Notes under the pieces: generated by a model
The model's input: the letters and a program-made list of their open reading frames with translations, nothing else
What the model was told of the DNA's origin: nothing
Databases searched by the model: none
Part shown: positions 1 through 64,000 of the stretch, in pieces
Layout: each line of letters starts with the position of its first letter
Numbering within the stretch: the stretch's first letter is position 1
Source: Rhodoferax sp.
GTDB lineage: Bacteria; Pseudomonadota; Gammaproteobacteria; Burkholderiales; Burkholderiaceae_C
Length of the DNA stretch: 64,000 nt
Direction of reading: 5' to 3'
Assembly: GCA_031291305.1 (NCBI GenBank)
Contig: JARLJH010000058.1
Coordinates: forward strand, 124,001 to 188,000
Translations under genes and position numbers: made by a program

Positions 1-475
1 GTGGCGTCTTGCGCGCGGGCGTGGCCAGGCTGGCCAGCGGCGTTGCGTCCTGATGCGACAACTCCGGCCCGACCAGAATCACCCGGTCATAGGCAGGAAT
101 GGCCTCCCTGCCCATCTTGCTGCGCTCGGAGACACACACGACGCGGATGCCCCGTTCACGCAGACGCACCACCAGCGGCGTGAAATCCGCGTCTCCCGAG
201 CCGATAACGATCAGCCCCGGCGTGGGCGTTTGGCAAGCCAGTTCCATGGCATCCACGGCCAGCGCCATGTCGGTGGTGTTTTTGCTCAGAGCCAGGTTCA
301 CAAATGGACGCACCGCCCAGGCTCGCAAGGTGTCGGCCAGGGCTTTGAGGTTCTCGGCGCTGCCATAGGCGCGGCGCACCGGCAGACGGCCTTCGGTTTC
401 CTCCAGCACCCGAAACGCCTCGTCCACCCAGGCGCCTGAATTCAGGTTGTCCGCATCAATCAGAAATATATTCAT
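1..475 (-). CDS. NYN-domain (LabA/DUF88-like) protein, 3' end outside window
   Basis: Read on the minus strand from the ATG at 475; the frame stays open to the window edge, so the C-terminus is missing. The start MNIFLIDADNLNSGAW carries the Asp/Asn-rich opening of NYN domains, and further acidic positions lie in IGSGDADFTPLV (around residue 90). NYN domains are PIN-like metal-dependent nuclease folds, and the LabA/DUF88 branch is thought to act on RNA. It lies 46 bp downstream of pyrC on the same strand and may be cotranscribed. The fold is fairly sure; substrate and role are not known from the sequence. Confidence 0.8.
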   Translation of the reverse strand, partial: MNIFLIDADNLNSGAWVDEAFRVLEETEGRLPVRRAYGSAENLKALADTLRAWAVRPFVNLALSKNTTDMALAVDAMELACQTPTPGLIVIGSGDADFTPLVVRLRERGIRVVCVSERSKMGREAIPAYDRVILVGPELSHQDATPLASLATPARKTP

Positions 476-521
476 GGGAACTCCTTCATGGATCGTCGGG
501 CCTGATTCAGACTGGCCAATC

Positions 522-1577
522 TCAGCCTTGCAGCCGCCAAGACAGCGCCTCGCCACTGGCCAGGGGTTTGAGTTCGGCCTGACCGAAGGCAAAGCTGGCT
601 GGTGGCGTCCAACTCTCGCGCTGGAGCGTGATGGTGCCGGTGTTGCGCGGCAAACCGTAAAAGTCGGCCCCGTAAAAGCTGGCAAAGGCTTCCAGCTTGT
701 CCAGCGCACCCACCGAATCAAAGGCCTGCGCATACAGCTCCATGGCGGCGTGGGCGGTGTAGCAGCCAGCGCAACCCGTGGCGTGCTCCTTCAAATGCAC
801 GGCGTGCGGGGCGCTGTCGGTGCCGAGGAAGAACTTCGGGTCACCGCTGGTGGCCGCAGCCAGCAAGGCCTGGCGGTGGGTTTCACGTTTGAGCACGGGC
901 AGACAGTAGTAATGCGGGCGGATGCCGCCGGTGAAGATGGCGTTGCGGTTGTACAGCAGGTGGTGCGCGGTGAGCGTGGCCGCCTGAAAGCGCGCATCGG
1001 CGGCCTGCACATAGTGCACGGCTTCACGCGTGGTGATGTGCTCCATGACGATCTTGAGTTCAGGAAAGTCGGCGCGCAGTGGGATGAGCTGGGTGTCGAT
1101 GAACACGGCTTCGCGGTCAAACAGGTCGATGTCGGGCGAGGTCACTTCGCCGTGCACCAGCAGCGGCATGCCCGCGCGTTGCATGGCTTCAAGCGTCTTG
1201 TAGGTCTTGCGGATGTTGGTCACACCGGCATCGCTGTTGGTGGTTGCACCGGCCGGGTAGAGTTTGACGGCAACCACACCAGCCTCTTTGGCCCGCTGGA
1301 TTTCTTCAGCGGGCAGCTTGTCGGTGAGGTACAGCGTCATCAGTGGCTCAAAACGCAGGCCTTTGGGCACGGCGGCGAGGATGCGCTCACGGTAGGCCAG
1401 CGCCTGCGCCGTGGTGGTCACCGGTGGGCGCAGGTTGGGCATGATGATGGCGCGGGCAAACTGGGCTGCGGTGTGCGGAACCACGGTGGCCAGCGCATCG
1501 CCGTCGCGCACATGCAGGTGCCAGTCGTCCGGGCGGGTCAGGGTCAGGGTTTCAAGGGTTGTAGGCGTGGAGGTCAT
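522..1577 (-). CDS. pyrC: Dihydroorotase, type II
   Basis: Catalyses reversible cyclisation of N-carbamoyl-aspartate to dihydroorotate, the third step of de novo pyrimidine synthesis, in the cytosol. The 351-residue protein has the usual length of the E. coli-type enzyme. The metal motif HLHVRDG lies near residue 19. The Lys of [14 protein letters not shown] is the expected carbamylated metal bridge, LVHGE supplies another metal His, and FLGTDSAPH carries the catalytic Asp. The ATG at 1577 begins [13 protein letters not shown]; the frame is open 78 codons further upstream, but that part has no family similarity and runs towards the divergent nitroreductase gene. Confidence 0.95.
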
Positions 1578-1751
1578 GGCGCGTATTGTCCCCAATCCGC
1601 GTGACGCCCGGCAATCCGTCCGCACAGCGCGATACACCTTTGCGTGATTGCCATGCTTCTCCGATGGATGCTGTCTGAAGAAGACGCAGCTCGTACGTGC
1701 CCGTGGGGGGCTTGGGGGCAACCGATAATCCGCCATTCGTACAACCATCCC

Positions 1752-2444
1752 ATGCCCTGCGTGACGCATCTGCTTCCTGAATACTTCGCAAAATTTGTCG
1801 CCGACCGACAATCAGTGCGTGCTTACCTGCCCACCTCTGTGTCAGATGGCGTGCTTCATCAGATACTGATGGACGCGCGCCGCGCACCCAGTGGTGCCAA
1901 TCTGCAACCGGGGGCCTTCATCCTGGTGCGGGGTGATGCCCGAGTCAAGCTGTCTGCTGAACTCACTCAGGCGTCCAGGGGCGGGCTTCAAGAGGTGGAG
2001 GATTACGCCTATTTTCCCAAGCCCATGCCGTCAGTCCTCAAACGCCGCCAGGTGGCCGCCGCCAGGGCGCTGTATGGCGCGCTGGGCATCGAACGCGATA
2101 ACAGTGCGGCCCGTGATCTGCAATTCGAACGCAATTTCCGATTCTTTGATGCGCCAGTAGCCCTCATGGTCACCATGGATCACGATTTCGGCAGCGGGGG
2201 TTACATGGATCTCGGTATGGCCATTTATGGGCTGATGCTGTCTGCGCAAGCACACGGGTTAGCGAGTTGCGCCATTGGTGCCTTGGCCTCTTACCCAGGT
2301 TTAATTCGTCGCAGCCTGGGATTGAATGACAAAACCAATATCGTCTGCGGCATCGCATTGGGTTATGCCGACGATGCGGCCCCGGTCAACAAGACCAAAA
2401 CCACCCGGTGTGAGTTAGAAGAGTTTTTCCGCGTCATCGGCTAA
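1752..2444 (+). CDS. Nitroreductase family flavoprotein
   Basis: About 230 residues, typical of FMN-dependent NAD(P)H nitroreductases, which reduce nitro compounds, quinones or similar acceptors. The N-terminal RQSVRAY and [11 protein letters not shown] are the family's FMN-phosphate and loop signatures, and a C-terminal GIALGYAD matches the usual GYPD-like end of the fold. The ATG at 1752 was chosen because it places the RxSxRxY motif about 19 residues in, as in relatives; the frame is open upstream but unlike the family. It is divergent from pyrC and convergent with the thiolase gene, so probably monocistronic. The physiological substrate cannot be told. Confidence 0.85.
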
Positions 2445-2474
2445 ACCACATTCGATGGACGCAATGGGCGGACC

Positions 2475-3629
2475 TTATAGGCGTTCAACAATGACCGCGG
2501 CGCCTATGCCTCCAGCGCCAGCAATGGCTGCGAGTCCCATCGCCCCAGATATTTCATCGTGGTCAAGGTCCGACAACAAGCGCACCAGCGCCACAGCGCC
2601 AGACGCGCCAATCGGGTGCCCTCGCGCCAATCCGCCACCGCGCCGGTTGATCTGTGAGGGCGCTAAGCCCAGTTCCTGACAAAAGCTCAAACCCTGCACG
2701 GCAAACGCATCGTGCAGTTCGATCGCCCGCAAGTTGCCGCCAGCACCGATTCCTGCGCGCAACATGGCCGCTTGTGCAGCAGCCTGGGCGGCCAACAAGG
2801 GTCTGCTTGGGTCGCTGCCCATAGAGCACGATCCAATCCACGCCGCCCGCGGTGCCATGCCAAGGTCTCGACATGCATCTGGTGTTGCCAGCAGCACCAG
2901 GGCGGCACCGTCGGCTTTGGAGGATATCGACAGGCTACTCACGGCACAAGCGCTGGCGGGAGATCGCTGCACGGCAACGGGTATGCGAGCCGCACGTTCG
3001 GGCGACATTTCGCGCGGATAGGCGTCGTGATCCAGACCATTGACAATCACGATCTCCTCAGCCAATCGCGGCCGATGGGTCACGGCACGGTGATGGCTCT
3101 GGATGGCATAGTCATCTTGTTGCCGACGTGTGAAACCCTGTTTCTCGGCAAAGTCTGCGGCAGATTCCAGAAGATCCGGGTCGCGTGCCGGGTCGGGTGA
3201 AAATGCCGGGCGCTCGTAGGTGGCGGCAACCTCCCCCGGATGCATGGGTCGATGCTGCCGGATTGGGGACCGACTCCAGGCCTCCACACCACCAGCAATG
3301 ACAACCCGGGCTTGGCCAGAAACCAACATGCCCACGGCCATCGATATGGCGTCCAGGCCGGAACAGCATTGGGTATCCACAGACAACGCGGCGCACCGAT
3401 CCGGCAAGCCAGCGGCCAAAGCAAGCATGCGGGCCGGGTTGCCACCTGCCCCCAAGGCATTGCCAATGATCAGTGCATCCACCGCTTCAGGAGGCACCGC
3501 TGCGCGCTGTAACAGCGAACGCAGCACGGGTGCGGCCATGTCATGGGGATGCAGAGTACGAAACGCGCCCCCATGCGGCGCAACCGCGGTACGCGCCCAC
3601 GCGGCAATCAGTGCAGCGCCGTCAGACAT
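2475..3629 (-). CDS. Thiolase-family protein of the biotin-transport operon, lacks second catalytic Cys
   Basis: 384 residues with a thiolase fold. The acyl-accepting Cys is present in DTQCCSGLDA (about residue 87) and the catalytic His in GHPIGASGA. The usual Asn-Glu-Ala-Phe is HDAF, as in SCP-x-like members. The C-terminal motif normally containing the deprotonating Cys (CIGGGxG) reads AIAGAGGIG, so that Cys is Ala. It is the last gene of the operon and overlaps the acyl-CoA-ligase gene by 22 bp. In Bacillus subtilis a thiolase (yhfS) and ligase (yhfT) accompany a bioY paralogue (yhfU), so a role in biotin or biotin-precursor metabolism is inferred. A simple degradative thiolase is the alternative but fits the missing Cys less well. 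Confidence 0.82.
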   Translation of the reverse strand: MSDGAALIAAWARTAVAPHGGAFRTLHPHDMAAPVLRSLLQRAAVPPEAVDALIIGNALGAGGNPARMLALAAGLPDRCAALSVDTQCCSGLDAISMAVGMLVSGQARVVIAGGVEAWSRSPIRQHRPMHPGEVAATYERPAFSPDPARDPDLLESAADFAEKQGFTRRQQDDYAIQSHHRAVTHRPRLAEEIVIVNGLDHDAYPREMSPERAARIPVAVQRSPASACAVSSLSISSKADGAALVLLATPDACRDLGMAPRAAWIGSCSMGSDPSRPLLAAQAAAQAAMLRAGIGAGGNLRAIELHDAFAVQGLSFCQELGLAPSQINRRGGGLARGHPIGASGAVALVRLLSDLDHDEISGAMGLAAIAGAGGIGAAVIVERL

Positions 3630-5047
3630 GGCGCCTGCGTTTGCAGATCAGCGTCGAGGTGATCGCGAAGGGTTTGAGCCAGTCTGCGGTGATCTGTTTT
3701 TCCACTGATGGTATGAGCCCAGTGTGCACACAAAAAGTATTTTCTGGGGGTTTTATAGGATTCCAGGCGTTGCCTGCACCAGGCGCTGAGCTGCAAGGCG
3801 TCGGGGTATGCATCTGCCACGCCGGATGCCCATTGGATCAGCGCAACCACCTGAGAGCCACGACGTGCATCCTGTACGCCGTGCACCGAGGCCATGGCAA
3901 TGGCCGGGTGTGCTTGCAGGACAGCCTCCAGTTCCTCGGCAAACAGGTTCTTTCCCTGGGTGACGATCATGCGGTTTTGCCGACCTGCCAGACATAGCCG
4001 CCCTTGGTCATCCAGATAACCCAGATCACGCACGGATAGCCAATCGCCATCGCGTAGGGCAATCGTGTCGTCATTTTCAGAGCCAACATAGTCCATGAAC
4101 AGCATGGGACTGCGCACATAAATCAAGCCAGCACACTCTTCCTCAAGCTCTTGCCTGATCTGAATGTCCACATTGCTGAAGGGGCGGCCAACCACTGCCG
4201 CCGGTGTTGTTGCGTCGGTATCCATCCAGGCAATGAAACTGGTCTCGGAGGCACCATAAAACTCGACGATGCGAGCGCGAGGAAAGAGGCTACGCAATTC
4301 TGTGGTTCGGTTGCGCATCCAGCGCGCACCACTGATCAAGATGAGGCGAACCTCTTGAATGGGCGCCATGTGCCGGTGCTTGGCCACGTCAATCATCAGG
4401 ATCAGTTGACTGGGTACTGCGATCATGCACGGCGTCAGTCCTTGCCGCAAAGTCTCCAACGCAGCGGCAGCGGAAAAGCGCTCCTGTACCACCACACCGG
4501 CCCCGGTCCATATGCCCAGCAACATGCCAAACAGAAAGAGCGAGTGCGAATCCCGACCCGGAGCCAGAATGCGACTTCCCGCATCCGGACCGAAATCCTG
4601 CAAACAAACCCTAAAGCTCTCAGCCCAGGATCGGTGATCGCGCCGGAAACCTTTTGGCAAGCCAGTACTGCCGGAGGTATAGCCGACGTAAAAGGGGGTT
4701 GACGGCTGCGGTGACGGCATCTCACTTGCGACATTTGGCACAGATTCCTTGACGGTTTTTTGGACAGCGGGCAACCAGTCCGGGTCTCCAACTGCGGCGC
4801 AACGTCCGCTGGCGACAATCCCGAGAAAATCGACCAGCCGCTGCACCATGGGCAGGGAGTCATCGACCAACACCGTGGCCGCAGCTTGTTGCTGTGACAG
4901 GGCGTGCGCCCGACGCTCTACGTCCGCATGCAACTGGGCAAAAGTGAGCGAATCAACGCCGTTGCTGATGGCAATGGTCTCGCCCTGCGAATGTGCCCAA
5001 TCTGCCAAAGGCGCATGCACCAGACCAGAGGCTTGCGCCGGCGTCAT
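3608..5047 (-). CDS. AMP-forming acyl-CoA synthetase-like enzyme (YhfT-like context)
   Basis: 479 residues, a short member of the ANL adenylating superfamily, which activates carboxylic acids via an acyl-AMP. Visible core motifs are YTSGSTGLPKG (P-loop, about residue 125), YGASE (A5-like), RDLGYLDDQGR (ATP-ribose binding Asp) and near the C-terminus SGKTDHRRL with the expected catalytic Lys. The start ATG overlaps the bioY stop codon by four bases (ATGA), indicating translational coupling. The pairing with BioY and a thiolase recalls B. subtilis yhfTS-yhfU. Pimelate, another dicarboxylate or a biotin precursor are conceivable substrates, but specificity cannot be read from sequence. Confidence 0.85.
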   Translation of the reverse strand: MTPAQASGLVHAPLADWAHSQGETIAISNGVDSLTFAQLHADVERRAHALSQQQAAATVLVDDSLPMVQRLVDFLGIVASGRCAAVGDPDWLPAVQKTVKESVPNVASEMPSPQPSTPFYVGYTSGSTGLPKGFRRDHRSWAESFRVCLQDFGPDAGSRILAPGRDSHSLFLFGMLLGIWTGAGVVVQERFSAAAALETLRQGLTPCMIAVPSQLILMIDVAKHRHMAPIQEVRLILISGARWMRNRTTELRSLFPRARIVEFYGASETSFIAWMDTDATTPAAVVGRPFSNVDIQIRQELEEECAGLIYVRSPMLFMDYVGSENDDTIALRDGDWLSVRDLGYLDDQGRLCLAGRQNRMIVTQGKNLFAEELEAVLQAHPAIAMASVHGVQDARRGSQVVALIQWASGVADAYPDALQLSAWCRQRLESYKTPRKYFLCAHWAHTISGKTDHRRLAQTLRDHLDADLQTQAPCLTALH

Positions 5048-5613
5048 TTCAGCGCACGGCCTCCAAAATGCCAGTCAGGCACGCCGCGGGCGATTGTTTG
5101 AACCACCATGGCACACACCAAACATTTGATCAAGTCACCGGGCACAAATACCAGGGTGCCAAAGAACGCTTGCGTCCAAGTCAGATTGGCGATCCGCACC
5201 AGGCCAACGACGCCAAAGGCGTGGACAACCATCAGTCCACCCAAGCCGGAAGCAAAAAAAGCGCTGATCGCTGCGCGGTTTGGCGTGGAACTCGGCAGCT
5301 TGGACATCACCCATCCCGTCACCAAAGCACCAAACGGCCAACCCAGCAGATAGCCGGTGGATGGGGCCAAGAAAACGCCCAGACCGCCCCGACCGCCCGA
5401 CAGCAGTGGCAACCCAAGGGCAACGGCACACAAAAACAGCGTGACGGCTTGCAGGGCCCTTTTAGGGCCGAGCATGCAGCCAGCCAACATAACGCCCAGG
5501 GTCTGCAAAGTGATAGGGACCCCCAATGGCAAATCAATTTTGGGGATAAGGCCAAATACTGCCAACAATGCCGCAAATAGGGAAACCAGGGCAAGGGAAC
5601 GCGATGAATTCAT
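5044..5613 (-). CDS. bioY: Biotin ECF transporter substrate-binding subunit BioY
   Basis: Membrane protein of about 189 residues that binds biotin, alone or with the BioMN energising module. After a short N-terminus it has hydrophobic segments with family features: FGLIPKIDLPLGVPITLQTLG, GCMLGPKRA, and the glycine-rich GLPLLSGGRGGLG loop followed by APSTGYLLGWP. The ATG at 5613 gives MNSSRSLALVSLFAALL, the normal family start; a TTG 22 codons upstream would lie inside bioN and is less likely. It sits between bioN and the acyl-CoA-ligase gene. Confidence 0.93.
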   Translation of the reverse strand: MNSSRSLALVSLFAALLAVFGLIPKIDLPLGVPITLQTLGVMLAGCMLGPKRALQAVTLFLCAVALGLPLLSGGRGGLGVFLAPSTGYLLGWPFGALVTGWVMSKLPSSTPNRAAISAFFASGLGGLMVVHAFGVVGLVRIANLTWTQAFFGTLVFVPGDLIKCLVCAMVVQTIARGVPDWHFGGRALK

Positions 5614-5656
5614 AAGGCGAATGATGCTCGTTGGAGAAAAGGGCAAAGCGACAATG

Positions 5657-6250
5657 TCATTCGCCCATGCGCAATTCAAGTGTATCTGCGACCCGACGCG
5701 CTGAAATCAGCATCTGGATAGTCAGTGGTGCCAACAAATGCAAGCCCCCTGCTTTGCCGGTGCGAATCCGGTGTGCCTCATCGAGGCGCTTCCAAGCCGT
5801 AAAGAAGTGCTCAATAAAGCGCAGCATGATCGCCAACTGCAAGGCCAGTCGCTCGGTTCTGATGCCTAGCCGCTGCAGGGGAGCCAACCATCGCTCGAAC
5901 ACGGTCAGTAAATCACCGGTGCGGGTGGTGACTGTCAGTGCGATGCCGAGCATGGAGGCGCTGATCAGCCGCAGGGCACTGACCAACCCCAGCACAGGAT
6001 GTTGCATATAGCTGTGAAATGCCATGATCAGCAGGCAAGCCAGAATGACTGACGTGACCAGCTTGCGGGCTGGCAAGATGGCGCGCCCAAGGGACACAAA
6101 CATCAGGCCACACATCACGGTGCCGACCATGAGCACCATGGGGTTGTCCATCCAATATTGCAAAGTGCCCAAAACCGCAAACATCAGCAATTTGACGGAT
6201 GCCGACACCCGATGTAGCCAAGTTTGGTCTTCGCTGTAAAGACTTCCCAT
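5657..6250 (-). CDS. bioN: Biotin ECF transporter transmembrane (T) component BioN
   Basis: 197 residues, CbiQ/EcfT family. It couples ATP hydrolysis by BioM to biotin release by BioY in the inner membrane. Several hydrophobic helices occupy residues 20-120. The cytoplasmic coupling part with charged motifs follows: AWKRLDEAHRIRTG near residue 152 and SARRVADTLELRMG at the C-terminus, the positions where EcfT proteins carry their Ala-Arg-Ser/Gly-like motifs. The ATG at 6250 lies 20 bp after the bioM stop. Confidence 0.9.
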   Translation of the reverse strand: MGSLYSEDQTWLHRVSASVKLLMFAVLGTLQYWMDNPMVLMVGTVMCGLMFVSLGRAILPARKLVTSVILACLLIMAFHSYMQHPVLGLVSALRLISASMLGIALTVTTRTGDLLTVFERWLAPLQRLGIRTERLALQLAIMLRFIEHFFTAWKRLDEAHRIRTGKAGGLHLLAPLTIQMLISARRVADTLELRMGE

Positions 6251-6270
6251 GCAATGTATATCTCGAGTTG

Positions 6271-7065
6271 CTATTGAAAAGATAAGGCTTGCGCTGCAAT
6301 GCGCCCGGCCACATCAGCTTGGTACGCGTCACAAACCCTTTGCCCAGGGCCATCCTCTCGAACTTGCCCCTTGTCCAGCCAGATCACTCGCTCGAAATGA
6401 CGGACATGATCCAGCAGATGGGTGGACAGGACGATTTGTTGGCTTGCACGGGCAATGTCCCGACTAAGTAGTGCCTGGCCTGGCTGGTCCAAGCTGGCGA
6501 AGGGCTCATCGAGCAGTAACAATTCGGGCGATGCAATCATCAGCGCAAGCCAGCAAACATGTTGTCGCTGCCCCTGACTTAAGCTGCCGATGGTGCGTTC
6601 AGACCAGTGCGCCAAGCCTCTGGCGCCAAGAAAATCGCGCGATTTTGCGATGGCATCCCGTCGTGACATGCCGCTAGGACTCAAGCCCAGAGCCAACTCC
6701 TCCTCGACCGTGGGGAAAATGATTTGCTCATCCGGGTTTTGAAACATCATGCCAACCAACCCAGGACGCTTGCTACTGACTTGCCTGGCATCCAGCCCCC
6801 GCACCTGGACGCTGCCGGAATGGGACAGGTCCAATCCGCAAATCATGCGAAACAGGCTGCTTTTGCCTGCCCCGTTGTCGCCAATCAGTCCGATACGATG
6901 TTCATTGAGTTCAAGTGTCAGATGAGAAAAAATCTGCTTGCCGCCGCGAAGCAGAGACGCGTCGCTGATGTGCAATAGATGCGATCCAGGCGATTGTTCG
7001 CCTGGGTCATGGGTAATCGTGGTTTGATTTGGCACCCCGCGATTTTCATGTATCTCTTGGATCAC
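6271..7065 (-). CDS. bioM: Biotin ECF transporter ATPase BioM
   Basis: 264-residue ABC ATPase of the cobalt/ECF type. Walker A is GDNGAGKSS (about residue 60), the signature is LSQGQRQ, Walker B is LLLLDEPFASLD and the switch His is in STHLLDH. It powers BioN/BioY. The GTG at 7065 starts three bases after the stop of the preceding small gene, giving a 28-residue tail before the usual ECF start; an internal TTG near SHLLHISD is an alternative start. The order bioM-bioN-bioY is that of the three-part biotin transporters known in Rhizobiales and some betaproteobacteria. Confidence 0.92.
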   Translation of the reverse strand: MIQEIHENRGVPNQTTITHDPGEQSPGSHLLHISDASLLRGGKQIFSHLTLELNEHRIGLIGDNGAGKSSLFRMICGLDLSHSGSVQVRGLDARQVSSKRPGLVGMMFQNPDEQIIFPTVEEELALGLSPSGMSRRDAIAKSRDFLGARGLAHWSERTIGSLSQGQRQHVCWLALMIASPELLLLDEPFASLDQPGQALLSRDIARASQQIVLSTHLLDHVRHFERVIWLDKGQVREDGPGQRVCDAYQADVAGRIAAQALSFQ

Positions 7066-7068
7066 AGA

Positions 7069-7320
7069 CTAAATCCGCAACGCTGGAGCCTGCCGCTTGA
7101 GGGCGACGCGAATGCGTTCAATGGTATCTTCAACCGCCGCCTTGCTGGAGACATCCAGCCCCAGGCGGCGTGCAATGTCGTTCACCCGCGCTGGATTCAG
7201 CGGCAGGCCACCTGCGTCGACGGCGGCAATCAGCGCCTGGGCGCGTTCATAGTCGCTCGGCGGCGTCTTGACGCCAAACACGACGGTCTTGAGCCGACTC
7301 AGCAGCTTGCGCCCCGGCAT
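7069..7320 (-). CDS. Small hypothetical protein at the head of the biotin operon
   Basis: 83 residues, no recognised domain. It is basic at the N-terminus (MPGRKLLSRLKTVVFG) and otherwise helix-rich, with NDIARRLGLDVSSKAAVEDTIERI looking like a short helix-turn-helix or helical-bundle segment. The ATG directly follows the stop of the 201-residue gene upstream, and its own stop lies three bases before the bioM start, so it is very probably cotranslated with both. Function unknown. Confidence 0.65.
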   Translation of the reverse strand: MPGRKLLSRLKTVVFGVKTPPSDYERAQALIAAVDAGGLPLNPARVNDIARRLGLDVSSKAAVEDTIERIRVALKRQAPALRI

Positions 7321-7926
7321 TCAGCACCCCACCACGGCGCAATAGGCTTGGCGAGTCTGCGGTGCCACCGAGTCCAGCACCTGCGCGTAAGGGCTTTTGT
7401 GCTGTGCCATCAGGCGCGCCGAGGCCACCAGCTTGGAGCGGCAATACCAGTGACAGGTGTGCTGCATCAAAAACAGCTCAGCCATCATGGTGAACGCCTG
7501 CTGCTTGCGCGTCTGGCCATCACGGCGGGTCGAGGCCAGGGTGATGGCCTTGGCGTGAACGGCCAGCGCCTTGCGCGCGTCAAAGGTATAACCCGGCAGC
7601 CACTTGGCGGCGTACGGCAGGGCGATGGGCAATTTGCTGACGCGGCCCTGTGGCTCGCTCACCTTGGCAAAGCTCAACACAAAGGCATTGAACTGGCTGC
7701 ACAACTCGGTCTCGGAGGTAGTCAGGTTGCTCCAGATGGACGCCTGGCGCTCGGGGTCGGTCTCACCCAGGGCGCGCAGATAACCATGAATCAGGTTTGC
7801 CATCAGCTTCTCGATCTGGTATTTGGCCAGATACGTCCCCAACAAAGCAATGCGCACCCGCTGGTCACGCTGCGTGTACGCGTTGAGCCCGAAACCGATG
7901 ACAAAAACCGCAATAAAAATTTCCAT
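7321..7926 (-). CDS. Hypothetical protein with N-terminal hydrophobic helix, first gene of the biotin operon
   Basis: 201 residues, no recognised family. The first 14 residues (MEIFIAVFVIGFGL) form a short hydrophobic segment that may anchor or export the protein. The rest is helical with Cys-containing stretches near the C-terminus (MQHTCHWYCRSKLV and YCAVVGC). The next gene starts on the base after its stop, so it heads the seven-gene minus-strand run. Whether it takes part in biotin uptake or only shares the transcript is unknown. Confidence 0.6.
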   Translation of the reverse strand: MEIFIAVFVIGFGLNAYTQRDQRVRIALLGTYLAKYQIEKLMANLIHGYLRALGETDPERQASIWSNLTTSETELCSQFNAFVLSFAKVSEPQGRVSKLPIALPYAAKWLPGYTFDARKALAVHAKAITLASTRRDGQTRKQQAFTMMAELFLMQHTCHWYCRSKLVASARLMAQHKSPYAQVLDSVAPQTRQAYCAVVGC

Positions 7927-8028
7927 AAAAAAGACGTCTACCCCTCATTAAACCTGCACTTGTAGCTATTTAATCAATAGTTTCTGAAAGACCCTATTCG
8001 GCACGGGACGCGCATGCCAAAATAAACC

Positions 8029-9174
8029 ATGCCCGAACCTGCCAACCGCGCCGAAGACACCGTCAAACTGGACGCATCGCCCACCATGGCGATGACCACG
8101 CTGTATGGCGCAGCCATTGGCCCCATTGGCAGCGATTATTACCTTCCCCTCTTCGAACGCTTTGAGGCCGCCGGACGAGGCACCTTGTCGTGGAACTGGT
8201 CCGCCTGCCTCTACAACCTGAACTGGATGTTTTTCCGGGGACTTTGGGGCGCTGCTCTGGTGGCGGCAGGAGCCCTAACGGGTACCGCGTTGGTGTTGAT
8301 AGCTTTAGGCCACCTGGTGTTCAACTGGCCACCTGAGCTGCTATACGGCTTGCTGTTGGCGTGCCTGGCATTGGTCTTTCTGGTGCCCGGCGCGTGGGGC
8401 AACGCGCTGCTGTACAACCACAGCCGTTCGGCCATGATGACCGCCGTGGCCAACAACAAGACGCTGGTGCAGGCTTGCGCCGAACTGAGCCAGCACGCCA
8501 GCTCACGCCTGCGCTTCATCCGCATTCTGGTGATAAACCTGACACTGATCGCGCTGGCCAGCTTGACCTACGTGATGCTGTCGGACAACAACGCGCCAGT
8601 CAGCCCCAAACCCTATGCGGCGCCAGCACTGGTCAGCGCATCAAGACCGGCCATTGCTGCACAACCTACCGCCAGTAAAGCCGAGCCCGCTGCCAGCGCA
8701 ACAGAACTACCGGCAAGCGGTGTGACGTCAGTGGCCAGCTCGCCGGTCAAAGCCGCTTTTTTGGCGCCATCAACTGCAGCTTCAGCATCTGCGGCGCCAC
8801 AGGCCTTGCTGGCCACTTCAGCACCGGCGCAAGCGAGCTCACAAGCCGTTTCTGCACCGGCCATGACGGCCATCAAAGAAGTGAAAGCGCCCCCACCCAC
8901 TCCACAGATCAAAGCCAAATTGCCGGTATCAGCGCCTGCCCCGGCCGAAGGGTTTTATGTCAATGCCGGACTCTTTGCCAACCCTGACAATGCGCATCGC
9001 ACCCTGACACAGCTAAAGGCAGCTGGCTTGCCCGCTACGGCACAGGAGTTGGAAAGCAGCCAGGGGCCTCGCACCCGGGTTCGGGTCGGACCTTTTACCA
9101 AGCGCGCCCGGGCTGCGGCAGCGATCAAGCAAATCAAGGCCTTGAACCTTGACGCAGCGCTTGCAAAACCTTGA
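8029..9174 (+). CDS. DUF2628/SPOR-domain membrane protein
   Basis: 381 residues. Residues 30-180 form a DUF2628-like membrane part: SWNWSACLYNLNWMFFRGLW near residue 54, then three hydrophobic helices, the last around 163-182. A low-complexity Ala/Pro/Ser/Thr/Lys linker spans about 190-305. Residues 310-380 are a SPOR domain (GFYVNAGLFANPDNAHRTL, RVRVGPFTKRA), which binds denuded septal peptidoglycan. The protein probably spans the inner membrane with SPOR in the periplasm. A role at the division septum is inferred from the domain only. The gene is divergent from the biotin operon. Confidence 0.8.
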   Translation: MPEPANRAEDTVKLDASPTMAMTTLYGAAIGPIGSDYYLPLFERFEAAGRGTLSWNWSACLYNLNWMFFRGLWGAALVAAGALTGTALVLIALGHLVFNWPPELLYGLLLACLALVFLVPGAWGNALLYNHSRSAMMTAVANNKTLVQACAELSQHASSRLRFIRILVINLTLIALASLTYVMLSDNNAPVSPKPYAAPALVSASRPAIAAQPTASKAEPAASATELPASGVTSVASSPVKAAFLAPSTAASASAAPQALLATSAPAQASSQAVSAPAMTAIKEVKAPPPTPQIKAKLPVSAPAPAEGFYVNAGLFANPDNAHRTLTQLKAAGLPATAQELESSQGPRTRVRVGPFTKRARAAAAIKQIKALNLDAALAKP

Positions 9175-9219
9175 TCCGGGGATTAAATTCAGCACACCTC
9201 TCACGACGCAGGAACACCC

Positions 9220-9519
9220 ATGACCTCCATCTCGTCGATCTCCCTCTCTGGCATGAACGCTGCGCAAACCCAGCTCAACGCAACGGCGAACAACATCGCC
9301 AACTTCAACACCGAAGGGTTCTCGCGGCAAGAGGTAGTGCTGACCGCCCAACCCGAAGGCGGCGTATCGGCAGGCGTGGGCACCGCCTCAGAGCCCGGAG
9401 CGTCACTGGAAACCGACATGGTTTCGCAACTGCAGGCCAAAAACGCTTTTCTGGCCAATTTGGCGGTCTTCAAAACCCAGGACAAGATGGCCGGGACGCT
9501 GCTCAGCCTGCAGGCCTGA
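9220..9519 (+). CDS. Miniature flagellar basal-body rod-like protein
   Basis: 99 residues beginning at an ATG preceded by AGGAA. The N-terminus (SGMNAAQTQLNATANNIAN) matches the rod/hook N-terminal motif of FlgC, FlgG and FlgE. The C-terminus (QAKNAFLANLAVFKTQDKM) matches the C-terminal helix of the same proteins. The large middle domain is missing, so this is an end-to-end mini version, shorter than FlgC (about 135). No other flagellar gene is nearby. It could be a functional small rod-like protein or a decayed paralogue; both ends are conserved, which favours function. Confidence 0.75.
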   Translation: MTSISSISLSGMNAAQTQLNATANNIANFNTEGFSRQEVVLTAQPEGGVSAGVGTASEPGASLETDMVSQLQAKNAFLANLAVFKTQDKMAGTLLSLQA

Positions 9520-9624
9520 GGCACCATACGGCTCTGGCCCGGCAAGCACCAACGGCGATCTGCGCCATACCTGGTTTCCGTAAAACCCGGATAGACAGGA
9601 CCGCATCACAACCGTTTCCGGTAC

Positions 9625-11178
9625 TCAGCTTTCCAGCTTGAACACCGCCACCGTGTTGACCAGTTCCTGGGCCTGTGACTTGAGGCTGCTGGCCGCAGCC
9701 GCCATTTCCTCCACCAAGGCGGCGTTTTGCTGTGTGACCTGGTCCATTTGCGTAACTGCTTCGCCCACCTGACTGACGCCCTGGCTTTGTTCGCCACTGG
9801 CGGCGCTGATCTCGCCCATGATGTCGGTCACGCGCTTGATGGCGGTGACCACCTCGTTCATGGTGCTGCCCGCCTCGTCCACCAGCATGGTGCCTTGTTC
9901 GACCCGCTCGACGCTGGTGTTGATGAGTGTCTTGATTTCCTTGGCGGCCTCGGCGCTGCGCCCGGCCAGTGAACGCACTTCACTGGCTACCACGGCAAAA
10001 CCACGGCCCTGCTCACCGGCACGAGCGGCTTCTACCGCAGCATTCAAAGCCAGGATGTTGGTCTGGAAGGCAATGCCGTCAATGACGCTGATGATGTCGG
10101 CAATCCTGCGACTGGCTTCGTTGATGCCTTTCATGGTTTCCACCACCTGGGCCACCACTTCACCGCCTTGCACGGCCACGGATGAGGCGTTCATGGCCAG
10201 CTGGTTGCCCTGGCGGGCGTTGTCAGCGTTTTGTTTGACGGTGGCGCTGAGCTGCTCCATGCTGGCAGCGGTTTGCTCCAGCGCGCTGGCTTGGCTCTCG
10301 GTGCGTGCGGACAGGTCATTGTTGCCCTGCGCGATTTCGGCGCTGGCGGTAGCAACGCTTTCAGAGCCATTGCGCACACCCGCCACCACTTTTGACAAAT
10401 TGAGCCGCATCACCTCCAGCGCACCCAATAGCTGGGCGGGCTCGTCGCTGCCAGTACTGACCAGGGGGCTGGACAGATTGCCCGCGGTGAACTCCCTGGC
10501 CGCCACCACAGCGGCAAGGATCGGATGGCTGATCTGACGCGATATCCACATACCCAGAAAAACCGCCGTACCCAACACTACAACCAACACCACGGCCACG
10601 TTGACCATGGCGCTGGTGTACGAAGCGTGCCCGTCTTGCGCAGCTTGGTCAGCCCCTTTGACGTGCGCCGCAACCATCCCATCGAGCGTCTTGAAAAGGG
10701 CGCGAAAGCTGGTCCTTGATTCATCTTTGAGGTACTTGACGGTGGCCTCCTGACCTTGCGCGCCAACATCAGACAATGCAACCAGCTTGGTGCTGGTGGC
10801 CAGGTAGGCCTTGATTTCTCTCTGGTACCGTTCAAACATCTTGCGCTCTTCAGGTGAATCCAGGCGGCTCCCAAAAGCTTGCCCAAGCGCGTTCAACTTG
10901 ACCACGTCGGCGGCCAGGCGATCTGCCTCGGGTTTTTTCTCTTCGGCACTAACCGCAATCACATGCTGCAACTCGGCCCGCCGCATGTCGTTCAACAACG
11001 CTTGCAGATCACTCGCTACCTTGATGGCGGGCAGCCAGTTCTCCGACAACTCGGTGGTGTCAGTATCAATGCGCCCCATCTGCACCATGGACAAAACGCC
11101 GATCAGCGCCGTCAGAAACACCATCACCCCGAAGCCGATATTCAGCTTGATGCTGATTTTGAAATGCGATAGGTTCAT
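9625..11178 (-). CDS. Methyl-accepting chemotaxis protein
   Basis: 517 residues, standard Tar-like layout: cytoplasmic start, TM1 about 12-32, periplasmic four-helix-bundle sensor about 35-190, TM2 about 190-212, HAMP, then the signalling coiled coil with the hairpin tip ([20 protein letters not shown]). It signals through CheA/CheW. The C-terminus ends TVAVFKLES with no CheR/CheB-binding pentapeptide. A strong AAGGAG site precedes the ATG at 11178. Ligand unknown. It is convergent with the mini rod-like gene. Confidence 0.93.
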
Positions 11179-11506
11179 AGCCTCCGCTCCTTAAACAAAT
11201 CCATATTCTTCAGATAGGCAATTTAGCGCCAAAAAAAGAGGCCTTTTCCAGATCCACCTCAAATAAACGCGACTTTGCACTGACTTTCTTACGGGTTCAA
11301 TCGCAGGTCGGCTCCAGAGCTTGAAGCTTTCGTACAACGCAGACGAGAACGCACGCAACTTCGGTCTATGCTTTGCGCCAGCTTCGCATTCACCCATGCC
11401 GCTTCGGCCAAACACCAACGCCACCTGTTGCTACGCCGTGCTCCGCCACCTTCCTGCATGCTCGGTCGCAGAGATAAATCAACATCCATAGCAGCTAGCC
11501 CTTTGC
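11179..11506. other. Gene-free stretch
   Basis: 328 bp between the chemoreceptor start and the chimeric pseudogene. Open frames on both strands are short and show no family similarity. The right edge contains a copy of the dispersed repeat (11488-11529). The chemoreceptor promoter should lie at the left edge, but no convincing promoter was picked out. Confidence 0.5.
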
Positions 11507-11529
11507 TTATAAGGCATAGAGGTCAAAAA
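11488..11529 (+). repeat. Dispersed intergenic repeat, copy 1
   Basis: Reads ATAGCAGCTAGCCCTTT, then TTATAAGGCATAGAGGTC and an A-run. It follows the family pattern: an ATAGCT-like head, a run around CCCTTT/AAAGGG, then CTAGAGGC-like tail and A-rich end. The stop codon of the chimeric pseudogene frame (11507-11509) falls inside it. Confidence 0.55.
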
Positions 11530-11806
11530 CACTCACAACTCCTGCAAACAAGCCTTCGTGTGTTGCGCCACGTTTGCAGCCCAGCTCATCGGCCAGGCAC
11601 AGGTCAGACCAGGCGCTCAGCTGCGGTGCCGCGTAAGAACGTGTGTTGTCATCCCCGAGCCGGAACACCGAAATGGCGTGCACCAGTTGCTGCGCTTGCT
11701 CTATGAGGGATTCCGCCGACGCGGCACTCACTTCCACCAGGGCGGCGTTTTGTTGGGTGGCTTCGTCCATTTGGGCCACGGCCTGACCAACTTGTTGCAC
11801 ACCATC
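11507..11806 (-). pseudogene. Chemoreceptor C-terminal fragment fused to alcohol dehydrogenase relic
   Basis: On the minus strand the frame passes from dehydrogenase-like HQRDGV directly into QQVGQAVAQMDEATQQNAAL, the tail of a methyl-accepting chemotaxis protein, then AISVFRLG, as at the end of such receptors. The rest of the receptor is absent. The fused frame runs on to a TAA inside a dispersed repeat. Both partners are incomplete, so this is a recombination scar, not a working gene. Confidence 0.8.
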
Positions 11807-12630
11807 ACGCTGATGAGAAAACAGGTCGTAAGCCGCGACGATGTTTTCCAGCTTATAGGTGTGGGTTACCAAAAGGCCCAGGTCAACCCGGCCACTGGCA
11901 ACCACATTGAGCAGACGGCGCATGCGCTCCTTGCCACCTGGGCACAGCGCGGTATTGATCCGGTGGTCACCCAGTCCGGCCGCAAAGGCGGAAATCGGAT
12001 GCTCAAGTCACTGGAATACACCCCCAGGCTCGACAGCCACCGGGTTTGAGCACCCGCAGCGCTGACTCGAACGTGTGCTGCGTGCCCAGCGCTTCAATCG
12101 CCGAGTCTGCACCACGCCCCTGGGCGATCTTCATGATTTCAGCGACGACGTCGCAGTTTTTGAAGTTCAAGGTCAAGTAGGCCCCCTTTTTTTGGAAATG
12201 TCCAGCCGGTGATCGTTGCCATCCACAGCAATGATGGTGCTGGCACCCAGCAAACGGGCCCCGGCGGCGGCACACAAGCCAATCGGACCCTGGGCAAAAA
12301 TCACAACGGTGTCGCCAATACTGATATTGGCGTTTTCTGCGCCCTTGAAACCGGTTGACATGATGTCCGGGCACATCAGCACCTGCTCGTCGGTCAAGCC
12401 ATCGGGAACGGGCGCAAGATTGCCCTGCGCATCCGGCACCAGCACATACTCAGCCTGTGTGCCGTCAATCAGATTGCCAAAGCGCCAACCCGCCGTTGCT
12501 TTCAAGCCGTGACAACCACACAGCCCCGACGCAACAAGGTAGCTGCCATCCTGCGACGGCTCCCCGTCCTGCGTGGCATACGAGTTGAAATTGGGACAGA
12601 TGGCGCCAGCAATGACGCGCAGTGGGCATA
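11800..12630 (-). pseudogene. Zinc-dependent alcohol dehydrogenase relic with several frameshifts
   Basis: Pieces of one medium-chain alcohol dehydrogenase appear in order but in changing frames: KATAGWRFGNLIDGTQAEYV, VLMCPDIMSTGFKGAENANI, VVIFAQGPIGLCAAAGARLL (nucleotide-binding site), LNFKNCDVV, SAIEALGTQ, LSSLGVYSSDLSI, AFAAGLGDHRI and LCPGGKERMRRLL. Frame changes occur at the T7 run near 12187-12193, near 12040 and near 12000. The N-terminal third, with the catalytic zinc ligands, is missing or garbled upstream of about 12600, and the last residues are replaced by a chemoreceptor tail. With at least three frameshifts, a truncation and a fusion it cannot be functional. Confidence 0.88.
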
Positions 12631-12728
12631 GAAATAGCTAGCCGAGCCCTTCCCAGTGCAGTGGCGGCCAACTGCAGTCATACTCTGCGGCAAGTCGTCT
12701 TTCTTTACCGCATTCAAGGACACACATC

Positions 12729-13586
12729 ATGGCAACCATTGCATTTCTCGGCACCGGTCTTCTGGGTAGCGCTTTTGCCGAAGCTGCGTCTCAACGCGGC
12801 GACACGGTAACCGCCTGGAATCGATCGGCAGACAAAGCGCAGGCGCTGGCCCAATTCGGTGTCATCGCAGCAAAAAGTCCCTCTGAGGCCGTGCGAGATG
12901 CACAACGGGTGCACCTTGTCCTCAAGGATGACGTTGTCGTTGAGGAAGTGCTGGCTGCTGCGCGCCCCGGTCTGTCGGCCGACGCCATCATCATCGATCA
13001 CACCACAACCTTGCCAGCGCTCACAGCAGCACGTGCGCAACGACTCCAGGCCGAAGGCATCCACTACCTGCACTGCCCCGTCTTCATGGGTCCGCCAGCG
13101 GCGCGCAAAGCGCTGGGCACCATGATGGTCGCCGGCCCCAGGGAACTGTTCTACAGCGTCGAGGCTGAGCTCAAGAAGATGACCGGTCGGTTGGAGTACA
13201 TGGGTGAGCGCGCTGACCTGGCCGCTATTAACAAACTCTTTGGCAACGCCATGATCATCGGCGTTGCTGCCGTCATGTCTGACGTCTTGACCATGGCGCG
13301 GGCGAGTCACGTGAGTGCTGAAGAGGCCCTCAAACTGTTTGAGTTTCTCGATTTGAACGCGATCGCTTCCGGTCGTGGGGCCAATATGGCCAAAGGCGAC
13401 TTCACTCCCAGCTTTGAGCTGGCCATGGCGCGCAAAGATGTTGGGCTGATGCTCGAAACCGCCGTCAATCGACCCATGGCTGTACTGCCGCAAGTGGCGA
13501 CACGCATGGATCAGCTCATCGCTGCGGGGCACGGCGCTGATGATTTCAGTGTGTTGGGTATTGACGCGCAGCAGACGCCGTCGTGA
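12729..13586 (+). CDS. Beta-hydroxyacid dehydrogenase (3-hydroxyisobutyrate/6-phosphogluconate dehydrogenase-like)
   Basis: 285 residues, typical of NAD(P)-dependent beta-hydroxyacid dehydrogenases and their imine-reductase-like relatives. The N-terminal Rossmann motif is IAFLGTGLLGSAFA. The substrate region is CPVFMGPPAARKA, where canonical members have DAPVSGG. The catalytic Lys is expected in AAINKLFGNAMI, and the C-terminal helical domain has MARKDVGLMLE. Because the substrate loop differs from true 3-hydroxyisobutyrate or tartronate-semialdehyde enzymes, the substrate is left open. The gene precedes a DsrE-family gene by about 130 bp. Confidence 0.82.
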   Translation: MATIAFLGTGLLGSAFAEAASQRGDTVTAWNRSADKAQALAQFGVIAAKSPSEAVRDAQRVHLVLKDDVVVEEVLAAARPGLSADAIIIDHTTTLPALTAARAQRLQAEGIHYLHCPVFMGPPAARKALGTMMVAGPRELFYSVEAELKKMTGRLEYMGERADLAAINKLFGNAMIIGVAAVMSDVLTMARASHVSAEEALKLFEFLDLNAIASGRGANMAKGDFTPSFELAMARKDVGLMLETAVNRPMAVLPQVATRMDQLIAAGHGADDFSVLGIDAQQTPS

Positions 13587-13715
13587 TCCGCTGTGCCAAC
13601 AGCGCAACCGGTTGGTTGGTCAACGCCGCCGCCCCGCAGCATCACTGCGCCATGATCGGTTTGATCACGCTCTGACACATCCATGCTTTCAACACTTTGA
13701 ACCTGGGGAATTCTG

Positions 13716-14072
13716 ATGCAAAAAATTCTATTCATCGTCCACGCGGCGCCCTATGGCAGCGAACGTTGCTTGTCCGCTTTGCGCCTCGCCACCACGCTGG
13801 CTGGTCAAGACATGGAGCGACCCGAGATTCGCTTGTTTTTGATGTCGGATGCGGTGGTTGTGGGGCTGCCCAACCAGGTGGACGGCAATGGCAACGGCCT
13901 GCAAGGCATGTTGGAACTGCTGGTGAAGGAAGGCGTGCCCATCAAGCTGTGCCGCACCTGTGCCATGGCACGTGGTCTGGCAGACCTGGCGCTGCTGCCT
14001 GGCGTCACCATCGGTACCTTGCCGGAACTTGCCGAATGGACACTGGCCGCCGACAAGGTCATCACCTTCTGA
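13716..14072 (+). CDS. DsrE-family protein
   Basis: 118 residues of the DsrE/DsrF-like fold: MQKILFIVHAAPYGSERCL at the start, GVPIKLCRTCAMARG in the second half, and a C-terminal LAEWTLAADKVITF. The CRTCAMARG Cys pair is at the position where DsrE/TusD-type sulfurtransferases and related proteins carry their active Cys, so sulfur or thiol chemistry is possible. A GGGGAA site precedes the ATG. No sulfur-oxidation genes are nearby. Confidence 0.8.
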   Translation: MQKILFIVHAAPYGSERCLSALRLATTLAGQDMERPEIRLFLMSDAVVVGLPNQVDGNGNGLQGMLELLVKEGVPIKLCRTCAMARGLADLALLPGVTIGTLPELAEWTLAADKVITF

Positions 14073-14200
14073 TGAATGCCCAGGCACGTTGCTAAGACGC
14101 GGTTTTCTTGAAAGATGTTGGGCTTCTCTATCGATGTCCCTTGCGAAGGACTGGTTACCCTGCTGACCTGACCCTCCATAGAACAGAAGTTCCGCCACCC

Positions 14201-14260
14201 CAAAAACTATCATTTGATAGCTGAAGGTCCTTTATGTTAAAGGGCTAGAGGCCTAAAAGG
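14201..14260 (+). repeat. Dispersed intergenic repeat, copy 2
   Basis: One of the clearest copies: AACTATCATTTGATAGCT with a short inverted repeat (CTATCA/TGATAG), then GGTCCTTTATGTTAAAGGGC and CTAGAGGCCTAAAAGG. It shows the family core of an ATAGCT head followed by AAAGGGCTAGAGGC and an A-rich tail. Confidence 0.7.
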
Positions 14261-14650
14261 CTCTATACGCTTCATTCCATTTCTAAATTGTCCGTGTCGT
14301 TATGGCTTCGCCTTGCCGTGCACCAGCACTGTCTGCAGCTTTGCTGCCTAGACACAAATGATTTGGAAACGGAATCCGCACTCTGCTGCAGCACTTGTAT
14401 CTGCCCAGACTGGCCAACTTCGCCAACCGGCCCGACAAGGTCAAACTGAGCACAGCGGCAAGGGATCGCCGCAGGCTGATATCGGCCTTTGGGTCAGACC
14501 CAAAGCGATCTGCCGACCGTGCCAACCCGTCATTTGGTCCATAAGTGGCACGACGCTGCAAAAACCTTGGTGTAACTCCGTCGGCATCGGCCTCAAGCCA
14601 AGTCCTCAGGCATATACAACCAGAGGACCACAGCTTTACCTCATTGAAGT

Positions 14651-14668
14651 CATTCATCAAACCGTCAT
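14651..14668 (+). promoter_or_regulatory. Possible PhoB binding site (Pho box)
   Basis: CATTCAT-CAAA-CCGTCAT: two seven-base direct repeats with an 11-base period, 5 of 7 and 6 of 7 matches to CTGTCAT. It lies 83 bp upstream of the phosphoesterase ATG, with a weak ATACCT-like -10 about 11 bases downstream. The match is imperfect and only two units are seen, so this is a candidate only. Confidence 0.35.
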
Positions 14669-14751
14669 AGCGAACAAGCAAGATACCTTGTGCCTGTTTT
14701 GGTGCGCTGCAATTTATTCAACGTTTCTCAAAGTATTTCAGGAGTTAGATC

Positions 14752-16404
14752 ATGTTTCAAAAAACCGCTCTGGCAGCGGCTGCCGCGTCAGCCTTGCTTG
14801 CGTTAACACTACAAGGGTGTGGGGGGAGTTCAGACAGTGTCAGCACCCCAACAACAACCGCAGTAGCCGATGCGGCAGCCGCGTTGGCCACCACATCACC
14901 CATCAAGCACATCGTTGTGATCTTTGGCGAGAATGTTTCCTTCGACCATTATTTCGCCACCTATCCAGTAGCGACCAACCCGTCGGGCGAAACAGCGTTT
15001 ACCGCAAAAGCCAATACACCAACCGTCAATGGTTTATCTGGCGCCCTGCTGACCAATAACCCTAACTTCACCAACACCGCCAATGGCACTGGCGCGGCCA
15101 ATCCCTTCCGTCTGGACCCCTCACAGGCTGCCACCGCTGACATGGGACACAACTACAAACCCGAGCAACAGGCGTTCGATGACGGTCTGATGGACCTGTT
15201 CCCGCTCTATACCGGTGTTGCCGGTAGCGGTGGCAGTGGCGCTTTCAACACCAAGGGCTTGGTGATGGGTTACTACGATGGCAACACGGTCACCGCGCTG
15301 TGGAACTACGCGCAAAACTACGCCATGAGTGACAACTCGTTCAGCACCACATTTGGCCCTTCCACGCCCGGTGCCATCAACCTGATTTCCGGCCAGACGG
15401 GTGGTGTGGTTTATGACGGCACCACCTTGGCGGCAAGCGATGTGAATCACGCGACGCCTGACGGCCAGGGTGGCTACACCATGATTGGTGATGTGGATCC
15501 GACGGGTGACGTTTGTTCATCGACGACCAACTATGCCCACATGAAAGGCAAAAACGTCGGCGACTACCTGAACGCTGCTGGCATTAGCTGGGGCTTCTTC
15601 GAAGGCGGCTTCGATCTGACCTTGACCAACGCCAATGGCACCACCGGATGCGCGCGCTCATCGGTTTCCAGCATCGTTGGCGGGACTGGGTATGTGGACT
15701 ACATTCCGCATCACCAGCCGTTCCAGTACTATGCCTCGACCGCAAATCCAACGCACAAGCGGCCTTCATCTGTCGCTGCTATCGGCACAGCGAACGACGG
15801 CGGAGCCAACCATCAGTACGACTCACACGACTTCTTTGATGCCCTGGCCGCAGGCAACATGCCAGCCGTCAGCTACCTGAAGGCACCTGCCATTCAGGAT
15901 GGTCATGCGGGTTACTCGGACCCGACCGACGAGCAGCAATTCTTGACCAAGTCGATCAACACCATCATGCAAAGCCCGTTCTGGAAGGACACACTCATTG
16001 TTGTTGCCTACGACGACTCCGATGGCTGGTATGACCACGTCATGGGCCCCATCGTGAATTCCGGTTTTAACAGCCCGGCAGACGTTCTGAAAGTTTGCAA
16101 GGACCAAACCAAGACGGTAATGGCAGGTCCGGATGGCTATCCGGTTGCCGGTCGTTGCGGGTACGGCACGCGCCAGCCACTGTTGCTGATTTCGCCCTAT
16201 GCCAAGGCCAACTTCGTGGATCACAGTGTGACCGACCAGACTTCGATCCTGAAATTCATCGAAGACAACTGGTTGAGCGGTCAACGTATTGCCGCTGGGA
16301 CGTTTGACAACATTGCAGGCGGCCTCAACAGCATGTTGAATTTCGCCACGGGTGGCAGCACACCAGCGGTGATTCTTGACGCCAGTACCGGCGCGGTGAA
16401 GTAA
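14752..16404 (+). CDS. Lipoprotein phosphoesterase (AcpA / phospholipase C family)
   Basis: 550 residues with a lipoprotein signal peptide; lipobox LTLQGC puts the lipidated Cys at residue 23. The phosphoesterase domain opens with IKHIVVIFGENVSFDHYFA, whose Glu-Asn and Ser/Asp are expected metal and nucleophile positions. It continues with MGHNYKPEQQAFDDG and ends with VVAYDDSDGWYDHV and QPLLLISPYAKANFVDHS, as in AcpA-type acid phosphatases and non-haemolytic phospholipases C. It should hydrolyse phosphate esters in the periplasm or at the outer membrane. An AGGAG site precedes the ATG at 14752. A cytochrome c peroxidase lipoprotein follows 90 bp downstream. Confidence 0.9.
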   Translation: MFQKTALAAAAASALLALTLQGCGGSSDSVSTPTTTAVADAAAALATTSPIKHIVVIFGENVSFDHYFATYPVATNPSGETAFTAKANTPTVNGLSGALLTNNPNFTNTANGTGAANPFRLDPSQAATADMGHNYKPEQQAFDDGLMDLFPLYTGVAGSGGSGAFNTKGLVMGYYDGNTVTALWNYAQNYAMSDNSFSTTFGPSTPGAINLISGQTGGVVYDGTTLAASDVNHATPDGQGGYTMIGDVDPTGDVCSSTTNYAHMKGKNVGDYLNAAGISWGFFEGGFDLTLTNANGTTGCARSSVSSIVGGTGYVDYIPHHQPFQYYASTANPTHKRPSSVAAIGTANDGGANHQYDSHDFFDALAAGNMPAVSYLKAPAIQDGHAGYSDPTDEQQFLTKSINTIMQSPFWKDTLIVVAYDDSDGWYDHVMGPIVNSGFNSPADVLKVCKDQTKTVMAGPDGYPVAGRCGYGTRQPLLLISPYAKANFVDHSVTDQTSILKFIEDNWLSGQRIAAGTFDNIAGGLNSMLNFATGGSTPAVILDASTGAVK

Positions 16405-16429
16405 CACCTCTTTGGAAGTAAGAGGTCAT

Positions 16430-16466
16430 GACGATCCGGTTGCGGTTTCACTGCGACCGGATCGTC
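16430..16466 (+). terminator. Strong hairpin between phosphoesterase and cytochrome peroxidase genes
   Basis: Two 16-base arms (16430-16445 and 16451-16466) pair throughout, with two G-U pairs, around a TTTCA loop. There is no T-run after it, so it is more likely a partial terminator, mRNA-stabilising or processing hairpin than a full intrinsic terminator. Confidence 0.55.
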
Positions 16467-16494
16467 TAACTTGGTTAGATCGGAGAAAAGCAGC

Positions 16495-17868
16495 ATGAAA
16501 TTCGCCAAATTCAAAGCGTTGAAGATGGGTCTGCGTCCCGGTTGTGGCGCTTTGTCGTTTGGCCTGTTGCTGTCGCTGTCGGGGTGTGGTGGCGCAGGTG
16601 GGGGCACGTCAGCCAGCACTGGCAGCACCTCCACCAGTGCAAGTACCTTGACGACCAGCACTTCGCTGTCTGCGATTGCCCAACTCGGGAAAAAGATTTT
16701 CTTTGATCCGAGCCTTTCGGCGTCTGGACAGGTTGCTTGTGCAACCTGCCACGACCCGGCCCAACACTATGGTCCGGCCAACACCCTCTCTGTTCAGTTC
16801 GGTGGACCAACGCTGACTGCTACTGGCATTCGGCAGGCACCCCAGATTACCTATGCTTACCGCAATCCCATTTTCAGCATTGGGCCGGATACCTCGACGC
16901 AAGAGAACATCAATGTTGCACAGGTTGCAGCCTCCAGCAGCAGCACCACAATTCCACAAAAAGTGGCCGGAGGCAGCGCGTCCAGCACGGCCATGGTGCC
17001 TCAAGGCGGTCTATTTTTGGACGGGCGTGTGGACACCCTGCAAGCGCAAGCGGATGGTCCGCTTTTCAACCCGGCAGAAATGGCCAATACCAACGTCAAT
17101 GACTTGGTCACCAAACTCGCCAAGTCCTCTTACGCTGATGACTTCAAGCAGATATTTGGTAGCAATGTATTTAGCAATCCACAGATGTTGCTCTCAGAAG
17201 CCGAGGGCGCCATTGCACGTTTCGAGTTTGAAGATGCGTCATTTCATGCCTTCAACAGCAAGTACGACTACTACCTGGCTGGCAAAACCCAATTGACAGC
17301 ATCTGAGCTCAATGGTTTGAAACTGTTTGAAGACCCTGCCAAAGGCAATTGCGCCGCCTGTCACCTGGATAAAAAAACCGCTGACGGCCAGCCACCGATG
17401 TTCACCGACTTTCAGTACGAAGCCCTTGGCGTGCCACGCAACAGCGCCATACCCGCCAATGCCGATCCGACTTTTTATGACCTGGGTTTGTGTGGCCCGG
17501 TACGGACGGATTTGACCGCACAAACCAATTACTGCGGCATGTTTCGCACGCCATCCTTGCGCAACGTCTCCACACGCAAGGTGTATTTCCACAACGGTAT
17601 TTACAAGTCACTCAATGACGTGATGCAGTTTTATATGTTGCGGGACATCACACCAGAGCAGTTTTATTCTCGTGATTCCAATGGGAGCGTTCTCAAGTTC
17701 AACGATATTCCTGCGCTGTATCAGGCCAATGTCGACACCACAGATGCCCCATTCAATCGTAAACCGGGCGATTCGCCGGCGCTCTCTACCAGTGAGATTG
17801 CAGATGTCATCGCCTTTCTGAATACATTGACCGACGGTTTTCAGTCAGCCAATGCCTATGCGCCTTGA
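16495..17868 (+). CDS. Di-haem cytochrome c peroxidase/MauG-family lipoprotein
   Basis: 457 residues. A signal peptide with lipobox SLSGC gives a lipidated Cys at residue 31, followed by a Ser/Thr-rich linker to about residue 58. Two c-type haem motifs are visible, CATCH (residues 82-86) and CAACH (286-290), each with the surrounding pattern of bacterial CCP/MauG proteins (GKKIFFDPSLSASGQVACAT; GNCAACHLDKK; PSLRNVSTRKVYFHNG). It probably reduces peroxide or oxidises an unknown periplasmic partner. The GGAGAAAAG site favours the ATG at 16495. The adjacent lipoprotein phosphoesterase suggests a shared, perhaps phosphate-related, role. Confidence 0.9.
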   Translation: MKFAKFKALKMGLRPGCGALSFGLLLSLSGCGGAGGGTSASTGSTSTSASTLTTSTSLSAIAQLGKKIFFDPSLSASGQVACATCHDPAQHYGPANTLSVQFGGPTLTATGIRQAPQITYAYRNPIFSIGPDTSTQENINVAQVAASSSSTTIPQKVAGGSASSTAMVPQGGLFLDGRVDTLQAQADGPLFNPAEMANTNVNDLVTKLAKSSYADDFKQIFGSNVFSNPQMLLSEAEGAIARFEFEDASFHAFNSKYDYYLAGKTQLTASELNGLKLFEDPAKGNCAACHLDKKTADGQPPMFTDFQYEALGVPRNSAIPANADPTFYDLGLCGPVRTDLTAQTNYCGMFRTPSLRNVSTRKVYFHNGIYKSLNDVMQFYMLRDITPEQFYSRDSNGSVLKFNDIPALYQANVDTTDAPFNRKPGDSPALSTSEIADVIAFLNTLTDGFQSANAYAP

Positions 17869-17987
17869 CGCCTAGCCCAGTCAGTCTTCAAGTCGGCACG
17901 GGTATCGTCTGACTATTACCTTCCCGGTGATTGAGGGCTCTCCCTGCCAACCCGCCCTCAACAGAGCGGAAATATTCGCCACCAATT

Positions 17988-18045
17988 AACTATCACTTAT
18001 ATAGCTAGCTTCCCTTATCACATAGGGGCTACACACCTAAAACCC
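17988..18045 (+). repeat. Dispersed intergenic repeat, copy 3
   Basis: AACTATCACTTATATAGCTAG, then TTCCCTTATCACATAGGGGC and an A-rich tail. The pattern matches copy 2 with a diverged tail (CTACACACC for CTAGAGGCC). It sits between two convergent genes. Confidence 0.6.
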
Positions 18046-18051
18046 ATACAA

Positions 18052-19905
18052 CTACTCCGAACTTTGCTGCAGCGCCCACATCGACGCATAGCGGCCGTTG
18101 GCGGCCAGCAGCGCGGCGTGGGTGCCGCGTTCCAGAATGTGACCTGCCTCCATCACCAGAATCTCGTGCGCGTCCACCACCGTCGATAGCCGGTGAGCGA
18201 TCACCAGGGTGGTCTTGTTGCGCGCCACGCTTTGCAGTTCGGCCTGGATAGCGCGTTCGTTGGCGCTGTCCAGGGCGCTGGTGGCTTCGTCAAAAATCAG
18301 GATTGGCGGGTTTTTCAGCAGGGTGCGGGCAATCGCCACACGCTGTTTTTCACCGCCGGACAGTTTCAGGCCGCGCTCGCCGACCATGGTGTCGTAGCCC
18401 TTGGGTGTGGCGGTGATGAAGCTGTGAATGTGCGCGGCTTTGGCCGCCGCCTCCACATCTTCGCGGCTGGCGCCAGGGCGGCCATAGGCAATGTTGTATT
18501 CCACCGTGTCGTTGAACAGCACCGTGTCTTGCGGCACGATGCCAATAACGGCACGCACGCTGGCCTGGGTGACCTGTTTGATGTCTTGCCCGGCAATCAG
18601 AATCTGGCCGCCTTGCACGTCGTAAAAGCGAAAAAGCAGCCGCGCCAGCGTGGACTTGCCCGAGCCCGACGGGCCGACCACCGCCACGGTTTTGCCAGCC
18701 GGGATGTCAAAGCTGATGTCGTGCAGGATCGGGCGCGCCGGGTCGTAGGCAAACTGCACGTGCCTAAAGCTGACGCTGGCATTGCCCGCGTCGGCGTGCA
18801 GCGCCTGGCTGCTGTGATCGGCCAACGCCAGTGGCAGCGCGCCCGGCAAGTCGGCGATCTCGCGCTCGCGCTCCATCAGGGTGAACATTTTTTCCAGGTC
18901 GGTCAGGCCCTGTTTGATCTCGCGGTACAACACGCCCAGAAAACCCAGCGGAATGTAGAGCTGAATCATGAAAGCGTTGACCATCACCAGATCGCCCAGC
19001 GTCATGTGGCCGTTCACCACGCCCAGAGTGGCGCGCCACAGCATGGTTACCAGGCCAGCGGCAATGATGAGCTGCTGGCCGGTGTTCAAAATGCTCAGCG
19101 TGGTCTGGCTTTTGAGCGCCGCCTTGCGGTAGCGTTCCAGGTTATCGTCGTAGCGCTTGGCCTCGAATTCTTCGTTGTTGAAGTATTTGACGGTCTCAAA
19201 ATTGAGCAGCGAGTCGATGGCGCGGCTGTGCGCGGTGGAGTCCAGCTCGTTCATCTGCTTTCTGAACTGGGTGCGCCACTCGGTCACCAGAATGGTGAAG
19301 CTGATGTAGACCACCAGCGCGATGATGGTGATGCCAGCAAACCAAACGTCAAACTTGACCGCCAAGTAGGTCAGCACCATGCCGACTTCGATCAGCGTCG
19401 GAAAGATGCTGTAGAGCGAATAGCTGATGAGCGAGTGCACGGCGCGGGTGCCGCGTTCGATGTCGCGCGTCATGCCGCCGGTCTGGCGCTCCAGGTGAAA
19501 GCGCAGGCTCAGGGCGTGCAGGTGGCGAAACACCTTCAGGCTGATGGAGCGTGAGGCGCCCTCGGTAGCTTTGGCAAAAATCAGCTCGCGCAATTCTGCA
19601 AACAGCGTGGTCGACAGGCGCAGCAGCCCATACGCCACCAGCAGGCCCAGTGGAACCACCAGCAGCGCCTGGGTATTGAGGCCGCCTTTGGGGTTCATCG
19701 CGTCAATCAACTGCTTGAGCAGTACCGGCACGCCCACATTGGCCACTTTGGCCCCCACCATGAAGGCCAGCGCCAGCATCACGCGCCACTTGTATTGCCA
19801 CAGATAGGGGAAGAGCCGCTGCAGGGTGGACCAGTCAGAACGCGGGGCGATTTGGCCGTTGGGCAACAGGGTAGGAGGGGGAGTAGGTTCGCCAGAGCGG
19901 CGCAT
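18052..19905 (-). CDS. Atm1-type ABC exporter
   Basis: About 617 residues, a half-transporter with N-terminal membrane domain (six helices, residues about 35-340) and C-terminal ATPase. Motifs are Walker A VGPSGSGKSTLARLL, Q-loop region IGIVPQDTVLF, signature LSGGEKQRVAIARTLL and Walker B LIFDEATSALD. It resembles the Atm1/HMT1 branch, which exports glutathione-linked compounds or metal conjugates, but MsbA-like roles cannot be excluded. An ATG at 19905 (MRRSGEPTPP) is preferred to a TTG three codons upstream. Divergent from the thioesterase gene with about 40 bp between starts. Confidence 0.88.
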   Translation of the reverse strand: MRRSGEPTPPPTLLPNGQIAPRSDWSTLQRLFPYLWQYKWRVMLALAFMVGAKVANVGVPVLLKQLIDAMNPKGGLNTQALLVVPLGLLVAYGLLRLSTTLFAELRELIFAKATEGASRSISLKVFRHLHALSLRFHLERQTGGMTRDIERGTRAVHSLISYSLYSIFPTLIEVGMVLTYLAVKFDVWFAGITIIALVVYISFTILVTEWRTQFRKQMNELDSTAHSRAIDSLLNFETVKYFNNEEFEAKRYDDNLERYRKAALKSQTTLSILNTGQQLIIAAGLVTMLWRATLGVVNGHMTLGDLVMVNAFMIQLYIPLGFLGVLYREIKQGLTDLEKMFTLMEREREIADLPGALPLALADHSSQALHADAGNASVSFRHVQFAYDPARPILHDISFDIPAGKTVAVVGPSGSGKSTLARLLFRFYDVQGGQILIAGQDIKQVTQASVRAVIGIVPQDTVLFNDTVEYNIAYGRPGASREDVEAAAKAAHIHSFITATPKGYDTMVGERGLKLSGGEKQRVAIARTLLKNPPILIFDEATSALDSANERAIQAELQSVARNKTTLVIAHRLSTVVDAHEILVMEAGHILERGTHAALLAANGRYASMWALQQSSE

Positions 19906-19944
19906 GGGTGACAATTCCTGAATTAACTAACCTGGATTGTGCCC

Positions 19945-20370
19945 ATGTCTGAAAGTCCCCGCCCCGCTGCCAACCAACTGGTGCAGCTACCCACCGATGA
20001 GAAACTGGTGCTGAAAGTCATCCCCATGCCACGCGACGTGAACGCCAATGGCGACATTTTTGGTGGCTGGGTCATGGCGCAAGTGGATATGGCCGGTGCC
20101 GTGATTGCCGCCACTGTGGCAGGCGGACGCATGGCCACCGTGGCAGTGAATGAATTCGTCTTCAAGCAACCGGTGCGTGTGGGAGACATCCTGAGCTTCT
20201 TTGGCAAGCTAGTGCGCATTGGCCGTACATCCATCACGGTCAAGGTCGAGGTCTATGCCGAACACTTTCAAGCGCAAGGCCAATACACCAAGGTCACCGG
20301 GGCGTCGCTGACCTACGTGGCATTGGACGAGAACGGTAGACCGCGTGAAGTGCCCAAGCCTGCGCCCTGA
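19945..20370 (+). CDS. Acyl-CoA thioesterase, YciA-like
   Basis: About 141 residues with a hotdog fold. The pattern PRDVNANGDIFGGWVMAQVD carries the family's Asn-Asp-containing motif, followed by FVFKQPVRVGDILSFFGKLV and VKVEVYAE. YciA enzymes hydrolyse a broad range of acyl-CoAs. The ATG at 19945 was chosen over an in-frame GTG two codons earlier. The short shared upstream region suggests divergent promoters with the ABC exporter. Confidence 0.88.
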   Translation: MSESPRPAANQLVQLPTDEKLVLKVIPMPRDVNANGDIFGGWVMAQVDMAGAVIAATVAGGRMATVAVNEFVFKQPVRVGDILSFFGKLVRIGRTSITVKVEVYAEHFQAQGQYTKVTGASLTYVALDENGRPREVPKPAP

Positions 20371-20371
20371 T

Positions 20372-20430
20372 TTGCTATATCAACAATAGCTATAAGCCAA
20401 GGTAACAAAGGGGCTAGAAGGCTATTTTCC
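20372..20430 (+). repeat. Dispersed intergenic repeat, copy 4
   Basis: GCTATATCAACAATAGCTAT, then AAGGTAACAAAGGGGC and TAGAAGGCTATTTT. It fills most of the gap between the convergent thioesterase and chemoreceptor genes. Confidence 0.65.
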
Positions 20431-20438
20431 TTGCAACC

Positions 20439-22787
20439 TCAAACAAACCCCAGCCGCTTGGCCGCTGACAGCACCAGCACCACCTCGCTGGTGGCCTTCG
20501 TGAAAGGCGTGTTGGGGGCCAGGGCATCTTCTGCTTGCTCGTAACGCCGTTCATTGATCAACTGCCCCACCTGACCGGCCACCTGATGGAACTGCGCGTG
20601 CTTGTCGATCAGTGCCGTAAAGCTGGCGCGCCCGCTCAAACGCTGACCATCCCCATAAATCCACTTGCCCAAACCACAGCAGTCGTCACGCGACAGGGTG
20701 GCCACATCGACCTTGTCACCGTTTTCAATTGCCTGGCGCAACTTGACCTTCCACTGGCGATGGCCGTCAATGATGCCATCCACGTCAATGCCTTCCAGCA
20801 GCGCGGATGCTTTGGCACCGGGCAGCTGAAATTCGTCGACCTGCGCCGCCATGCGAACCGCCGAGCCCTGCAGGGCGTTGGCTGCAGCGGCTGTTTCCTC
20901 CACCAAGGCCGCATTGGCCTGGGTATTGCGGTCCAGCTCATGGACCGCCTGACCAATCTGGCCGATGCCCAGGCTTTGTTCCCGTGCGCCATTGGCCACT
21001 TCGTCCAACAATTGCTTGATCGACGTGGCGTTGTCGACGATCTGGTGCATGTGGTCACCCGCCAAGTGAACGATCTCGGAGCCCTTGGTCACCTCTTCGG
21101 TGCTGCTGGTGATCAGCGTCTTGATCTCCTTGGCGGCAGTGGCACTGCGACCGGCCAGGGCACGCACCTCGGTGGCCACCACGGCAAACCCGCGGCCCTG
21201 CTCACCCGCACGCGCGGCCTCAACAGCCGCGTTGAGCGCCAGAATATTCGTCTGGAACGCGATGCCGTCAATCACGCCAATGATGTCGCTGATGCGTTGC
21301 GAGGACACCTGAATGCGGCCCATGGTATTGGCTACGTCCTGCATCACCGTGCCGCCCTGACTGGCAGTGCTGGCGTTGTCGGTGGCGATCTGCGAGGCCT
21401 TGCCCACGGATTCGGCCGTCATGGCCACGGTGGAATTGGTTTGCTCCAGCGCCGCAGACGATTCCTCCAGTGCGGCAGCGGCCGACTCGGTTCGACCGGC
21501 CAGATCCTGGGTTCCATGGGCGATTTCCATACTGGACAGAACCACGGTTTCAGCGGCCGCTTTCACTTGCTCCACCGTCAATGCCAAGGCCTGCTGCATG
21601 TACCCCAGCTCCTTGAGCATGCCGGTTATCTCGTCTTTGCCCTCCAGTTTCACGGGTGTACGCAAATCGCCCATGGAAATGCCGATCAAATGCTGGCGCA
21701 GGTTTCTAAAACCTTGCGCCATTGAATTCAGGCATCCCATGAGAAAGTAAGCCGCCAGCAGTAAGCTAGCCAGCGTGACGCTCAGCGCCAGCCAGAAGCT
21801 GCGCTGCAATGTTGCTTCCCGCTCGGCAAGCATGGCATCCAGCACTTGAAGATTTTTCTGCACTTGGTTGAACTGGCCATCCAGCGTACTGTTGGCAGCG
21901 GCAACAAATGCCACCGAATCGTCTTTGACATCGGTAGTCCCTGGCGGAACGCTGCTTCGCACCTGCGCAACCAATTCTTTCGTGCTCTGCAGGGCACCTC
22001 GACTCAATCGATCACGGTACGCTGGCGCAACCTGCTGCACCTTGTCCAGAGCCTTCTGCATCGACGCCATCTCCTGATCCATCAATGCAAGATAGCCCTG
22101 CAACCGCGCCATGTTGTCTGCGGTGATCTGGCCACCTTTGAGGGCGGTGCGCACCAGACCGCGCACCTCGACCGTGTTCTGCAGCAGGTCTGGCGCCTCA
22201 ACAAAATTGGCGCTCATCAGGTAGTAACTGGCCAATTCGGGGTCCAGCGCCAGACCGGAGCCGTCAGTCACCAGATCAAGCAGATCTGACAGCGTGCGCG
22301 ACACCCCGATCATGCCGTTGTAAATCGCCTCCGGATCGGCCTTGGTACCCGCCTCCGGCTGCGCTGACCGAGCGGTTTCGACGGCGCCGCGAACTGCTGC
22401 AAAACCATGGTCAGCTGCCATCAGCGAACCCAATTCCGTATCCAGCGCCTGCAATTTGGCATAGATGGCGTCAAAGTCCTGACGCGCCTGCTGCAGCTGC
22501 CCGCCACCTTCGCCAAAAGCCGTATTGCGCGACTGTTGACGCCAGCGACCAGCCAGATCGATAGCCGGATAGATCGCACTGGCGTAGCGCACTCCGGAAC
22601 GCTCAAGCCGGGTTACCGCAATGTCGCCAAGCTTGTCATGAATGAAGATTGACAGCAGCCAGACAATCGGGATCATGAAAGCAATGGTGATCACCCCCAT
22701 CTTGCGGCTGAAACGCAAAGCGCGCATCAGCGACGCACCGGCGTGCCAAAAAGAAGCACTTACAAATACGGCGGTGAATTTTTTCAT
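20439..22787 (-). CDS. Chemoreceptor with C-terminal CZB zinc-binding domain
   Basis: 782 residues. TM1 lies about residues 32-50 (MGVITIAFMIPIVWLLSIF), a long sensor region extends to about 330, TM2 is about 335-355, then HAMP and the signalling domain with tip [20 protein letters not shown]. After it a CZB (chemoreceptor zinc-binding) domain follows: IIDGHRQWKVKLR, DCCGLGKWIYGDG and KHAQFHQVAGQV supply the His-Cys-His-His pattern. CZB receptors sense zinc or hypochlorous acid. The N-terminus before TM1 is 30 residues, longer than usual. A good sigma70-like promoter lies just upstream. Confidence 0.92.
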   Translation of the reverse strand: MKKFTAVFVSASFWHAGASLMRALRFSRKMGVITIAFMIPIVWLLSIFIHDKLGDIAVTRLERSGVRYASAIYPAIDLAGRWRQQSRNTAFGEGGGQLQQARQDFDAIYAKLQALDTELGSLMAADHGFAAVRGAVETARSAQPEAGTKADPEAIYNGMIGVSRTLSDLLDLVTDGSGLALDPELASYYLMSANFVEAPDLLQNTVEVRGLVRTALKGGQITADNMARLQGYLALMDQEMASMQKALDKVQQVAPAYRDRLSRGALQSTKELVAQVRSSVPPGTTDVKDDSVAFVAAANSTLDGQFNQVQKNLQVLDAMLAEREATLQRSFWLALSVTLASLLLAAYFLMGCLNSMAQGFRNLRQHLIGISMGDLRTPVKLEGKDEITGMLKELGYMQQALALTVEQVKAAAETVVLSSMEIAHGTQDLAGRTESAAAALEESSAALEQTNSTVAMTAESVGKASQIATDNASTASQGGTVMQDVANTMGRIQVSSQRISDIIGVIDGIAFQTNILALNAAVEAARAGEQGRGFAVVATEVRALAGRSATAAKEIKTLITSSTEEVTKGSEIVHLAGDHMHQIVDNATSIKQLLDEVANGAREQSLGIGQIGQAVHELDRNTQANAALVEETAAAANALQGSAVRMAAQVDEFQLPGAKASALLEGIDVDGIIDGHRQWKVKLRQAIENGDKVDVATLSRDDCCGLGKWIYGDGQRLSGRASFTALIDKHAQFHQVAGQVGQLINERRYEQAEDALAPNTPFTKATSEVVLVLSAAKRLGFV

Positions 22788-22812
22788 TGCCAGCGATCTC
22801 CACGACTTGTTT

Positions 22813-22841
22813 TTTATAAAAAAAGCGGTGGATTATGACAA
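22813..22841 (-). promoter_or_regulatory. Sigma70-like promoter of the CZB chemoreceptor
   Basis: On the minus strand TTGTCA, a 17-base spacer, then TATAAA, one mismatch each from consensus. The predicted start of transcription is about 20 bases before the ATG at 22787, leaving room for the GGAG ribosome site. Confidence 0.55.
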
Positions 22842-22911
22842 TGATGCGTCGCACCGTTGACAAATACTTTTCGAGGTTGGTTGTTACCACGCCTTGCGGC
22901 CCACCCTCAAC

Positions 22912-24015
22912 TCAAGCAGCTGGTTGCGAAATAGGTGTGACTTCAGGCATAACCCAGGCGTCGCGCACCTGCAGCCGTAGCAACTCACCACGCCGGGGCT
23001 GCGCTTCAAACGGCAACACCAAGCTCAGTGGCACAGCCAATTCGCCCTGCAGCACTGCGTCGACCGCAAACGAATTGCCTTGGAAAAACACATGTTCCAC
23101 ATGCACTGAAAGGCCTGGCATGCTGGGCTGGACAAGTACAAAAGCCGTCGGTGCCAGACACAGCCGCACCTGCACACTGGCATCGGCAGATGCCATATCC
23201 CGTGCCTGAAAGTCGTATTCACCGATGGCCACTCGCGCCACGCCTGACTGTGTAGCGCTCAGGCGTCGGGCATTCAACAGGTTGCCCGAGCCGACAAACC
23301 GAGCCACCATGTCGGTCTGTGGCTCTCGGCACAGCCGGGTTGGGGTGTCAATCTGTTCAATGCGCCCTTCATGCACCACCACCACGCGGTCCGCCAGAGC
23401 CAGCGCCTCCTCCTGATTGTGGGTGACATACATCATGCTGCAGTCCGGGCTGCGCATTTGGTCGATGTGCCGCATCATGTCGCGGCGCAGTTCCACGTCC
23501 AAGCTTGCCAGAGGCTCATCAAAGAGAACCACGCGCGGACGCGCCACCATGGCGCGCGCCAGGGCCACACGCTGTTTCTGCCCGCCAGAGAGTTCGCCAG
23601 GCGTGCGCTGTGCCAGGGTGTGCAACTCCACCTGGGCCAGCGCCTCCATCACACGCGGGCGGGCCTGCGATTCGGTCAGGCCGGACTCGCGCAGTGGAAA
23701 CAGCACGTTGTCAAACACGGTCATGTGCGGCCACAGTGCGTGACTTTGAAACACCACGCCCACGTTGCGTCGCTCAGGCAGTACATGGCGTCCTGGCGCA
23801 GCCACCAGGTCATCCCCAATGTGAATACTGCCAGCATCAATGGTTTCCAACCCGGCAACTGCGCGCAGCAGCGTGGTCTTGCCTGAGCCCGACGGGCCCA
23901 GCAGGGCCACAAATTCACCCGAACACATCTCCAGAGAGATACCACGCAAAGCATGAAAAGCCGTGCCACCGCGACCGTAGTGCTTCTGAACGTTCTGCAG
24001 TTTTATGCGCGCCAT
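22912..24015 (-). CDS. ABC importer ATPase, iron(III)/phosphonate/polyamine type
   Basis: 367 residues. Walker A is LGPSGSGKTTLLRAVAGL, signature LSGGQKQRVALARAM, Walker B VVLFDEPLASLD, followed by a TOBE-like C-terminal domain (residues about 245-360). It energises the permease upstream, whose gene it overlaps by 13 bp. Sequence resembles FbpC/PotA/PhnT-type ATPases, which cannot be told apart on sequence alone. Confidence 0.88.
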   Translation of the reverse strand: MARIKLQNVQKHYGRGGTAFHALRGISLEMCSGEFVALLGPSGSGKTTLLRAVAGLETIDAGSIHIGDDLVAAPGRHVLPERRNVGVVFQSHALWPHMTVFDNVLFPLRESGLTESQARPRVMEALAQVELHTLAQRTPGELSGGQKQRVALARAMVARPRVVLFDEPLASLDVELRRDMMRHIDQMRSPDCSMMYVTHNQEEALALADRVVVVHEGRIEQIDTPTRLCREPQTDMVARFVGSGNLLNARRLSATQSGVARVAIGEYDFQARDMASADASVQVRLCLAPTAFVLVQPSMPGLSVHVEHVFFQGNSFAVDAVLQGELAVPLSLVLPFEAQPRRGELLRLQVRDAWVMPEVTPISQPAA

Positions 24016-25736
24016 GGCAACACACCTTCAGGTAAACGCCGCCCCAGCCTGGATGCCAGCAGCATGCACAGCAAGGTCAACACAATGGACATCACGCCAA
24101 CGGCAGACGCGGCCGCCGATTCCCCGCCCTGCTCCAGCCCGAAGACCAGCACACCCAGCGTTTCAGTGCCCGTGGACCAAAGCAGCGCAGAGACAGTCAG
24201 CTCATTGAGCGACAGCAACATCACCAGCAAAGCCCCGGCGGTGACCGAAGGCAATATCAGCGGTACGACGATGTGCCACATACGGCTGAAAAACGACCCA
24301 CCGAACACCTCTGCAGCTTCGAGCATTTCACGCGGCATCTGCATGAAACCGCTGATCACCGGGCGCAACTGGATGGTCAGAAACCGCGCCAGATAAGCGA
24401 AGAAGATGATCCACAGCGTGTTGTAGAACGACCAGCCCAACAACGGCAATGGCTTGATGTAGAGCAGGATCATGCCAATGGCCAGCACCACACCCGGAAT
24501 CACGTAAGGCACCTCGATCCATGGCATCAGACTGCGCAACAGCTGGCTTCGCCGGTATTCCATCTGGTAGGCCAGAAACAGCGACACCACCGCGAGAATC
24601 ACCGCGCTGCCCATCGACAGGCTCAGGCTGTTGATGAAAGCCCGCAGCGTGGCATCGTTTTGCAGCAGCACATAGGCGTAGTACTCGAACGAGAGGTTGT
24701 GCCACGTCAAAGGGATGCCCAGACCCGGTGACACAGACCTGGTCAGCAGCGCCAGCAACGGTGCCAGCAGCAGCACGCTGACCCACAGCGTCAGCCCTAC
24801 GGCGATTGGCGCTTGCGCACGCCCCAGATGAAATGGCGGCATCTTCAGACGCGCGGCAATCACGTCAAATCGCCCGGACTTCATAAACACCTTTTGCAAT
24901 AACATGCCCGCAGCCGCCAGCACGGCCACCAGCGCGGACAACGCCAGCGCACTGGGAAGGGCCTCTGGGCCAAAGCCCGACAGTTCCCGATAAATCAGCG
25001 TCGGCAGCACCAGATAGTCAGCCGGAATTCCCAAAAACGCCGGAATGCCGAAGTTGCCGATGCACGACACAAACGCCAGCGCCCCACCAGCTGCCAGCGA
25101 TGGCAGAACCAGCGGCAAAATCACCCGCACCAGGATGGCACGTGGCGAGGCCCCGCAAACGCGAGCAGCTTCAATCACCTCAGGCGAGAGGTTCAGCAAA
25201 CCGGCGCGCACCGTCAAAAACACCAGCGGCGCGTAATGGATGCCCAACAACAAGATGATGCCCTCACGCGACTGCAACGGGTTGCTGAGTGCCTGCCAAT
25301 TGGCCCAGCCCTGGGCAATCAAGGCGTTTTTGAGAGGCAGCCAGAGTTGCGTCCAGGCCAGCGCCACCACCTGTGGCGGCAGCAAGGCTTGAACGACAAA
25401 GGCAAACACCAGCCACTGGCGTGGCCGCGCCGGAGTCAGTGAAACAAACAACGCAAACACCAGGCCATAGCTCAGCGCCAGCACGGTGCCGCCCAAGCCG
25501 ACTTCAAGCGTATGGCGGCTGGCGCGCCAGGCGTCGGCCGACACCAGGGTAGCCCACACCGCCGCTCGCGCAGGCCCGATGAGCGCCAGCCCCATCTGGA
25601 CGGCCAGGTACACCACAGGCATCAGGGTAAACACGCCCAAAAAAACAAGCGCCAGCCACAACAGCCAGCGCTCTTGTGTGATCGAGCCCGCTTGAGCGCC
25701 CCCGATCACTGAACCGCGATTCGCCAGTGCGCTCAA
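24003..25736 (-). CDS. ABC importer permease, fused two-domain (FbpB-like)
   Basis: About 577 residues with two binding-protein-dependent transport domains in one chain, roughly 12 membrane helices, as in FbpB/ThiP-type permeases. Two EAA-type loops are visible (EVIEAARVCGASPRAILVRV near the middle, and EMLEAAEVFGGSFFSRMWHI near the end). The start is uncertain: TTG at 25736 just after the binding-protein stop, GTG at 25709, or an ATG at 25802 inside the binding-protein gene. The first keeps the genes adjacent without a long overlap. Confidence 0.85.
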   Translation of the reverse strand: MSALANRGSVIGGAQAGSITQERWLLWLALVFLGVFTLMPVVYLAVQMGLALIGPARAAVWATLVSADAWRASRHTLEVGLGGTVLALSYGLVFALFVSLTPARPRQWLVFAFVVQALLPPQVVALAWTQLWLPLKNALIAQGWANWQALSNPLQSREGIILLLGIHYAPLVFLTVRAGLLNLSPEVIEAARVCGASPRAILVRVILPLVLPSLAAGGALAFVSCIGNFGIPAFLGIPADYLVLPTLIYRELSGFGPEALPSALALSALVAVLAAAGMLLQKVFMKSGRFDVIAARLKMPPFHLGRAQAPIAVGLTLWVSVLLLAPLLALLTRSVSPGLGIPLTWHNLSFEYYAYVLLQNDATLRAFINSLSLSMGSAVILAVVSLFLAYQMEYRRSQLLRSLMPWIEVPYVIPGVVLAIGMILLYIKPLPLLGWSFYNTLWIIFFAYLARFLTIQLRPVISGFMQMPREMLEAAEVFGGSFFSRMWHIVVPLILPSVTAGALLVMLLSLNELTVSALLWSTGTETLGVLVFGLEQGGESAAASAVGVMSIVLTLLCMLLASRLGRRLPEGVLPWRA

Positions 25737-25740
25737 ATCA

Positions 25741-26769
25741 TCAGCCGCCAAATATCTCCGAGAAACGCTTGCGGTCGGTCTCGGCACCGGCAAGCAGCGC
25801 ATTCGCGTCAAACGGCAGGAACCGCAGGCTATCCACCTTCGGATAACCTGCTGGCGTGGGGATGTTGCCTTGCAGCGGGAAATAGCCCAGCGTGGTGGAG
25901 AATTTCTGCCCTTCAGGCGACACCAGAAAACTCACGAACGCCTGCGCCGCCGGGATATTGCTGGCTGTGTTGAGAATGGCCGCAGGCTCGGTAACGTAAG
26001 TCAATCCCTCTTTGGGGGTAACAAATTCCACGGGTGAACCCTTGGCCTTGGCATTCAGGGCCATGAAGTCCACCAGCACGCCCGCCATTTTTTCGCCATT
26101 GGCGACTTGCTGCAATACGGCGCCGTTACCCTTGGTGGCCATCGCCTTGTTGGCTTTGAGGCCTTCGATGAAGGCCCAACCCAGATCGGGTGTACGGCTC
26201 CAGGCGCCCACGGTGATGGCCGCCGCACCAGAATAAAGCGGACTGGGCATGATCACCTGCCCCTTGAGCGCCGGGTTGAGCAGGTCTTTCCAGGACTTGG
26301 GTTTGAATGACGATTTGGCGTTCACCACGATGCCGGTGCTGATCAGCTTGGTGCCAATGTAGGTGCGCTCATTGTCGAAATAACGCTGTGGGATGTGCTG
26401 GGTGTCAATGTGCTGCAACCGCATCAGGCGCCCGTCAGCTTTGAGCGACTCCATGGAAATGGCATCGGCAATCAGCAGCACATCCGCACGCGGGCTACCA
26501 GCGGCCATTTCCGTGCGCAGTCGGTTCATGACCTCGGTCGTGCCCGAGCGAAACACGTTGACCTTGACGTTGGGATATTGCGCATTGAATGCAGCGATCG
26601 TGCCACGTGCGTCGCGGTCAGGCTGCGAGGTGTACAGCGACAAATTGCCAGACACCGGGGTTTGCGCGTGCAGCAGGCCATGCGGCAGCAGCGTGCTGCC
26701 CAGGGCTGTCAACCCGGCTGCTGGCGCCATGCCCAGGACATGGCGACGAGAGAGACGAGGTGTGAACAT
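25741..26769 (-). CDS. ABC importer substrate-binding protein, iron/phosphonate type, Tat-like signal
   Basis: About 342 residues. The N-terminus LSRRHVLGMAPAAGL is a Tat-like twin-arginine signal with probable cleavage after the AQT region near residue 37. The mature part opens with LSLYTSQPDRDARGTIAAFN, typical of the Fbp/Fut/PhnS cluster of periplasmic binding proteins. The ligand could be Fe(III), 2-aminoethylphosphonate or similar. A GGAG site supports the ATG at 26769. The order binding protein, permease, ATPase forms a complete importer. Confidence 0.85.
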   Translation of the reverse strand: MFTPRLSRRHVLGMAPAAGLTALGSTLLPHGLLHAQTPVSGNLSLYTSQPDRDARGTIAAFNAQYPNVKVNVFRSGTTEVMNRLRTEMAAGSPRADVLLIADAISMESLKADGRLMRLQHIDTQHIPQRYFDNERTYIGTKLISTGIVVNAKSSFKPKSWKDLLNPALKGQVIMPSPLYSGAAAITVGAWSRTPDLGWAFIEGLKANKAMATKGNGAVLQQVANGEKMAGVLVDFMALNAKAKGSPVEFVTPKEGLTYVTEPAAILNTASNIPAAQAFVSFLVSPEGQKFSTTLGYFPLQGNIPTPAGYPKVDSLRFLPFDANALLAGAETDRKRFSEIFGG

Positions 26770-26825
26770 AGAAAATCTCCAGAACAAATGAAATCCAACA
26801 ACCCTCGACTATGCACCGGCAGGTA

Positions 26826-26841
26826 TGTCATCCTTATGACA
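26826..26841. promoter_or_regulatory. Inverted repeat upstream of the importer operon
   Basis: TGTCAT-CCTT-ATGACA, perfect six-base arms, about 57-72 bases upstream of the binding-protein start. It could be an operator for a dimeric regulator; no match to a named site is claimed. Confidence 0.3.
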
Positions 26842-26871
26842 CAAGACGGACATTTTCAACCAACAAAGCCC

Positions 26872-27360
26872 TCAGGACACGATGTAAGCCGCTGTTCCGG
26901 TGGACAGCAGTTTGCCGTCCGCACCCAGAAACTCCATGCGCGTGGAGGCTACACGCGAACCCAGGCGCATGACTTCGGCGCGCAGCTCAAACCATTCGCC
27001 AATGCCGGGTCGCAGGTAGTCCACCCGCAGGTCGATGGTGCCAAGCTTGGCAAAGCGTTGCAGACGCTGCATCGGCGCTTCATCCATATGCCGCGCGCCA
27101 ATGGCGACCATCACCGCTAGCCCACCCATGGCATCCAGCCCGGCGCTGATGACACCGCCATGAATACGGTTGTAGGCGTAATGGCCCACCAGGTCATTGC
27201 GCATGTCGATGCGTGCCGTGACCCGATCAGTTTTGAGCGAGGTGATCTTCAGGCCGAGCAAGTGGTTGAAGACGATCATTTCTTCAAACACCTTCTTCAA
27301 ACCGTCGATGAATTCGTCCTCAAAAACGATGTCTGGGGGAGTTGGATTGCGGTGTGGCAT
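26872..27360 (-). CDS. Hotdog-fold acyl-CoA thioesterase (YigI/PaaI-like)
   Basis: 162 residues. HGGVISAGLDAMGG at about residue 78 is the PaaI/YigI-type core with its Asp in the long helix, preceded by NDLVGHYAYN and followed by DLRVDYLRPG. Such enzymes hydrolyse medium- to long-chain acyl-CoAs. It is the last gene of the beta-oxidation run, 27 bp after the TlpA-like gene, where it could release stalled CoA esters. Confidence 0.82.
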   Translation of the reverse strand: MPHRNPTPPDIVFEDEFIDGLKKVFEEMIVFNHLLGLKITSLKTDRVTARIDMRNDLVGHYAYNRIHGGVISAGLDAMGGLAVMVAIGARHMDEAPMQRLQRFAKLGTIDLRVDYLRPGIGEWFELRAEVMRLGSRVASTRMEFLGADGKLLSTGTAAYIVS

Positions 27361-27387
27361 CAGAGGATTGTTAAAGGACCGACGGCC

Positions 27388-27951
27388 TCAAGGCTTGGCC
27401 AGTAGTTTTACTGTGGTTTTCAGGTGAAACACCTGTTGGATATGCCCAACAGCCTCTGGGCTGTCCCATTCGCGGGCACCGACCACCTTCTCCAGCACCC
27501 TGCCCTTGGCATCCACCAGCACGGTCAGCGGCAGATGGTCTGCGCCCAGCATGTTTTCCAGGTTCAGGCGCTCGTCGATGAAATGGTTCAGCGTGGCCTT
27601 GTTCTTGCGCAAAAGGCCTTTGGCGGCATCCGGGTAGTCGTCGGTGGAAATGCCGATGACCATGAATTGCTGGCCCGCATCGCTCCAGGCCAGACTCTCC
27701 AGCGACCCCATCTCGCGGATGCACGGCGGGCACCAGCTGGCCCACACGTTGATGATCAAGGGGCGACCGCGAAAATCAGACAGTTTGCGGTCCGGGCCGT
27801 TGAGCCCATGCAGCGTGGCCTCGCGCAGCATGCTGCCCACCGGCACTTCACCCGGAGTCGCCTGCGCGCCCAGCGGCAGCGCCAGCCCGACACAAAGCAG
27901 CAGAGCCGCCCGGCGCAGGCGTTTGAAAAGCGATTGACAAAACATCGACAT
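27388..27951 (-). CDS. TlpA/ResA-like periplasmic thioredoxin
   Basis: 187 residues with signal peptide (ALLLCVGLALPLGAQA, cleavage after about residue 31) and a thioredoxin domain with active site WASWCPPCIREM. Such proteins reduce periplasmic disulfides, for example in cytochrome c maturation. The gene lies between the enoyl-CoA hydratase and thioesterase genes, an unexpected place for a redox protein. A dispersed repeat (27959-28007) separates it from the hydratase. Confidence 0.88.
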   Translation of the reverse strand: MSMFCQSLFKRLRRAALLLCVGLALPLGAQATPGEVPVGSMLREATLHGLNGPDRKLSDFRGRPLIINVWASWCPPCIREMGSLESLAWSDAGQQFMVIGISTDDYPDAAKGLLRKNKATLNHFIDERLNLENMLGADHLPLTVLVDAKGRVLEKVVGAREWDSPEAVGHIQQVFHLKTTVKLLAKP

Positions 27952-27958
27952 GCTTTCC

Positions 27959-28007
27959 TATTTATAGCTGCTTACGCATATAAGCAAAGGGCTAGAGGCT
28001 GATTTCT
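27959..28007 (+). repeat. Dispersed intergenic repeat, copy 5
   Basis: TTTATAGCTGCTTACGCATA, then TAAGCAAAGGGCTAGAGGC. A compact hairpin is possible: GCTTAC/ATAAGC-like arms around CGCAT. It fills the gap between the hydratase stop and the TlpA-like start, both on the minus strand. Confidence 0.7.
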
Positions 28008-28771
28008 TATAAATTTGTAAAGTTCGGTTGACGCTTTTCCATGAAAGCGCCAAAGGCTTCGCGGGCAGCGGGTTCACCAAGCATACGGCCAAACACTTTG
28101 GCTTCCTCGATGAGGCGCTGATCCACTTCGCTGGCATGGCTGTGCTTCATCAGGCGTTTGGTTTCCAACACCGAACTAAACGGCTTGGCCGCCAGCCGTT
28201 GCGCTTGGCGCTGAGCCAGTGCGTTGGCCTCGGCAGGTGGCACGATGCGGCTGACCAGCCCCATCTCCAGTGCCGCTTCGGCCATAAACGGGTCGCCCAG
28301 CAGCAGCGCCTCCGCGGCACGGCCATAGCCCATGCGTTGCGGTGCCAGCAAGCTCGATGCGGCTTCTGGGCACACGCCCAGATTGACAAACGGCATGGAA
28401 AACGCGGCGTTGTCACCGGCATAGACCAGGTCGCAGTGAAACAGCAGCGTGGTCCCGATACCGACAGCCGGGCCACACACTGCGGCCACCACCGGCTTGG
28501 GAAAGTTGCTGATGGCCCGCAAAAAACGGAACACCGGCGCGTCCATCGCGGTGGGCGGGGCTTTCAAAAAATCGGCAATGTCGTTGCCCGCGCTGAACAC
28601 CGTTTCGTGCCCCTGGATCACGACGACGCGGATGTTGTCCTCAGCCTGGGCGTCGGCCAGCGCGTCGGCCATGTCGGCGTACATGGCGGTGGTGAACGAG
28701 TTCTTTTTGTCCACCCGGTTGAGGGTGATGGTCATCACCCGGTCGGTGGTGTCGATCAATAAGTCGGTCAT
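28007..28771 (-). CDS. Enoyl-CoA hydratase/isomerase family protein
   Basis: 254 residues. The crotonase oxyanion-hole motifs are VFSAGNDIADFL (about residue 62) and AVCGPAVGIGTTLLFHCDLV (about 105), with the acidic residue of NLGVCPEAASS where hydratases place a catalytic Glu. It acts on enoyl-CoA intermediates of beta-oxidation. A GGGGACA site precedes the ATG at 28771. The frame is open 74 codons upstream without an ATG, and that part shows no crotonase similarity. Confidence 0.88.
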   Translation of the reverse strand: MTDLLIDTTDRVMTITLNRVDKKNSFTTAMYADMADALADAQAEDNIRVVVIQGHETVFSAGNDIADFLKAPPTAMDAPVFRFLRAISNFPKPVVAAVCGPAVGIGTTLLFHCDLVYAGDNAAFSMPFVNLGVCPEAASSLLAPQRMGYGRAAEALLLGDPFMAEAALEMGLVSRIVPPAEANALAQRQAQRLAAKPFSSVLETKRLMKHSHASEVDQRLIEEAKVFGRMLGEPAAREAFGAFMEKRQPNFTNL

Positions 28772-29027
28772 GCTGTGTCCCCTAATAGTTGATTGGATTT
28801 TGTCACAGGCTTTTTCGGGCAGCTCGTGGCCATGTATCTTGTAGTTACCGATTGGGCTCGTACCCGCAAGGCGGGCTCTGTGGGCGGCCCCCGATTTCTG
28901 GTACTCCAGTATGAGGGGGGCGCCCCAACCGACTACCACGCAGCGTGCGCCAATAGAAGTCAGCAACGCTGCACCAGCCAAGAACCGCGTCAATCGTCAA
29001 TAACGACAAGTGTGAAATGCCCGGCGA

Positions 29028-30224
29028 TCAAACCCGCTCAAAAATCCCCGCAGCGCCCTGCCCCATGCCGATACACATGGTGACCATGCCGTATTTACCT
29101 TGGGTGCGCTGCAGCGCATGGATGACGGTGGCGGCACGGATGGCCCCGGTGGCACCCAGCGGGTGGCCCAGCGCAATAGCACCACCCATCGGATTCACCT
29201 TGGACGTATCCAGCCCCAGCGTGTTGATCACCGCCAGCGACTGCGCGGCAAAAGCCTCGTTCAGCTCGATCCAGTCCAAATCCTGCTGCGTCAAACCCGC
29301 GTTGCGCAGGGCTGCCGGAATGGCTTCAATCGGACCAATGCCCATGAACTGCGGCGGCACGCCCCGGGCGGCAAAGCTCACAAACCGTGCCAGCGGCGTC
29401 AGGCCATACTGCTTGAGCGCCTTTTCACTCACCAGAATCAGCGCACCCGCGCCATCCGAAGTCTGCGAGCTGTTACCTGCCGTGACCGAGCCGCGTGCCG
29501 CGAACACGGTGCGCAACTTGGCCAGACCTTCCATCGAGGTGTCGGCGCGGGCGCCTTCGTCCGCACTCACCGTGCGCTTCGTTTCAATGACTTCACCCGT
29601 TTCCAGATTCGGCGCGCGGTCAATGACGTCCACCGGCGTGGTCTCGGCCGTAAAGTAACCCGCTGCTTGCGCTGCCAGGGCACGGCGGTGGGATTCGACC
29701 GCAAAGGCGTCTTGCGCCTCGCGGCTGACCTTCCACTGGTTGGCCACCTTTTCAGCGGTCAGGCCCATGCCGTAGGCAATACCGACGTTCTCGTCATTGG
29801 CGAACATGGCGGGCGACATGGAGGGCGCATTGCCCATCATCGGCACCATGCTCATGCTCTCCACCCCGGCGGCGATCATCACGTCGGCCTCACCGACGCG
29901 GATGCGGTCTGCCGCCATTTGGATAGCACTGACCCCTGATGCGCAGAAACGGTTGACGGTGATACCGCCCACGCTGACAGGCAGGCCCGCGAGCACCGCG
30001 CCAATACGCGCGATGTTCATGCCTTGCTGGCCTTCGGGGATGGCGCAGCCGCAGATCACGTCCTCGATGGCGTTGGGGTCCAGCCCCGGCGCTTGGGCCA
30101 GAGCGGATTGCAGCACCTTGACCAGCAACTCGTCCGGGCGGGTGTTGCGGAAAAATCCGCGATGCGATTTGCCAATGGGCGTGCGCGTGGCGGCAACGAT
30201 GTAGGCGTCTTGAACTTGTTTCAT
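29028..30224 (-). CDS. fadA: Acetyl-CoA C-acyltransferase (thiolase)
   Basis: 398 residues, a standard thiolase. It cleaves 3-ketoacyl-CoA with CoA to acetyl-CoA. The acylated Cys is in VNRFCASGVSA (about residue 92), then ELNEAFAAQ, the His in GHPLGATGA, and the second Cys in TMCIGMGQGAAG. All catalytic residues are intact, unlike the thiolase at 2475-3629. It follows the fadB-like gene by 20 bp. The symbol is by function; orthology to E. coli fadA is not tested. Confidence 0.92.
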   Translation of the reverse strand: MKQVQDAYIVAATRTPIGKSHRGFFRNTRPDELLVKVLQSALAQAPGLDPNAIEDVICGCAIPEGQQGMNIARIGAVLAGLPVSVGGITVNRFCASGVSAIQMAADRIRVGEADVMIAAGVESMSMVPMMGNAPSMSPAMFANDENVGIAYGMGLTAEKVANQWKVSREAQDAFAVESHRRALAAQAAGYFTAETTPVDVIDRAPNLETGEVIETKRTVSADEGARADTSMEGLAKLRTVFAARGSVTAGNSSQTSDGAGALILVSEKALKQYGLTPLARFVSFAARGVPPQFMGIGPIEAIPAALRNAGLTQQDLDWIELNEAFAAQSLAVINTLGLDTSKVNPMGGAIALGHPLGATGAIRAATVIHALQRTQGKYGMVTMCIGMGQGAAGIFERV

Positions 30225-30244
30225 GCTTGTCTCTCGTTTCGCTG

Positions 30245-32644
30245 TTAGTTACGGACTGGTTTACCCGTTGACATCATTCCCATGACGCGTTCCTGTGTTT
30301 TCGGGTGATTCAGCAGCGAGCAGAACGCCTGGCGCTCCAGCGTCATCAGATACTCTTCGGTCACCAGGCTACCGGCATCGACATCCCCACCACAGACCAC
30401 GTTGGCAATCAGGCTGGCGATGTGATAGTCGTGCGCGCTGATGAAACCACCGTCACGCATATTGACCAGCGAGCCCTTGATGGTGGCCACGCCACTGCGC
30501 CCAATCACCGGGAAGGTGCGCTTGTGCGGCGCGCGGTAGCCCGCGTTGGACATGGCCTTGGCTTCGGACAGGGCGACATACAGCAGCTCATCCTTGTGCG
30601 GCACGATCACATCGCTGTCGAGCAGATAGCCGAGCTTGCGCGATTCGATGGCACTGGTGCCGACCTTGGCCATGGCGGCAGCGGTGAATCCTTCGGTCAG
30701 GAACGGCAACAGGTCTTTGCCCGTTGACGTTGCTGCGTTTTCTGCAGCACGCCGTGCAATATACGTCAGGCCACCAGCCCCGGGCACCAGGCCAACGCCG
30801 ACTTCCACCAAGCCGATGTAGCTTTCCATGGCGACAACACGCTTGGCCGAGTACACCGCCAACTCGCAACCGCCGCCCAGCGCCAGACCGCGCACGGCGG
30901 ACACCACGGGCACGCTGGCGTAGCGGATCTTCAACATGGCTTGCTGCATTTCGGCCTCGGCACCGTCGATGGCCTTGGCGCCGCCCATCATGAAGGCGGG
31001 CAGCATGGCTTGCAGGTCGGCACCGGCGGAGAACATCTCGTCGTTGGACCAGATCACTACGCCCTTGTAACTGGCTTCGGCCAGATCCACGGCCTGCACT
31101 AGGCCCTCCACCACGTCGGGGCTGATGGCGTGCATCTTGGTCTTGATGCTGGCAATGACAATTTCATCGTCCAGCGTCCACAGCCGGATCGCGTCGTCTT
31201 CAAACAGCGTTTTGCCAGCGGTTGATGCGGACGGGGCCTGTGCGCCCAGCACGCTCTCAGGAAAGTGCTGGCGCGCATACACCGGCAGGCTGCGCACGGG
31301 CACAAACTGGCCGGTGCTGGGGTTCCAGGAGCCTTGCGGTGTGTGCACACCACCCGCGTCGGCCACCGGGCCTTGGAAGACCCAGTCGGGCAGCGGCGCA
31401 CTGCACAAAGCCTTGCCTGCGTCGATATCTTCCTTGATCATATTGGCCACGGTGAGCCAACCGGCTTCTTGCCACAACTCGAACGGGCCTTGCTTCATGC
31501 CAAAACCCCAGCGCATGCAAAAGTCCACATCGCGTGCGTTGTCGGCTACATCGGCCAGATGCACGGCCGCGTAGTGGAAGGCGTTGCGCAGAATCGCCCA
31601 CAGGAACTGGCCTTGCGCACCTTCAGCGTTGCGCAGCAGTTGCAGCCGCTCGGTGGCGGGCTTTTTCAGCATACGGGCGTAGACCTCGTCAGCCTTTTGA
31701 CCGGCAGGAACATACTCTTTGCTCTTCAGGTCAAAGCGCATAATGTCGCGGCCGACCTTCTTGAAGAAGCCGGCCTTGGATTTCTGCCCCAGGTTGCCCA
31801 TCTCCAGCAGGGTTTTCAGCACTTCGGGCGTGGCGAAGCTGGCGTAAAACGGGTCGGCTTCGATGGACAGCGTGTCCTGCAGCGTCTTGATCACGTGGGC
31901 CATGGTGTCCAGGCCCACCACGTCGGCGGTGCGGAAGGTACCGGAGCTGGCGCGACCAAGCTTCTTGCCGGTGAGGTCATCCACCACGTCGTAACTCAGG
32001 CCGAAGTTTTCCACCTCTTTCATGGTGGACAACATGCCCGCCACGCCGATGCGGTTGGCGATGAAGTTGGGCGTGTCTTTGGCGCGCACCACGCCCTTAC
32101 CCAGAGCGCTGGTGACAAAGGCTTCCAAGTTGTCCAGGATGTGCGGCTCAGTGGTAGGCGTGTTGATCAGTTCCACCAGCAGCATGTAGCGCGGCGGGTT
32201 GAAGAAGTGGATGCCGCAGAAGCGTGGTTTGATTTCTTCGGGCAGCACTTCGCTGAGTTTGGTGATCGAAAGCCCCGAAGTGTTGGACGCCACGATGGCG
32301 TGCGGCGCGATGAACGGGGCGATCTTCTTGTACAGATCAAGCTTCCAGTCCATGCGCTCGGCAATCGCCTCGATGATCAGGTCGCAGTCTTTGAGTTGCT
32401 CCAGGTGCTCTTCGTAATTGGCCTGGCCAATCAGCGCGGCATCTTCGGGCACACCCAGCGGTGATGGCTTGAGCTTTTTCAAGCCCTCGACCGCGCGGGT
32501 GACGATGCCGTTTTTTGGGCCCTCTTTGGCGGGCAGATCAAACAGGATGACCGGCACTTTGACATTGGCCAAATGCGCAGCGATTTGTGCGCCCATGACG
32601 CCTGCGCCGAGCACGGCGACTTTTTTGACATTGAATCGAGACAT
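30245..32644 (-). CDS. 3-hydroxyacyl-CoA dehydrogenase/enoyl-CoA hydratase bifunctional enzyme
   Basis: About 799 residues. The N-terminal 3-hydroxyacyl-CoA dehydrogenase has VAVLGAGVMGAQIAAHLA (NAD-binding, residues 9-26), IHFFNPPRYMLLVELI and a C-terminal helical part. The enoyl-CoA hydratase domain lies after it (about 480-700; MFSAGADLQAMLPAF and AVRGLALGGGCELAV). This order, dehydrogenase first, is that of the FadN-like type rather than E. coli FadB. It performs steps two and three of beta-oxidation, next to the thiolase that performs step four. Confidence 0.92.
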   Translation of the reverse strand: MSRFNVKKVAVLGAGVMGAQIAAHLANVKVPVILFDLPAKEGPKNGIVTRAVEGLKKLKPSPLGVPEDAALIGQANYEEHLEQLKDCDLIIEAIAERMDWKLDLYKKIAPFIAPHAIVASNTSGLSITKLSEVLPEEIKPRFCGIHFFNPPRYMLLVELINTPTTEPHILDNLEAFVTSALGKGVVRAKDTPNFIANRIGVAGMLSTMKEVENFGLSYDVVDDLTGKKLGRASSGTFRTADVVGLDTMAHVIKTLQDTLSIEADPFYASFATPEVLKTLLEMGNLGQKSKAGFFKKVGRDIMRFDLKSKEYVPAGQKADEVYARMLKKPATERLQLLRNAEGAQGQFLWAILRNAFHYAAVHLADVADNARDVDFCMRWGFGMKQGPFELWQEAGWLTVANMIKEDIDAGKALCSAPLPDWVFQGPVADAGGVHTPQGSWNPSTGQFVPVRSLPVYARQHFPESVLGAQAPSASTAGKTLFEDDAIRLWTLDDEIVIASIKTKMHAISPDVVEGLVQAVDLAEASYKGVVIWSNDEMFSAGADLQAMLPAFMMGGAKAIDGAEAEMQQAMLKIRYASVPVVSAVRGLALGGGCELAVYSAKRVVAMESYIGLVEVGVGLVPGAGGLTYIARRAAENAATSTGKDLLPFLTEGFTAAAMAKVGTSAIESRKLGYLLDSDVIVPHKDELLYVALSEAKAMSNAGYRAPHKRTFPVIGRSGVATIKGSLVNMRDGGFISAHDYHIASLIANVVCGGDVDAGSLVTEEYLMTLERQAFCSLLNHPKTQERVMGMMSTGKPVRN

Positions 32645-32713
32645 GTTGCTTCCTGAATAAATATATGTGAAAGTGACCGTCACGGCGTGCGCCACAACGG
32701 TGTTGCTCTCACC

Positions 32714-33178
32714 TTAAGGGACGCGAACCCAGGTCTGGGTACGACCAAGCAGGGGCATGCCGATGTAGCCGCGTACTTCGAGTTTTTGCCCACCCTCAAT
32801 GGGTGTCAGGCGCAGGTGGTACTCCTTGCCGTTTTCAGGGTCCAAAATCTGGCCGCCTTCCCACACATCTTTGCCTTCGGCCTTTTTGGCGCCGCGGATG
32901 ATTTCCATACCCAGCACCGGTTTGTCCTTGCGGTCATCGGTGCATTCCGTGCAGAGTTTCTTCTGGTCGGCTTCCTTGCGCAGCAAAGCCTCAACGTGAC
33001 CATTCAGAACACCGTTGGCCTCGCTGATGACCACCAGGCTTTTGAGCTCGCTCGTCTTGTCGTCAAAGCTGTGCCATTTGCCCACTGGCGTCATCTGAGC
33101 CAGGGCAGCACCGGCAGACGCTACTATGGACATAGCTAGCAACCCTTTATAAATGAGGGCTAGGGGTCTATTTTTCAT
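32714..33178 (-). CDS. DUF2147 secreted protein
   Basis: 154 residues. Signal peptide MKNRPLALIYKGLLAMSIVA with cleavage after about residue 27 (AALA-QMTP). The mature part has TPVGKWHSFDDKT and the DUF2147 end RGYIGMPLLGRTQTW. A Cys pair in LCTECTDDRK is typical. The function of DUF2147 proteins is unknown; they commonly accompany lipid genes. Here it is between the acyl-CoA dehydrogenase and fadB-like genes. The first part of the signal peptide is encoded by a copy of the dispersed repeat. Confidence 0.85.
   Translation of the reverse strand: MKNRPLALIYKGLLAMSIVASAGAALAQMTPVGKWHSFDDKTSELKSLVVISEANGVLNGHVEALLRKEADQKKLCTECTDDRKDKPVLGMEIIRGAKKAEGKDVWEGGQILDPENGKEYHLRLTPIEGGQKLEVRGYIGMPLLGRTQTWVRVP
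33131..33176 (+). repeat. Dispersed repeat copy 6, inside the DUF2147 gene start
   Basis: CATAGCTAGCAACCCTTTATA, then AATGAGGGCTAGGGGTCTA and a T-rich tail. It fits the family pattern and overlaps codons 1-16 of the DUF2147 gene, which is read on the other strand. Confidence 0.6.
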
Positions 33179-33212
33179 ATGAAGTCTCCTGTTAGTTATG
33201 GTTGAAAACGCA

Positions 33213-35009
33213 TCAGGCCAGTGCCGCATCGGTATCCATCAGCACTTTGCTGCCGGTGCGTGCGGTGCGCATCAATGTCGCGGTTTCGGGGAACAGCTTG
33301 GCAAAGTAGAAACGCGCAGTTTGCAGCTTGCCGACATAGAACGGGTCGGTATTGCCTGCCGCAATCTGTTTGAGTGCCACTTGCGCCATGCGGGCCCAGA
33401 AGTAGCCAAACACCAGGTGACCGGCCACGCGCAGGTAGTCCACCGCAGCGGCGCCCACTTCGTCGGGGTTCTGGAAGCCCTTGAAACCAATTTCGGTGGT
33501 GAACTTGGTCATCTGTTCGCCCAGGATGGCAATCGGGGTGATGAACTCGGCCATCTTCTCGTTGACACCTTCTTCGGCCACCAGCGCGCCCACCAGCTTG
33601 CCGAATTTCTTCAGCGTGGCGCCGTTGTTGCCCAGCACCTTGCGGCCCAGCAAATCCAGCGACTGGATGGTGTTGGTGCCCTCGTAAATCATGTTGATGC
33701 GGTTGTCGCGCACAAACTGCTCCATGCCCCATTCCTTGATGAAGCCGTGGCCGCCAAACACCTGCATGCAGGCGTTGGTGGAAATATGGCCGTTGTCAGT
33801 GAGGAAGGCTTTGCAGATCGGGGTCAGCAGGGCCAGCAGCTCACCAGACTCCTTGCGCACTTTTTCATCCGGGTGCCCATGCTCTTTTTCCAGCAGCATG
33901 GCACTGAAGCACAGCAGGGCGCGGCCACCTTCTGCATAGGCCTTGGCAGTGAGCAGCATCTTGCGCACGTCGGGGTGCACGATGATCGGGTCAGCGGGTT
34001 TATCCTTGGCCTTGACCCCCGTCAGCGAACGCATCTGGATGCGGTCTTTGGCGTAGGCCAGCGCGTTCTGGAAGGCCACTTCGGTCAAGCCCAGCGACTG
34101 GTTGCCCACACCCAGACGGGCGGCGTTCATCATCACGAACATACCTTGCATGCCCTTGTTGGGCTGACCGACCATGGTGCCCACGGCACCGTCCAGCACG
34201 ATCTGTGCGGTGGCGTTGGACTTGATGCCCATCTTGTGCTCCAGGCCGCCGCAGTAAATGCCGTTGCGCGCGCCCAGAGAGCCATCGGCGTTGACCATGA
34301 ACTTGGGCACGATAAACAGGCTCACGCCCTTGATGCCAGGGGGCGCATCGGGCAGGCGAGCCAGCACCAGGTGGATGATGTTGTCGGCCAGATCATGTTC
34401 ACCGGCGCTGATGAAAATCTTGTTGCCGGTGATTTTGTAAGTGCCATCAGCTTGCGGCTCGGCCTTGGTGCGCATCAGGCCCAGGTCGGTGCCGCAATGG
34501 GGTTCGGTCAGGCACATGGTGCCCGTCCATTCGCCGCTGGTCATCTTGTGCAGGTAGGTCTGCTTTTGCTCGTCCGTGCCATGGGTGTGCAGGGCTGCGT
34601 AGGCACCATGTGTCAGGCCGGGGTACATGGTCCACGCCTGGTTGGCCGAGTTCATCATCTCGTAGAAGCACTGGTTCACCACCATCGGCAGGCCCTGGCC
34701 GCCAAACGCCGGGTCACAGGCCAGCGCGGCCCAACCGCCTTCGATGTACTGTTTGTAGGCTTCTTTGTAGCCGCTGGGGGTGGTCACCGCATGGGTGCTC
34801 ACATCAAGCTGGCAGCCCTCGGCATCACCGGTGATGTTCAAAGGTAACAGCACTTCGGCGGCAAACTTGCCGCCCTCTTCCAGCACAGCGTTGATGGTGT
34901 CCGCATCCATGTCAGCATGCATCGGCATGGCTTGCAAGTCGGCGGTGACGTTGAGCACTTCGTGCATGACAAACTGCATGTCGCGCAGCGGCGGGGTATA
35001 GGTAGCCAT
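33213..35009 (-). CDS. Acyl-CoA dehydrogenase, long (about 600-residue) type
   Basis: 598 residues, with the N-terminal extension and C-terminal domain of the FadE/DmdC-like long acyl-CoA dehydrogenases. FAD-binding and substrate motifs include MCLTEPHCGTDLGLMRTKA (about residue 165), and the catalytic Glu is expected in MIYEGTNTIQSLDLLGRK (about residue 447). It oxidises acyl-CoA to trans-2-enoyl-CoA, the first step of beta-oxidation. A strong AAGGAG site lies before the ATG. It follows the TetR gene by 23 bp. Confidence 0.93.
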   Translation of the reverse strand: MATYTPPLRDMQFVMHEVLNVTADLQAMPMHADMDADTINAVLEEGGKFAAEVLLPLNITGDAEGCQLDVSTHAVTTPSGYKEAYKQYIEGGWAALACDPAFGGQGLPMVVNQCFYEMMNSANQAWTMYPGLTHGAYAALHTHGTDEQKQTYLHKMTSGEWTGTMCLTEPHCGTDLGLMRTKAEPQADGTYKITGNKIFISAGEHDLADNIIHLVLARLPDAPPGIKGVSLFIVPKFMVNADGSLGARNGIYCGGLEHKMGIKSNATAQIVLDGAVGTMVGQPNKGMQGMFVMMNAARLGVGNQSLGLTEVAFQNALAYAKDRIQMRSLTGVKAKDKPADPIIVHPDVRKMLLTAKAYAEGGRALLCFSAMLLEKEHGHPDEKVRKESGELLALLTPICKAFLTDNGHISTNACMQVFGGHGFIKEWGMEQFVRDNRINMIYEGTNTIQSLDLLGRKVLGNNGATLKKFGKLVGALVAEEGVNEKMAEFITPIAILGEQMTKFTTEIGFKGFQNPDEVGAAAVDYLRVAGHLVFGYFWARMAQVALKQIAAGNTDPFYVGKLQTARFYFAKLFPETATLMRTARTGSKVLMDTDAALA

Positions 35010-35032
35010 GGGGGTCTCCTTGAAATGGGTAA

Positions 35033-35713
35033 TTAAAGAATCGTTGGCGCTGCGGGCATGCCGTAACGCAACAGAATGTTTTCAAAACCGGTATGTGCAC
35101 GATCTATGGCACCTGGATTCTTCAGAAAGCGGGCTTCGTAGTGCAGCGCCAGAATGAGGGCGTGGATCTCAAAGCCCACCTGCCGCGCATCAGCATCGGC
35201 CCGCAGGTGGCCTTCTTCCTGCGCCTGCGACACGGCGCGGTACAAAGCATTGAGCCAAGCCTGAACCGAGCTGGCCAAGGCATCGCGCACCGGACCCGTG
35301 CGGTCGTCAAATTCAACCGCGCCACTGATGAAGATGCAGCCTGACTGGATTTCGACAGCCACCTGTGTCATCCAGTTGGCAAACAGCATGCGCACCCGCG
35401 GCAAGCCACGCGGTGCGTTCATGGCCGGGAAGAACACCTCATCAGAAAAGCGCTGGTAATACTCGCGCACCACCGAGATTTGCAATTCTTCACGCGAGCC
35501 AAAATGCGCGAAAACACCCGACTTGCTCATGTGGGTGATCTCGGCCAGCACGCCGATGCTGATGCCCTCCAGCCCAATCTGCTGGGCCAGCCCCAAAGCG
35601 GCGTCAATGATGAGCTGCTTGGTATGCTGGCCTTTTTGCAGAGCGCGCTCACCGCGCGACTTGGTGGCCGTGGCGCTGATAAAGGGTTTGACAGTAGAAG
35701 TTGATCTGGACAT
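35033..35713 (-). CDS. TetR-family regulator of the fatty-acid operon
   Basis: 226 residues. The N-terminal helix-turn-helix spans about residues 27-75 (IGVLAEITHMSKSGVFAHFG), followed by a ligand-binding helical domain (TetR_C-like). It heads the fad operon and probably represses it until acyl-CoA binds. The likely operator is the perfect palindrome just upstream (35724-35737), so it would be autoregulated. In betaproteobacteria FadP-type TetR proteins have this role; assignment to FadP is inference. Confidence 0.88.
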   Translation of the reverse strand: MSRSTSTVKPFISATATKSRGERALQKGQHTKQLIIDAALGLAQQIGLEGISIGVLAEITHMSKSGVFAHFGSREELQISVVREYYQRFSDEVFFPAMNAPRGLPRVRMLFANWMTQVAVEIQSGCIFISGAVEFDDRTGPVRDALASSVQAWLNALYRAVSQAQEEGHLRADADARQVGFEIHALILALHYEARFLKNPGAIDRAHTGFENILLRYGMPAAPTIL

Positions 35714-35723
35714 GATGCATAAA

Positions 35724-35737
35724 AGAACGATCGTTCT
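35724..35737. promoter_or_regulatory. Perfect palindromic operator upstream of the TetR/fad operon
   Basis: AGAACGATCGTTCT, a perfect 14-base palindrome 11 bases before the TetR ATG, flanked by A/T-rich bases. Length and placement suit TetR autoregulation. No second copy was noticed in the window. Confidence 0.6.
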
Positions 35738-35850
35738 ATTTTGCAGCATTTCCAGCGCGCTGTGCTCCTATGATCCGGCTCTAGGGGTATTTTTCTAGGG
35801 TCTTTAAGGGAAAACCCCTAACATTGATGAAATTCGCCGTTACATGAGAA

Positions 35851-35895
35851 ATTGGGCTCAAGCCCTTATAAAACCTAGGAAAGTAGCTACCAATA
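35851..35895 (-). repeat. Dispersed intergenic repeat, copy 7 (opposite orientation)
   Basis: Read on the minus strand: ATTGGTAGCTACTTTCCTAG, then TTTTATAAGGGCTTGAGCCC. The ATAGCT-like head and AAGGGCTTGAG tail match the family. It lies directly downstream of argB. To its right (35781-35820) is an AGGGGT...ACCCCT inverted repeat of unknown nature. Confidence 0.5.
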
Positions 35896-35905
35896 AGATT
35901 GCAAC

Positions 35906-36796
35906 TCAATGTGAACGGATCATGGTGCCAAACGCCTGCTCGGTCAGAATTTCAAGCAACAACACGTGTGGCACACGCCCGTCGATGATGTGCACCGCGT
36001 TCACACCGCTCTTGGCAGCATCCAACGCACCGCTGATCTTGGGCAACATTCCGCCAGAAATCGTGCCATCGGTAAACAGTTCGTCAATGCGTCGGGCGGT
36101 CAAATCCGTCAGCAACTCGCCCGCCTTGTTAAGGACGCCGCTGATATTGGTCAGCATCAAGAGCTTTTCCGCTTTCAATACCGTAGCCAGCTTGGCTGCC
36201 ACCACATCGGCATTGATGTTGTAGCTCTCATTGTTTTCGCCAAAGCCAATCGGGCTGACAACGGGGATGAAAGCATCGTCCTGCAGCGCCTTGACCACGC
36301 TCGGATCGATGCTGACGATGTCGCCCACCTGCCCCACGTCGTGCTCTTTGCTGGGGTCGGCGCTGTCGAGCATTTTGAGTTTTTGCGCGCGAATCATGGC
36401 ACCGTCACGCCCGGTGAGGCCGACTGCCTTGCCACCGGCCTGGTTGATCAGGCCAACGATGTCCTGCTGCACCTCACCAGCCAGTACCCACTCAACCACT
36501 TCCATGGTCTCGGCATCGGTGACGCGCATGCCCTGGATGAATTCACCTTTTTTACCCAGGCGTTTAAGCAGGCCTTCGATTTGCGGTCCGCCGCCATGCA
36601 CCACCACCGGGTTGATGCCGACCAGTTTCAGCAGCACCACATCCTCGGCAAAGGCTTGCTGCAGCGCCGGGTCGGTCATGGCATTGCCGCCGTATTTGAT
36701 GACCATGGTCTTGCCGTGGTACTTGCGGATGTAGGGTAGCGCCTGCGCGAGGATTTGCGCCTGAGCGGGCGGAGTGATGGGGGTGACTTCGGTCAT
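35906..36796 (-). CDS. argB: Acetylglutamate kinase
   Basis: 296 residues. Phosphorylates N-acetylglutamate, the second step of arginine synthesis. Motifs are VIKYGGNAM (nucleotide-binding Lys/Gly, about residue 32), VVHGGGPQI (substrate), [12 protein letters not shown] and LTNISGVL. An N-terminal extension suits the arginine-sensitive hexameric class. The ATG at 36796 begins [11 protein letters not shown]; the frame is open 18 codons further without family support. It follows the glycan locus on the same strand. Confidence 0.95.
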
Positions 36797-36862
36797 GAGC
36801 GGCTCGATTTCCGTAGGTTGGACAGTGTTATGCGGCAAATTGTGCCGCATGTCAGCGCCAGC

Positions 36863-38740
36863 TCAATCAAGTGCCGCCTGTTGGCTGGCATAGCCGTGCA
36901 CACAAACATGCAACACAGACTTGATAGCGTCTACATCACCGGCCTCTGCGGCCACCTGCAACGCGTGCAGTTGCGCCTGCAACTCGGGCCAGGGCAAGCG
37001 TTCTTCATGCGCCTTCATGATGCGCGGGTGCTCGGTAGGCGCGGGGTTGTCGCCGATCAACAGTTCTTCATAGAGTTTTTCACCAGGACGCAAACCGCTG
37101 ATTACGATCTCGATATCACCATCCGGGCGATCTGCATCGCGCACGCGCAAGCCCGAGAGTTCCACCATGCGCCGCGCCAAGTCCATGATTTTGACCGGCT
37201 GACCCATGTCGAGCAGAAACACGTCACCACCTTGCCCCATGGCACCCGCCTGCAGCACCAGTTGGGCCGCCTCGGGAATGGTCATGAAATAGCGGGTGAC
37301 TTCGGCATGTGTCACCGTCAACGGGCCTCCGGCAGCCAGCTGCCGGCGAAACAGCGGCACCACGCTTCCGCTGGATCCCAGCACATTGCCAAAGCGCACC
37401 ATACAAAACGTCGTGGCCGATTGCTGCGCGGCTAGGGCCTGCAACACCAGTTCGGCCATGCGTTTGGTTGCGCCCATGATGTTGGTGGGACGCACTGCCT
37501 TGTCGGTACTGATCAGCACAAAGCGTCGCGCTCCGCATTGCATCGCGGCTTGCGCCAGGTTTAACGTGCCAAACACATTGTTGCGCACACCTTCGCCTGG
37601 GTTGTCCTCCACCATGGGCACGTGTTTGTAAGCTGCTGCGTGGTAGACGGTGGCAGGGCGATAGCGTGCACACACGGCCTGTAAACGCTGCGGGTTGGTC
37701 ACGCTGCCCAATAACGGAACCAGTTCAACATTCAGTTCCGACGCGCGGCAAATCGCCTGCAGCTCCTGGTGAATGGTGTACAGGCCAAACTCGTTGTGAT
37801 CCAACAGTAACAACTGGCGTGGCAGCTGCTGCACGATTTGGCGCGTGAGTTCGCTGCCAATGCTGCCACCGGCACCGCTGACCAGCACCACCTGGTCCGA
37901 CAAATCTTGCGCCAGCAAATCGTTGCGCGGCGGCACCGGCTCGCGGCCCAGCAAGTCTTCAATGTCGAGCTCATGAAAGTCTTGCACGGTGACCTTGCCG
38001 GAGGTGAGATCTGCCATGCTGGGCAGCGAGCGCACATGCACCGGCAATTCAGCCAACGAGGCAATGATGCCGTTGCGCCGCTCTCTCGTGGCACTGGGGA
38101 GGGCCAGCAAGATATCTGTCACATGGTGCCGAGTAACCAAATCATGGACGGACTTGGTAGGCAAAACCGGAACGCCATTGACACTGCGACCCACCTTGTC
38201 TGCATCATCATCCAAAAAGCCAATCAGCTTGAAATTGCCCGACACCTGTAAGGCTGAGGCGGTTTGCACACCTGCGGTGCCCGCGCCATAAATCAGCAAT
38301 CTACCCCGCGGCGAGCTTGTAAGAACATGCAGACCTGCCAGCCAAAACCGCGCCATAGCACGGCTTGACCCCACCAGAAACAAGAAGATCAAGGGCTGCA
38401 AAACCCCAAGCGTACGAGGCACCATCGGCCAGCGCTGCCATAGCAGCAACGCGGTGAGCAAGACTGAATAGAGCAAAACGGCCTTGGCCGTGGCCGTTAA
38501 AGCGGCCTGCCCGGTGTAGCGAAAAATGGCACGGTACATCCCAAACCGGACAAAGATGGGGACAGCCAATAGCGGTGCCACGAAATACATCCTCCACTGG
38601 ATACCTGTGGGCCATGAAAAAGTATCCAGTCGCAACCAGAACGCCAACCAAGTGGCGACAAGTGCCAACACGACGTCCAGTGCAATGACAGAGAGTTGCT
38701 TACCAGCGCGAGGCCACGCCAAGATTTTTGTACGGATCAT
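36863..38740 (-). CDS. WbpM/FlaA1-like nucleotide-sugar 4,6-dehydratase, membrane-bound
   Basis: 625 residues. The N-terminal part (to about 140) has four hydrophobic helices. A CoA-binding-like Rossmann region follows (IYGAGTAGVQTASAL), then the dehydratase domain with VSGAGGSIGSELTRQI (about residue 280) and the characteristic ISTDKAVRPTNIMGATKR, used instead of the YxxxK of short dehydratases. This is the layout of WbpM and CapD, which convert UDP-GlcNAc to the 4-keto-6-deoxy sugar. It is the last gene of the glycan locus, downstream of the epimerase. Confidence 0.92.
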   Translation of the reverse strand: MIRTKILAWPRAGKQLSVIALDVVLALVATWLAFWLRLDTFSWPTGIQWRMYFVAPLLAVPIFVRFGMYRAIFRYTGQAALTATAKAVLLYSVLLTALLLWQRWPMVPRTLGVLQPLIFLFLVGSSRAMARFWLAGLHVLTSSPRGRLLIYGAGTAGVQTASALQVSGNFKLIGFLDDDADKVGRSVNGVPVLPTKSVHDLVTRHHVTDILLALPSATRERRNGIIASLAELPVHVRSLPSMADLTSGKVTVQDFHELDIEDLLGREPVPPRNDLLAQDLSDQVVLVSGAGGSIGSELTRQIVQQLPRQLLLLDHNEFGLYTIHQELQAICRASELNVELVPLLGSVTNPQRLQAVCARYRPATVYHAAAYKHVPMVEDNPGEGVRNNVFGTLNLAQAAMQCGARRFVLISTDKAVRPTNIMGATKRMAELVLQALAAQQSATTFCMVRFGNVLGSSGSVVPLFRRQLAAGGPLTVTHAEVTRYFMTIPEAAQLVLQAGAMGQGGDVFLLDMGQPVKIMDLARRMVELSGLRVRDADRPDGDIEIVISGLRPGEKLYEELLIGDNPAPTEHPRIMKAHEERLPWPELQAQLHALQVAAEAGDVDAIKSVLHVCVHGYASQQAALD

Positions 38741-38911
38741 GGTGTGGCGCGAGCGAAAAAATTCATATTGAAGGCCAGTCAAGTCATTCGTAAAGAAGTC
38801 TTTCTCTTTTGGAAAGATCGGTACAACCTGTCACCACTGGCGATACTCTCAGAAAGATATTAACTTGATCCATACGTCAAACAATACTGGCTCTGATGAA
38901 TTTCAAGTGGG

Positions 38912-39898
38912 TCATTCCCCATGCTTGAGGTACTCGGAATGCCGAATCAGCCATTCTGCAAACCGTCCTAATCCCTGCTCAAAGCCCACTTTCGGCGACC
39001 AACCAAGTGAATTCCTTGCACGATCTATACTCAGCACGTTAACCGGGACATCGAATGTGCGACCAGGCAAATAATGGCGATTTGCGTGTCGCCCGGTCAC
39101 CTTTTCAATCGCTTCAAGCAGTTCGTTGAGACTTTGCCCGTGACCTGCCCCGATATTAAACACATGCTCACCAGTCTTTTTTTTAAGTGCAATCAACAGA
39201 GCAGCCACAACATCAGCGATATGGATGTAGTCACGCACGACAGAACCATCCCCCCAAATATCGACTGATTCGCCACGTAATACCTTGCCCAGAAATACTG
39301 CGACGGCCCCCTGGCTTGCATGTGTACGCTGCCGTTCACCAAAAGGGTTAGCCAAACGCAAAATTGTGTAGTCAAGACCATGCAACTGGTAAAAGAGCCC
39401 AAGATATTTTTCAATCGTCAACTTTGTAATGCCATATGAGCACACCGGGTCATTGGAATGCGACTCAAAAATCGGTATGTGTTTTGGCACGCCGTACACC
39501 GTTCCACCGGAGGATACAAAAATGATTTTCTTAAGCCGATGTTTAACTGCATGAGTAAGCAAATGAACACTACCAAGGACGTTGCTTTCAATATCAAATA
39601 CTGGGTCCAAATTCGAAGACTTCGGCAATGTTGTCGACACCAAGTGATAACAGAAATCGCATCCATTCAACGCTTCATCTACGTCGGTTTCGCTAGCAAA
39701 GTCTCCTTCGTGGAGTTCAAAATTGGGATTCGTTAAATGAGCATTACCTAACGGAACGACATGTGGTCGGTCGAAACAGCGCACAACATATCCTAGATCA
39801 AGCAGGGCATCAACCAAATGAGAACCAATGAATCCACGGCCGCCCAAAACCAAGCACCGCTCAGGCTTTCCAGCCACTTCAATTCCTGTATTACTCAA
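38912..39898 (-). CDS. NAD-dependent sugar epimerase/dehydratase, UDP-glucose 4-epimerase-like
   Basis: 328 residues. Extended SDR: LGGRGFIGSHLVDALLD (NAD), SSGGTVYG, then YGITKL for the YxxxK pair, and RLANPFGERQ. The reaction is probably 4-epimerisation of a UDP-hexose, but dehydratase activity is possible. The only start at this place is a TTG overlapping the stop of the preceding gene (TTGA), so translation is probably coupled. Confidence 0.82.
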   Translation of the reverse strand: MSNTGIEVAGKPERCLVLGGRGFIGSHLVDALLDLGYVVRCFDRPHVVPLGNAHLTNPNFELHEGDFASETDVDEALNGCDFCYHLVSTTLPKSSNLDPVFDIESNVLGSVHLLTHAVKHRLKKIIFVSSGGTVYGVPKHIPIFESHSNDPVCSYGITKLTIEKYLGLFYQLHGLDYTILRLANPFGERQRTHASQGAVAVFLGKVLRGESVDIWGDGSVVRDYIHIADVVAALLIALKKKTGEHVFNIGAGHGQSLNELLEAIEKVTGRHANRHYLPGRTFDVPVNVLSIDRARNSLGWSPKVGFEQGLGRFAEWLIRHSEYLKHGE

Positions 39899-42264
39899 CC
39901 AATTACTCCCGTGGTTTTCTCGTTGTTGCCTAGCCTATCATTGCTTGGGATACCCAAGACCTCGCAGTAGACTTCTTCGTAGTTATCCGTCATCACATCT
40001 GTATCAAATTTGGCAGCCGCCAGGGGGACACAATGCAACAGACGCTGATAAGCGAACGGATCATTGGCCAACGTCAAAATGACTTGCCCCACTGTCTCAA
40101 TCGGAATTGTCCAATCGTTCAAGGAGACCAACTCTCCGGCCAATCCCCCCTCTGAATCCAACATGCGGTGGATTTCTCCAATATTGCTGGCGAGCATAGG
40201 CTTACCAGAAAGCAAACAATCAATCAAGACCAGAGGCGCGCTCTCGCCCTTGAACCGAGATGGCAGGAATCCCATGTCGGATGCAGCGAAGTAATCCCTA
40301 ACATTTGATCTAAAACCGAGAAAATGCACAAATTCGTGAAGCGTTTGCGACTTCAATCTATCATATTCAGGTCCTTCACCGATCAGGAGCAGATGAACCT
40401 TGCGGCAAGAGCGAGCACTGGCCCACGCCACCGCATTTATGGCTTCCTCCCAGCCCTTGTCTGGGATTGCCCGAGCAACCAGGCAAAGTACAAAATCATC
40501 GGCACCTACATGAAGCTCAATACGCGATGTGGGCGTGATGCTTTTTAGCGGCAAGGCATTGTTGATAATGCAAAAATTCTTTTCTTGACGGAACTCTGAA
40601 GAAAAAACACCCAAGTTTTTTTCCGCTGTGTAAACGAAACGATCAATCCGGCGGCTCAGCAAGGGCAACAGCACCTGCAACTGAGTCGGCTGCATCATCT
40701 CGTACATGCCGTGCATGGTAACGATTTGCCGAATGTCCTGATGGTTTATCAGCAGTGTGGACAGCGACACATCAACCCAAGCGTGATGAGAATGGACTAA
40801 CTCAACGCCCATGTCGGTGAAGACAGAGCCCGCCAATTCGATGCGATCCAACTCAAGCAGGGGAATACAGCCTAACAGCATGCGCCGAACACCCGGCTCC
40901 GTAGCCTGCTCTTTGCAATTTAGGAGAGTGACGGCATACCCTCTATCCCGCAGAAGATTGGCAAGCATAATTGGGAACGTTTCGCCACCGCCAGCGGTGA
41001 GTGCGTAGACAGCCATAACAATGTTAGGCTTTCTGTCAATCGTTCGTTGCCATACTTTGTCAAGATCGTAGAAGCACCTGAATTCTGCGAGCTGTGATGG
41101 GCCTCTGTTGGTGCACCAGTGCAGATAAAGCTGTCGCTCTTGTTTTTCAAAATCTGCTCGATCCAATTGATAAAGCTTCGCCAAATACATGGCAACCACT
41201 TCATGTTCTCTGTAGTACAGATCTTCCTGTTGCGCGTTAACTGATGTATTTAGGGAATGCTGGCGGTAGTAATTCGTTGCATCTGGACTGTAGGCAACCA
41301 ATCCGCCGCGAATTATCGACAAGTAAAACACCCAATCGCCGCACATACGCAGGTTCAGCCATTGGGCATCATCAAGAAGACTTATTTTCCCAGGATGACG
41401 GAATACCGCACCGCTTACGTTGGGAACAATGTTTTTAACCGCCCAACCAGACTTCACCATCGCGTGCGCTGACTTGATAAACGGGTGGTCCCATATTCCA
41501 AGACCCAGCTCCGATAAATAGTCTTCCGAAGTCCACGCCTTCATCGGGGGGGTGCCGCGTACAAATTCAGTGCGCGCGAAGGCCAGCATGACGGCTGGGT
41601 TCTGGAAGCCGCGCACCAGTTCTTCTACCAGGTTTGTGGAGCAGTAATCATCGCTTTCCGCGATCCACACGAGCTCTCCGGTTGCAAGCTCCAACCCCTT
41701 TTTCCATTGATTGAACACCCCGCCCGAATTCGCTTCATTAAACCGGCAGAGGGTCTTGCCTGGGTAGCATTTGGCATAGTCGCCCAGAATCGCCACACTT
41801 TCGTCACTGGAACAGTCATCCAGCAAAATAACCTCAATGTTGCCGTAAGTCTGGCCATAGATCGAATCAAGCCGCTCCCGCAAGTACTTTGCGTGATTGA
41901 AATTAGGAACGATGATTGAAACTTTGGGTTGGAACCCAGGGGCCTGTGAAGGCACATCGCCATACAGTGCGGTTGATGAATTTATCCTGCCAGTGCTGAC
42001 GCCATGCATGAGAATGTTGGCACGACGCATCACACCACCAATGCCCTCGCGTTTCAACACGCCCAAAATACGGGGAAAGGCCAACCGCAACGAACCTTGA
42101 TAGAAAGAGACTGCGCGCGGTATCGCGCGACACAAGGCGCGGGTTGCTGCAAGTTGTCGACGTGCGTGCTGCAATGACGTAAACGCTATCTCCCACCTTC
42201 CGCGAATCCACCGTCCAACAAAACGTAGCGGCTTGGTCAGTTGCCGTGACCTTGAGGCAGTCAA
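39895..42264 (-). CDS. Two-domain glycosyltransferase, GT2 plus GT4
   Basis: 789 residues. Residues about 113-340 are a GT2 domain (VSIIVPNFNHAKYLRERLDS, ILLDDCSSDESV, AESDDYC as the DxD-like site). Residues about 430-770 are a GT4 domain, with DDFVLCLVARAIPDKGWEEA and LPSRFKGESAPLVLIDCLLS containing the E-x7-E-like motif. It probably adds sugars to the ABC-exported glycan. Its start, a TTG, overlaps the stop of the 1580-residue gene by four bases. The architecture and sequence resemble the C-terminal half of that gene, so the two look like duplicates. Confidence 0.85.
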   Translation of the reverse strand: MTASRSRQLTKPLRFVGRWIRGRWEIAFTSLQHARRQLAATRALCRAIPRAVSFYQGSLRLAFPRILGVLKREGIGGVMRRANILMHGVSTGRINSSTALYGDVPSQAPGFQPKVSIIVPNFNHAKYLRERLDSIYGQTYGNIEVILLDDCSSDESVAILGDYAKCYPGKTLCRFNEANSGGVFNQWKKGLELATGELVWIAESDDYCSTNLVEELVRGFQNPAVMLAFARTEFVRGTPPMKAWTSEDYLSELGLGIWDHPFIKSAHAMVKSGWAVKNIVPNVSGAVFRHPGKISLLDDAQWLNLRMCGDWVFYLSIIRGGLVAYSPDATNYYRQHSLNTSVNAQQEDLYYREHEVVAMYLAKLYQLDRADFEKQERQLYLHWCTNRGPSQLAEFRCFYDLDKVWQRTIDRKPNIVMAVYALTAGGGETFPIMLANLLRDRGYAVTLLNCKEQATEPGVRRMLLGCIPLLELDRIELAGSVFTDMGVELVHSHHAWVDVSLSTLLINHQDIRQIVTMHGMYEMMQPTQLQVLLPLLSRRIDRFVYTAEKNLGVFSSEFRQEKNFCIINNALPLKSITPTSRIELHVGADDFVLCLVARAIPDKGWEEAINAVAWASARSCRKVHLLLIGEGPEYDRLKSQTLHEFVHFLGFRSNVRDYFAASDMGFLPSRFKGESAPLVLIDCLLSGKPMLASNIGEIHRMLDSEGGLAGELVSLNDWTIPIETVGQVILTLANDPFAYQRLLHCVPLAAAKFDTDVMTDNYEEVYCEVLGIPSNDRLGNNEKTTGVIG

Positions 42265-45200
42265 TTACGGTACCCACTAGATTGAAGCCGATTTTCATCA
42301 CGGCTATTTTCAAAAAGACGAACATACTCAGATGCTATAACGTCAATTCGATAGCGATTGGCGACGTCTTGCACCAATGCCAGGGCGTTCATGTATTTTT
42401 GTCTATCAGTCGTGAAAGCCGCGACAACTTGCGCGGCTCCTTCAATCGGAACCTCCCAGTCCTCCAACTCGATCACTTCACCTGCAACGTCGTCCAATGT
42501 CGTTATCATGTTTCTGATATCCCCTACATCAGATGCAATGTAAGGTTTCCCAGCAAAGAGACAATCGACAATAGTCAGAGGAAAGCTTTCGGACTTGAAC
42601 TTGGTCAGCATGATCCCCATATCCGCCGCAGCATAGTGACCGACCGAGTTCTCGCTAAAGCCCGCCAAGTAGACGAAATCGGGCACACCGACCCGACAGT
42701 ACTCGTCGTAGACCGGTCCGTTACCTACCAGTACGAGGCGAATGTCTCGGCCCGATACGGCCCGCGCCCGCTCAACCACCTGGATCGTTTCAGCCCACCC
42801 CTTATCAGGTATGGCACGGCTGACGCAGCAAAGCGTGAAGGCATCTTCCGGGATGCCCATGTCTGCGCGCAGTATAGGAATGATGCGAGGAGGCTGCATT
42901 CCATTGGGCATCTTGACGAACCGGGACGAAGACTTGGCATAGAGGCCGACGTCGGAGAAGGGGACAAGATTCTTCTCTGCCGTATAGACCCAGGTGGTGA
43001 CGTTTTTATCTGCCTTGCGAAGTTGCTCATCAGTGACGCCGAAAGCGTCTCCGTGCTCAATCATTCCATGAAGGGATGCAATGTGCGCCTGTAGTTCATC
43101 AAAGACATCCGGAACTTGCAGCGGATACTTCTGAATGTGCCACTGATGGGTGTTCAACACTTCCACACCATAGTCGTGGATGATGGCCTTCACATCCTCA
43201 GCGCTGGACGACTCAATGACTGGTACGTCGTTGCGCAACATCCGACGAATTCCATCTTCATGGCACATCAAGCCCGCGTTCAACAATAACACAGAAAGAC
43301 CTTGACGCTTGAATTCGTTGACCAACCTGATGGGAAGAATTTCGGCTCCGCCGGGGAAGAAAGCCATTGTCGAGACCATGACGTTCGGCAGCCTACGTTC
43401 ACGGGCATCGAGAATGGCCTGGTAATCGTACCAAAGTGCGAATTCCTCATCGCTATGGCCAACCATCTTCTCGTAAAATGACTTGTAGCCTTTTTGACAT
43501 TGCTCTAGAGTTTTTAAAGGAACGTTATACAGAGCCGCGACAGTACGGCTTGCCATCCCTACTTCCTTGTAGAAAACGCGTTTTTTGTATGTGACCTCGG
43601 CTGTACTGCCTTCATATCTTCGGAAGAAGTTTGCGGTCCCCGTGTTGTAAGCGACCTTCCCGCCCCGAATGATATGAAGATAGAAAACCCAATCTCCCGC
43701 TACTTTCATCGACAGCCATGATTCGTCGTCCAGCAGGGGGATATTGATCGGGCGCTTGAAGAGAACACCGCTTGCGTTGGGGATCGTGTTCTTGATCCCC
43801 AACGCACTCTTCACCTCGTTGTGTGCAGTCTCCACATACGATCCATTCCATTTCTCCGCACAATCCAAATCGCTTATGTAGATCTTAAACTCGTCTCGCA
43901 AGGGGACTTCGTCACCGTCCACGAAAACGCATTTCGAGTATGCAAGGAGCACGGCCTCGTCGTCAAAACAACGAACAAGTACCTCAAGAAAACGCTCATC
44001 GCAGAAGTCATCACTTTCCGCAATCCAGACAAGATCGCCTGTCGCCGCTTTGATCCCCTTGGCCCATTGGCGAAAGGCGCTGCCAGAGTTCTTATCGTTG
44101 TACAGCTTGGTCGAAATCTCAGGGTGAGTCGTCGCGTATTGATCGAGAATAGACCGACTTTGGTCGGACGAACAATCATCCATCAGAATGACCTCAATGT
44201 TTTTGTACGTCTGCCCATAGATGCTATTTAAACGGCGACGCAGGAAACGCTCGTGGTTGTAGTTCGGCACAATCACCGAAACCTTGGGCGTGATCGCACC
44301 GGGGGCGATACCCAAGAGTGCGCGGGTTGTTTCGTTTACACGACAAAACCCCCCTTGCCGATCTGGCTCAAGAAAAAGGCCCTCATTCCAATCATTCCAC
44401 CCATTCACGAACACAAAACGTCGATCTTCTGAATGTGCGACTTTCGCGCCAGAGATTGCTGCATCGAGCCAGAGGCGGTAATCCTTTACGTTAAAGCTCG
44501 TGTACACGAGCGGGCGTCCCGGCTTTCTGGTTGTGTTATCCCGCCCAAGCGTGACACAGTGAAAGATTGGATGCGCGGAACCTTGCGCCTTGCGAACCTG
44601 AACAACGCCCTGGGAGGCAATCACCCCGTAGGGCACTACATCGATTCCATTCTTATCCTGTGGCAAAAAGTCACCGGTTTCGCCAGGTACCGGAGCATTG
44701 GGTAGATCAAGTACGGCATCGCACAGGTCCGCTAGGGGCACTCCCGAACTGTCCAGGCCAGTCGACGCCCAACGGCCGATCAAAAAGGGGCGGCTGACAC
44801 CGTGATCGGCAAGCAGACGCCTAAGTTGATGAAGAACGCTGGCAGCATGCTGCATTTCGCCAGGCATCGTGAAGAGAACGAGCGGCCGGTCTGCGATCCG
44901 GATATACCGCCGATCCGACACGGCGCGTACGATAGCAGCGACAAGAGGCGCGAGAACATATTCCGAAGTCAGCTCCGCCTGTACGCAGAAGCAGAAGTCG
45001 ATGTCGCCATGACCGAGGAAGATATCGACAGGCTGAGCGAGTCCGCCGCCAGCAGCCGCGCCAATATCGAGATCAAAGCAGAATCCGTAAAGGCCATGTC
45101 GCTTCGCCAACTCTGCCTGACGTTTGAGTACCTGCCAATCCGACGGGTCATAGAATCCGAAGTCTTCGTGCGGGAGAGGCTGCTGCGAGTGGCCTTTGAA

Positions 45201-47003
45201 CATGGAGCGCCCGCTGCGCAATGCTGCCCAGTCGGGCGACGAGTAGAACGCGAGCAGCTTGATGTCAGTATCCACGACACCAAACTGTATGTCATACTCA
45301 TGGCGCGTGGCCAAATCGGGGACGGCGTGCCTCATTTCCGTAGCGCCTGCGACAACGTAGTGCCAGAAAGGATTGATGCCCGCGTTGCGAATATCGCTGT
45401 AAGTTGCGAGATAGAAGTTGGTGTTGAAGTCGTCAGAGGGATTCCTTCCCTCTCGCCAACCAAACTCACAATAATGCCTGATCGCATCGCTCAATGGAGG
45501 CTGCAGATCCGGGTACATTGATCTATAGAACGACTCGTCGAAAAGCCCTGACTCCTTGATCGCCCCAACCTCCGCATCGATCGATGCATTTGAGTGCTTC
45601 TTGTGACCGACTGGGACGGAAGCTAACGTTAACTTAAGGGCATGCGCATGTGCTCCTATTGGGCGGCCTTCCAAACGACCGCATCGCAAATAGTGCAACA
45701 GTGGGTTGACTCGCGCTCTTGCGACATCTGGGTTGTCGGAAAGATACTGCGATGTACTGAACGCGGCAGAGGGGTCTCGGTGCTCCCGCCAACCGTGAAC
45801 CAGATAGTGCCTTGCTGGATCCACTCCAGCACTCTGTAAATCTTGGTTACCGGCCAGGTAGAACTCGGCATCAAAAAGAGAGCTATCGCGGATCTGACGT
45901 ATAGCGGCCCCGCGAAAAGCGTCGCGCCAAATCCGTAAGCGTTCGGGCGTTTTCCCCAAGAACGAAATGCAAGGTGAGTGAATTCCATGCCCGATAGCCA
46001 ATACGGCCTTGCGCAAAGGCGCCGTAACGCGCCAAGAGCGTGAGTGAAGAATCTGATTGAGTTGCTGTTGTACATTGCGAATTTCTGAGTCCTTCATGAT
46101 CAAGATACTCTCGGCCTCGCTTCTCTGATTCATGATCTGTCCGTCACGCTCAGCCACCGCCTGGTTGAGACTGGCGATTTGTCCGTCACGCGCCTCCACA
46201 GCAGCATAGAAGTTAGCCATCTGCCTTTCGCGATCGGCTACAACCGCAATCCAAGACTGAATAATCTCGGAGTCATTGATAGGTTGCTCAAGAACACCTG
46301 AAGAAAGCTTCGGAAGCTGCGCATCAGATGCCACTGCAATCCAATAGATAGGTTTTACAATTCCTGGCGCCGCTTTTATGACGTCATTTTCTTGCCAATA
46401 ACTTAAGGCAGGAGATGCTAAAGATTCTGCGAAAATTCCAGAGCCGTAAATGACACGCTGCCCGAAGTAGGCAGAATTTTTAAAATATTTCTCAAGGATC
46501 TGTTTGAATTCGTGCTCGTACAGCTCCTTAACATGGTATTGGTTGCTATAACCCGGTTCAATTGAGTAGTGATATTTGTCTGGGCTTGAAATCAGCAAAA
46601 AACCATCATGGCGCAAGACACGCTTGATCTCTTGCATCATTTCTTCATGTTGATCGTGATGCTCAATCGTCTCGAAGCTCACAACCACATCAATACTTGA
46701 ATCTGGCAAAGGAATATCAGAGCAACTTCCTACGAGGTATTCTAGATTCGTATTTTTGTAGCGGCTACGTGCGTGCTTTATAGCATCATCTGAAATATCA
46801 ACGCCGACTACCTTGCTGGCCTTTTTTGCCAACATCGCTGAGCCATATCCTTCACCACTGGCAATGTCTAATACATTTTTTCCATTCACAACTTCACAGG
46901 CTTGCAAATACCGATGGAAATGCTCAATTTCAATATTTCTCCCATGAAATCCTGGCAAAAACCGCTCCCCCGTCAGCTCTAAATTCTGATACTCGTCCAT
47001 CAT
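42261..47003 (-). CDS. 1580-residue fusion: SAM methyltransferase, coiled coil, WbsX domain, GT2 and GT4 glycosyltransferases
   Basis: Domains in order: class I methyltransferase, about 40-180 (VLDIASGEGYGSAM is motif I); helical heptad-like stretch about 250-320, ending in the linker ILHSRSWRVTAPLRK; two repeat units at about 373-447 and 483-557 (FYLAGNQDLQSAGVDPARHY; FYRSMYPDLQPPLSDAIRHY); WbsX-like domain 575-890 ending FVNGWNDWNEGLFLEPD; GT2 about 907-1110 (VSVIVPNYNHERFLRRRLNS; AESDDFC); GT4 about 1225-1560 (CVSRAIPDKGW; FKSESFPLTIVDCLFAGKP). It probably polymerises or finishes a glycan on the cytoplasmic membrane for the adjacent Wzm/Wzt exporter. The methyltransferase plus coiled coil recalls WbdD, the chain terminator of O9a-type systems, but no kinase domain is seen. 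The ATG at 47003 overlaps the wzt stop. Confidence 0.85.
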   Translation of the reverse strand: MMDEYQNLELTGERFLPGFHGRNIEIEHFHRYLQACEVVNGKNVLDIASGEGYGSAMLAKKASKVVGVDISDDAIKHARSRYKNTNLEYLVGSCSDIPLPDSSIDVVVSFETIEHHDQHEEMMQEIKRVLRHDGFLLISSPDKYHYSIEPGYSNQYHVKELYEHEFKQILEKYFKNSAYFGQRVIYGSGIFAESLASPALSYWQENDVIKAAPGIVKPIYWIAVASDAQLPKLSSGVLEQPINDSEIIQSWIAVVADRERQMANFYAAVEARDGQIASLNQAVAERDGQIMNQRSEAESILIMKDSEIRNVQQQLNQILHSRSWRVTAPLRKAVLAIGHGIHSPCISFLGKTPERLRIWRDAFRGAAIRQIRDSSLFDAEFYLAGNQDLQSAGVDPARHYLVHGWREHRDPSAAFSTSQYLSDNPDVARARVNPLLHYLRCGRLEGRPIGAHAHALKLTLASVPVGHKKHSNASIDAEVGAIKESGLFDESFYRSMYPDLQPPLSDAIRHYCEFGWREGRNPSDDFNTNFYLATYSDIRNAGINPFWHYVVAGATEMRHAVPDLATRHEYDIQFGVVDTDIKLLAFYSSPDWAALRSGRSMFKGHSQQPLPHEDFGFYDPSDWQVLKRQAELAKRHGLYGFCFDLDIGAAAGGGLAQPVDIFLGHGDIDFCFCVQAELTSEYVLAPLVAAIVRAVSDRRYIRIADRPLVLFTMPGEMQHAASVLHQLRRLLADHGVSRPFLIGRWASTGLDSSGVPLADLCDAVLDLPNAPVPGETGDFLPQDKNGIDVVPYGVIASQGVVQVRKAQGSAHPIFHCVTLGRDNTTRKPGRPLVYTSFNVKDYRLWLDAAISGAKVAHSEDRRFVFVNGWNDWNEGLFLEPDRQGGFCRVNETTRALLGIAPGAITPKVSVIVPNYNHERFLRRRLNSIYGQTYKNIEVILMDDCSSDQSRSILDQYATTHPEISTKLYNDKNSGSAFRQWAKGIKAATGDLVWIAESDDFCDERFLEVLVRCFDDEAVLLAYSKCVFVDGDEVPLRDEFKIYISDLDCAEKWNGSYVETAHNEVKSALGIKNTIPNASGVLFKRPINIPLLDDESWLSMKVAGDWVFYLHIIRGGKVAYNTGTANFFRRYEGSTAEVTYKKRVFYKEVGMASRTVAALYNVPLKTLEQCQKGYKSFYEKMVGHSDEEFALWYDYQAILDARERRLPNVMVSTMAFFPGGAEILPIRLVNEFKRQGLSVLLLNAGLMCHEDGIRRMLRNDVPVIESSSAEDVKAIIHDYGVEVLNTHQWHIQKYPLQVPDVFDELQAHIASLHGMIEHGDAFGVTDEQLRKADKNVTTWVYTAEKNLVPFSDVGLYAKSSSRFVKMPNGMQPPRIIPILRADMGIPEDAFTLCCVSRAIPDKGWAETIQVVERARAVSGRDIRLVLVGNGPVYDEYCRVGVPDFVYLAGFSENSVGHYAAADMGIMLTKFKSESFPLTIVDCLFAGKPYIASDVGDIRNMITTLDDVAGEVIELEDWEVPIEGAAQVVAAFTTDRQKYMNALALVQDVANRYRIDVIASEYVRLFENSRDENRLQSSGYRN

Positions 47004-48367
47004 GTCAAACCTTTTGTTACGCTCATTTTTATTGACTGCATTGGAATACCGACCAAACCGGTTGAAACACTACTGAATTCTGACTTAAACAAAACAGCAT
47101 CGTGTATCCAGTGATGCTGCTCGTGCACCTCTTGAGTACCGTTGGCAACAGCAGTAGAAATACTGTAATCACCCGACGGTAGTAGCGGCATATTGAAAGT
47201 GAAATCCACTTGAAGTTCACTTCCTTCAAGACAATGAGTAGCTTTTTCAAAGTAGGCTAGAAATGTGTTGTCACCAAACAAGGTCTGACCTAAACGATCT
47301 TTTACATAAAACCCAACAATTGGGGAGTGGATAGCTTTGGCCACAGTGACTTTAATTCGAAGTATGACTTTCTCGCCGCCCACAATCCAGGCCATCGGAT
47401 GTTCGTTTTCATTCAGAAGTCGAACATCATGAATTCTCGCTCCGCCTTTACCGAATGATGCAGCTTCCGGGTCAAACTTGAATATCTGTAAATCATTACG
47501 CAAATTACTGGTGTTAATGAACTCTAGTCTCTGATCTTTAAATGAAAGTGGATCGTCTGGCTTCTTGAATGTCCTGATCTTTGTTGTGCTGCTCTTACCT
47601 TGCTCAACTTCGTAAAACGCTTCAAGGTATAGCTCGCACACGTCCTTCGGCGTGCCTTCTTGGATTACCTGGCCTTTCTCAAGCCATACAGCGTAGCTGC
47701 ACAAGTTTTTTATACTGCTCGTGTCATGACTAACAAATAACACAGTTCCATTTCCCATAAAGTTGCGTAGAAAACGCATGCACTTCTGTGTAAAGAACGC
47801 ATCCCCTACCGCCAGTGCTTCATCGACTACGAGAATGTCCGCATCCACATGTGCGATAACGGCAAATGCCAAGCGCACCATCATGCCGCTTGAGTAGGTC
47901 TTTACCGGCTGTTCAATGAAGTCGCCGATGTCGGCGAAGGCAACGATATCGTTAAAGCGCGTATCGATTTCTTCATTACTCAAGCCCAACACTGACGCAT
48001 TCATGTATACGTTTTCCCGCCCGGTGAATTCAGGATTAAAACCAGAGCCGAGTTCCAGCAATGCAGCAATGCGGCCATTTGTTTGAATGCGGCCACTAGT
48101 GGGGTTGAGCGTGCCACAAATCATCTGCAGCAGAGTCGACTTGCCGCTTCCATTGCGTCCGATGATGCCAACGGTCTCACCTTTTTTGACTTGAAACGAA
48201 ATGTCTTTGATAGCCCAGAACTCGCGAAAATACTGCTTCGACTGATGCCCCACTAAGCGCTGCAGGCGTGGCAGCACAAACTGCTTGAGCCTGTCACGCG
48301 GGTTGGCATAGATTTCGTAGCGCTTGCTGAGCCCCTCAACACAGATGGCTATATCTTCAGAGGACAT
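47000..48367 (-). CDS. wzt: Polysaccharide ABC exporter ATPase with C-terminal extension (Wzt-like)
   Basis: 455 residues. Residues 1-250 are the ATPase: IIGRNGSGKSTLLQMI (Walker A), TYSSGMMVRLAFAV (signature region), DILVVDEALAVGD (Walker B) and VSHD. Residues about 280-455 are an extra domain of the Wzt_C type (GEKVILRIKVTV, IVGFYVKDRLGQTLFG, LLPSGDYSISTAV), which in O9a systems binds the finished, capped chain before export. Starts at the ATG at 48367, overlapping the permease gene by 11 bp. Confidence 0.93.
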   Translation of the reverse strand: MSSEDIAICVEGLSKRYEIYANPRDRLKQFVLPRLQRLVGHQSKQYFREFWAIKDISFQVKKGETVGIIGRNGSGKSTLLQMICGTLNPTSGRIQTNGRIAALLELGSGFNPEFTGRENVYMNASVLGLSNEEIDTRFNDIVAFADIGDFIEQPVKTYSSGMMVRLAFAVIAHVDADILVVDEALAVGDAFFTQKCMRFLRNFMGNGTVLFVSHDTSSIKNLCSYAVWLEKGQVIQEGTPKDVCELYLEAFYEVEQGKSSTTKIRTFKKPDDPLSFKDQRLEFINTSNLRNDLQIFKFDPEAASFGKGGARIHDVRLLNENEHPMAWIVGGEKVILRIKVTVAKAIHSPIVGFYVKDRLGQTLFGDNTFLAYFEKATHCLEGSELQVDFTFNMPLLPSGDYSISTAVANGTQEVHEQHHWIHDAVLFKSEFSSVSTGLVGIPMQSIKMSVTKGLT

Positions 48368-49211
48368 CGGCAAACCCCTTGCGCGTCTTTTGGAACCAAG
48401 CGTAACCAACCCAGGCGGTGGCTGTAGACACAAAGGTGTAGACAGCGAGTCCCAACCAGTTGGGCAGATGGCCCCAGACGAGCACGTCTCGCGCCTGCTC
48501 GATGATGAACGTCAGCGGGTTGGCCATGATGAATCCACGGAACCGCTCTGGCACGGCGGTTATTGGGTAAAACACGGGGGCCAGAAACATCAGTACAGTG
48601 GTGATGATGCCAATGGTTTGGCCAACATCTCTCAAAAACACGCCAAGTGAGGCCAACATCCACGCCAGACCTGTAGTCAGAACAACTAAAGGCAACAGCA
48701 CTAAGGGCGTGAAAATTACCGTCCAATTTAAGTACCCATTGAAGATAACAAAGGCCAAAAGCAGCACTCCAATGCTAATCAAGGCATGAAACAGTGCCGC
48801 CCCCATGGCAACGACAGGTAGTATTTCAATCGGGAAGACCACTTTTTTAACGTAATTGACATTGCTCAGAATCAGACCTGGCGCTCGATTAAGCACCTCG
48901 TTAAACAAGTTCAACACGATCATGCCCACGAACAGCACTACGGCAAACTGAGTCTTGCTACCGTCGGCGCCAGCACCACCCCAACGCGACTTGAAAATTT
49001 CAGAGAACACAAAGGTGTACACCACCAGCATGAAAACCGGGTTAAAAAAAGACCAGGCCAATCCAAAGGCCGACCCCTTGTAGCGGCCCGCGACTTCACG
49101 CTTGATCATCTGCACGATGAGCTGGCGGTTGCGCCAGAGGCTTTTCCCTAGCGCCACCAAAGATGTGGGGGGCGCAGCATGAGGATTAATAGCCACAGTT
49201 GGCATTCCCAT
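48357..49211 (-). CDS. wzm: Polysaccharide ABC exporter permease (Wzm-like)
   Basis: About 284 residues, ABC-2 family, with about six membrane helices. Family features are LIVQMIKREVAGRYKGSAFG near the start, LSNVNYVKKVVFPIEILPVV, and APVFYPITAVPERF. It forms the export channel with Wzt. Starts at ATG 49211 or 49205; the first leaves a four-base gap after the upstream glycosyltransferase stop. Confidence 0.92.
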   Translation of the reverse strand: MGMPTVAINPHAAPPTSLVALGKSLWRNRQLIVQMIKREVAGRYKGSAFGLAWSFFNPVFMLVVYTFVFSEIFKSRWGGAGADGSKTQFAVVLFVGMIVLNLFNEVLNRAPGLILSNVNYVKKVVFPIEILPVVAMGAALFHALISIGVLLLAFVIFNGYLNWTVIFTPLVLLPLVVLTTGLAWMLASLGVFLRDVGQTIGIITTVLMFLAPVFYPITAVPERFRGFIMANPLTFIIEQARDVLVWGHLPNWLGLAVYTFVSTATAWVGYAWFQKTRKGFADVL

Positions 49212-49215
49212 AAAT

Positions 49216-50187
49216 TTAAATTTTTCCAAAAAAAGCGGCGATAAACAAAGCAACATTACTTGACAAAGTCTGCCGTTTAATGCCAGCGCGTTTGAATTGC
49301 GCAAGCCGGGGAATAAGGGGTTGACTTCGCCCAGAGGCAAATAGATTCAGAGCTTCTCGATTTTTCGGCGTCAAAAGGTGCGTCAACGCCTGCAGAGCGT
49401 CAATATTACAGTCGTTCCAGCGCTTGAACTGGCCTTGTTTGACCATACGCATTCGCATCATACGGGCGTGCCAGCTGTCGTTCATACCTACAAGGTTAGC
49501 AACGTGCTGGCGATAGCGCACAGTGGGGTAAGGGTCGTAATAAACCAGCCCACCACATCCAGTGACTGCCAGATATGCCCACCAATCGTGAGAAACGACA
49601 GTGACTTTCTCCCCCACATGCTTCAGTAGCTGACGCGCAGCTTCATTGAAAACCATCGTATTCCCGCCGCCAATGTTTTGCATCAATGCATTGGAAAAGC
49701 TTGGGGGCTTGGTGAACAGCGGCGACATGCCGACACTTTCATTGCGGGTGTTAATCAAGCGAGTTCGGGAGCAATAGAGCCCGGGCACATTTGCAGGCAC
49801 ACTTTTTAACCACGCCACAGCGCGCTGCAATTTATCTGCCTCCCACACGTCATCCTGATCTGAGTATGCGTAAAAGTCGGCCAGAATATTGGCATTGCAG
49901 GTGAGCGACAAAAAGTTGGCAACAAACCCCTCGGCTGGCCCGGCGTGAATGGATAAGCGACGAGCACCCCACTTGGACTGGTAAGCTTGCAGGATTTGGT
50001 GCGTGCCATCTTTCGAGCCATCGTCTGAGGCCCAGACTTCCCAGTCCGGGTACGTTTGCATCGCAAAAGATTCAAGTTGGTCCGCCAGAAACTGCTGACC
50101 ATCATAGGTACAGAGAAGGATAGCTACCTTGCCGCCGCCACTTGTTTGGCAACGTATATTGCTTTCAACCTCGACATCTTGCTTCAC
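49216..50187 (-). CDS. GT2 family glycosyltransferase (rhamnosyltransferase-like)
   Basis: 323 residues. Opens with VAILLCTYDGQQFLADQLES, followed by ASDDGSKDGT and AYSDQDDVWEADKL, the metal-binding acidic residues of GT2. This pattern resembles WbbL/RfbF-type rhamnosyltransferases, but donor and acceptor are unknown. The start is a GTG at 50187, with no ATG in suitable place. It heads the left half of the locus, followed closely by wzm. Confidence 0.85.
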   Translation of the reverse strand: MKQDVEVESNIRCQTSGGGKVAILLCTYDGQQFLADQLESFAMQTYPDWEVWASDDGSKDGTHQILQAYQSKWGARRLSIHAGPAEGFVANFLSLTCNANILADFYAYSDQDDVWEADKLQRAVAWLKSVPANVPGLYCSRTRLINTRNESVGMSPLFTKPPSFSNALMQNIGGGNTMVFNEAARQLLKHVGEKVTVVSHDWWAYLAVTGCGGLVYYDPYPTVRYRQHVANLVGMNDSWHARMMRMRMVKQGQFKRWNDCNIDALQALTHLLTPKNREALNLFASGRSQPLIPRLAQFKRAGIKRQTLSSNVALFIAAFFGKI

Positions 50188-50347
50188 CGGCCCACCTGGA
50201 GAATCAAAGCACCGACAGCGATCTTAAAAGGTCACACCTGATAAGCAAAACTGACGTGGGGAGTTAAATGACGGCCTCCCTATGAAGCTGCCAACGCCCT
50301 GCTTTTTCTTGTAATGCGCGGGATTCTACAAGATGGGGGAGCCGCGC

Positions 50348-50662
50348 CTAGATCAGAAACGATTCCTTACTTTGTCCCTGGGCCATGAGCGCAGTAAGCC
50401 ACTTGGGAGCCAGACCACGGCCAGTCCAGGTCTCGCCGTTGGGACCGCGGTACTTGATAGGAGCAGGGTTACCCGACTTTGCGGCCCCAGCCGGCTTGCG
50501 AGCGCGGCCTTTGGCGCGGTCCAGGTCATCGACCGTAATGCCAAAGGCTTCCATCTTGGCCAGAATATCAGCCATAGTGGCGGCCATTTCGGCGGCTTTG
50601 ATTTCTTCGGCCTGCTTTTGCAGCTGAGCAATTTGGTTTTGGATATCGATCAATGAGGTCAT
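50348..50662 (-). CDS. H-NS family histone-like nucleoid protein
   Basis: 104 residues. The N-terminal helical oligomerisation domain spans about 1-60. The C-terminal DNA-binding end is KYRGPNGETWTGRGLAPKWL, the usual betaproteobacterial H-NS motif. It silences A/T-rich, often horizontally acquired DNA. It sits between the two halves of the glycan locus, where it may silence the neighbouring glycosyltransferase genes. Confidence 0.93.
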   Translation of the reverse strand: MTSLIDIQNQIAQLQKQAEEIKAAEMAATMADILAKMEAFGITVDDLDRAKGRARKPAGAAKSGNPAPIKYRGPNGETWTGRGLAPKWLTALMAQGQSKESFLI

Positions 50663-50701
50663 GTTGTCTGTCTATCTATAAAGTGTTGATGAACCCTGAA
50701 C

Positions 50702-50720
50702 ACACGTTTATCGTGTTTTT
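50702..50720. terminator. Short hairpin after the initiating transferase gene
   Basis: ACACG-TTTAT-CGTGT followed by a T-run on the plus strand. The hairpin abuts the stop of the sugar transferase gene, which is read on the other strand, so it may separate that gene from the H-NS gene. Five base pairs is weak. Confidence 0.3.
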
Positions 50721-51279
50721 AATGGGTGACATTATCCCTTGTCAACACCTTGAATACCGTCATGAAAATGATTTTCATATCGAAAATAAGGGATTTTTTG
50801 TGCAGATATTCAATATCCAGGGCCACTTTTTCAGGAATAGGCAACTCGTCACGACCATTGATCTGCGCCCAGCCTGTCAAACCCGGAGTCAAGCGGTGCA
50901 CCCCGGCATGGGTGCGCATATCTATCAAATCATGTTGGTTGAACAAGGCTGGCCGTGGGCCTACAAAGCTCATGTCACCTTTGAGAATGCTCCAAAGTTG
51001 CGGCAATTCGTCCAAGCTGGATTTGCGTAAAAAACTGCCTACAGGCGTCAAATACGCACCAGGGTTACTAAGTAAATGTGTGGCGACGGCAGGTGTGCCC
51101 ATCTGCATACTTCGAAACTTGGGCATTTTGAATATATTGTTATTACGGCCAATGCGGTCAGACCAATACAAAACCGGGCCTTTGGAGGTAAATTTGACCA
51201 GTGCGGCGACCAGCAAAACAGGAATGGATAACATGACGCCAGCCAACGCAGCAATAACAAAATCAAATACTCTTTTCAT
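50719..51279 (-). CDS. Initiating sugar-phosphate transferase (PglC/WcaJ-type, short form)
   Basis: 186 residues with one N-terminal hydrophobic re-entrant helix (FDFVIAALAGVMLSIPVLLV) and the catalytic core DELPQLWSILKGDMSFVGPRP. Transfers a sugar 1-phosphate from its UDP form to undecaprenyl phosphate to start a glycan. The short form is that of PglC-like enzymes. It overlaps the WbpV-like gene upstream by four bases, consistent with use of its product. Confidence 0.93.
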   Translation of the reverse strand: MKRVFDFVIAALAGVMLSIPVLLVAALVKFTSKGPVLYWSDRIGRNNNIFKMPKFRSMQMGTPAVATHLLSNPGAYLTPVGSFLRKSSLDELPQLWSILKGDMSFVGPRPALFNQHDLIDMRTHAGVHRLTPGLTGWAQINGRDELPIPEKVALDIEYLHKKSLIFDMKIIFMTVFKVLTRDNVTH

Positions 51280-52223
51280 GGCTGAGGATTCCCGGTGACT
51301 GCTCGCAACAACCCCTCTTGCACCGTGATTTTTGGCGTCCAGCCCAACAAATTTCTAGCTTTTCCGCTATCAATTTTTAAGCTAGAAGTTAAACGCTGTA
51401 CGCCATTTACTTTCCCCAACAAGCGCCCCGCCCACGCCAGCGCCCACACTGGCACTGGCAACAAACGCGCAGGCACACCAGCGGCCTTCGCCATGCATCG
51501 CACCAGCTCAGTAGTGGACAGGTCTTGCCCGTCGCTGATCAGAAAGGTCTGGTTGGCAGCATTAGGGTGACTGATGCAGGTAGTGATGAAATCGACCAGG
51601 TTATCCAGTGCCACCAGGCTGCGCTGGTTGTGAATGGCACCCAGAGGCAAAGGCCAACCGCGTTGGACGGCGCGCATCAGCGCTGCAAAGTTGGCCTTGA
51701 CGCCAGGGCCATAGACCAAAGGCGGGCGGATGATGACGACTTCCATACCGGTCTCTACTGCGATCTGAAGTAGACCAACTTCCGCCTCGTACTTGCTCTG
51801 GCCGTAGGCATCTTGTGGGTTGGGTACATCCAGTTCAGTCAAGGCCTGGCCAGACTCTGTGAACTCTCCATTGACTTTGATTGAACTCACATAAATATAG
51901 CGTTTAACGCCCACTGCATAAGAGCTACGGGCCAATTTGAGTGCACCTTGAACGTTGATGCGCCTAAACTCTGCCAATGGATTTTCAGCCGTGTCGCGCA
52001 TCAGATGCACCCGTGCGGCCAGATGCACCACCACATCCACACCTGTCAACGCTGTTTGCCAGTCAGTCAGCTCGTTGATGTCGCCCACAAAGGCCACATC
52101 GGATGTAGCCAGTTCTGCATCAATGGTTCTTACAGCGGCCCGAACGGCAAAACCGTCGTCAACCAAACGCTGACACAAGGCTTTGCCGACCATACCCGTT
52201 GCGCCAGTGACCAAGATTTTCAT
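51276..52223 (-). CDS. NAD-dependent nucleotide-sugar epimerase/reductase (WbpV/WreQ-like)
   Basis: 315 residues. ILVTGATGMVGKALCQRL (NAD), VYVSSIKVNGE-like strand (IYVSSIKVNG), then YGQSKYEAE for the YxxxK pair and RPPLVYGPGVKANF. This small branch acts as 4-ketoreductase in UDP-QuiNAc or related paths, together with a WbpM-type dehydratase and a PglC/WreU-type transferase. All three are in this locus, so a QuiNAc-like first sugar is inferred; plain 4-epimerase activity is the alternative. Confidence 0.82.
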   Translation of the reverse strand: MKILVTGATGMVGKALCQRLVDDGFAVRAAVRTIDAELATSDVAFVGDINELTDWQTALTGVDVVVHLAARVHLMRDTAENPLAEFRRINVQGALKLARSSYAVGVKRYIYVSSIKVNGEFTESGQALTELDVPNPQDAYGQSKYEAEVGLLQIAVETGMEVVIIRPPLVYGPGVKANFAALMRAVQRGWPLPLGAIHNQRSLVALDNLVDFITTCISHPNAANQTFLISDGQDLSTTELVRCMAKAAGVPARLLPVPVWALAWAGRLLGKVNGVQRLTSSLKIDSGKARNLLGWTPKITVQEGLLRAVTGNPQP

Positions 52224-52972
52224 AAACGGTGCAAACGCTTTAATTGGCGATATTCAGGTGAAGTTAAAAACCGCATCAGACTGGCTGCATGCCAGCGCAA
52301 GTATTTCAGACTTCGGTGACTACTGCGCTGCGCATGATGCACAACCTGGACATCAGGCAAAACGACAACGCGCAAACCAGCCAAGTGGAGCCTGGCACAG
52401 AGGTCAACGTCTTCGTAATACAAAAAATATCGCTCATTGAACCCGTCGATTTGATCAAAAACAGCATGGGTAAACACCATGAACATGCCCGCTACCCAAT
52501 CGACATCAACGCAGTCACCATGAAGTGGATAGTCCGGGGCATATACACGACGAACTAGCTTGCGCACAATTTTCTGAAAAGTGGGGAAGGTTCGGGCACT
52601 ATCTTCTACTGAACCGGATGGGCTCAAGACCCTGGGAGCGACCGTGCCAACACCACCGTTTTGTAAACACCTGATCAAGGCTGAAATAGGGCAATCGTGT
52701 AGTCTGATATCGGGATTCACAACGCAAAAAAAATCACCCTGTGCACGCTCAAAAGCCTGATTGTGATTGGCACCAAAACCTTTTTGTGTTTTGTTTTCGA
52801 TGACTTTGATAGTATAAGAAAAAACGTCTTTATCTAATTCTATATTTTCTGGAATATTCAGAGTCAATATCAACTCAATGGGTTGATTAGAGCAAAATTT
52901 CTCCAAATCTTTCATAAGATTCAAGATCAGCCCCATTTGTCCATGACTAACCACCGAGATTGAAATCATCAT
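52220..52972 (-). CDS. GT2 family glycosyltransferase (WbbL-like)
   Basis: 250 residues. VVNPDIRLHDCPISAL and VAGMFMVFTHAVFDQIDGFN, then FLYYEDVDLCARLHLAGLR, are typical of WbbL-like rhamnosyltransferases of GT2. The opening MISISVVSHGQMG is shorter than usual. It overlaps the following WbpV-like gene by four bases and lies directly after the preceding GT2 gene. Confidence 0.85.
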   Translation of the reverse strand: MMISISVVSHGQMGLILNLMKDLEKFCSNQPIELILTLNIPENIELDKDVFSYTIKVIENKTQKGFGANHNQAFERAQGDFFCVVNPDIRLHDCPISALIRCLQNGGVGTVAPRVLSPSGSVEDSARTFPTFQKIVRKLVRRVYAPDYPLHGDCVDVDWVAGMFMVFTHAVFDQIDGFNERYFLYYEDVDLCARLHLAGLRVVVLPDVQVVHHAQRSSHRSLKYLRWHAASLMRFLTSPEYRQLKRLHRL

Positions 52973-53806
52973 TTATTTGACACCGTCTTTTTTTCGCACC
53001 AAGTAAACTGTGTAAATAATGAGACGCCTGACATATTTCAATGCCGAATACACAACCAGCAGAGAAAATTGAACAGAGTTCACACAACCAGCCTGATATA
53101 GCCGACGGTAATTTCCCAAGTCACCACGCTCCATTTTCCAAATGTTGGAACTAAGTCCAGCAACTCCAAATGGGTTCTTGTAAATAGCTGCCAGCGTTAT
53201 GGGAATCTTCACAACGCGCTCACCAGAGCACACCACACGCATCCAGAGCATGTGGTCTTCCATGTAGCGCTGACGTTCGAGAAACTGCTGTTGAATATCC
53301 CGGCGCAGCATGACCGAGGGCGTCACAAATGGATTTTTCAGAATCATCGGCCACTTTTGGACTGTCTTGGCGGGGCGCAGTTGGTTGATGAGCCATTTAG
53401 GCGAGCTACCTGGCTGGAGCACTCGAGATGCGTGACCGGACAACACAACATCAGGATGCGCAACCATGTAGCCCAACTGGACTTCAATTTTTTGCGGATG
53501 CCATGCATCGTCTGAGTCAAGAAACGCAATATACGGTTGAGTGGCCGCCCCCCACCCCACATTTCGGGCGCTGCCTGCGCCAACATTCTGGTCCAATAAA
53601 ACAAGCTTGACCCAACCTGATTCATGCTGGGCTTGCAATTCATGCAAGAGGGCGCGAGTGTCATCTCCGCTCGCGTCTTCAACCAGAATGACCTCGACCG
53701 GCCGCAGCGTTTGCACCGCCACTGAGGTCAATGCTCTAGCGATGGTCTTGGTGCATCGAAAGCAGGGAATGATGACGCTGACTGCAGCTAGCTCATCTAC
53801 AGACAT
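52973..53806 (-). CDS. GT2 family glycosyltransferase
   Basis: 277 residues. VSVIIPCFRCTKTIARALTS, VILVEDASGDDT and AFLDSDDAWHPQKIE show the GT2 core with DxD-like site. The C-terminus has hydrophobic helices. The ATG at 53806 shares one base with the stop of the preceding gene (TGATG). Specificity unknown. Confidence 0.85.
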   Translation of the reverse strand: MSVDELAAVSVIIPCFRCTKTIARALTSVAVQTLRPVEVILVEDASGDDTRALLHELQAQHESGWVKLVLLDQNVGAGSARNVGWGAATQPYIAFLDSDDAWHPQKIEVQLGYMVAHPDVVLSGHASRVLQPGSSPKWLINQLRPAKTVQKWPMILKNPFVTPSVMLRRDIQQQFLERQRYMEDHMLWMRVVCSGERVVKIPITLAAIYKNPFGVAGLSSNIWKMERGDLGNYRRLYQAGCVNSVQFSLLVVYSALKYVRRLIIYTVYLVRKKDGVK

Positions 53807-54657
53807 CACGTGCGGGTCCAATACGCAGGTTGACCCATCAAATACCGCCCCATATCGAGCAATTTTCTGGTTTTTTTTTCGCCCAACAAGTGCCACAAGA
53901 CCAATCGAATATAAACGCGCACAACGGCAAGCAGCCAAATGCGGCCTGGCCACTGCAAGCCGTTCTTTACTTGTGCAGATCGAGCTTCATACAAGAGAGC
54001 CAAAGAGCTTTTTGGACTACTACTTAGTCCCCCAACACGCATACCAGAAACTACGATGTCCTCCAAAAACACCGCGTCAGAAAGTAATAACTCGCGCAAG
54101 AGCAGCTCGTAGTCACCACAAATTTTGAACTTTTCATCGAAGTAACCTTGCAATTCAAAAAGGCTGCGTCGATGCATGACTCCTTGGTGTGGAATACTCA
54201 TTGCTTGCATGAAGCGCGTTTTGACCCCGCTCCAAGGCTGACCAACTTTATGTAGAGGAACTCCATTCTGATCAAGCAGCATGATTTGCCCGTAAGCCAC
54301 ACGAATGTTCACCGGAATCAGTGCCAATGTCTCAGCCATGCGCGCTACCACCTGCGCCTCCCACAAATAATCATCAGCCCCCAGAAAACAAATCCAATCC
54401 CCTGTAGCCCGAGCCAGCGCCTTGTTCCACGCGTTATAGATACCGCGGTCAGGTTCTGAGACCCAATACGCAATACTTTGCACATTCTTCTGAATGATGT
54501 CGATCGTGCCGTCGGTTGACCCCCCATCAATCACAATCAACTCGATGCTCGGGTATGTCTGAGCGCGAACACTGTCCAGGCATTGCTGCAATGTCGTCTT
54601 GCAGTTATAGACAGCAACTACGATGCTAATTAAGGGCGAAGTGTTTATTGATGTCAT
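53806..54657 (-). CDS. GT2 family glycosyltransferase
   Basis: 283 residues. ISIVVAVYNCKTTLQQCLDS, IVIDGGSTDGTIDII, and then CFLGADDYLWE give the GT2 core; EPDRGIYNAWNKAL recalls the WcaA/WcaE-like branch of colanic-acid-type transferases. It overlaps the Gmd-like gene by four bases and the next GT2 by one. Confidence 0.85.
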   Translation of the reverse strand: MTSINTSPLISIVVAVYNCKTTLQQCLDSVRAQTYPSIELIVIDGGSTDGTIDIIQKNVQSIAYWVSEPDRGIYNAWNKALARATGDWICFLGADDYLWEAQVVARMAETLALIPVNIRVAYGQIMLLDQNGVPLHKVGQPWSGVKTRFMQAMSIPHQGVMHRRSLFELQGYFDEKFKICGDYELLLRELLLSDAVFLEDIVVSGMRVGGLSSSPKSSLALLYEARSAQVKNGLQWPGRIWLLAVVRVYIRLVLWHLLGEKKTRKLLDMGRYLMGQPAYWTRT

Positions 54658-55607
54658 TGGGCACGCACCTCATCAACCAGCCTGCTTGCCAACTCCGGCA
54701 TAGTTATATGCGCATGCCAGCCCAAGCAGGTTTTGGCCAAGCTGGCATCGCCCTGGCTCCAGCCAATGTCCGATGGACGAAAAAATTGAGCATCGCTGAC
54801 AACATGTTCGTGCCAGTCCAGTCCAACGCGCTCAAACACACTCGCCACGAATGTTTCAAGCGACACAGACACACCGGTGGCAATGACGAAGTCGGCAGGG
54901 GTATCTTGTTGCAACATGCGCCACATGGCATCAACGTACTCTGGTGCCCAACCCCAGTCACGGCAAATTGCCAACTGTCCGAGCATCAGTTTTTCATCGG
55001 ATCCGCCAGCAATGCGCAAAGCGCTGTCGATGATCTTGCGCGTCACAAACCGGGCCGGACGCAACGGCGATTCATGGTTAAAAAGCAGACCGCTGCATGC
55101 ATACAAACCATAGGCTTCGCGGTAGTTGGCCACCATCCAGTGGGCGGATGCTTTGGCAACCGCGTAAGGACTGCGTGGATGAAAAGGCGTGCGCTCGCTG
55201 GCCGGTATAGGCCCAACATCGCCAAAACACTCACTGGAACTGGCATGGTAAAGTTTGATCCTGCCGCCCAAAAAGCGGATCGCTTCAAGCATATTGAGCG
55301 CACCCACCGTGATGCTTTCCAACGTCTCCACAGGCTGCTCAAAAGACAACCCAACCGAACTTTGCCCGGCCAAAAAATACACCTCATCCGGCTCGCAGCG
55401 AGTTAACACCGACAACACGCTGCGGAAATCAGTAGGTGCCATGGAGCACAGGCTGATCTGCCCGACCAATCCCAGGCGTTTCAAATTCCGAAACTCGGTC
55501 ATTTGGGCATCCCTAGAGCTACCCCAAACTTTATAGCCCTTGCACAACAGCAATTGCGCCAGATAGGCGCCATCCTGCCCACCCACACCACAAATCAATG
55601 CTTTCAT
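54654..55607 (-). CDS. GDP-mannose 4,6-dehydratase-like protein, second copy
   Basis: 317 residues. ALICGVGGQDGAYLAQLLL matches the Gmd opening. SSSECFG is where Gmd has STSELYG, and SPYAVAKASAHWM supplies the YxxxK pair. It is about 50 residues shorter than the true Gmd at 58099-59199. It may be a second dehydratase or a reductase acting on the same 4-keto sugar. The ATG at 55607 overlaps the previous stop. Confidence 0.78.
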   Translation of the reverse strand: MKALICGVGGQDGAYLAQLLLCKGYKVWGSSRDAQMTEFRNLKRLGLVGQISLCSMAPTDFRSVLSVLTRCEPDEVYFLAGQSSVGLSFEQPVETLESITVGALNMLEAIRFLGGRIKLYHASSSECFGDVGPIPASERTPFHPRSPYAVAKASAHWMVANYREAYGLYACSGLLFNHESPLRPARFVTRKIIDSALRIAGGSDEKLMLGQLAICRDWGWAPEYVDAMWRMLQQDTPADFVIATGVSVSLETFVASVFERVGLDWHEHVVSDAQFFRPSDIGWSQGDASLAKTCLGWHAHITMPELASRLVDEVRAQ

Positions 55608-56704
55608 GCCAATACCTGTTGATATACCGACAAGGTTTGCTGAGCACATGCAGCCCAGGAAAATTGCTTGACCTGCTCGTAGCCCCGCGCAACCAAGGTC
55701 TGGCGCGTTGCCGCGTCGCCCAGCGCAGCGCTGATGGCTTGCGCTATTTGATCGGGCAACAAGGGATCAAACATCAGCGCAGCATTACCAACCACTTCTG
55801 GAATCGAACTAGTATTGCTACAGACCACCGGACACCCGAAGCTCATGGCCTCCAGCGGAGGAATACCAAACCCCTCGTAAAGCGACGGGTAGATAAATAC
55901 TGTGGCTTTGCGATAGAGCCCCGCCAACACATCATCCCCCCCGGGAATCTGAAGAAGTTGCCCAGTCGGTATGCCAAGCCGCCGCGCTAGCTCCAATTCG
56001 CTGCTGGTCAATGCCCCACCACCAAAGGCAACAAGCTGGTAGTCTTTCATCAGGCTCGGGCTGCTCGCATAGGCTTTTAGTAAGCTTGCGAAATTCTTGT
56101 AGCCAGCGCGGATGCCGACATAAAGCAAAAAGGGGCGGGTGATGGGCGACTCAACTTGGTCGCGGGTTTGGCTCAAGGAAAAACCGAGATGGATGACAGA
56201 TGTTTTTTCGGGGTCTACACCATGCAGGTTGATCAAGTCTTGCCGTGTGTGCTCTGAGATGCAGATGACATGGTCAGCGCGCCGCACCGCAGCCACTTTG
56301 TCTCTTGCGACCGTGTCGTGGGTAGCAAAATCGTTGGTGAATCGCTCGTGGATCATGTCGTACACGGTGAGTACCACCTTGCAACCTTTTGGTGCCATTG
56401 TTTGCGCGGCATAGTAAGTCTCATGCACCAGGTCTGGGCGATACAGGTTTGCGAGTGGTTTGGCGAGAACCCGGTTGACGGCGCGATAAATGAGGTGTGA
56501 TCCTTTAAAAATTGGCGCTCTAGTGCCCACAACATTGACATCCGACAAACTGGAAGAGAGGTACGCATTGATGTACGTTGGACTAATCACACTAACCTGT
56601 ACTTCTTTGACCAGGGAGAGCTGGTTCACCAGTTCAGCAAAATAGCGAGAAATTCCACCATACTTCTGCAATGAAAATATTTGATGGTCAAAAATAACGC
56701 GCAT
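55604..56704 (-). CDS. GT4 family glycosyltransferase (mannosyltransferase-like)
   Basis: 366 residues. FDHQIFSLQKYGGISRYFAE opens the first Rossmann domain. The second domain has FLLYVGIRAGYKNFASLLKA and FIYPSLYEGFGIPPLEAMSF, the E-x7-E signature of GT4. GDP-mannose-using relatives are frequent, which fits the gmd gene in the same run, but the donor is not proven. Confidence 0.88.
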   Translation of the reverse strand: MRVIFDHQIFSLQKYGGISRYFAELVNQLSLVKEVQVSVISPTYINAYLSSSLSDVNVVGTRAPIFKGSHLIYRAVNRVLAKPLANLYRPDLVHETYYAAQTMAPKGCKVVLTVYDMIHERFTNDFATHDTVARDKVAAVRRADHVICISEHTRQDLINLHGVDPEKTSVIHLGFSLSQTRDQVESPITRPFLLYVGIRAGYKNFASLLKAYASSPSLMKDYQLVAFGGGALTSSELELARRLGIPTGQLLQIPGGDDVLAGLYRKATVFIYPSLYEGFGIPPLEAMSFGCPVVCSNTSSIPEVVGNAALMFDPLLPDQIAQAISAALGDAATRQTLVARGYEQVKQFSWAACAQQTLSVYQQVLA

Positions 56705-56714
56705 ATTATTTTAT

Positions 56715-58094
56715 CTACTTTAAAAGTAGATTATTCAAAATAGTTGATCGAAAAACAAATCCATATAGCCCACCATTTGCAATCATGTAAGCCATGATAG
56801 TTGCTATCGGTATAACAATTAAACCAAAATCCTGAATGAAAATTAATTTCATCGGCAAAACCAGTACTATAAATAGAATGACAACACTCGCCTGCTGCCT
56901 AACTATTCCCGTACCGTTCAGAAACATGGCAAACGCATTGCCACAAGCGTCCAAAACCACCCAGACAGCATAAGCAGCCACGAAGACCAAGGGAGCCGCT
57001 ATGTTGCCATGAGTCCATTTTTCAATCAGCCATGAATGGAATAACATAAGCAGCGCCGCTCCAGTGACTGCACCTGCCAACGTCGTCGTCAAGCTGCGTC
57101 TCAAAGTGCCCCTGATGAACACCTTGTCGTGGCGCACATGCGCATCGGCATAGGCACCCCACAGCGGGGCATTCAAAATGCTGAGTGGCTGGGTGGCAAA
57201 CTGAAAAAGCCGCTGCACCACACTGAACACCGCCACCTGTGATGCACCCAGCGTACTGGAGATAATCAAACTGTCTGCGCCCCAACCGACCATAGTTCCA
57301 ATTTGCAGCAAGAAAAACAACCCACCAGCCTTGAAAAGTTGGCGGGACTCAAGGGCTAGCAGCCCAGGCAGTCCGCGCAGTGAGAATTGCTTCCGTAGAG
57401 CCAAAAACCCCAGCAAGATAAGACCGGCAGCAGACTGTGCGCCCAGCATGATGGTTAGCAACACAGCAATGCCCTGATGTGCCGCAGCAGCAAACCACAG
57501 GCCGATGCAAGCAACCAGCGAACCAAATGCTGCAACCAAATGCCCCAGGTAAGCTTGCTGCAAGCCAGCAAAAACACGCTGTATGCCGCTGGTGAAAATG
57601 TTTAAGCCAAACAAAAGTGCAAAACACATTGCAGCTTGCCGTGCCTCAGACAGCAAGCCAGGTTGGTCCACCTTGATGACCGAGCCCCAAGAAAGATTGG
57701 CCGCTATCAACCACAGCAGCAGACCCATACCCAAGCCAATCAGTGCCAGAAAGACAAGCCCGCCGCTGATAGTTTGACGCAACAAATCGGCATCATCCTC
57801 CGCCGCGCGACGAGCAACGTGGTTGGTTAGCGCATTGCCAACACCAAGGTCAAGAAAAGTAAGCATGCCTGCAAAACTGGCAACGGTCATCCAGACTCCA
57901 AACCGCTCCACACCCAGGTAGGAAACCGTCAGGCTGACACTTAACAGAGTTAAAGCAACCCCAACGGCGCGGCTGAAAATGTTGGCAAGAACAGACAAGG
58001 CGGCTACCCGGTAGCGCTCATCGCGGCGACCTTGCTCGGTTCGTGTATCAAACGGAGTCAGACGCAAATAGCGGCTGGCGGCAACGAAATTCAA
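56715..58094 (-). CDS. Wzx-type lipid-linked oligosaccharide flippase
   Basis: 459 residues, about 12-14 membrane helices, of the polysaccharide-biosynthesis MATE/MVF superfamily. It opens with a 30-residue charged N-terminus, then YRVAALSVLANIFSRAVGVA. Such proteins flip undecaprenyl-linked repeat units for a Wzy-type polymerase. No Wzy is recognised in the window. The start is a TTG at 58094 with GGAG about 10 bases before, four bases after the gmd stop. Confidence 0.85.
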   Translation of the reverse strand: MNFVAASRYLRLTPFDTRTEQGRRDERYRVAALSVLANIFSRAVGVALTLLSVSLTVSYLGVERFGVWMTVASFAGMLTFLDLGVGNALTNHVARRAAEDDADLLRQTISGGLVFLALIGLGMGLLLWLIAANLSWGSVIKVDQPGLLSEARQAAMCFALLFGLNIFTSGIQRVFAGLQQAYLGHLVAAFGSLVACIGLWFAAAAHQGIAVLLTIMLGAQSAAGLILLGFLALRKQFSLRGLPGLLALESRQLFKAGGLFFLLQIGTMVGWGADSLIISSTLGASQVAVFSVVQRLFQFATQPLSILNAPLWGAYADAHVRHDKVFIRGTLRRSLTTTLAGAVTGAALLMLFHSWLIEKWTHGNIAAPLVFVAAYAVWVVLDACGNAFAMFLNGTGIVRQQASVVILFIVLVLPMKLIFIQDFGLIVIPIATIMAYMIANGGLYGFVFRSTILNNLLLK

Positions 58095-58098
58095 GCAG

Positions 58099-59199
58099 TT
58101 ACTCCACGCTTACGGAGATTTTGTAACCATTGGCCCTTAGCAAGGCGTGTTGTTTGGCTTGCGCCAGATCAACAGCAATCATCTCAGTCACCATCTCATC
58201 AAGGGTGATCTCCGGCACCCACCCTAGCTTCTGTTTGGCTTTGCTCGGGTCGCCCAACAGGGTTTCCACTTCCGTCGGTCGGTAGTAGCGCGGGTCAATC
58301 CTGACAATGGCCCGATCCTGCCAGTAGGCCACCTCGTTGACACCTGCACCTTCCCAGCGCAAAGGCATATCTAAGGCTGCAGCCGCCTTGTTGATGAACT
58401 CGCGCACGCTGTACTGCACCCCGGTAGCAATGACAAAGTCTTCCGGTTTGTCCTGCTGCAGCATCAGCCATTGCATGCGCACATAGTCTTTGGCATGGCC
58501 CCAGTCGCGCAGGGCGTCGATATTGCCCATGTACAGGCAGTCTTCCAGGCCCTGGTTGATGTTGGCCAGGCCTCGGGTGATCTTGCGGGTGACAAAGGTT
58601 TCACCGCGGCGTGGGCTCTCGTGGTTGAACAGGATGCCGTTGCAGGCATACATGCCGTAGGCTTCGCGGTAGTTCACCGTGATCCAGTAGGCATACAGCT
58701 TGGCCACGGCGTAGGGGCTGCGTGGGTAGAAGGGGGTGGTTTCCTTTTGCGGGATTTCCTGCACCAGACCATAGAGTTCGGAGGTAGAGGCCTGGTAAAA
58801 GCGGGTTTTCTTCTCCAGCCCCAGGATGCGGATGGCCTCCAGAAGGCGCAGGGTGCCCATGCCGTCCACGTCAGCGGTGTATTCGGGGGACTCGAAGGAG
58901 ACGGCCACATGGCTTTGCGCACCCAGGTTGTAGATTTCGTCTGGCTGGGTTTGCTGGATGATGCGCGTCAGGTTGCTGGTGTCGGTCAGGTCACCGTAGT
59001 GCAGCTTGAAATTGGCGTGTTCAATGTGCGGGTCCTGGTAGATGTGGTCAACACGCTGGGTGTTGAACAAGCTGGCGCGGCGTTTGATGCCGTGCACGAT
59101 GTAGCCTTTTTCCAGCAGAAATTCAGCCAGGTAGCTGCCATCTTGGCCAGTGATGCCAGTGATGAGGGCAACTTTGCGGGGAGCGGTGGTTTCGGTCAT
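58099..59199 (-). CDS. gmd: GDP-mannose 4,6-dehydratase
   Basis: 366 residues. Converts GDP-mannose to GDP-4-keto-6-deoxy-mannose. Motifs: [49 protein letters not shown] and [13 protein letters not shown] with catalytic Thr/Ser-Glu and Tyr-Lys. It begins the overlapping gene run. Its usual partner fcl is truncated just upstream. Confidence 0.95.
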
Positions 59200-59200
59200 G

Positions 59201-59263
59201 ATGACTATTGCTATATTTTTTGTAACTTCTGGCGCCTGTATTTAAAGGGCCAGAGGCAAATTT
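59201..59263 (+). repeat. Dispersed intergenic repeat, copy 8
   Basis: GACTATTGCTATATTTTTTG, then CTGTATTTAAAGGGCCAGAGGC and an A/T-rich tail. The core is AAAGGGCCAGAGGC. It covers the stop codon of the truncated GDP-fucose synthase and reaches to just before the gmd start. Confidence 0.65.
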
Positions 59264-59565
59264 GTTTCACTGCTTGGAAAGGCCGCCTCAATGATGTTGG
59301 CCTGCATCATCAGATTTTGGTAGATGAAGTCTGCCGGGTAGGTGTTGTTGACGTGGATGCTGCCCACTTTGGCGACGGCCAGGTAAACCTGTGTGGGTTT
59401 TTCAGCGGCGAAGAACGCTTGGACGGCGGGCTGGTTGGTCAAATCCAACTCAGCGTGCGTGCGGGTGAGGATGTCATCTGGCGCAACACCCTCCGACAGC
59501 AACCTGCGCACAATGGCAGCGCCGACCATGCCTCGGTGGCCAGCAATGTAAATCATTGGACGCAT
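59242..59565 (-). pseudogene. fcl: GDP-L-fucose synthase, truncated to first third
   Basis: 107 residues compared with about 310-320 for intact Fcl. Residues 1-93 follow the family closely ([39 protein letters not shown]-type region), then similarity stops at NIIEAA and the frame reads through repeat-derived sequence to a stop. The catalytic Ser, Tyr and Lys would come later, so it cannot be active. The rest of the gene is missing before gmd. Confidence 0.85.
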
Positions 59566-59627
59566 AAACCCTCAATGTCAAATCTGACTGGAACCACTCC
59601 ATTCAGAGCGTCCGATTATCCGATACC

Positions 59628-61625
59628 TCAGAAATGCATCCCCTGCATCATCTGCTGCAGCGCCACCGCCTCCGGTGACAACTTCGGCTTGGTCAACTTG
59701 TCCCCCGGCTTGGCACCCTTGGCGGCACTGGAGTCGGGGAACATCCTGAAGCTGGTGTTCATGGCAATTTGGGCCACACGCGGCACCAGGGCATGTATCA
59801 CCTGGCCAAAGATGCCCATTCGCGTGGCGATGCGCACCGGCTTGAAGATGCAGGCCTGGGCGATCATGTCGGCGGCTTCTTCCGGGGCCAGCGTAGGCAC
59901 GTTGTTGTACAGGCCGGTGGGCGCGATCATGGGAGTGCGCACCAGCGGCATGTTGATGGTGGTAAAGCTCACCCCCTGGTCGGCAAACTCACTGCTGGCG
60001 CAACGTGTCCAGGCGTCCAGCGCGGCTTTGCTGGCCACGTAGGCACTGAAACGCGGTGCGTTGGTCAACACGCCAATGCTGCTGATGTTGACCACATGGC
60101 CCTTGCGCTTGGCCACCATGCCCGGCAAAAAACCAGTGGTGACACGCAAGCTGCCAAAGTAGTTGAGCTGCATGGTGCGCTCGTAGTCGTGAAAACGGTC
60201 GTAGCTGGACTCGATGGCGCGGCGAATGGAACGCCCGGCGTTGTTGATCAAAAAGTCCACGCTGCCATACTCAGCAGTGACCTGCTGCACAAAGGCTTCG
60301 CAGGTGGCCTGCTCAGCAATATCCACCGCGTAGGCGATGAACTGGTAACCTTTTTCCTTGGCTTGGGCACAAGCGGCATCCAACTTATCCTGGTCGCGCC
60401 CGCATATCAAAGTAATAGCGCCTGCTTCAGCAAACTTGTGGGCTGCTGCCAATCCGATGCCTGAAGAACCGCCTGTGACCAGAACCACCTTGCCGCCCAC
60501 CGTGCCGCGCAGGCTGCGGTCAACATGCAAATCGGGGTCCAGGTGACGCTCCCAATAGTCCCACAACCGCCAAGCGTAGTCTTTGAGGTTGGGGCAAGCC
60601 ACGCCACTGCCTTTAAGGGCTGCAGCGGTCTCGCGGCAGTCAAAGCGCGTGGGGTAATTGACAAAGGTCAGCATGTCCTCAGGTAGACCCAGGTCGGTCA
60701 TGATGGCGTTGCGCACCCGGCGCACGGGCGCCAGCGCCATCAAACCCTTGGTGACGCTGCGCGGAATGAAACCCAGCAAGGCCGCGTTGACAAACAGGTT
60801 CATCTTGGGCGCGTGCGCCGCTTTACTGAAGATGTCCAGCACGTCACCCACCCGATAGCCCACCGGGTCCACCAGGTGGTAACACTTGTGGTTGATACCT
60901 TGCTGGTGACTGATGACGGCCAGCGCGTCCACCACAAAATCTACCGGCACGATGTTGATGCGCCCGCCTTCCAGGCCGATGGACGGCATCCACGGCGGCA
61001 ACAGCTGGCGCATGCGCTGAATCAGCTTGAAGAAGTAATACGGTCCGTCGATCTTGTCCATCTCGCCGGTGGTGCTGTCGCCCACTACCATGGCCGGGCG
61101 ATATACCGACCAGGGCAGCTTGCACTCCGTGCGAACGATTTTTTCGCTCTCATGCTTGGTCATGAAATACGGGTGCTCGTAGTTCTCGGCCTCGGTGAAC
61201 ATGTCTTCACGGAACACGCCTTCGTACAAACCGGCCGCCGCGATGGACGACACATGGTGAAAGTGCCCAGCATCAATGGCGTTGGCAAATTCAACCGTAT
61301 TGCGCGTGCCATCGATATTCACCTTGATCTGGCTGGCTTCATCCGCGCCCAGGTCGTAGATGGCGGCCAGGTGATAGAAGTGGTCTATCTGACCTTTCAA
61401 CAGCTTCATATCTGACACCAACACACCGAGCTTTTTGACAGTCAGATCCCCCACCACCGGAACCAGTCGTGCAGCGCTGACGCCACAAAACTCGCGCAGC
61501 GCTTTGACCTTGTCACCGCTTTCCTGCCGAATCAAAAAGTGCACGACCGCACCCTTGCGCTGCAGCAGTTTTTTCACCAGCCGCTTGCCAATGAACCCGG
61601 TCGCCCCCGTCACAAAATAACGCAT
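59628..61625 (-). CDS. Two-domain fatty acyl-CoA reductase-like SDR protein
   Basis: About 665 residues. Residues 1-350 are an extended SDR of the fatty-acyl-reductase type (YFVTGATGFIGKRLVKKLL; YFMTKHESEK at about 153). Residues 375-620 are a classical SDR (VVLVTGGSSGIGLAAAHKFA; NNAG at 461; Tyr529-x3-Lys533 in YVASK). This pairing, at this length, is that of Marinobacter-type enzymes that reduce fatty acyl-CoA to alcohol. The product here is inferred to be aldehyde or alcohol. It is divergent from the phasin gene. Confidence 0.82.
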   Translation of the reverse strand: MRYFVTGATGFIGKRLVKKLLQRKGAVVHFLIRQESGDKVKALREFCGVSAARLVPVVGDLTVKKLGVLVSDMKLLKGQIDHFYHLAAIYDLGADEASQIKVNIDGTRNTVEFANAIDAGHFHHVSSIAAAGLYEGVFREDMFTEAENYEHPYFMTKHESEKIVRTECKLPWSVYRPAMVVGDSTTGEMDKIDGPYYFFKLIQRMRQLLPPWMPSIGLEGGRINIVPVDFVVDALAVISHQQGINHKCYHLVDPVGYRVGDVLDIFSKAAHAPKMNLFVNAALLGFIPRSVTKGLMALAPVRRVRNAIMTDLGLPEDMLTFVNYPTRFDCRETAAALKGSGVACPNLKDYAWRLWDYWERHLDPDLHVDRSLRGTVGGKVVLVTGGSSGIGLAAAHKFAEAGAITLICGRDQDKLDAACAQAKEKGYQFIAYAVDIAEQATCEAFVQQVTAEYGSVDFLINNAGRSIRRAIESSYDRFHDYERTMQLNYFGSLRVTTGFLPGMVAKRKGHVVNISSIGVLTNAPRFSAYVASKAALDAWTRCASSEFADQGVSFTTINMPLVRTPMIAPTGLYNNVPTLAPEEAADMIAQACIFKPVRIATRMGIFGQVIHALVPRVAQIAMNTSFRMFPDSSAAKGAKPGDKLTKPKLSPEAVALQQMMQGMHF

Positions 61626-61832
61626 ACATGCCTCCAAAACAAGCCGCCATTTTTGTCTGAAAACGATGCTGGCGACTTCAGCATAAACCCGTGCCCGGGA
61701 GACACGGGCTCTTTCAAATTAGGAGGCGTCACCTACACCTTACAAACATTGGGGCCTACAGTGCCGTCCATGCAAGGTGGATTGCCGAGCAGCCTTTTCA
61801 TCATTTTTCTTTGTCTTTATCTGGAGAACTTC

Positions 61833-62489
61833 ATGGTTACCAAACTCACCAAAACTGTCCCTACAAAAAAAACCACCTCCACCAAAAAAACTGCACCAAG
61901 CAAAAAAGCAGCTGCAAAAAAAACTGACAGCCCATTGAGCAGCTCGGTCAAAGACTCGGCGCAGCAAATCTGGCAAGCCGGTCTGGGTGCGTTCACCAAG
62001 GCGCAGACCGAAGGCACCAAAGCCTTTGAAGCGCTGGTGAAAGAAGGCATCAGTTTCCAGCGCAAGACCCAGTCTGCCGCTGAAGAAAAGATCAACGAAG
62101 CTGCCCAGAAAATGACCAGCATGGCCAGCGACATCTCCAGCAAGGCATCCGGTCAGTGGGACAAGCTGGAAAACATTTTTGAAGACCGCGTGGCCAAGGT
62201 GCTTAACAAGATGGGCGTGCCGTCCGCCAAAGACATCAACGTGTTGATTGCCCGCATTGACGCGTTGAACACCAGCGTGCAAAAACTCAGCGCCACCAAA
62301 GCCGTAGCACCTGCCAAAGCGTCGACCAAGCCAGCTACGGCTGCCAAAGTTGCGGAAAAAACTACGGCCAAAGCGGCATCAAAGCCAGCGACCAGGCCAG
62401 CCACCAAAAAATCGGCGCCACGCAAAGCGGCCGCTGTGACCACCGTGAAAGACGCTCCTACGACTCAGGTTAACCCTGAGGCCAAATAG
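61833..62489 (+). CDS. PhaF-like phasin with Lys/Ala-rich tail
   Basis: 218 residues. Starts MVTKLTKTVPTKKTTS, a Lys/Thr/Ala-rich segment, then a phasin domain at about 38-140 (AQQIWQAGLGAFTKAQTEGT, ALVKEGISFQ, VLNKMGVPSAKDINVLIARI), and a second Ala/Lys/Pro-rich, histone-like tail (about 155-205). Such proteins coat polyhydroxyalkanoate granules and may bind DNA with the tail, as in Pseudomonas PhaF. A GGAGA site supports the ATG at 61833. Confidence 0.88.
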   Translation: MVTKLTKTVPTKKTTSTKKTAPSKKAAAKKTDSPLSSSVKDSAQQIWQAGLGAFTKAQTEGTKAFEALVKEGISFQRKTQSAAEEKINEAAQKMTSMASDISSKASGQWDKLENIFEDRVAKVLNKMGVPSAKDINVLIARIDALNTSVQKLSATKAVAPAKASTKPATAAKVAEKTTAKAASKPATRPATKKSAPRKAAAVTTVKDAPTTQVNPEAK

Positions 62490-62515
62490 CACGACCGGTC
62501 GTAAACTGACGATCC

Positions 62516-63766
62516 ATGAAGAAACCCTCTCCGCCATCACCCAGAATCGCCTTGGCGATGGCGGGTGGTGGTCCGCTGGGGGCGATTTATGAAATCGGAG
62601 CACTCTGCGCCCTGCAGGAGTCGCTCTCCGGCATTCACTTCAACCACCTGCAACACTATGTGGGCGTGTCGGCAGGCGGGTTTATTGCGGCAGCCCTGGC
62701 CAATGGCCTAACGCCACAGCAGTTGTTTTCACTGTTTATCGAAGACCGCAAGCATCAGACCGAGGCGTTTGACCCAGCTTGGTTGCTGAAACCGGCGTTT
62801 TCGGAATTTTTTTCGCGCTCGATGTTGCTGCCTGAGTTACTGATCAAAGGCGCATGGCACAGCACGCTGGGGCGCAAATCGCTCATGCGCGCGCTGGAGC
62901 GACTGAGTCCGAGCTTGCCCACGGGTATTTTTTCCAACGCGCAGATTGACGTGGAACTCGCAAGATTGTTCTCCCGCCACGGACGCACCAACGACTTTCG
63001 CCTACTCAAAGCTCGCCTGACGCTGGTGGCCACGCATCTGGACAGCAGCACGGCCGTCGCCTTTGGTCGCCCAGGCTGGGACCATGTTCCGATTTCCAAG
63101 GCGGTGCAGGCCAGTGCCGCCCTGCCAGGCTTGTTTCCGCCGGTGGAAATAGACGGCCAGCATTTTGTGGATGGTGCACTCATCAAGACCATGCACGCCT
63201 CGATTGCACTTGACGAAGGGGTGGACCTGATGCTGTGCCTGAACCCACTGGTGCCATTTGATGCCTCGGCACCGATGCCAGCCAACGCATCCGCGACCCC
63301 TTGGGCAGCATTGGAGCAGATCCCTCACATTGCCGATGGCGGCTTGCCAGCGGTGTTGAGCCAGACCTTTCGCTCGCTGATCCATTCACGCATGCTACTG
63401 GGCCTGAAAAGCTATGAGCAAGCCTACCCCAACACCGACATTGTGCTGTTTGAGCCCGACCACCGCGACCCAGAGCTGTACCTGGCCAACACCTTCAGCT
63501 ACAGCCAGCGCCGCCATCTGGCCGAACACGCTTACCAGCAAACCCGCCAATTGCTGCGTTCACGCCAGACTAATCTGGCCGCCAAACTGGGTTATCACGG
63601 CATCAGCCTGAACCATGCCGCACTGGATGACGAACACCGTCACCTGTGCGCCCCCAGGCGACCCACTGTGCGGGTGGGCCGGGCGCTGACCAAACTCCAC
63701 AACCTGATGGACAACTTGCAACACGTCGTCCAGAGCCCTGAGCTGCAGGGCACAACCACATGGTAA
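62516..63766 (+). CDS. Patatin-like phospholipase family protein
   Basis: 416 residues. Oxyanion-hole GGGPLGAIYEIG (about residue 17), nucleophile motif GVSAGG and dyad Asp in DGA (VDGALIKTMH) are all intact, so it should be an active Ser-Asp lipid acyl hydrolase. It follows the phasin by 26 bp. Degradation or turnover of granule lipid or of fatty products is inferred from context. The end overlaps the TetR gene by seven bases. Confidence 0.88.
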   Translation: MKKPSPPSPRIALAMAGGGPLGAIYEIGALCALQESLSGIHFNHLQHYVGVSAGGFIAAALANGLTPQQLFSLFIEDRKHQTEAFDPAWLLKPAFSEFFSRSMLLPELLIKGAWHSTLGRKSLMRALERLSPSLPTGIFSNAQIDVELARLFSRHGRTNDFRLLKARLTLVATHLDSSTAVAFGRPGWDHVPISKAVQASAALPGLFPPVEIDGQHFVDGALIKTMHASIALDEGVDLMLCLNPLVPFDASAPMPANASATPWAALEQIPHIADGGLPAVLSQTFRSLIHSRMLLGLKSYEQAYPNTDIVLFEPDHRDPELYLANTFSYSQRRHLAEHAYQQTRQLLRSRQTNLAAKLGYHGISLNHAALDDEHRHLCAPRRPTVRVGRALTKLHNLMDNLQHVVQSPELQGTTTW

Positions 63767-64000
63767 AAAAGGCACCCCGGCGCACCGCTGAGCGCATTCT
63801 GGAAGTGACGCTGTCGCTGTTCAACCGCTTTGGCGAACCCAACGTCTCCACCACACTGATCTCGGCCGAACTCAACATCAGCCCCGGCAACCTGTACTAC
63901 CACTACCCGGCCAAAGACGAGCTCATCAACGCGCTGTTTGACCGCTTTGAGCGCACGTTGAACGACCTGTTGAATGCGGGCGATGATGTGCGCAACGTCG
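63760..64000 (+). CDS. TetR-family regulator, 3' end outside window
   Basis: The visible 80 residues begin MVKKAPRRTAERILEVTLSL and contain a TetR helix-turn-helix (LISAELNISPGNLYYHYPAK). The ATG at 63760 overlaps the patatin-like gene, so it is probably coregulated with phasin and lipase. Target unknown. Confidence 0.85.
   Translation, partial: MVKKAPRRTAERILEVTLSLFNRFGEPNVSTTLISAELNISPGNLYYHYPAKDELINALFDRFERTLNDLLNAGDDVRNV

Follow-up and report, generated by a model that had tools for sequence, protein, structure and literature searches.

Polymerization and termination of a glycan can reside in one protein, as in WbbB of K. pneumoniae O12, which combines a polymerase and a terminator with a coiled-coil ruler and whose cap is a beta-Kdo from a glycosyltransferase (GT) rather than a methyl group (PMC11231755). 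ORF6 of K. pneumoniae O7, from a wzm/wzt cluster, unites in a single polypeptide a methyltransferase (MT)-kinase, a coiled coil and, at the C terminus, two GT modules (PMC11231755). WsaE of Geobacillus stearothermophilus is associated with a 2-O-methyl cap and contains two rhamnosyltransferase domains beside its MT, and the genes wzm, wzt and wsaE overlap (PMC2943079). In E. coli O9a, the N-terminal MT of WbdD is held off by a coiled coil, with a spacing quoted as about 20 nm (PMC5082667). Capped chains are bound by the C-terminal reader domain of Wzt in A. aeolicus, the source of structures 6o14 and 7k2t, where the 3-O-methyl of the cap lies between Leu300, Thr346, Ala348 and Trp362; Trp362 stacks on this methyl group, and W362L essentially abolishes binding (PMC9445017).

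The gene described here lies in a window of 64,000 nucleotides (the whole stretch of Rhodoferax sp. DNA analysed), and it and all other window features given below are on the minus strand. Translation from 47003 to 42261 yields 1580 codons with an ATG start and zero internal stops, exactly the ORF proposed in a first-pass annotation; frame 1 of the plus strand over 42261-47003 has many stops. From the N to the C terminus, the protein consists of an MT, a helix, a repeat region, a WbsX-like domain, a GT2 module and a GT4 module, including Pfam matches above the curated cut-offs to Methyltransf_11 (residues 45-138, 83 bits), Glycos_transf_2 (residues 909-1034, 89 bits) and Glyco_trans_1_4 (residues 1390-1515, 47 bits). 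Judged by Pfam matches and GT motifs, a terminator-type domain and polymerase-type GT modules thus share one chain. An assembly or annotation artefact joining separate genes, for which the draft state of the genome (69 contigs) might speak, has a negligible probability: the 1580 codons run without a stop, a homologous fused frame of 1787 aa is present in a complete plasmid record, and many assemblies hold other MT fusions.

The protein resembles O7 ORF6 in its N-terminal MT, candidate coiled coil, two C-terminal GT modules and wzm/wzt cluster, WsaE in carrying an MT and two GT domains on one chain, WbbB in uniting polymerase and terminator modules with a putative coiled-coil ruler, and WbdD in an N-terminal MT that would be held off by a coiled coil. 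Unlike the window protein, O7 ORF6 has a kinase and a CBM-like domain, gives a methylphosphate end and has GT modules that are both called GT2, and the available text on it mentions no WbsX-like domain (PMC11231755). WsaE differs in serving a Gram-positive S-layer glycan, and neither a coiled-coil ruler nor a WbsX-like part is mentioned in the available text of PMC2943079. The O9a system differs in the kinase of WbdD and in its polymerase, WbdA, being a separate protein.

In transcription order, the fused gene follows wzt (exporter ATPase, 47000..48367, with a likely ATG start at 48367 and a mechanical ORF reaching 48433), overlapping it by the four bases ATGA, and its own stop is overlapped by the next gene (39895-42264). 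The exporter membrane subunit gene wzm (ABC2_membrane; ORF as listed, 48357..49340) adjoins wzt. The fused gene is thus encoded together with Wzm and a Wzt bearing a Wzt_C reader domain, and its placement directly after an exporter ATPase with a C-terminal extension, as first annotated, is correct. In its own genome, the sole other long match to the 1580-aa protein is the product of the next gene, a GT2-GT4 paralogue, and a search of 89 genomes of the genus (its own included) gave no further full-length match at E 1e-20. The GC content is 45-55% in the cluster (38-58 kb) and 54-63% elsewhere in the window. Taken together, the lower GC content and the absence of a full-length match elsewhere in the genus suggest that the cluster was acquired. 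Sugar supply is represented by gmd, encoding a GDP-mannose 4,6-dehydratase (58099..59199; TIGR01472, 587 bits against a cut-off of 415), and by a gmd-like GDP-sugar enzyme gene (54654..55649; 318 bits, below the same cut-off) whose product may take the Rmd role. The presence of gmd fits D-rhamnose as in Aquifex, and the sugar may be D-rhamnose or D-mannose.

The MT domain, the proposed cap writer, occupies residues 1-240 (46284..47003). In an AlphaFold model of residues 1-600, residues 21-240 adopt a confident MT fold (ten-residue mean pLDDT 81-98), and all 50 matches listed from a fold search of the PDB are methyltransferases or putative ones, in agreement with the first assignment. Sequence similarity to WbdD is marginal (4azw, E 0.0038), and the kinase that the WbdD family carries between MT and coil is lacking: neither Pfam nor the model gave a kinase domain, the MT ending near residue 240 and the helix beginning at 246. 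The capping proposed below therefore includes no phosphate step.

Relatives of the MT were surveyed in the best 80 named loci of at least 582 confirmed. Within these 80, 44 relatives are longer than 700 aa, 29 are shorter than 450 aa and 7 fall between; 38 of the 44 long ones match GT2, GT4, WbsX or repeat profiles, and 27 of them have wzt no more than 900 bp upstream, on the same strand. Such MT relatives are common, but the exact order MT-repeat-WbsX-GT2-GT4 was found in none of the 80. A plasmid protein from Aminobacter (P0003) has the order MT-WbsX-GT4-GT2 with an intact WbsX domain. Given the 44 long relatives among these best 80 and the precedents of O7 ORF6, WbbB and WsaE (PMC11231755, PMC2943079), which are earlier cases of the same idea, this kind of fusion is already known, and the original suggestion of an undescribed layout was rejected.

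The MT is followed by a helix of 74 residues (246-319; 46047..46268), modelled as one unbroken helix with a ten-residue mean pLDDT of 82-97. Its hydrophobic pattern has its strongest period at 3.54 residues, and the power at 3.5 was matched in 112 of 5000 shuffles, making the coiled-coil periodicity suggestive rather than strong. The model thus has a continuous helix that may form the predicted coiled coil, with a modest heptad pattern. Lying between the MT and the GT part, this modelled helix could serve as a ruler. Its membrane-side end would be the motif SRSWRVTAPLR with the helix that follows it (residues 320-338; 45990..46046); motifs of this type occur in 58 of 118 MT ORFs (114 distinct MT domains) within 420 aa after the MT. 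Duplicate loci from different collections (L016/L157, L024/L116, L025/L109 and L049/L143) are included in this count of 118 and in the count of 60 Wzts given below. Downstream lies a repeat region (residues 364-567; 45303..45914), defined by sequence and by homology to the plasmid cluster and helical in the model, which was absent from the initial domain list. The idea that coil DNA is built of heptad-unit tandem repeats was abandoned: periods divisible by 21 bp were seen in 23 of 27 arrays downstream of an MT but also in 28 of the 79 arrays found in other parts of the loci (the coil array of L150 being counted among the 79), and no tandem array with a 21-bp-type period is listed in the window's own coil.

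The WbsX-like domain (residues 570-892; 44328..45296) is degenerate. For comparison, 25 full-length WbsX domains were taken from the fetched loci, excluding the duplicate of the window locus and seven domains truncated where a contig or locus ended. Three motifs of our own choosing, GFTEW, WANENW and NAWNEW, are all kept in 24 of the 25, L116 having the first only as judged by the patterns used; in the window protein and its plasmid relative, GFTEW and WANENW are absent and NDW stands for NEW. Since motifs kept by 24 of 25 comparison domains are missing, the domain is probably a dead, structural remnant and not a working enzyme. It might still be an active glycosyltransferase with altered motifs, so that every enzyme initially named would work, as the Pfam match of 131 bits (cut-off 25; residues 688-885 being the best of two stretches) and the retained NGWNDW stretch could indicate. 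We regard this as very improbable: besides the motif losses shared with the plasmid relative, it is the least conserved polymerase-side module between window and plasmid (31.9% identity) and has no confident model, its ten-residue mean pLDDT being 24-58 in the AlphaFold model of residues 560-1580. No paper on the function of the WbsX family was found in the open-access literature by family name and accession, most of the papers matching WbsX being about filaria antigens.

The GT2 module (residues 903-1140; 43584..44297), with DDCSSD, AESDD and GDW motifs, and the GT4 module (residues 1200-1580; 42264..43406), with an EX7D motif, are mostly confident in the same model, and GT-A and GT-B enzymes are among the 50 matches listed from a fold search with this second half. 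The next gene (39895..42264) encodes a companion GT2-GT4 protein of 789 aa, identified by Pfam, genome match and motifs and unmentioned in the first-pass annotation, which is a paralogue of the C-terminal half of the fused protein, with 39% identity to its residues 888-1563. The window protein, the companion and both plasmid counterparts all carry GT2 and GT4 motifs. Together with the motif loss in the WbsX-like part, this suggests that the fused protein, in addition to the coil and the repeats, probably holds three enzyme modules (MT, GT2 and GT4) and a remnant. The four domains named at first all have Pfam matches and a helix is modelled, but five working enzymes on one chain are too many.

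The C-terminal carbohydrate-binding domain of Wzt (47048..47461; Wzt_C, 130 bits) is a putative methyl-cap reader. Its closest PDB relatives are 8dky, 6o14, 8dku and 7k2t (E about 1e-11 to 1e-10; best 1.5e-11 for 8dky and 6o14), and the O9a reader 2r5o matches at E 6e-4. The equivalents of Leu300, Thr346, Ala348 and Trp362 are Tyr, Ser, Ala and Trp, so the Ala and Trp of the A. aeolicus methyl pocket are kept, while Leu300, Thr346 and His350 are replaced by Tyr, Ser and Ala. Both the reader similarity and the methyl-pocket Trp group the window Wzt with the methyl-cap readers of the A. aeolicus kind. The capping and polymerizing parts, joined on one chain as originally envisaged, thus adjoin a Wzt whose C-terminal domain resembles a methyl-cap reader. 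In a survey of 71 Wzts with a usable reader, 60 (the window's included; 58 distinct) have an MT gene on the same strand no more than 900 bp away. Among these, Trp is present in 47 of 60 (46 of 58 distinct), Ala348 in 53 of 60 (52 of 58 distinct) and Arg at the Trp site in none. Trp is missing in 12 of the 58 distinct Wzts, indicating that the methyl pocket is not universal. The remaining 11 readers comprise two from sulfotransferase clusters, both with Arg, and nine that are unclassed or more distant, with no Arg.

We consider it likely that the 1580-aa fusion acts as a single-chain polymerase-terminator for a glycan that is ABC-exported and whose tip methyl is read by Wzt, the reader and the MT having been imported as one cassette. 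The GT2 and GT4 modules and the companion protein would together extend a lipid-linked chain at the membrane, and the helix would keep the MT about 11 nm off (74 residues x 0.15 nm). Once long enough to reach the MT, the chain would be methylated at its tip and stop growing, and the C-terminal domain of the neighbouring Wzt would then recognize the methyl tip, leading to export. An MT acting along the chain would give a different picture, in which residues are modified internally during growth and length and export depend on something else; O-methyl groups occur on some S-layer glycans, and in vitro methylation by WsaE is independent of chain length (PMC2943079). Such internal decoration is improbable here, because the neighbouring Wzt reader is of the methyl-cap kind and because, in a cluster with an alignable polymerase, another kind of transferase occupies the same distal position on the coil and the Wzt reader differs as well.

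The idea that the Wzt reader and MT domains, contiguous across the gene junction, entered the cluster as one cassette comes from codon composition. When GC3 was scanned for change points on a 10-codon grid along the 3151 codons of wzm, wzt, the fused gene and the companion gene, a single low segment (46290..47548) emerged, which begins at wzt codon 274, in the linker between ATPase and reader, and ends at fused-gene codon 238, at the end of the MT. GC3 is 0.398 inside and 0.584 outside this segment, and the log-likelihood ratio (LLR) is 25.6, compared with at most 9.6 in 100 codon-order shuffles. The same scan found no such segment in the plasmid cluster (LLR 6.1 vs 11.7). As the low-GC3 run extends from the Wzt linker to the border between MT and coil, the cap reader and writer look like one imported cassette, and the simplest reading is that they arrived jointly, as about 1.3 kb, into a cluster with a plasmid-related polymerase. 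Composition by itself is no proof of transfer. Codon or sequence constraint on the reader and MT domains could lower GC3 without any import, and it is consistent with this that, across 24 MT-fusion clusters with adjacent wzt, the shifts of reader and writer are correlated (Spearman 0.60, falling to 0.48 when the window and L066 are left out) and GC3 is lower by 0.02 or more in 14 of the 24. Constraint would be expected to act more evenly, however: the drop exceeds 0.1 in only two of the 24 (the window and L066), and two clusters rise by more than 0.06. We therefore judge constraint to be unlikely, although less so than the other alternatives weighed here, and retain the imported cassette as the preferred explanation.

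A related cluster on plasmid pKTa005_1 (NZ_CP147085) has the order GT2-wzm-wzt-[1787 aa]-[741 aa GT2-GT4]-epimerase-cysD-cysN-permease-cysC. Its 1787-aa protein can be aligned to the window protein over the coil and all that follows, and its N-terminus matches Sulfotransfer_2 (82 bits, cut-off 22), followed by a coil of 14-residue repeats. By sequence comparison, this cluster carries a predicted sulfotransferase at the place of the MT together with an alignable polymerase. The products of cysD, cysN and cysC would supply PAPS. Identity between window and plasmid is 66.8% for GT2, 68.7% for GT4 and 54.8 and 60.7% for the repeats, in addition to the lower value for the WbsX-like part given above; among the neighbours, it is 55.4% for the companion, 59.2% for Wzm, 48.7% for the upstream GT2 and 59.5% for the epimerase. 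The Wzts are 67.4% identical in the ATPase domain and 25.5% in the reader, and the window MT and plasmid sulfotransferase domains gave no alignment signal (Z -0.7). This difference in writer domain is not visible from the window alone. The plasmid protein has an SWR-type motif at residue 528, about 272 residues from the writer (its end taken as 256), compared with 87 in the window protein, and the longer stretch predicts longer chains there.

A second sulfotransferase family fused to a GT was found in L159 and L160 (27.1 and 29.7 bits, at or just above the Pfam cut-off of 27), with further such fusions in L179, L180, L181 and L187 (blastp to the L159 domain); the sulfotransferases of L184 and L186 gave no GT match. 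Wzt lies upstream of the sulfotransferase on the same strand in L150, L159, L179 and L186, and in L180, L181 and L184 the two genes are on opposite strands, about 0.1 to 3 kb apart. No Wzt match was present in the flanks examined of L160, L187 and L182, and the profile matches in L156 are two ABC proteins of 579-581 aa with no Wzm alongside. Arg occupies the Trp site in all seven readers from sulfotransferase loci (two alignments). L196 provides an eighth Arg reader of a sulfotransferase locus; the search profile itself held Arg, so Arg in newly found loci, this one included, is not independent.

In a quick-method tree of 39 Wzts, comprising 31 of the 60 MT-type (about every second) and eight sulfo-type, the sulfo-type Wzts form one clade, with a support of 90 for the reader (long branches flagged) and 97 for the ATPase domain. 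As the Arg readers form one clade, they represent one evolutionary event. The notion that only the Wzt reader was exchanged between the window and plasmid clusters was weakened by the tree: the plasmid cluster groups with the sulfo-type Wzts in the ATPase domain too, and so differs in the whole wzt lineage. It is weakened further by three of 32 MT-type Wzts (comparable ATPase identity; cyanobacteria), whose readers are just as divergent from the window's (25-30% identical) with Trp kept.

Arg-type Wzts and sulfotransferases are strongly linked when counted by genome, but the linkage is weakened at the locus level. A profile of the seven Arg readers (E 1e-9) matched 16 of 240 genomes and the L159 sulfotransferase (E 1e-20) matched 15, with 13 shared (hypergeometric 6e-17); without the six seed genomes, the numbers are 10 and 9 of 234, with 7 shared (6e-10). 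Six Arg-type loci (L192-L195, L197 and L198) have no sulfotransferase-profile match in their flanks of up to 9 kb on each side, shorter at contig ends. Reader and sulfotransferase are adjacent in one of the seven non-seed shared genomes only (L196), and in G1130 they are about 20 kb apart. The profile-positive genomes lacking a sulfotransferase match (G1002, G1099 and G1121) are among the weakest matches; the match in G1099 is Trp-type, as is G752's second match. A frame of 25,156 aa in G1027 is a masked-base artefact.

Sulfate caps are an unproved candidate. Sulfotransferases are mentioned in the available text of PMC4483657, PMC11766843 and PMC3526765, and no description of a sulfate cap read by Wzt was found in titles and abstract beginnings of the open-access literature. 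As a tentative generalization, which we consider possible but somewhat short of probable, ABC-exported glycans may have interchangeable cap cassettes, in which the writer, encoded at the 5' end of the polymerase gene, and the adjoining reader, encoded at the 3' end of wzt, move together, one recombination changing both; sulfate would be one such cap, which an enzyme from one or the other of two sulfotransferase families would attach at the coil's end and which a Wzt with Arg for the methyl-stacking Trp would recognize.

In summary, the apparently new elements are the low-GC3 reader-writer segment, the predicted sulfotransferase in place of the MT in a syntenic plasmid cluster and the Arg-for-Trp readers. 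The reader-writer segment and the sulfotransferase cluster offer a testable answer to how the writer and reader of a glycan export mark stay matched while the polymer changes, and sulfate binding by the Arg-for-Trp reader, if it occurs, would make another class of exported-glycan ends predictable from sequence.

At the downstream end of the glycan cluster of the window lies a CoA_binding_3 + Polysacc_synt_2 gene of the nucleotide-sugar 4,6-dehydratase type (36863-38782), which is adjoined by argB (35906-36850). The cluster also contains an ORF of 459 aa (56715-58094) matching neither Pfam nor NCBIfam at E 1e-5. Within the fused protein, the repeat region (45303-45914) carries FD..FY and HY...G..EGR-like motifs, and no domain was reported for it in the Pfam scan of this protein at E 0.01. 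The same type of repeat region was found again beside WbsX and GT modules in many related proteins of the comparison loci.

In a Methylococcales cluster (L066:6937-13425), the pair of Wzt C-terminal reader and methyltransferase writer is low in GC3, resembling that of the window, and wzt is separated from the fused gene by 676 bp. The readers of the methyltransferase-adjacent Wzts from the cyanobacterial loci L103, L110, L111 and L124 are only 22-30% identical to that of the window, a divergence equal to that of sulfo-type readers; the methyl-stacking Trp is kept in all four. These cyanobacterial Wzts may read yet another kind of chain end. A whole glycan cluster was also observed on plasmid NZ_CP147085, from a river water isolate labelled E. 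coli, where a sulfotransferase-coil-polymerase fusion (L150:7741-13104) is accompanied by wzm/wzt as well as cysD, cysN and cysC.

The coil-coding DNA is often made up of in-frame tandem repeats whose unit measures 21 bp or a multiple of it, corresponding to at least one heptad. Such arrays were found in the coil DNA of 17 of the 118 methyltransferase ORFs, and loci with heptad-period coil DNA include L066, L093, L124, L132, L138 and the plasmid locus L150, among others. Periods of 21-bp multiples are also frequent outside the coils of these loci (28 of 79 arrays). Repeat slippage in the coil DNA could change the length of the ruler.
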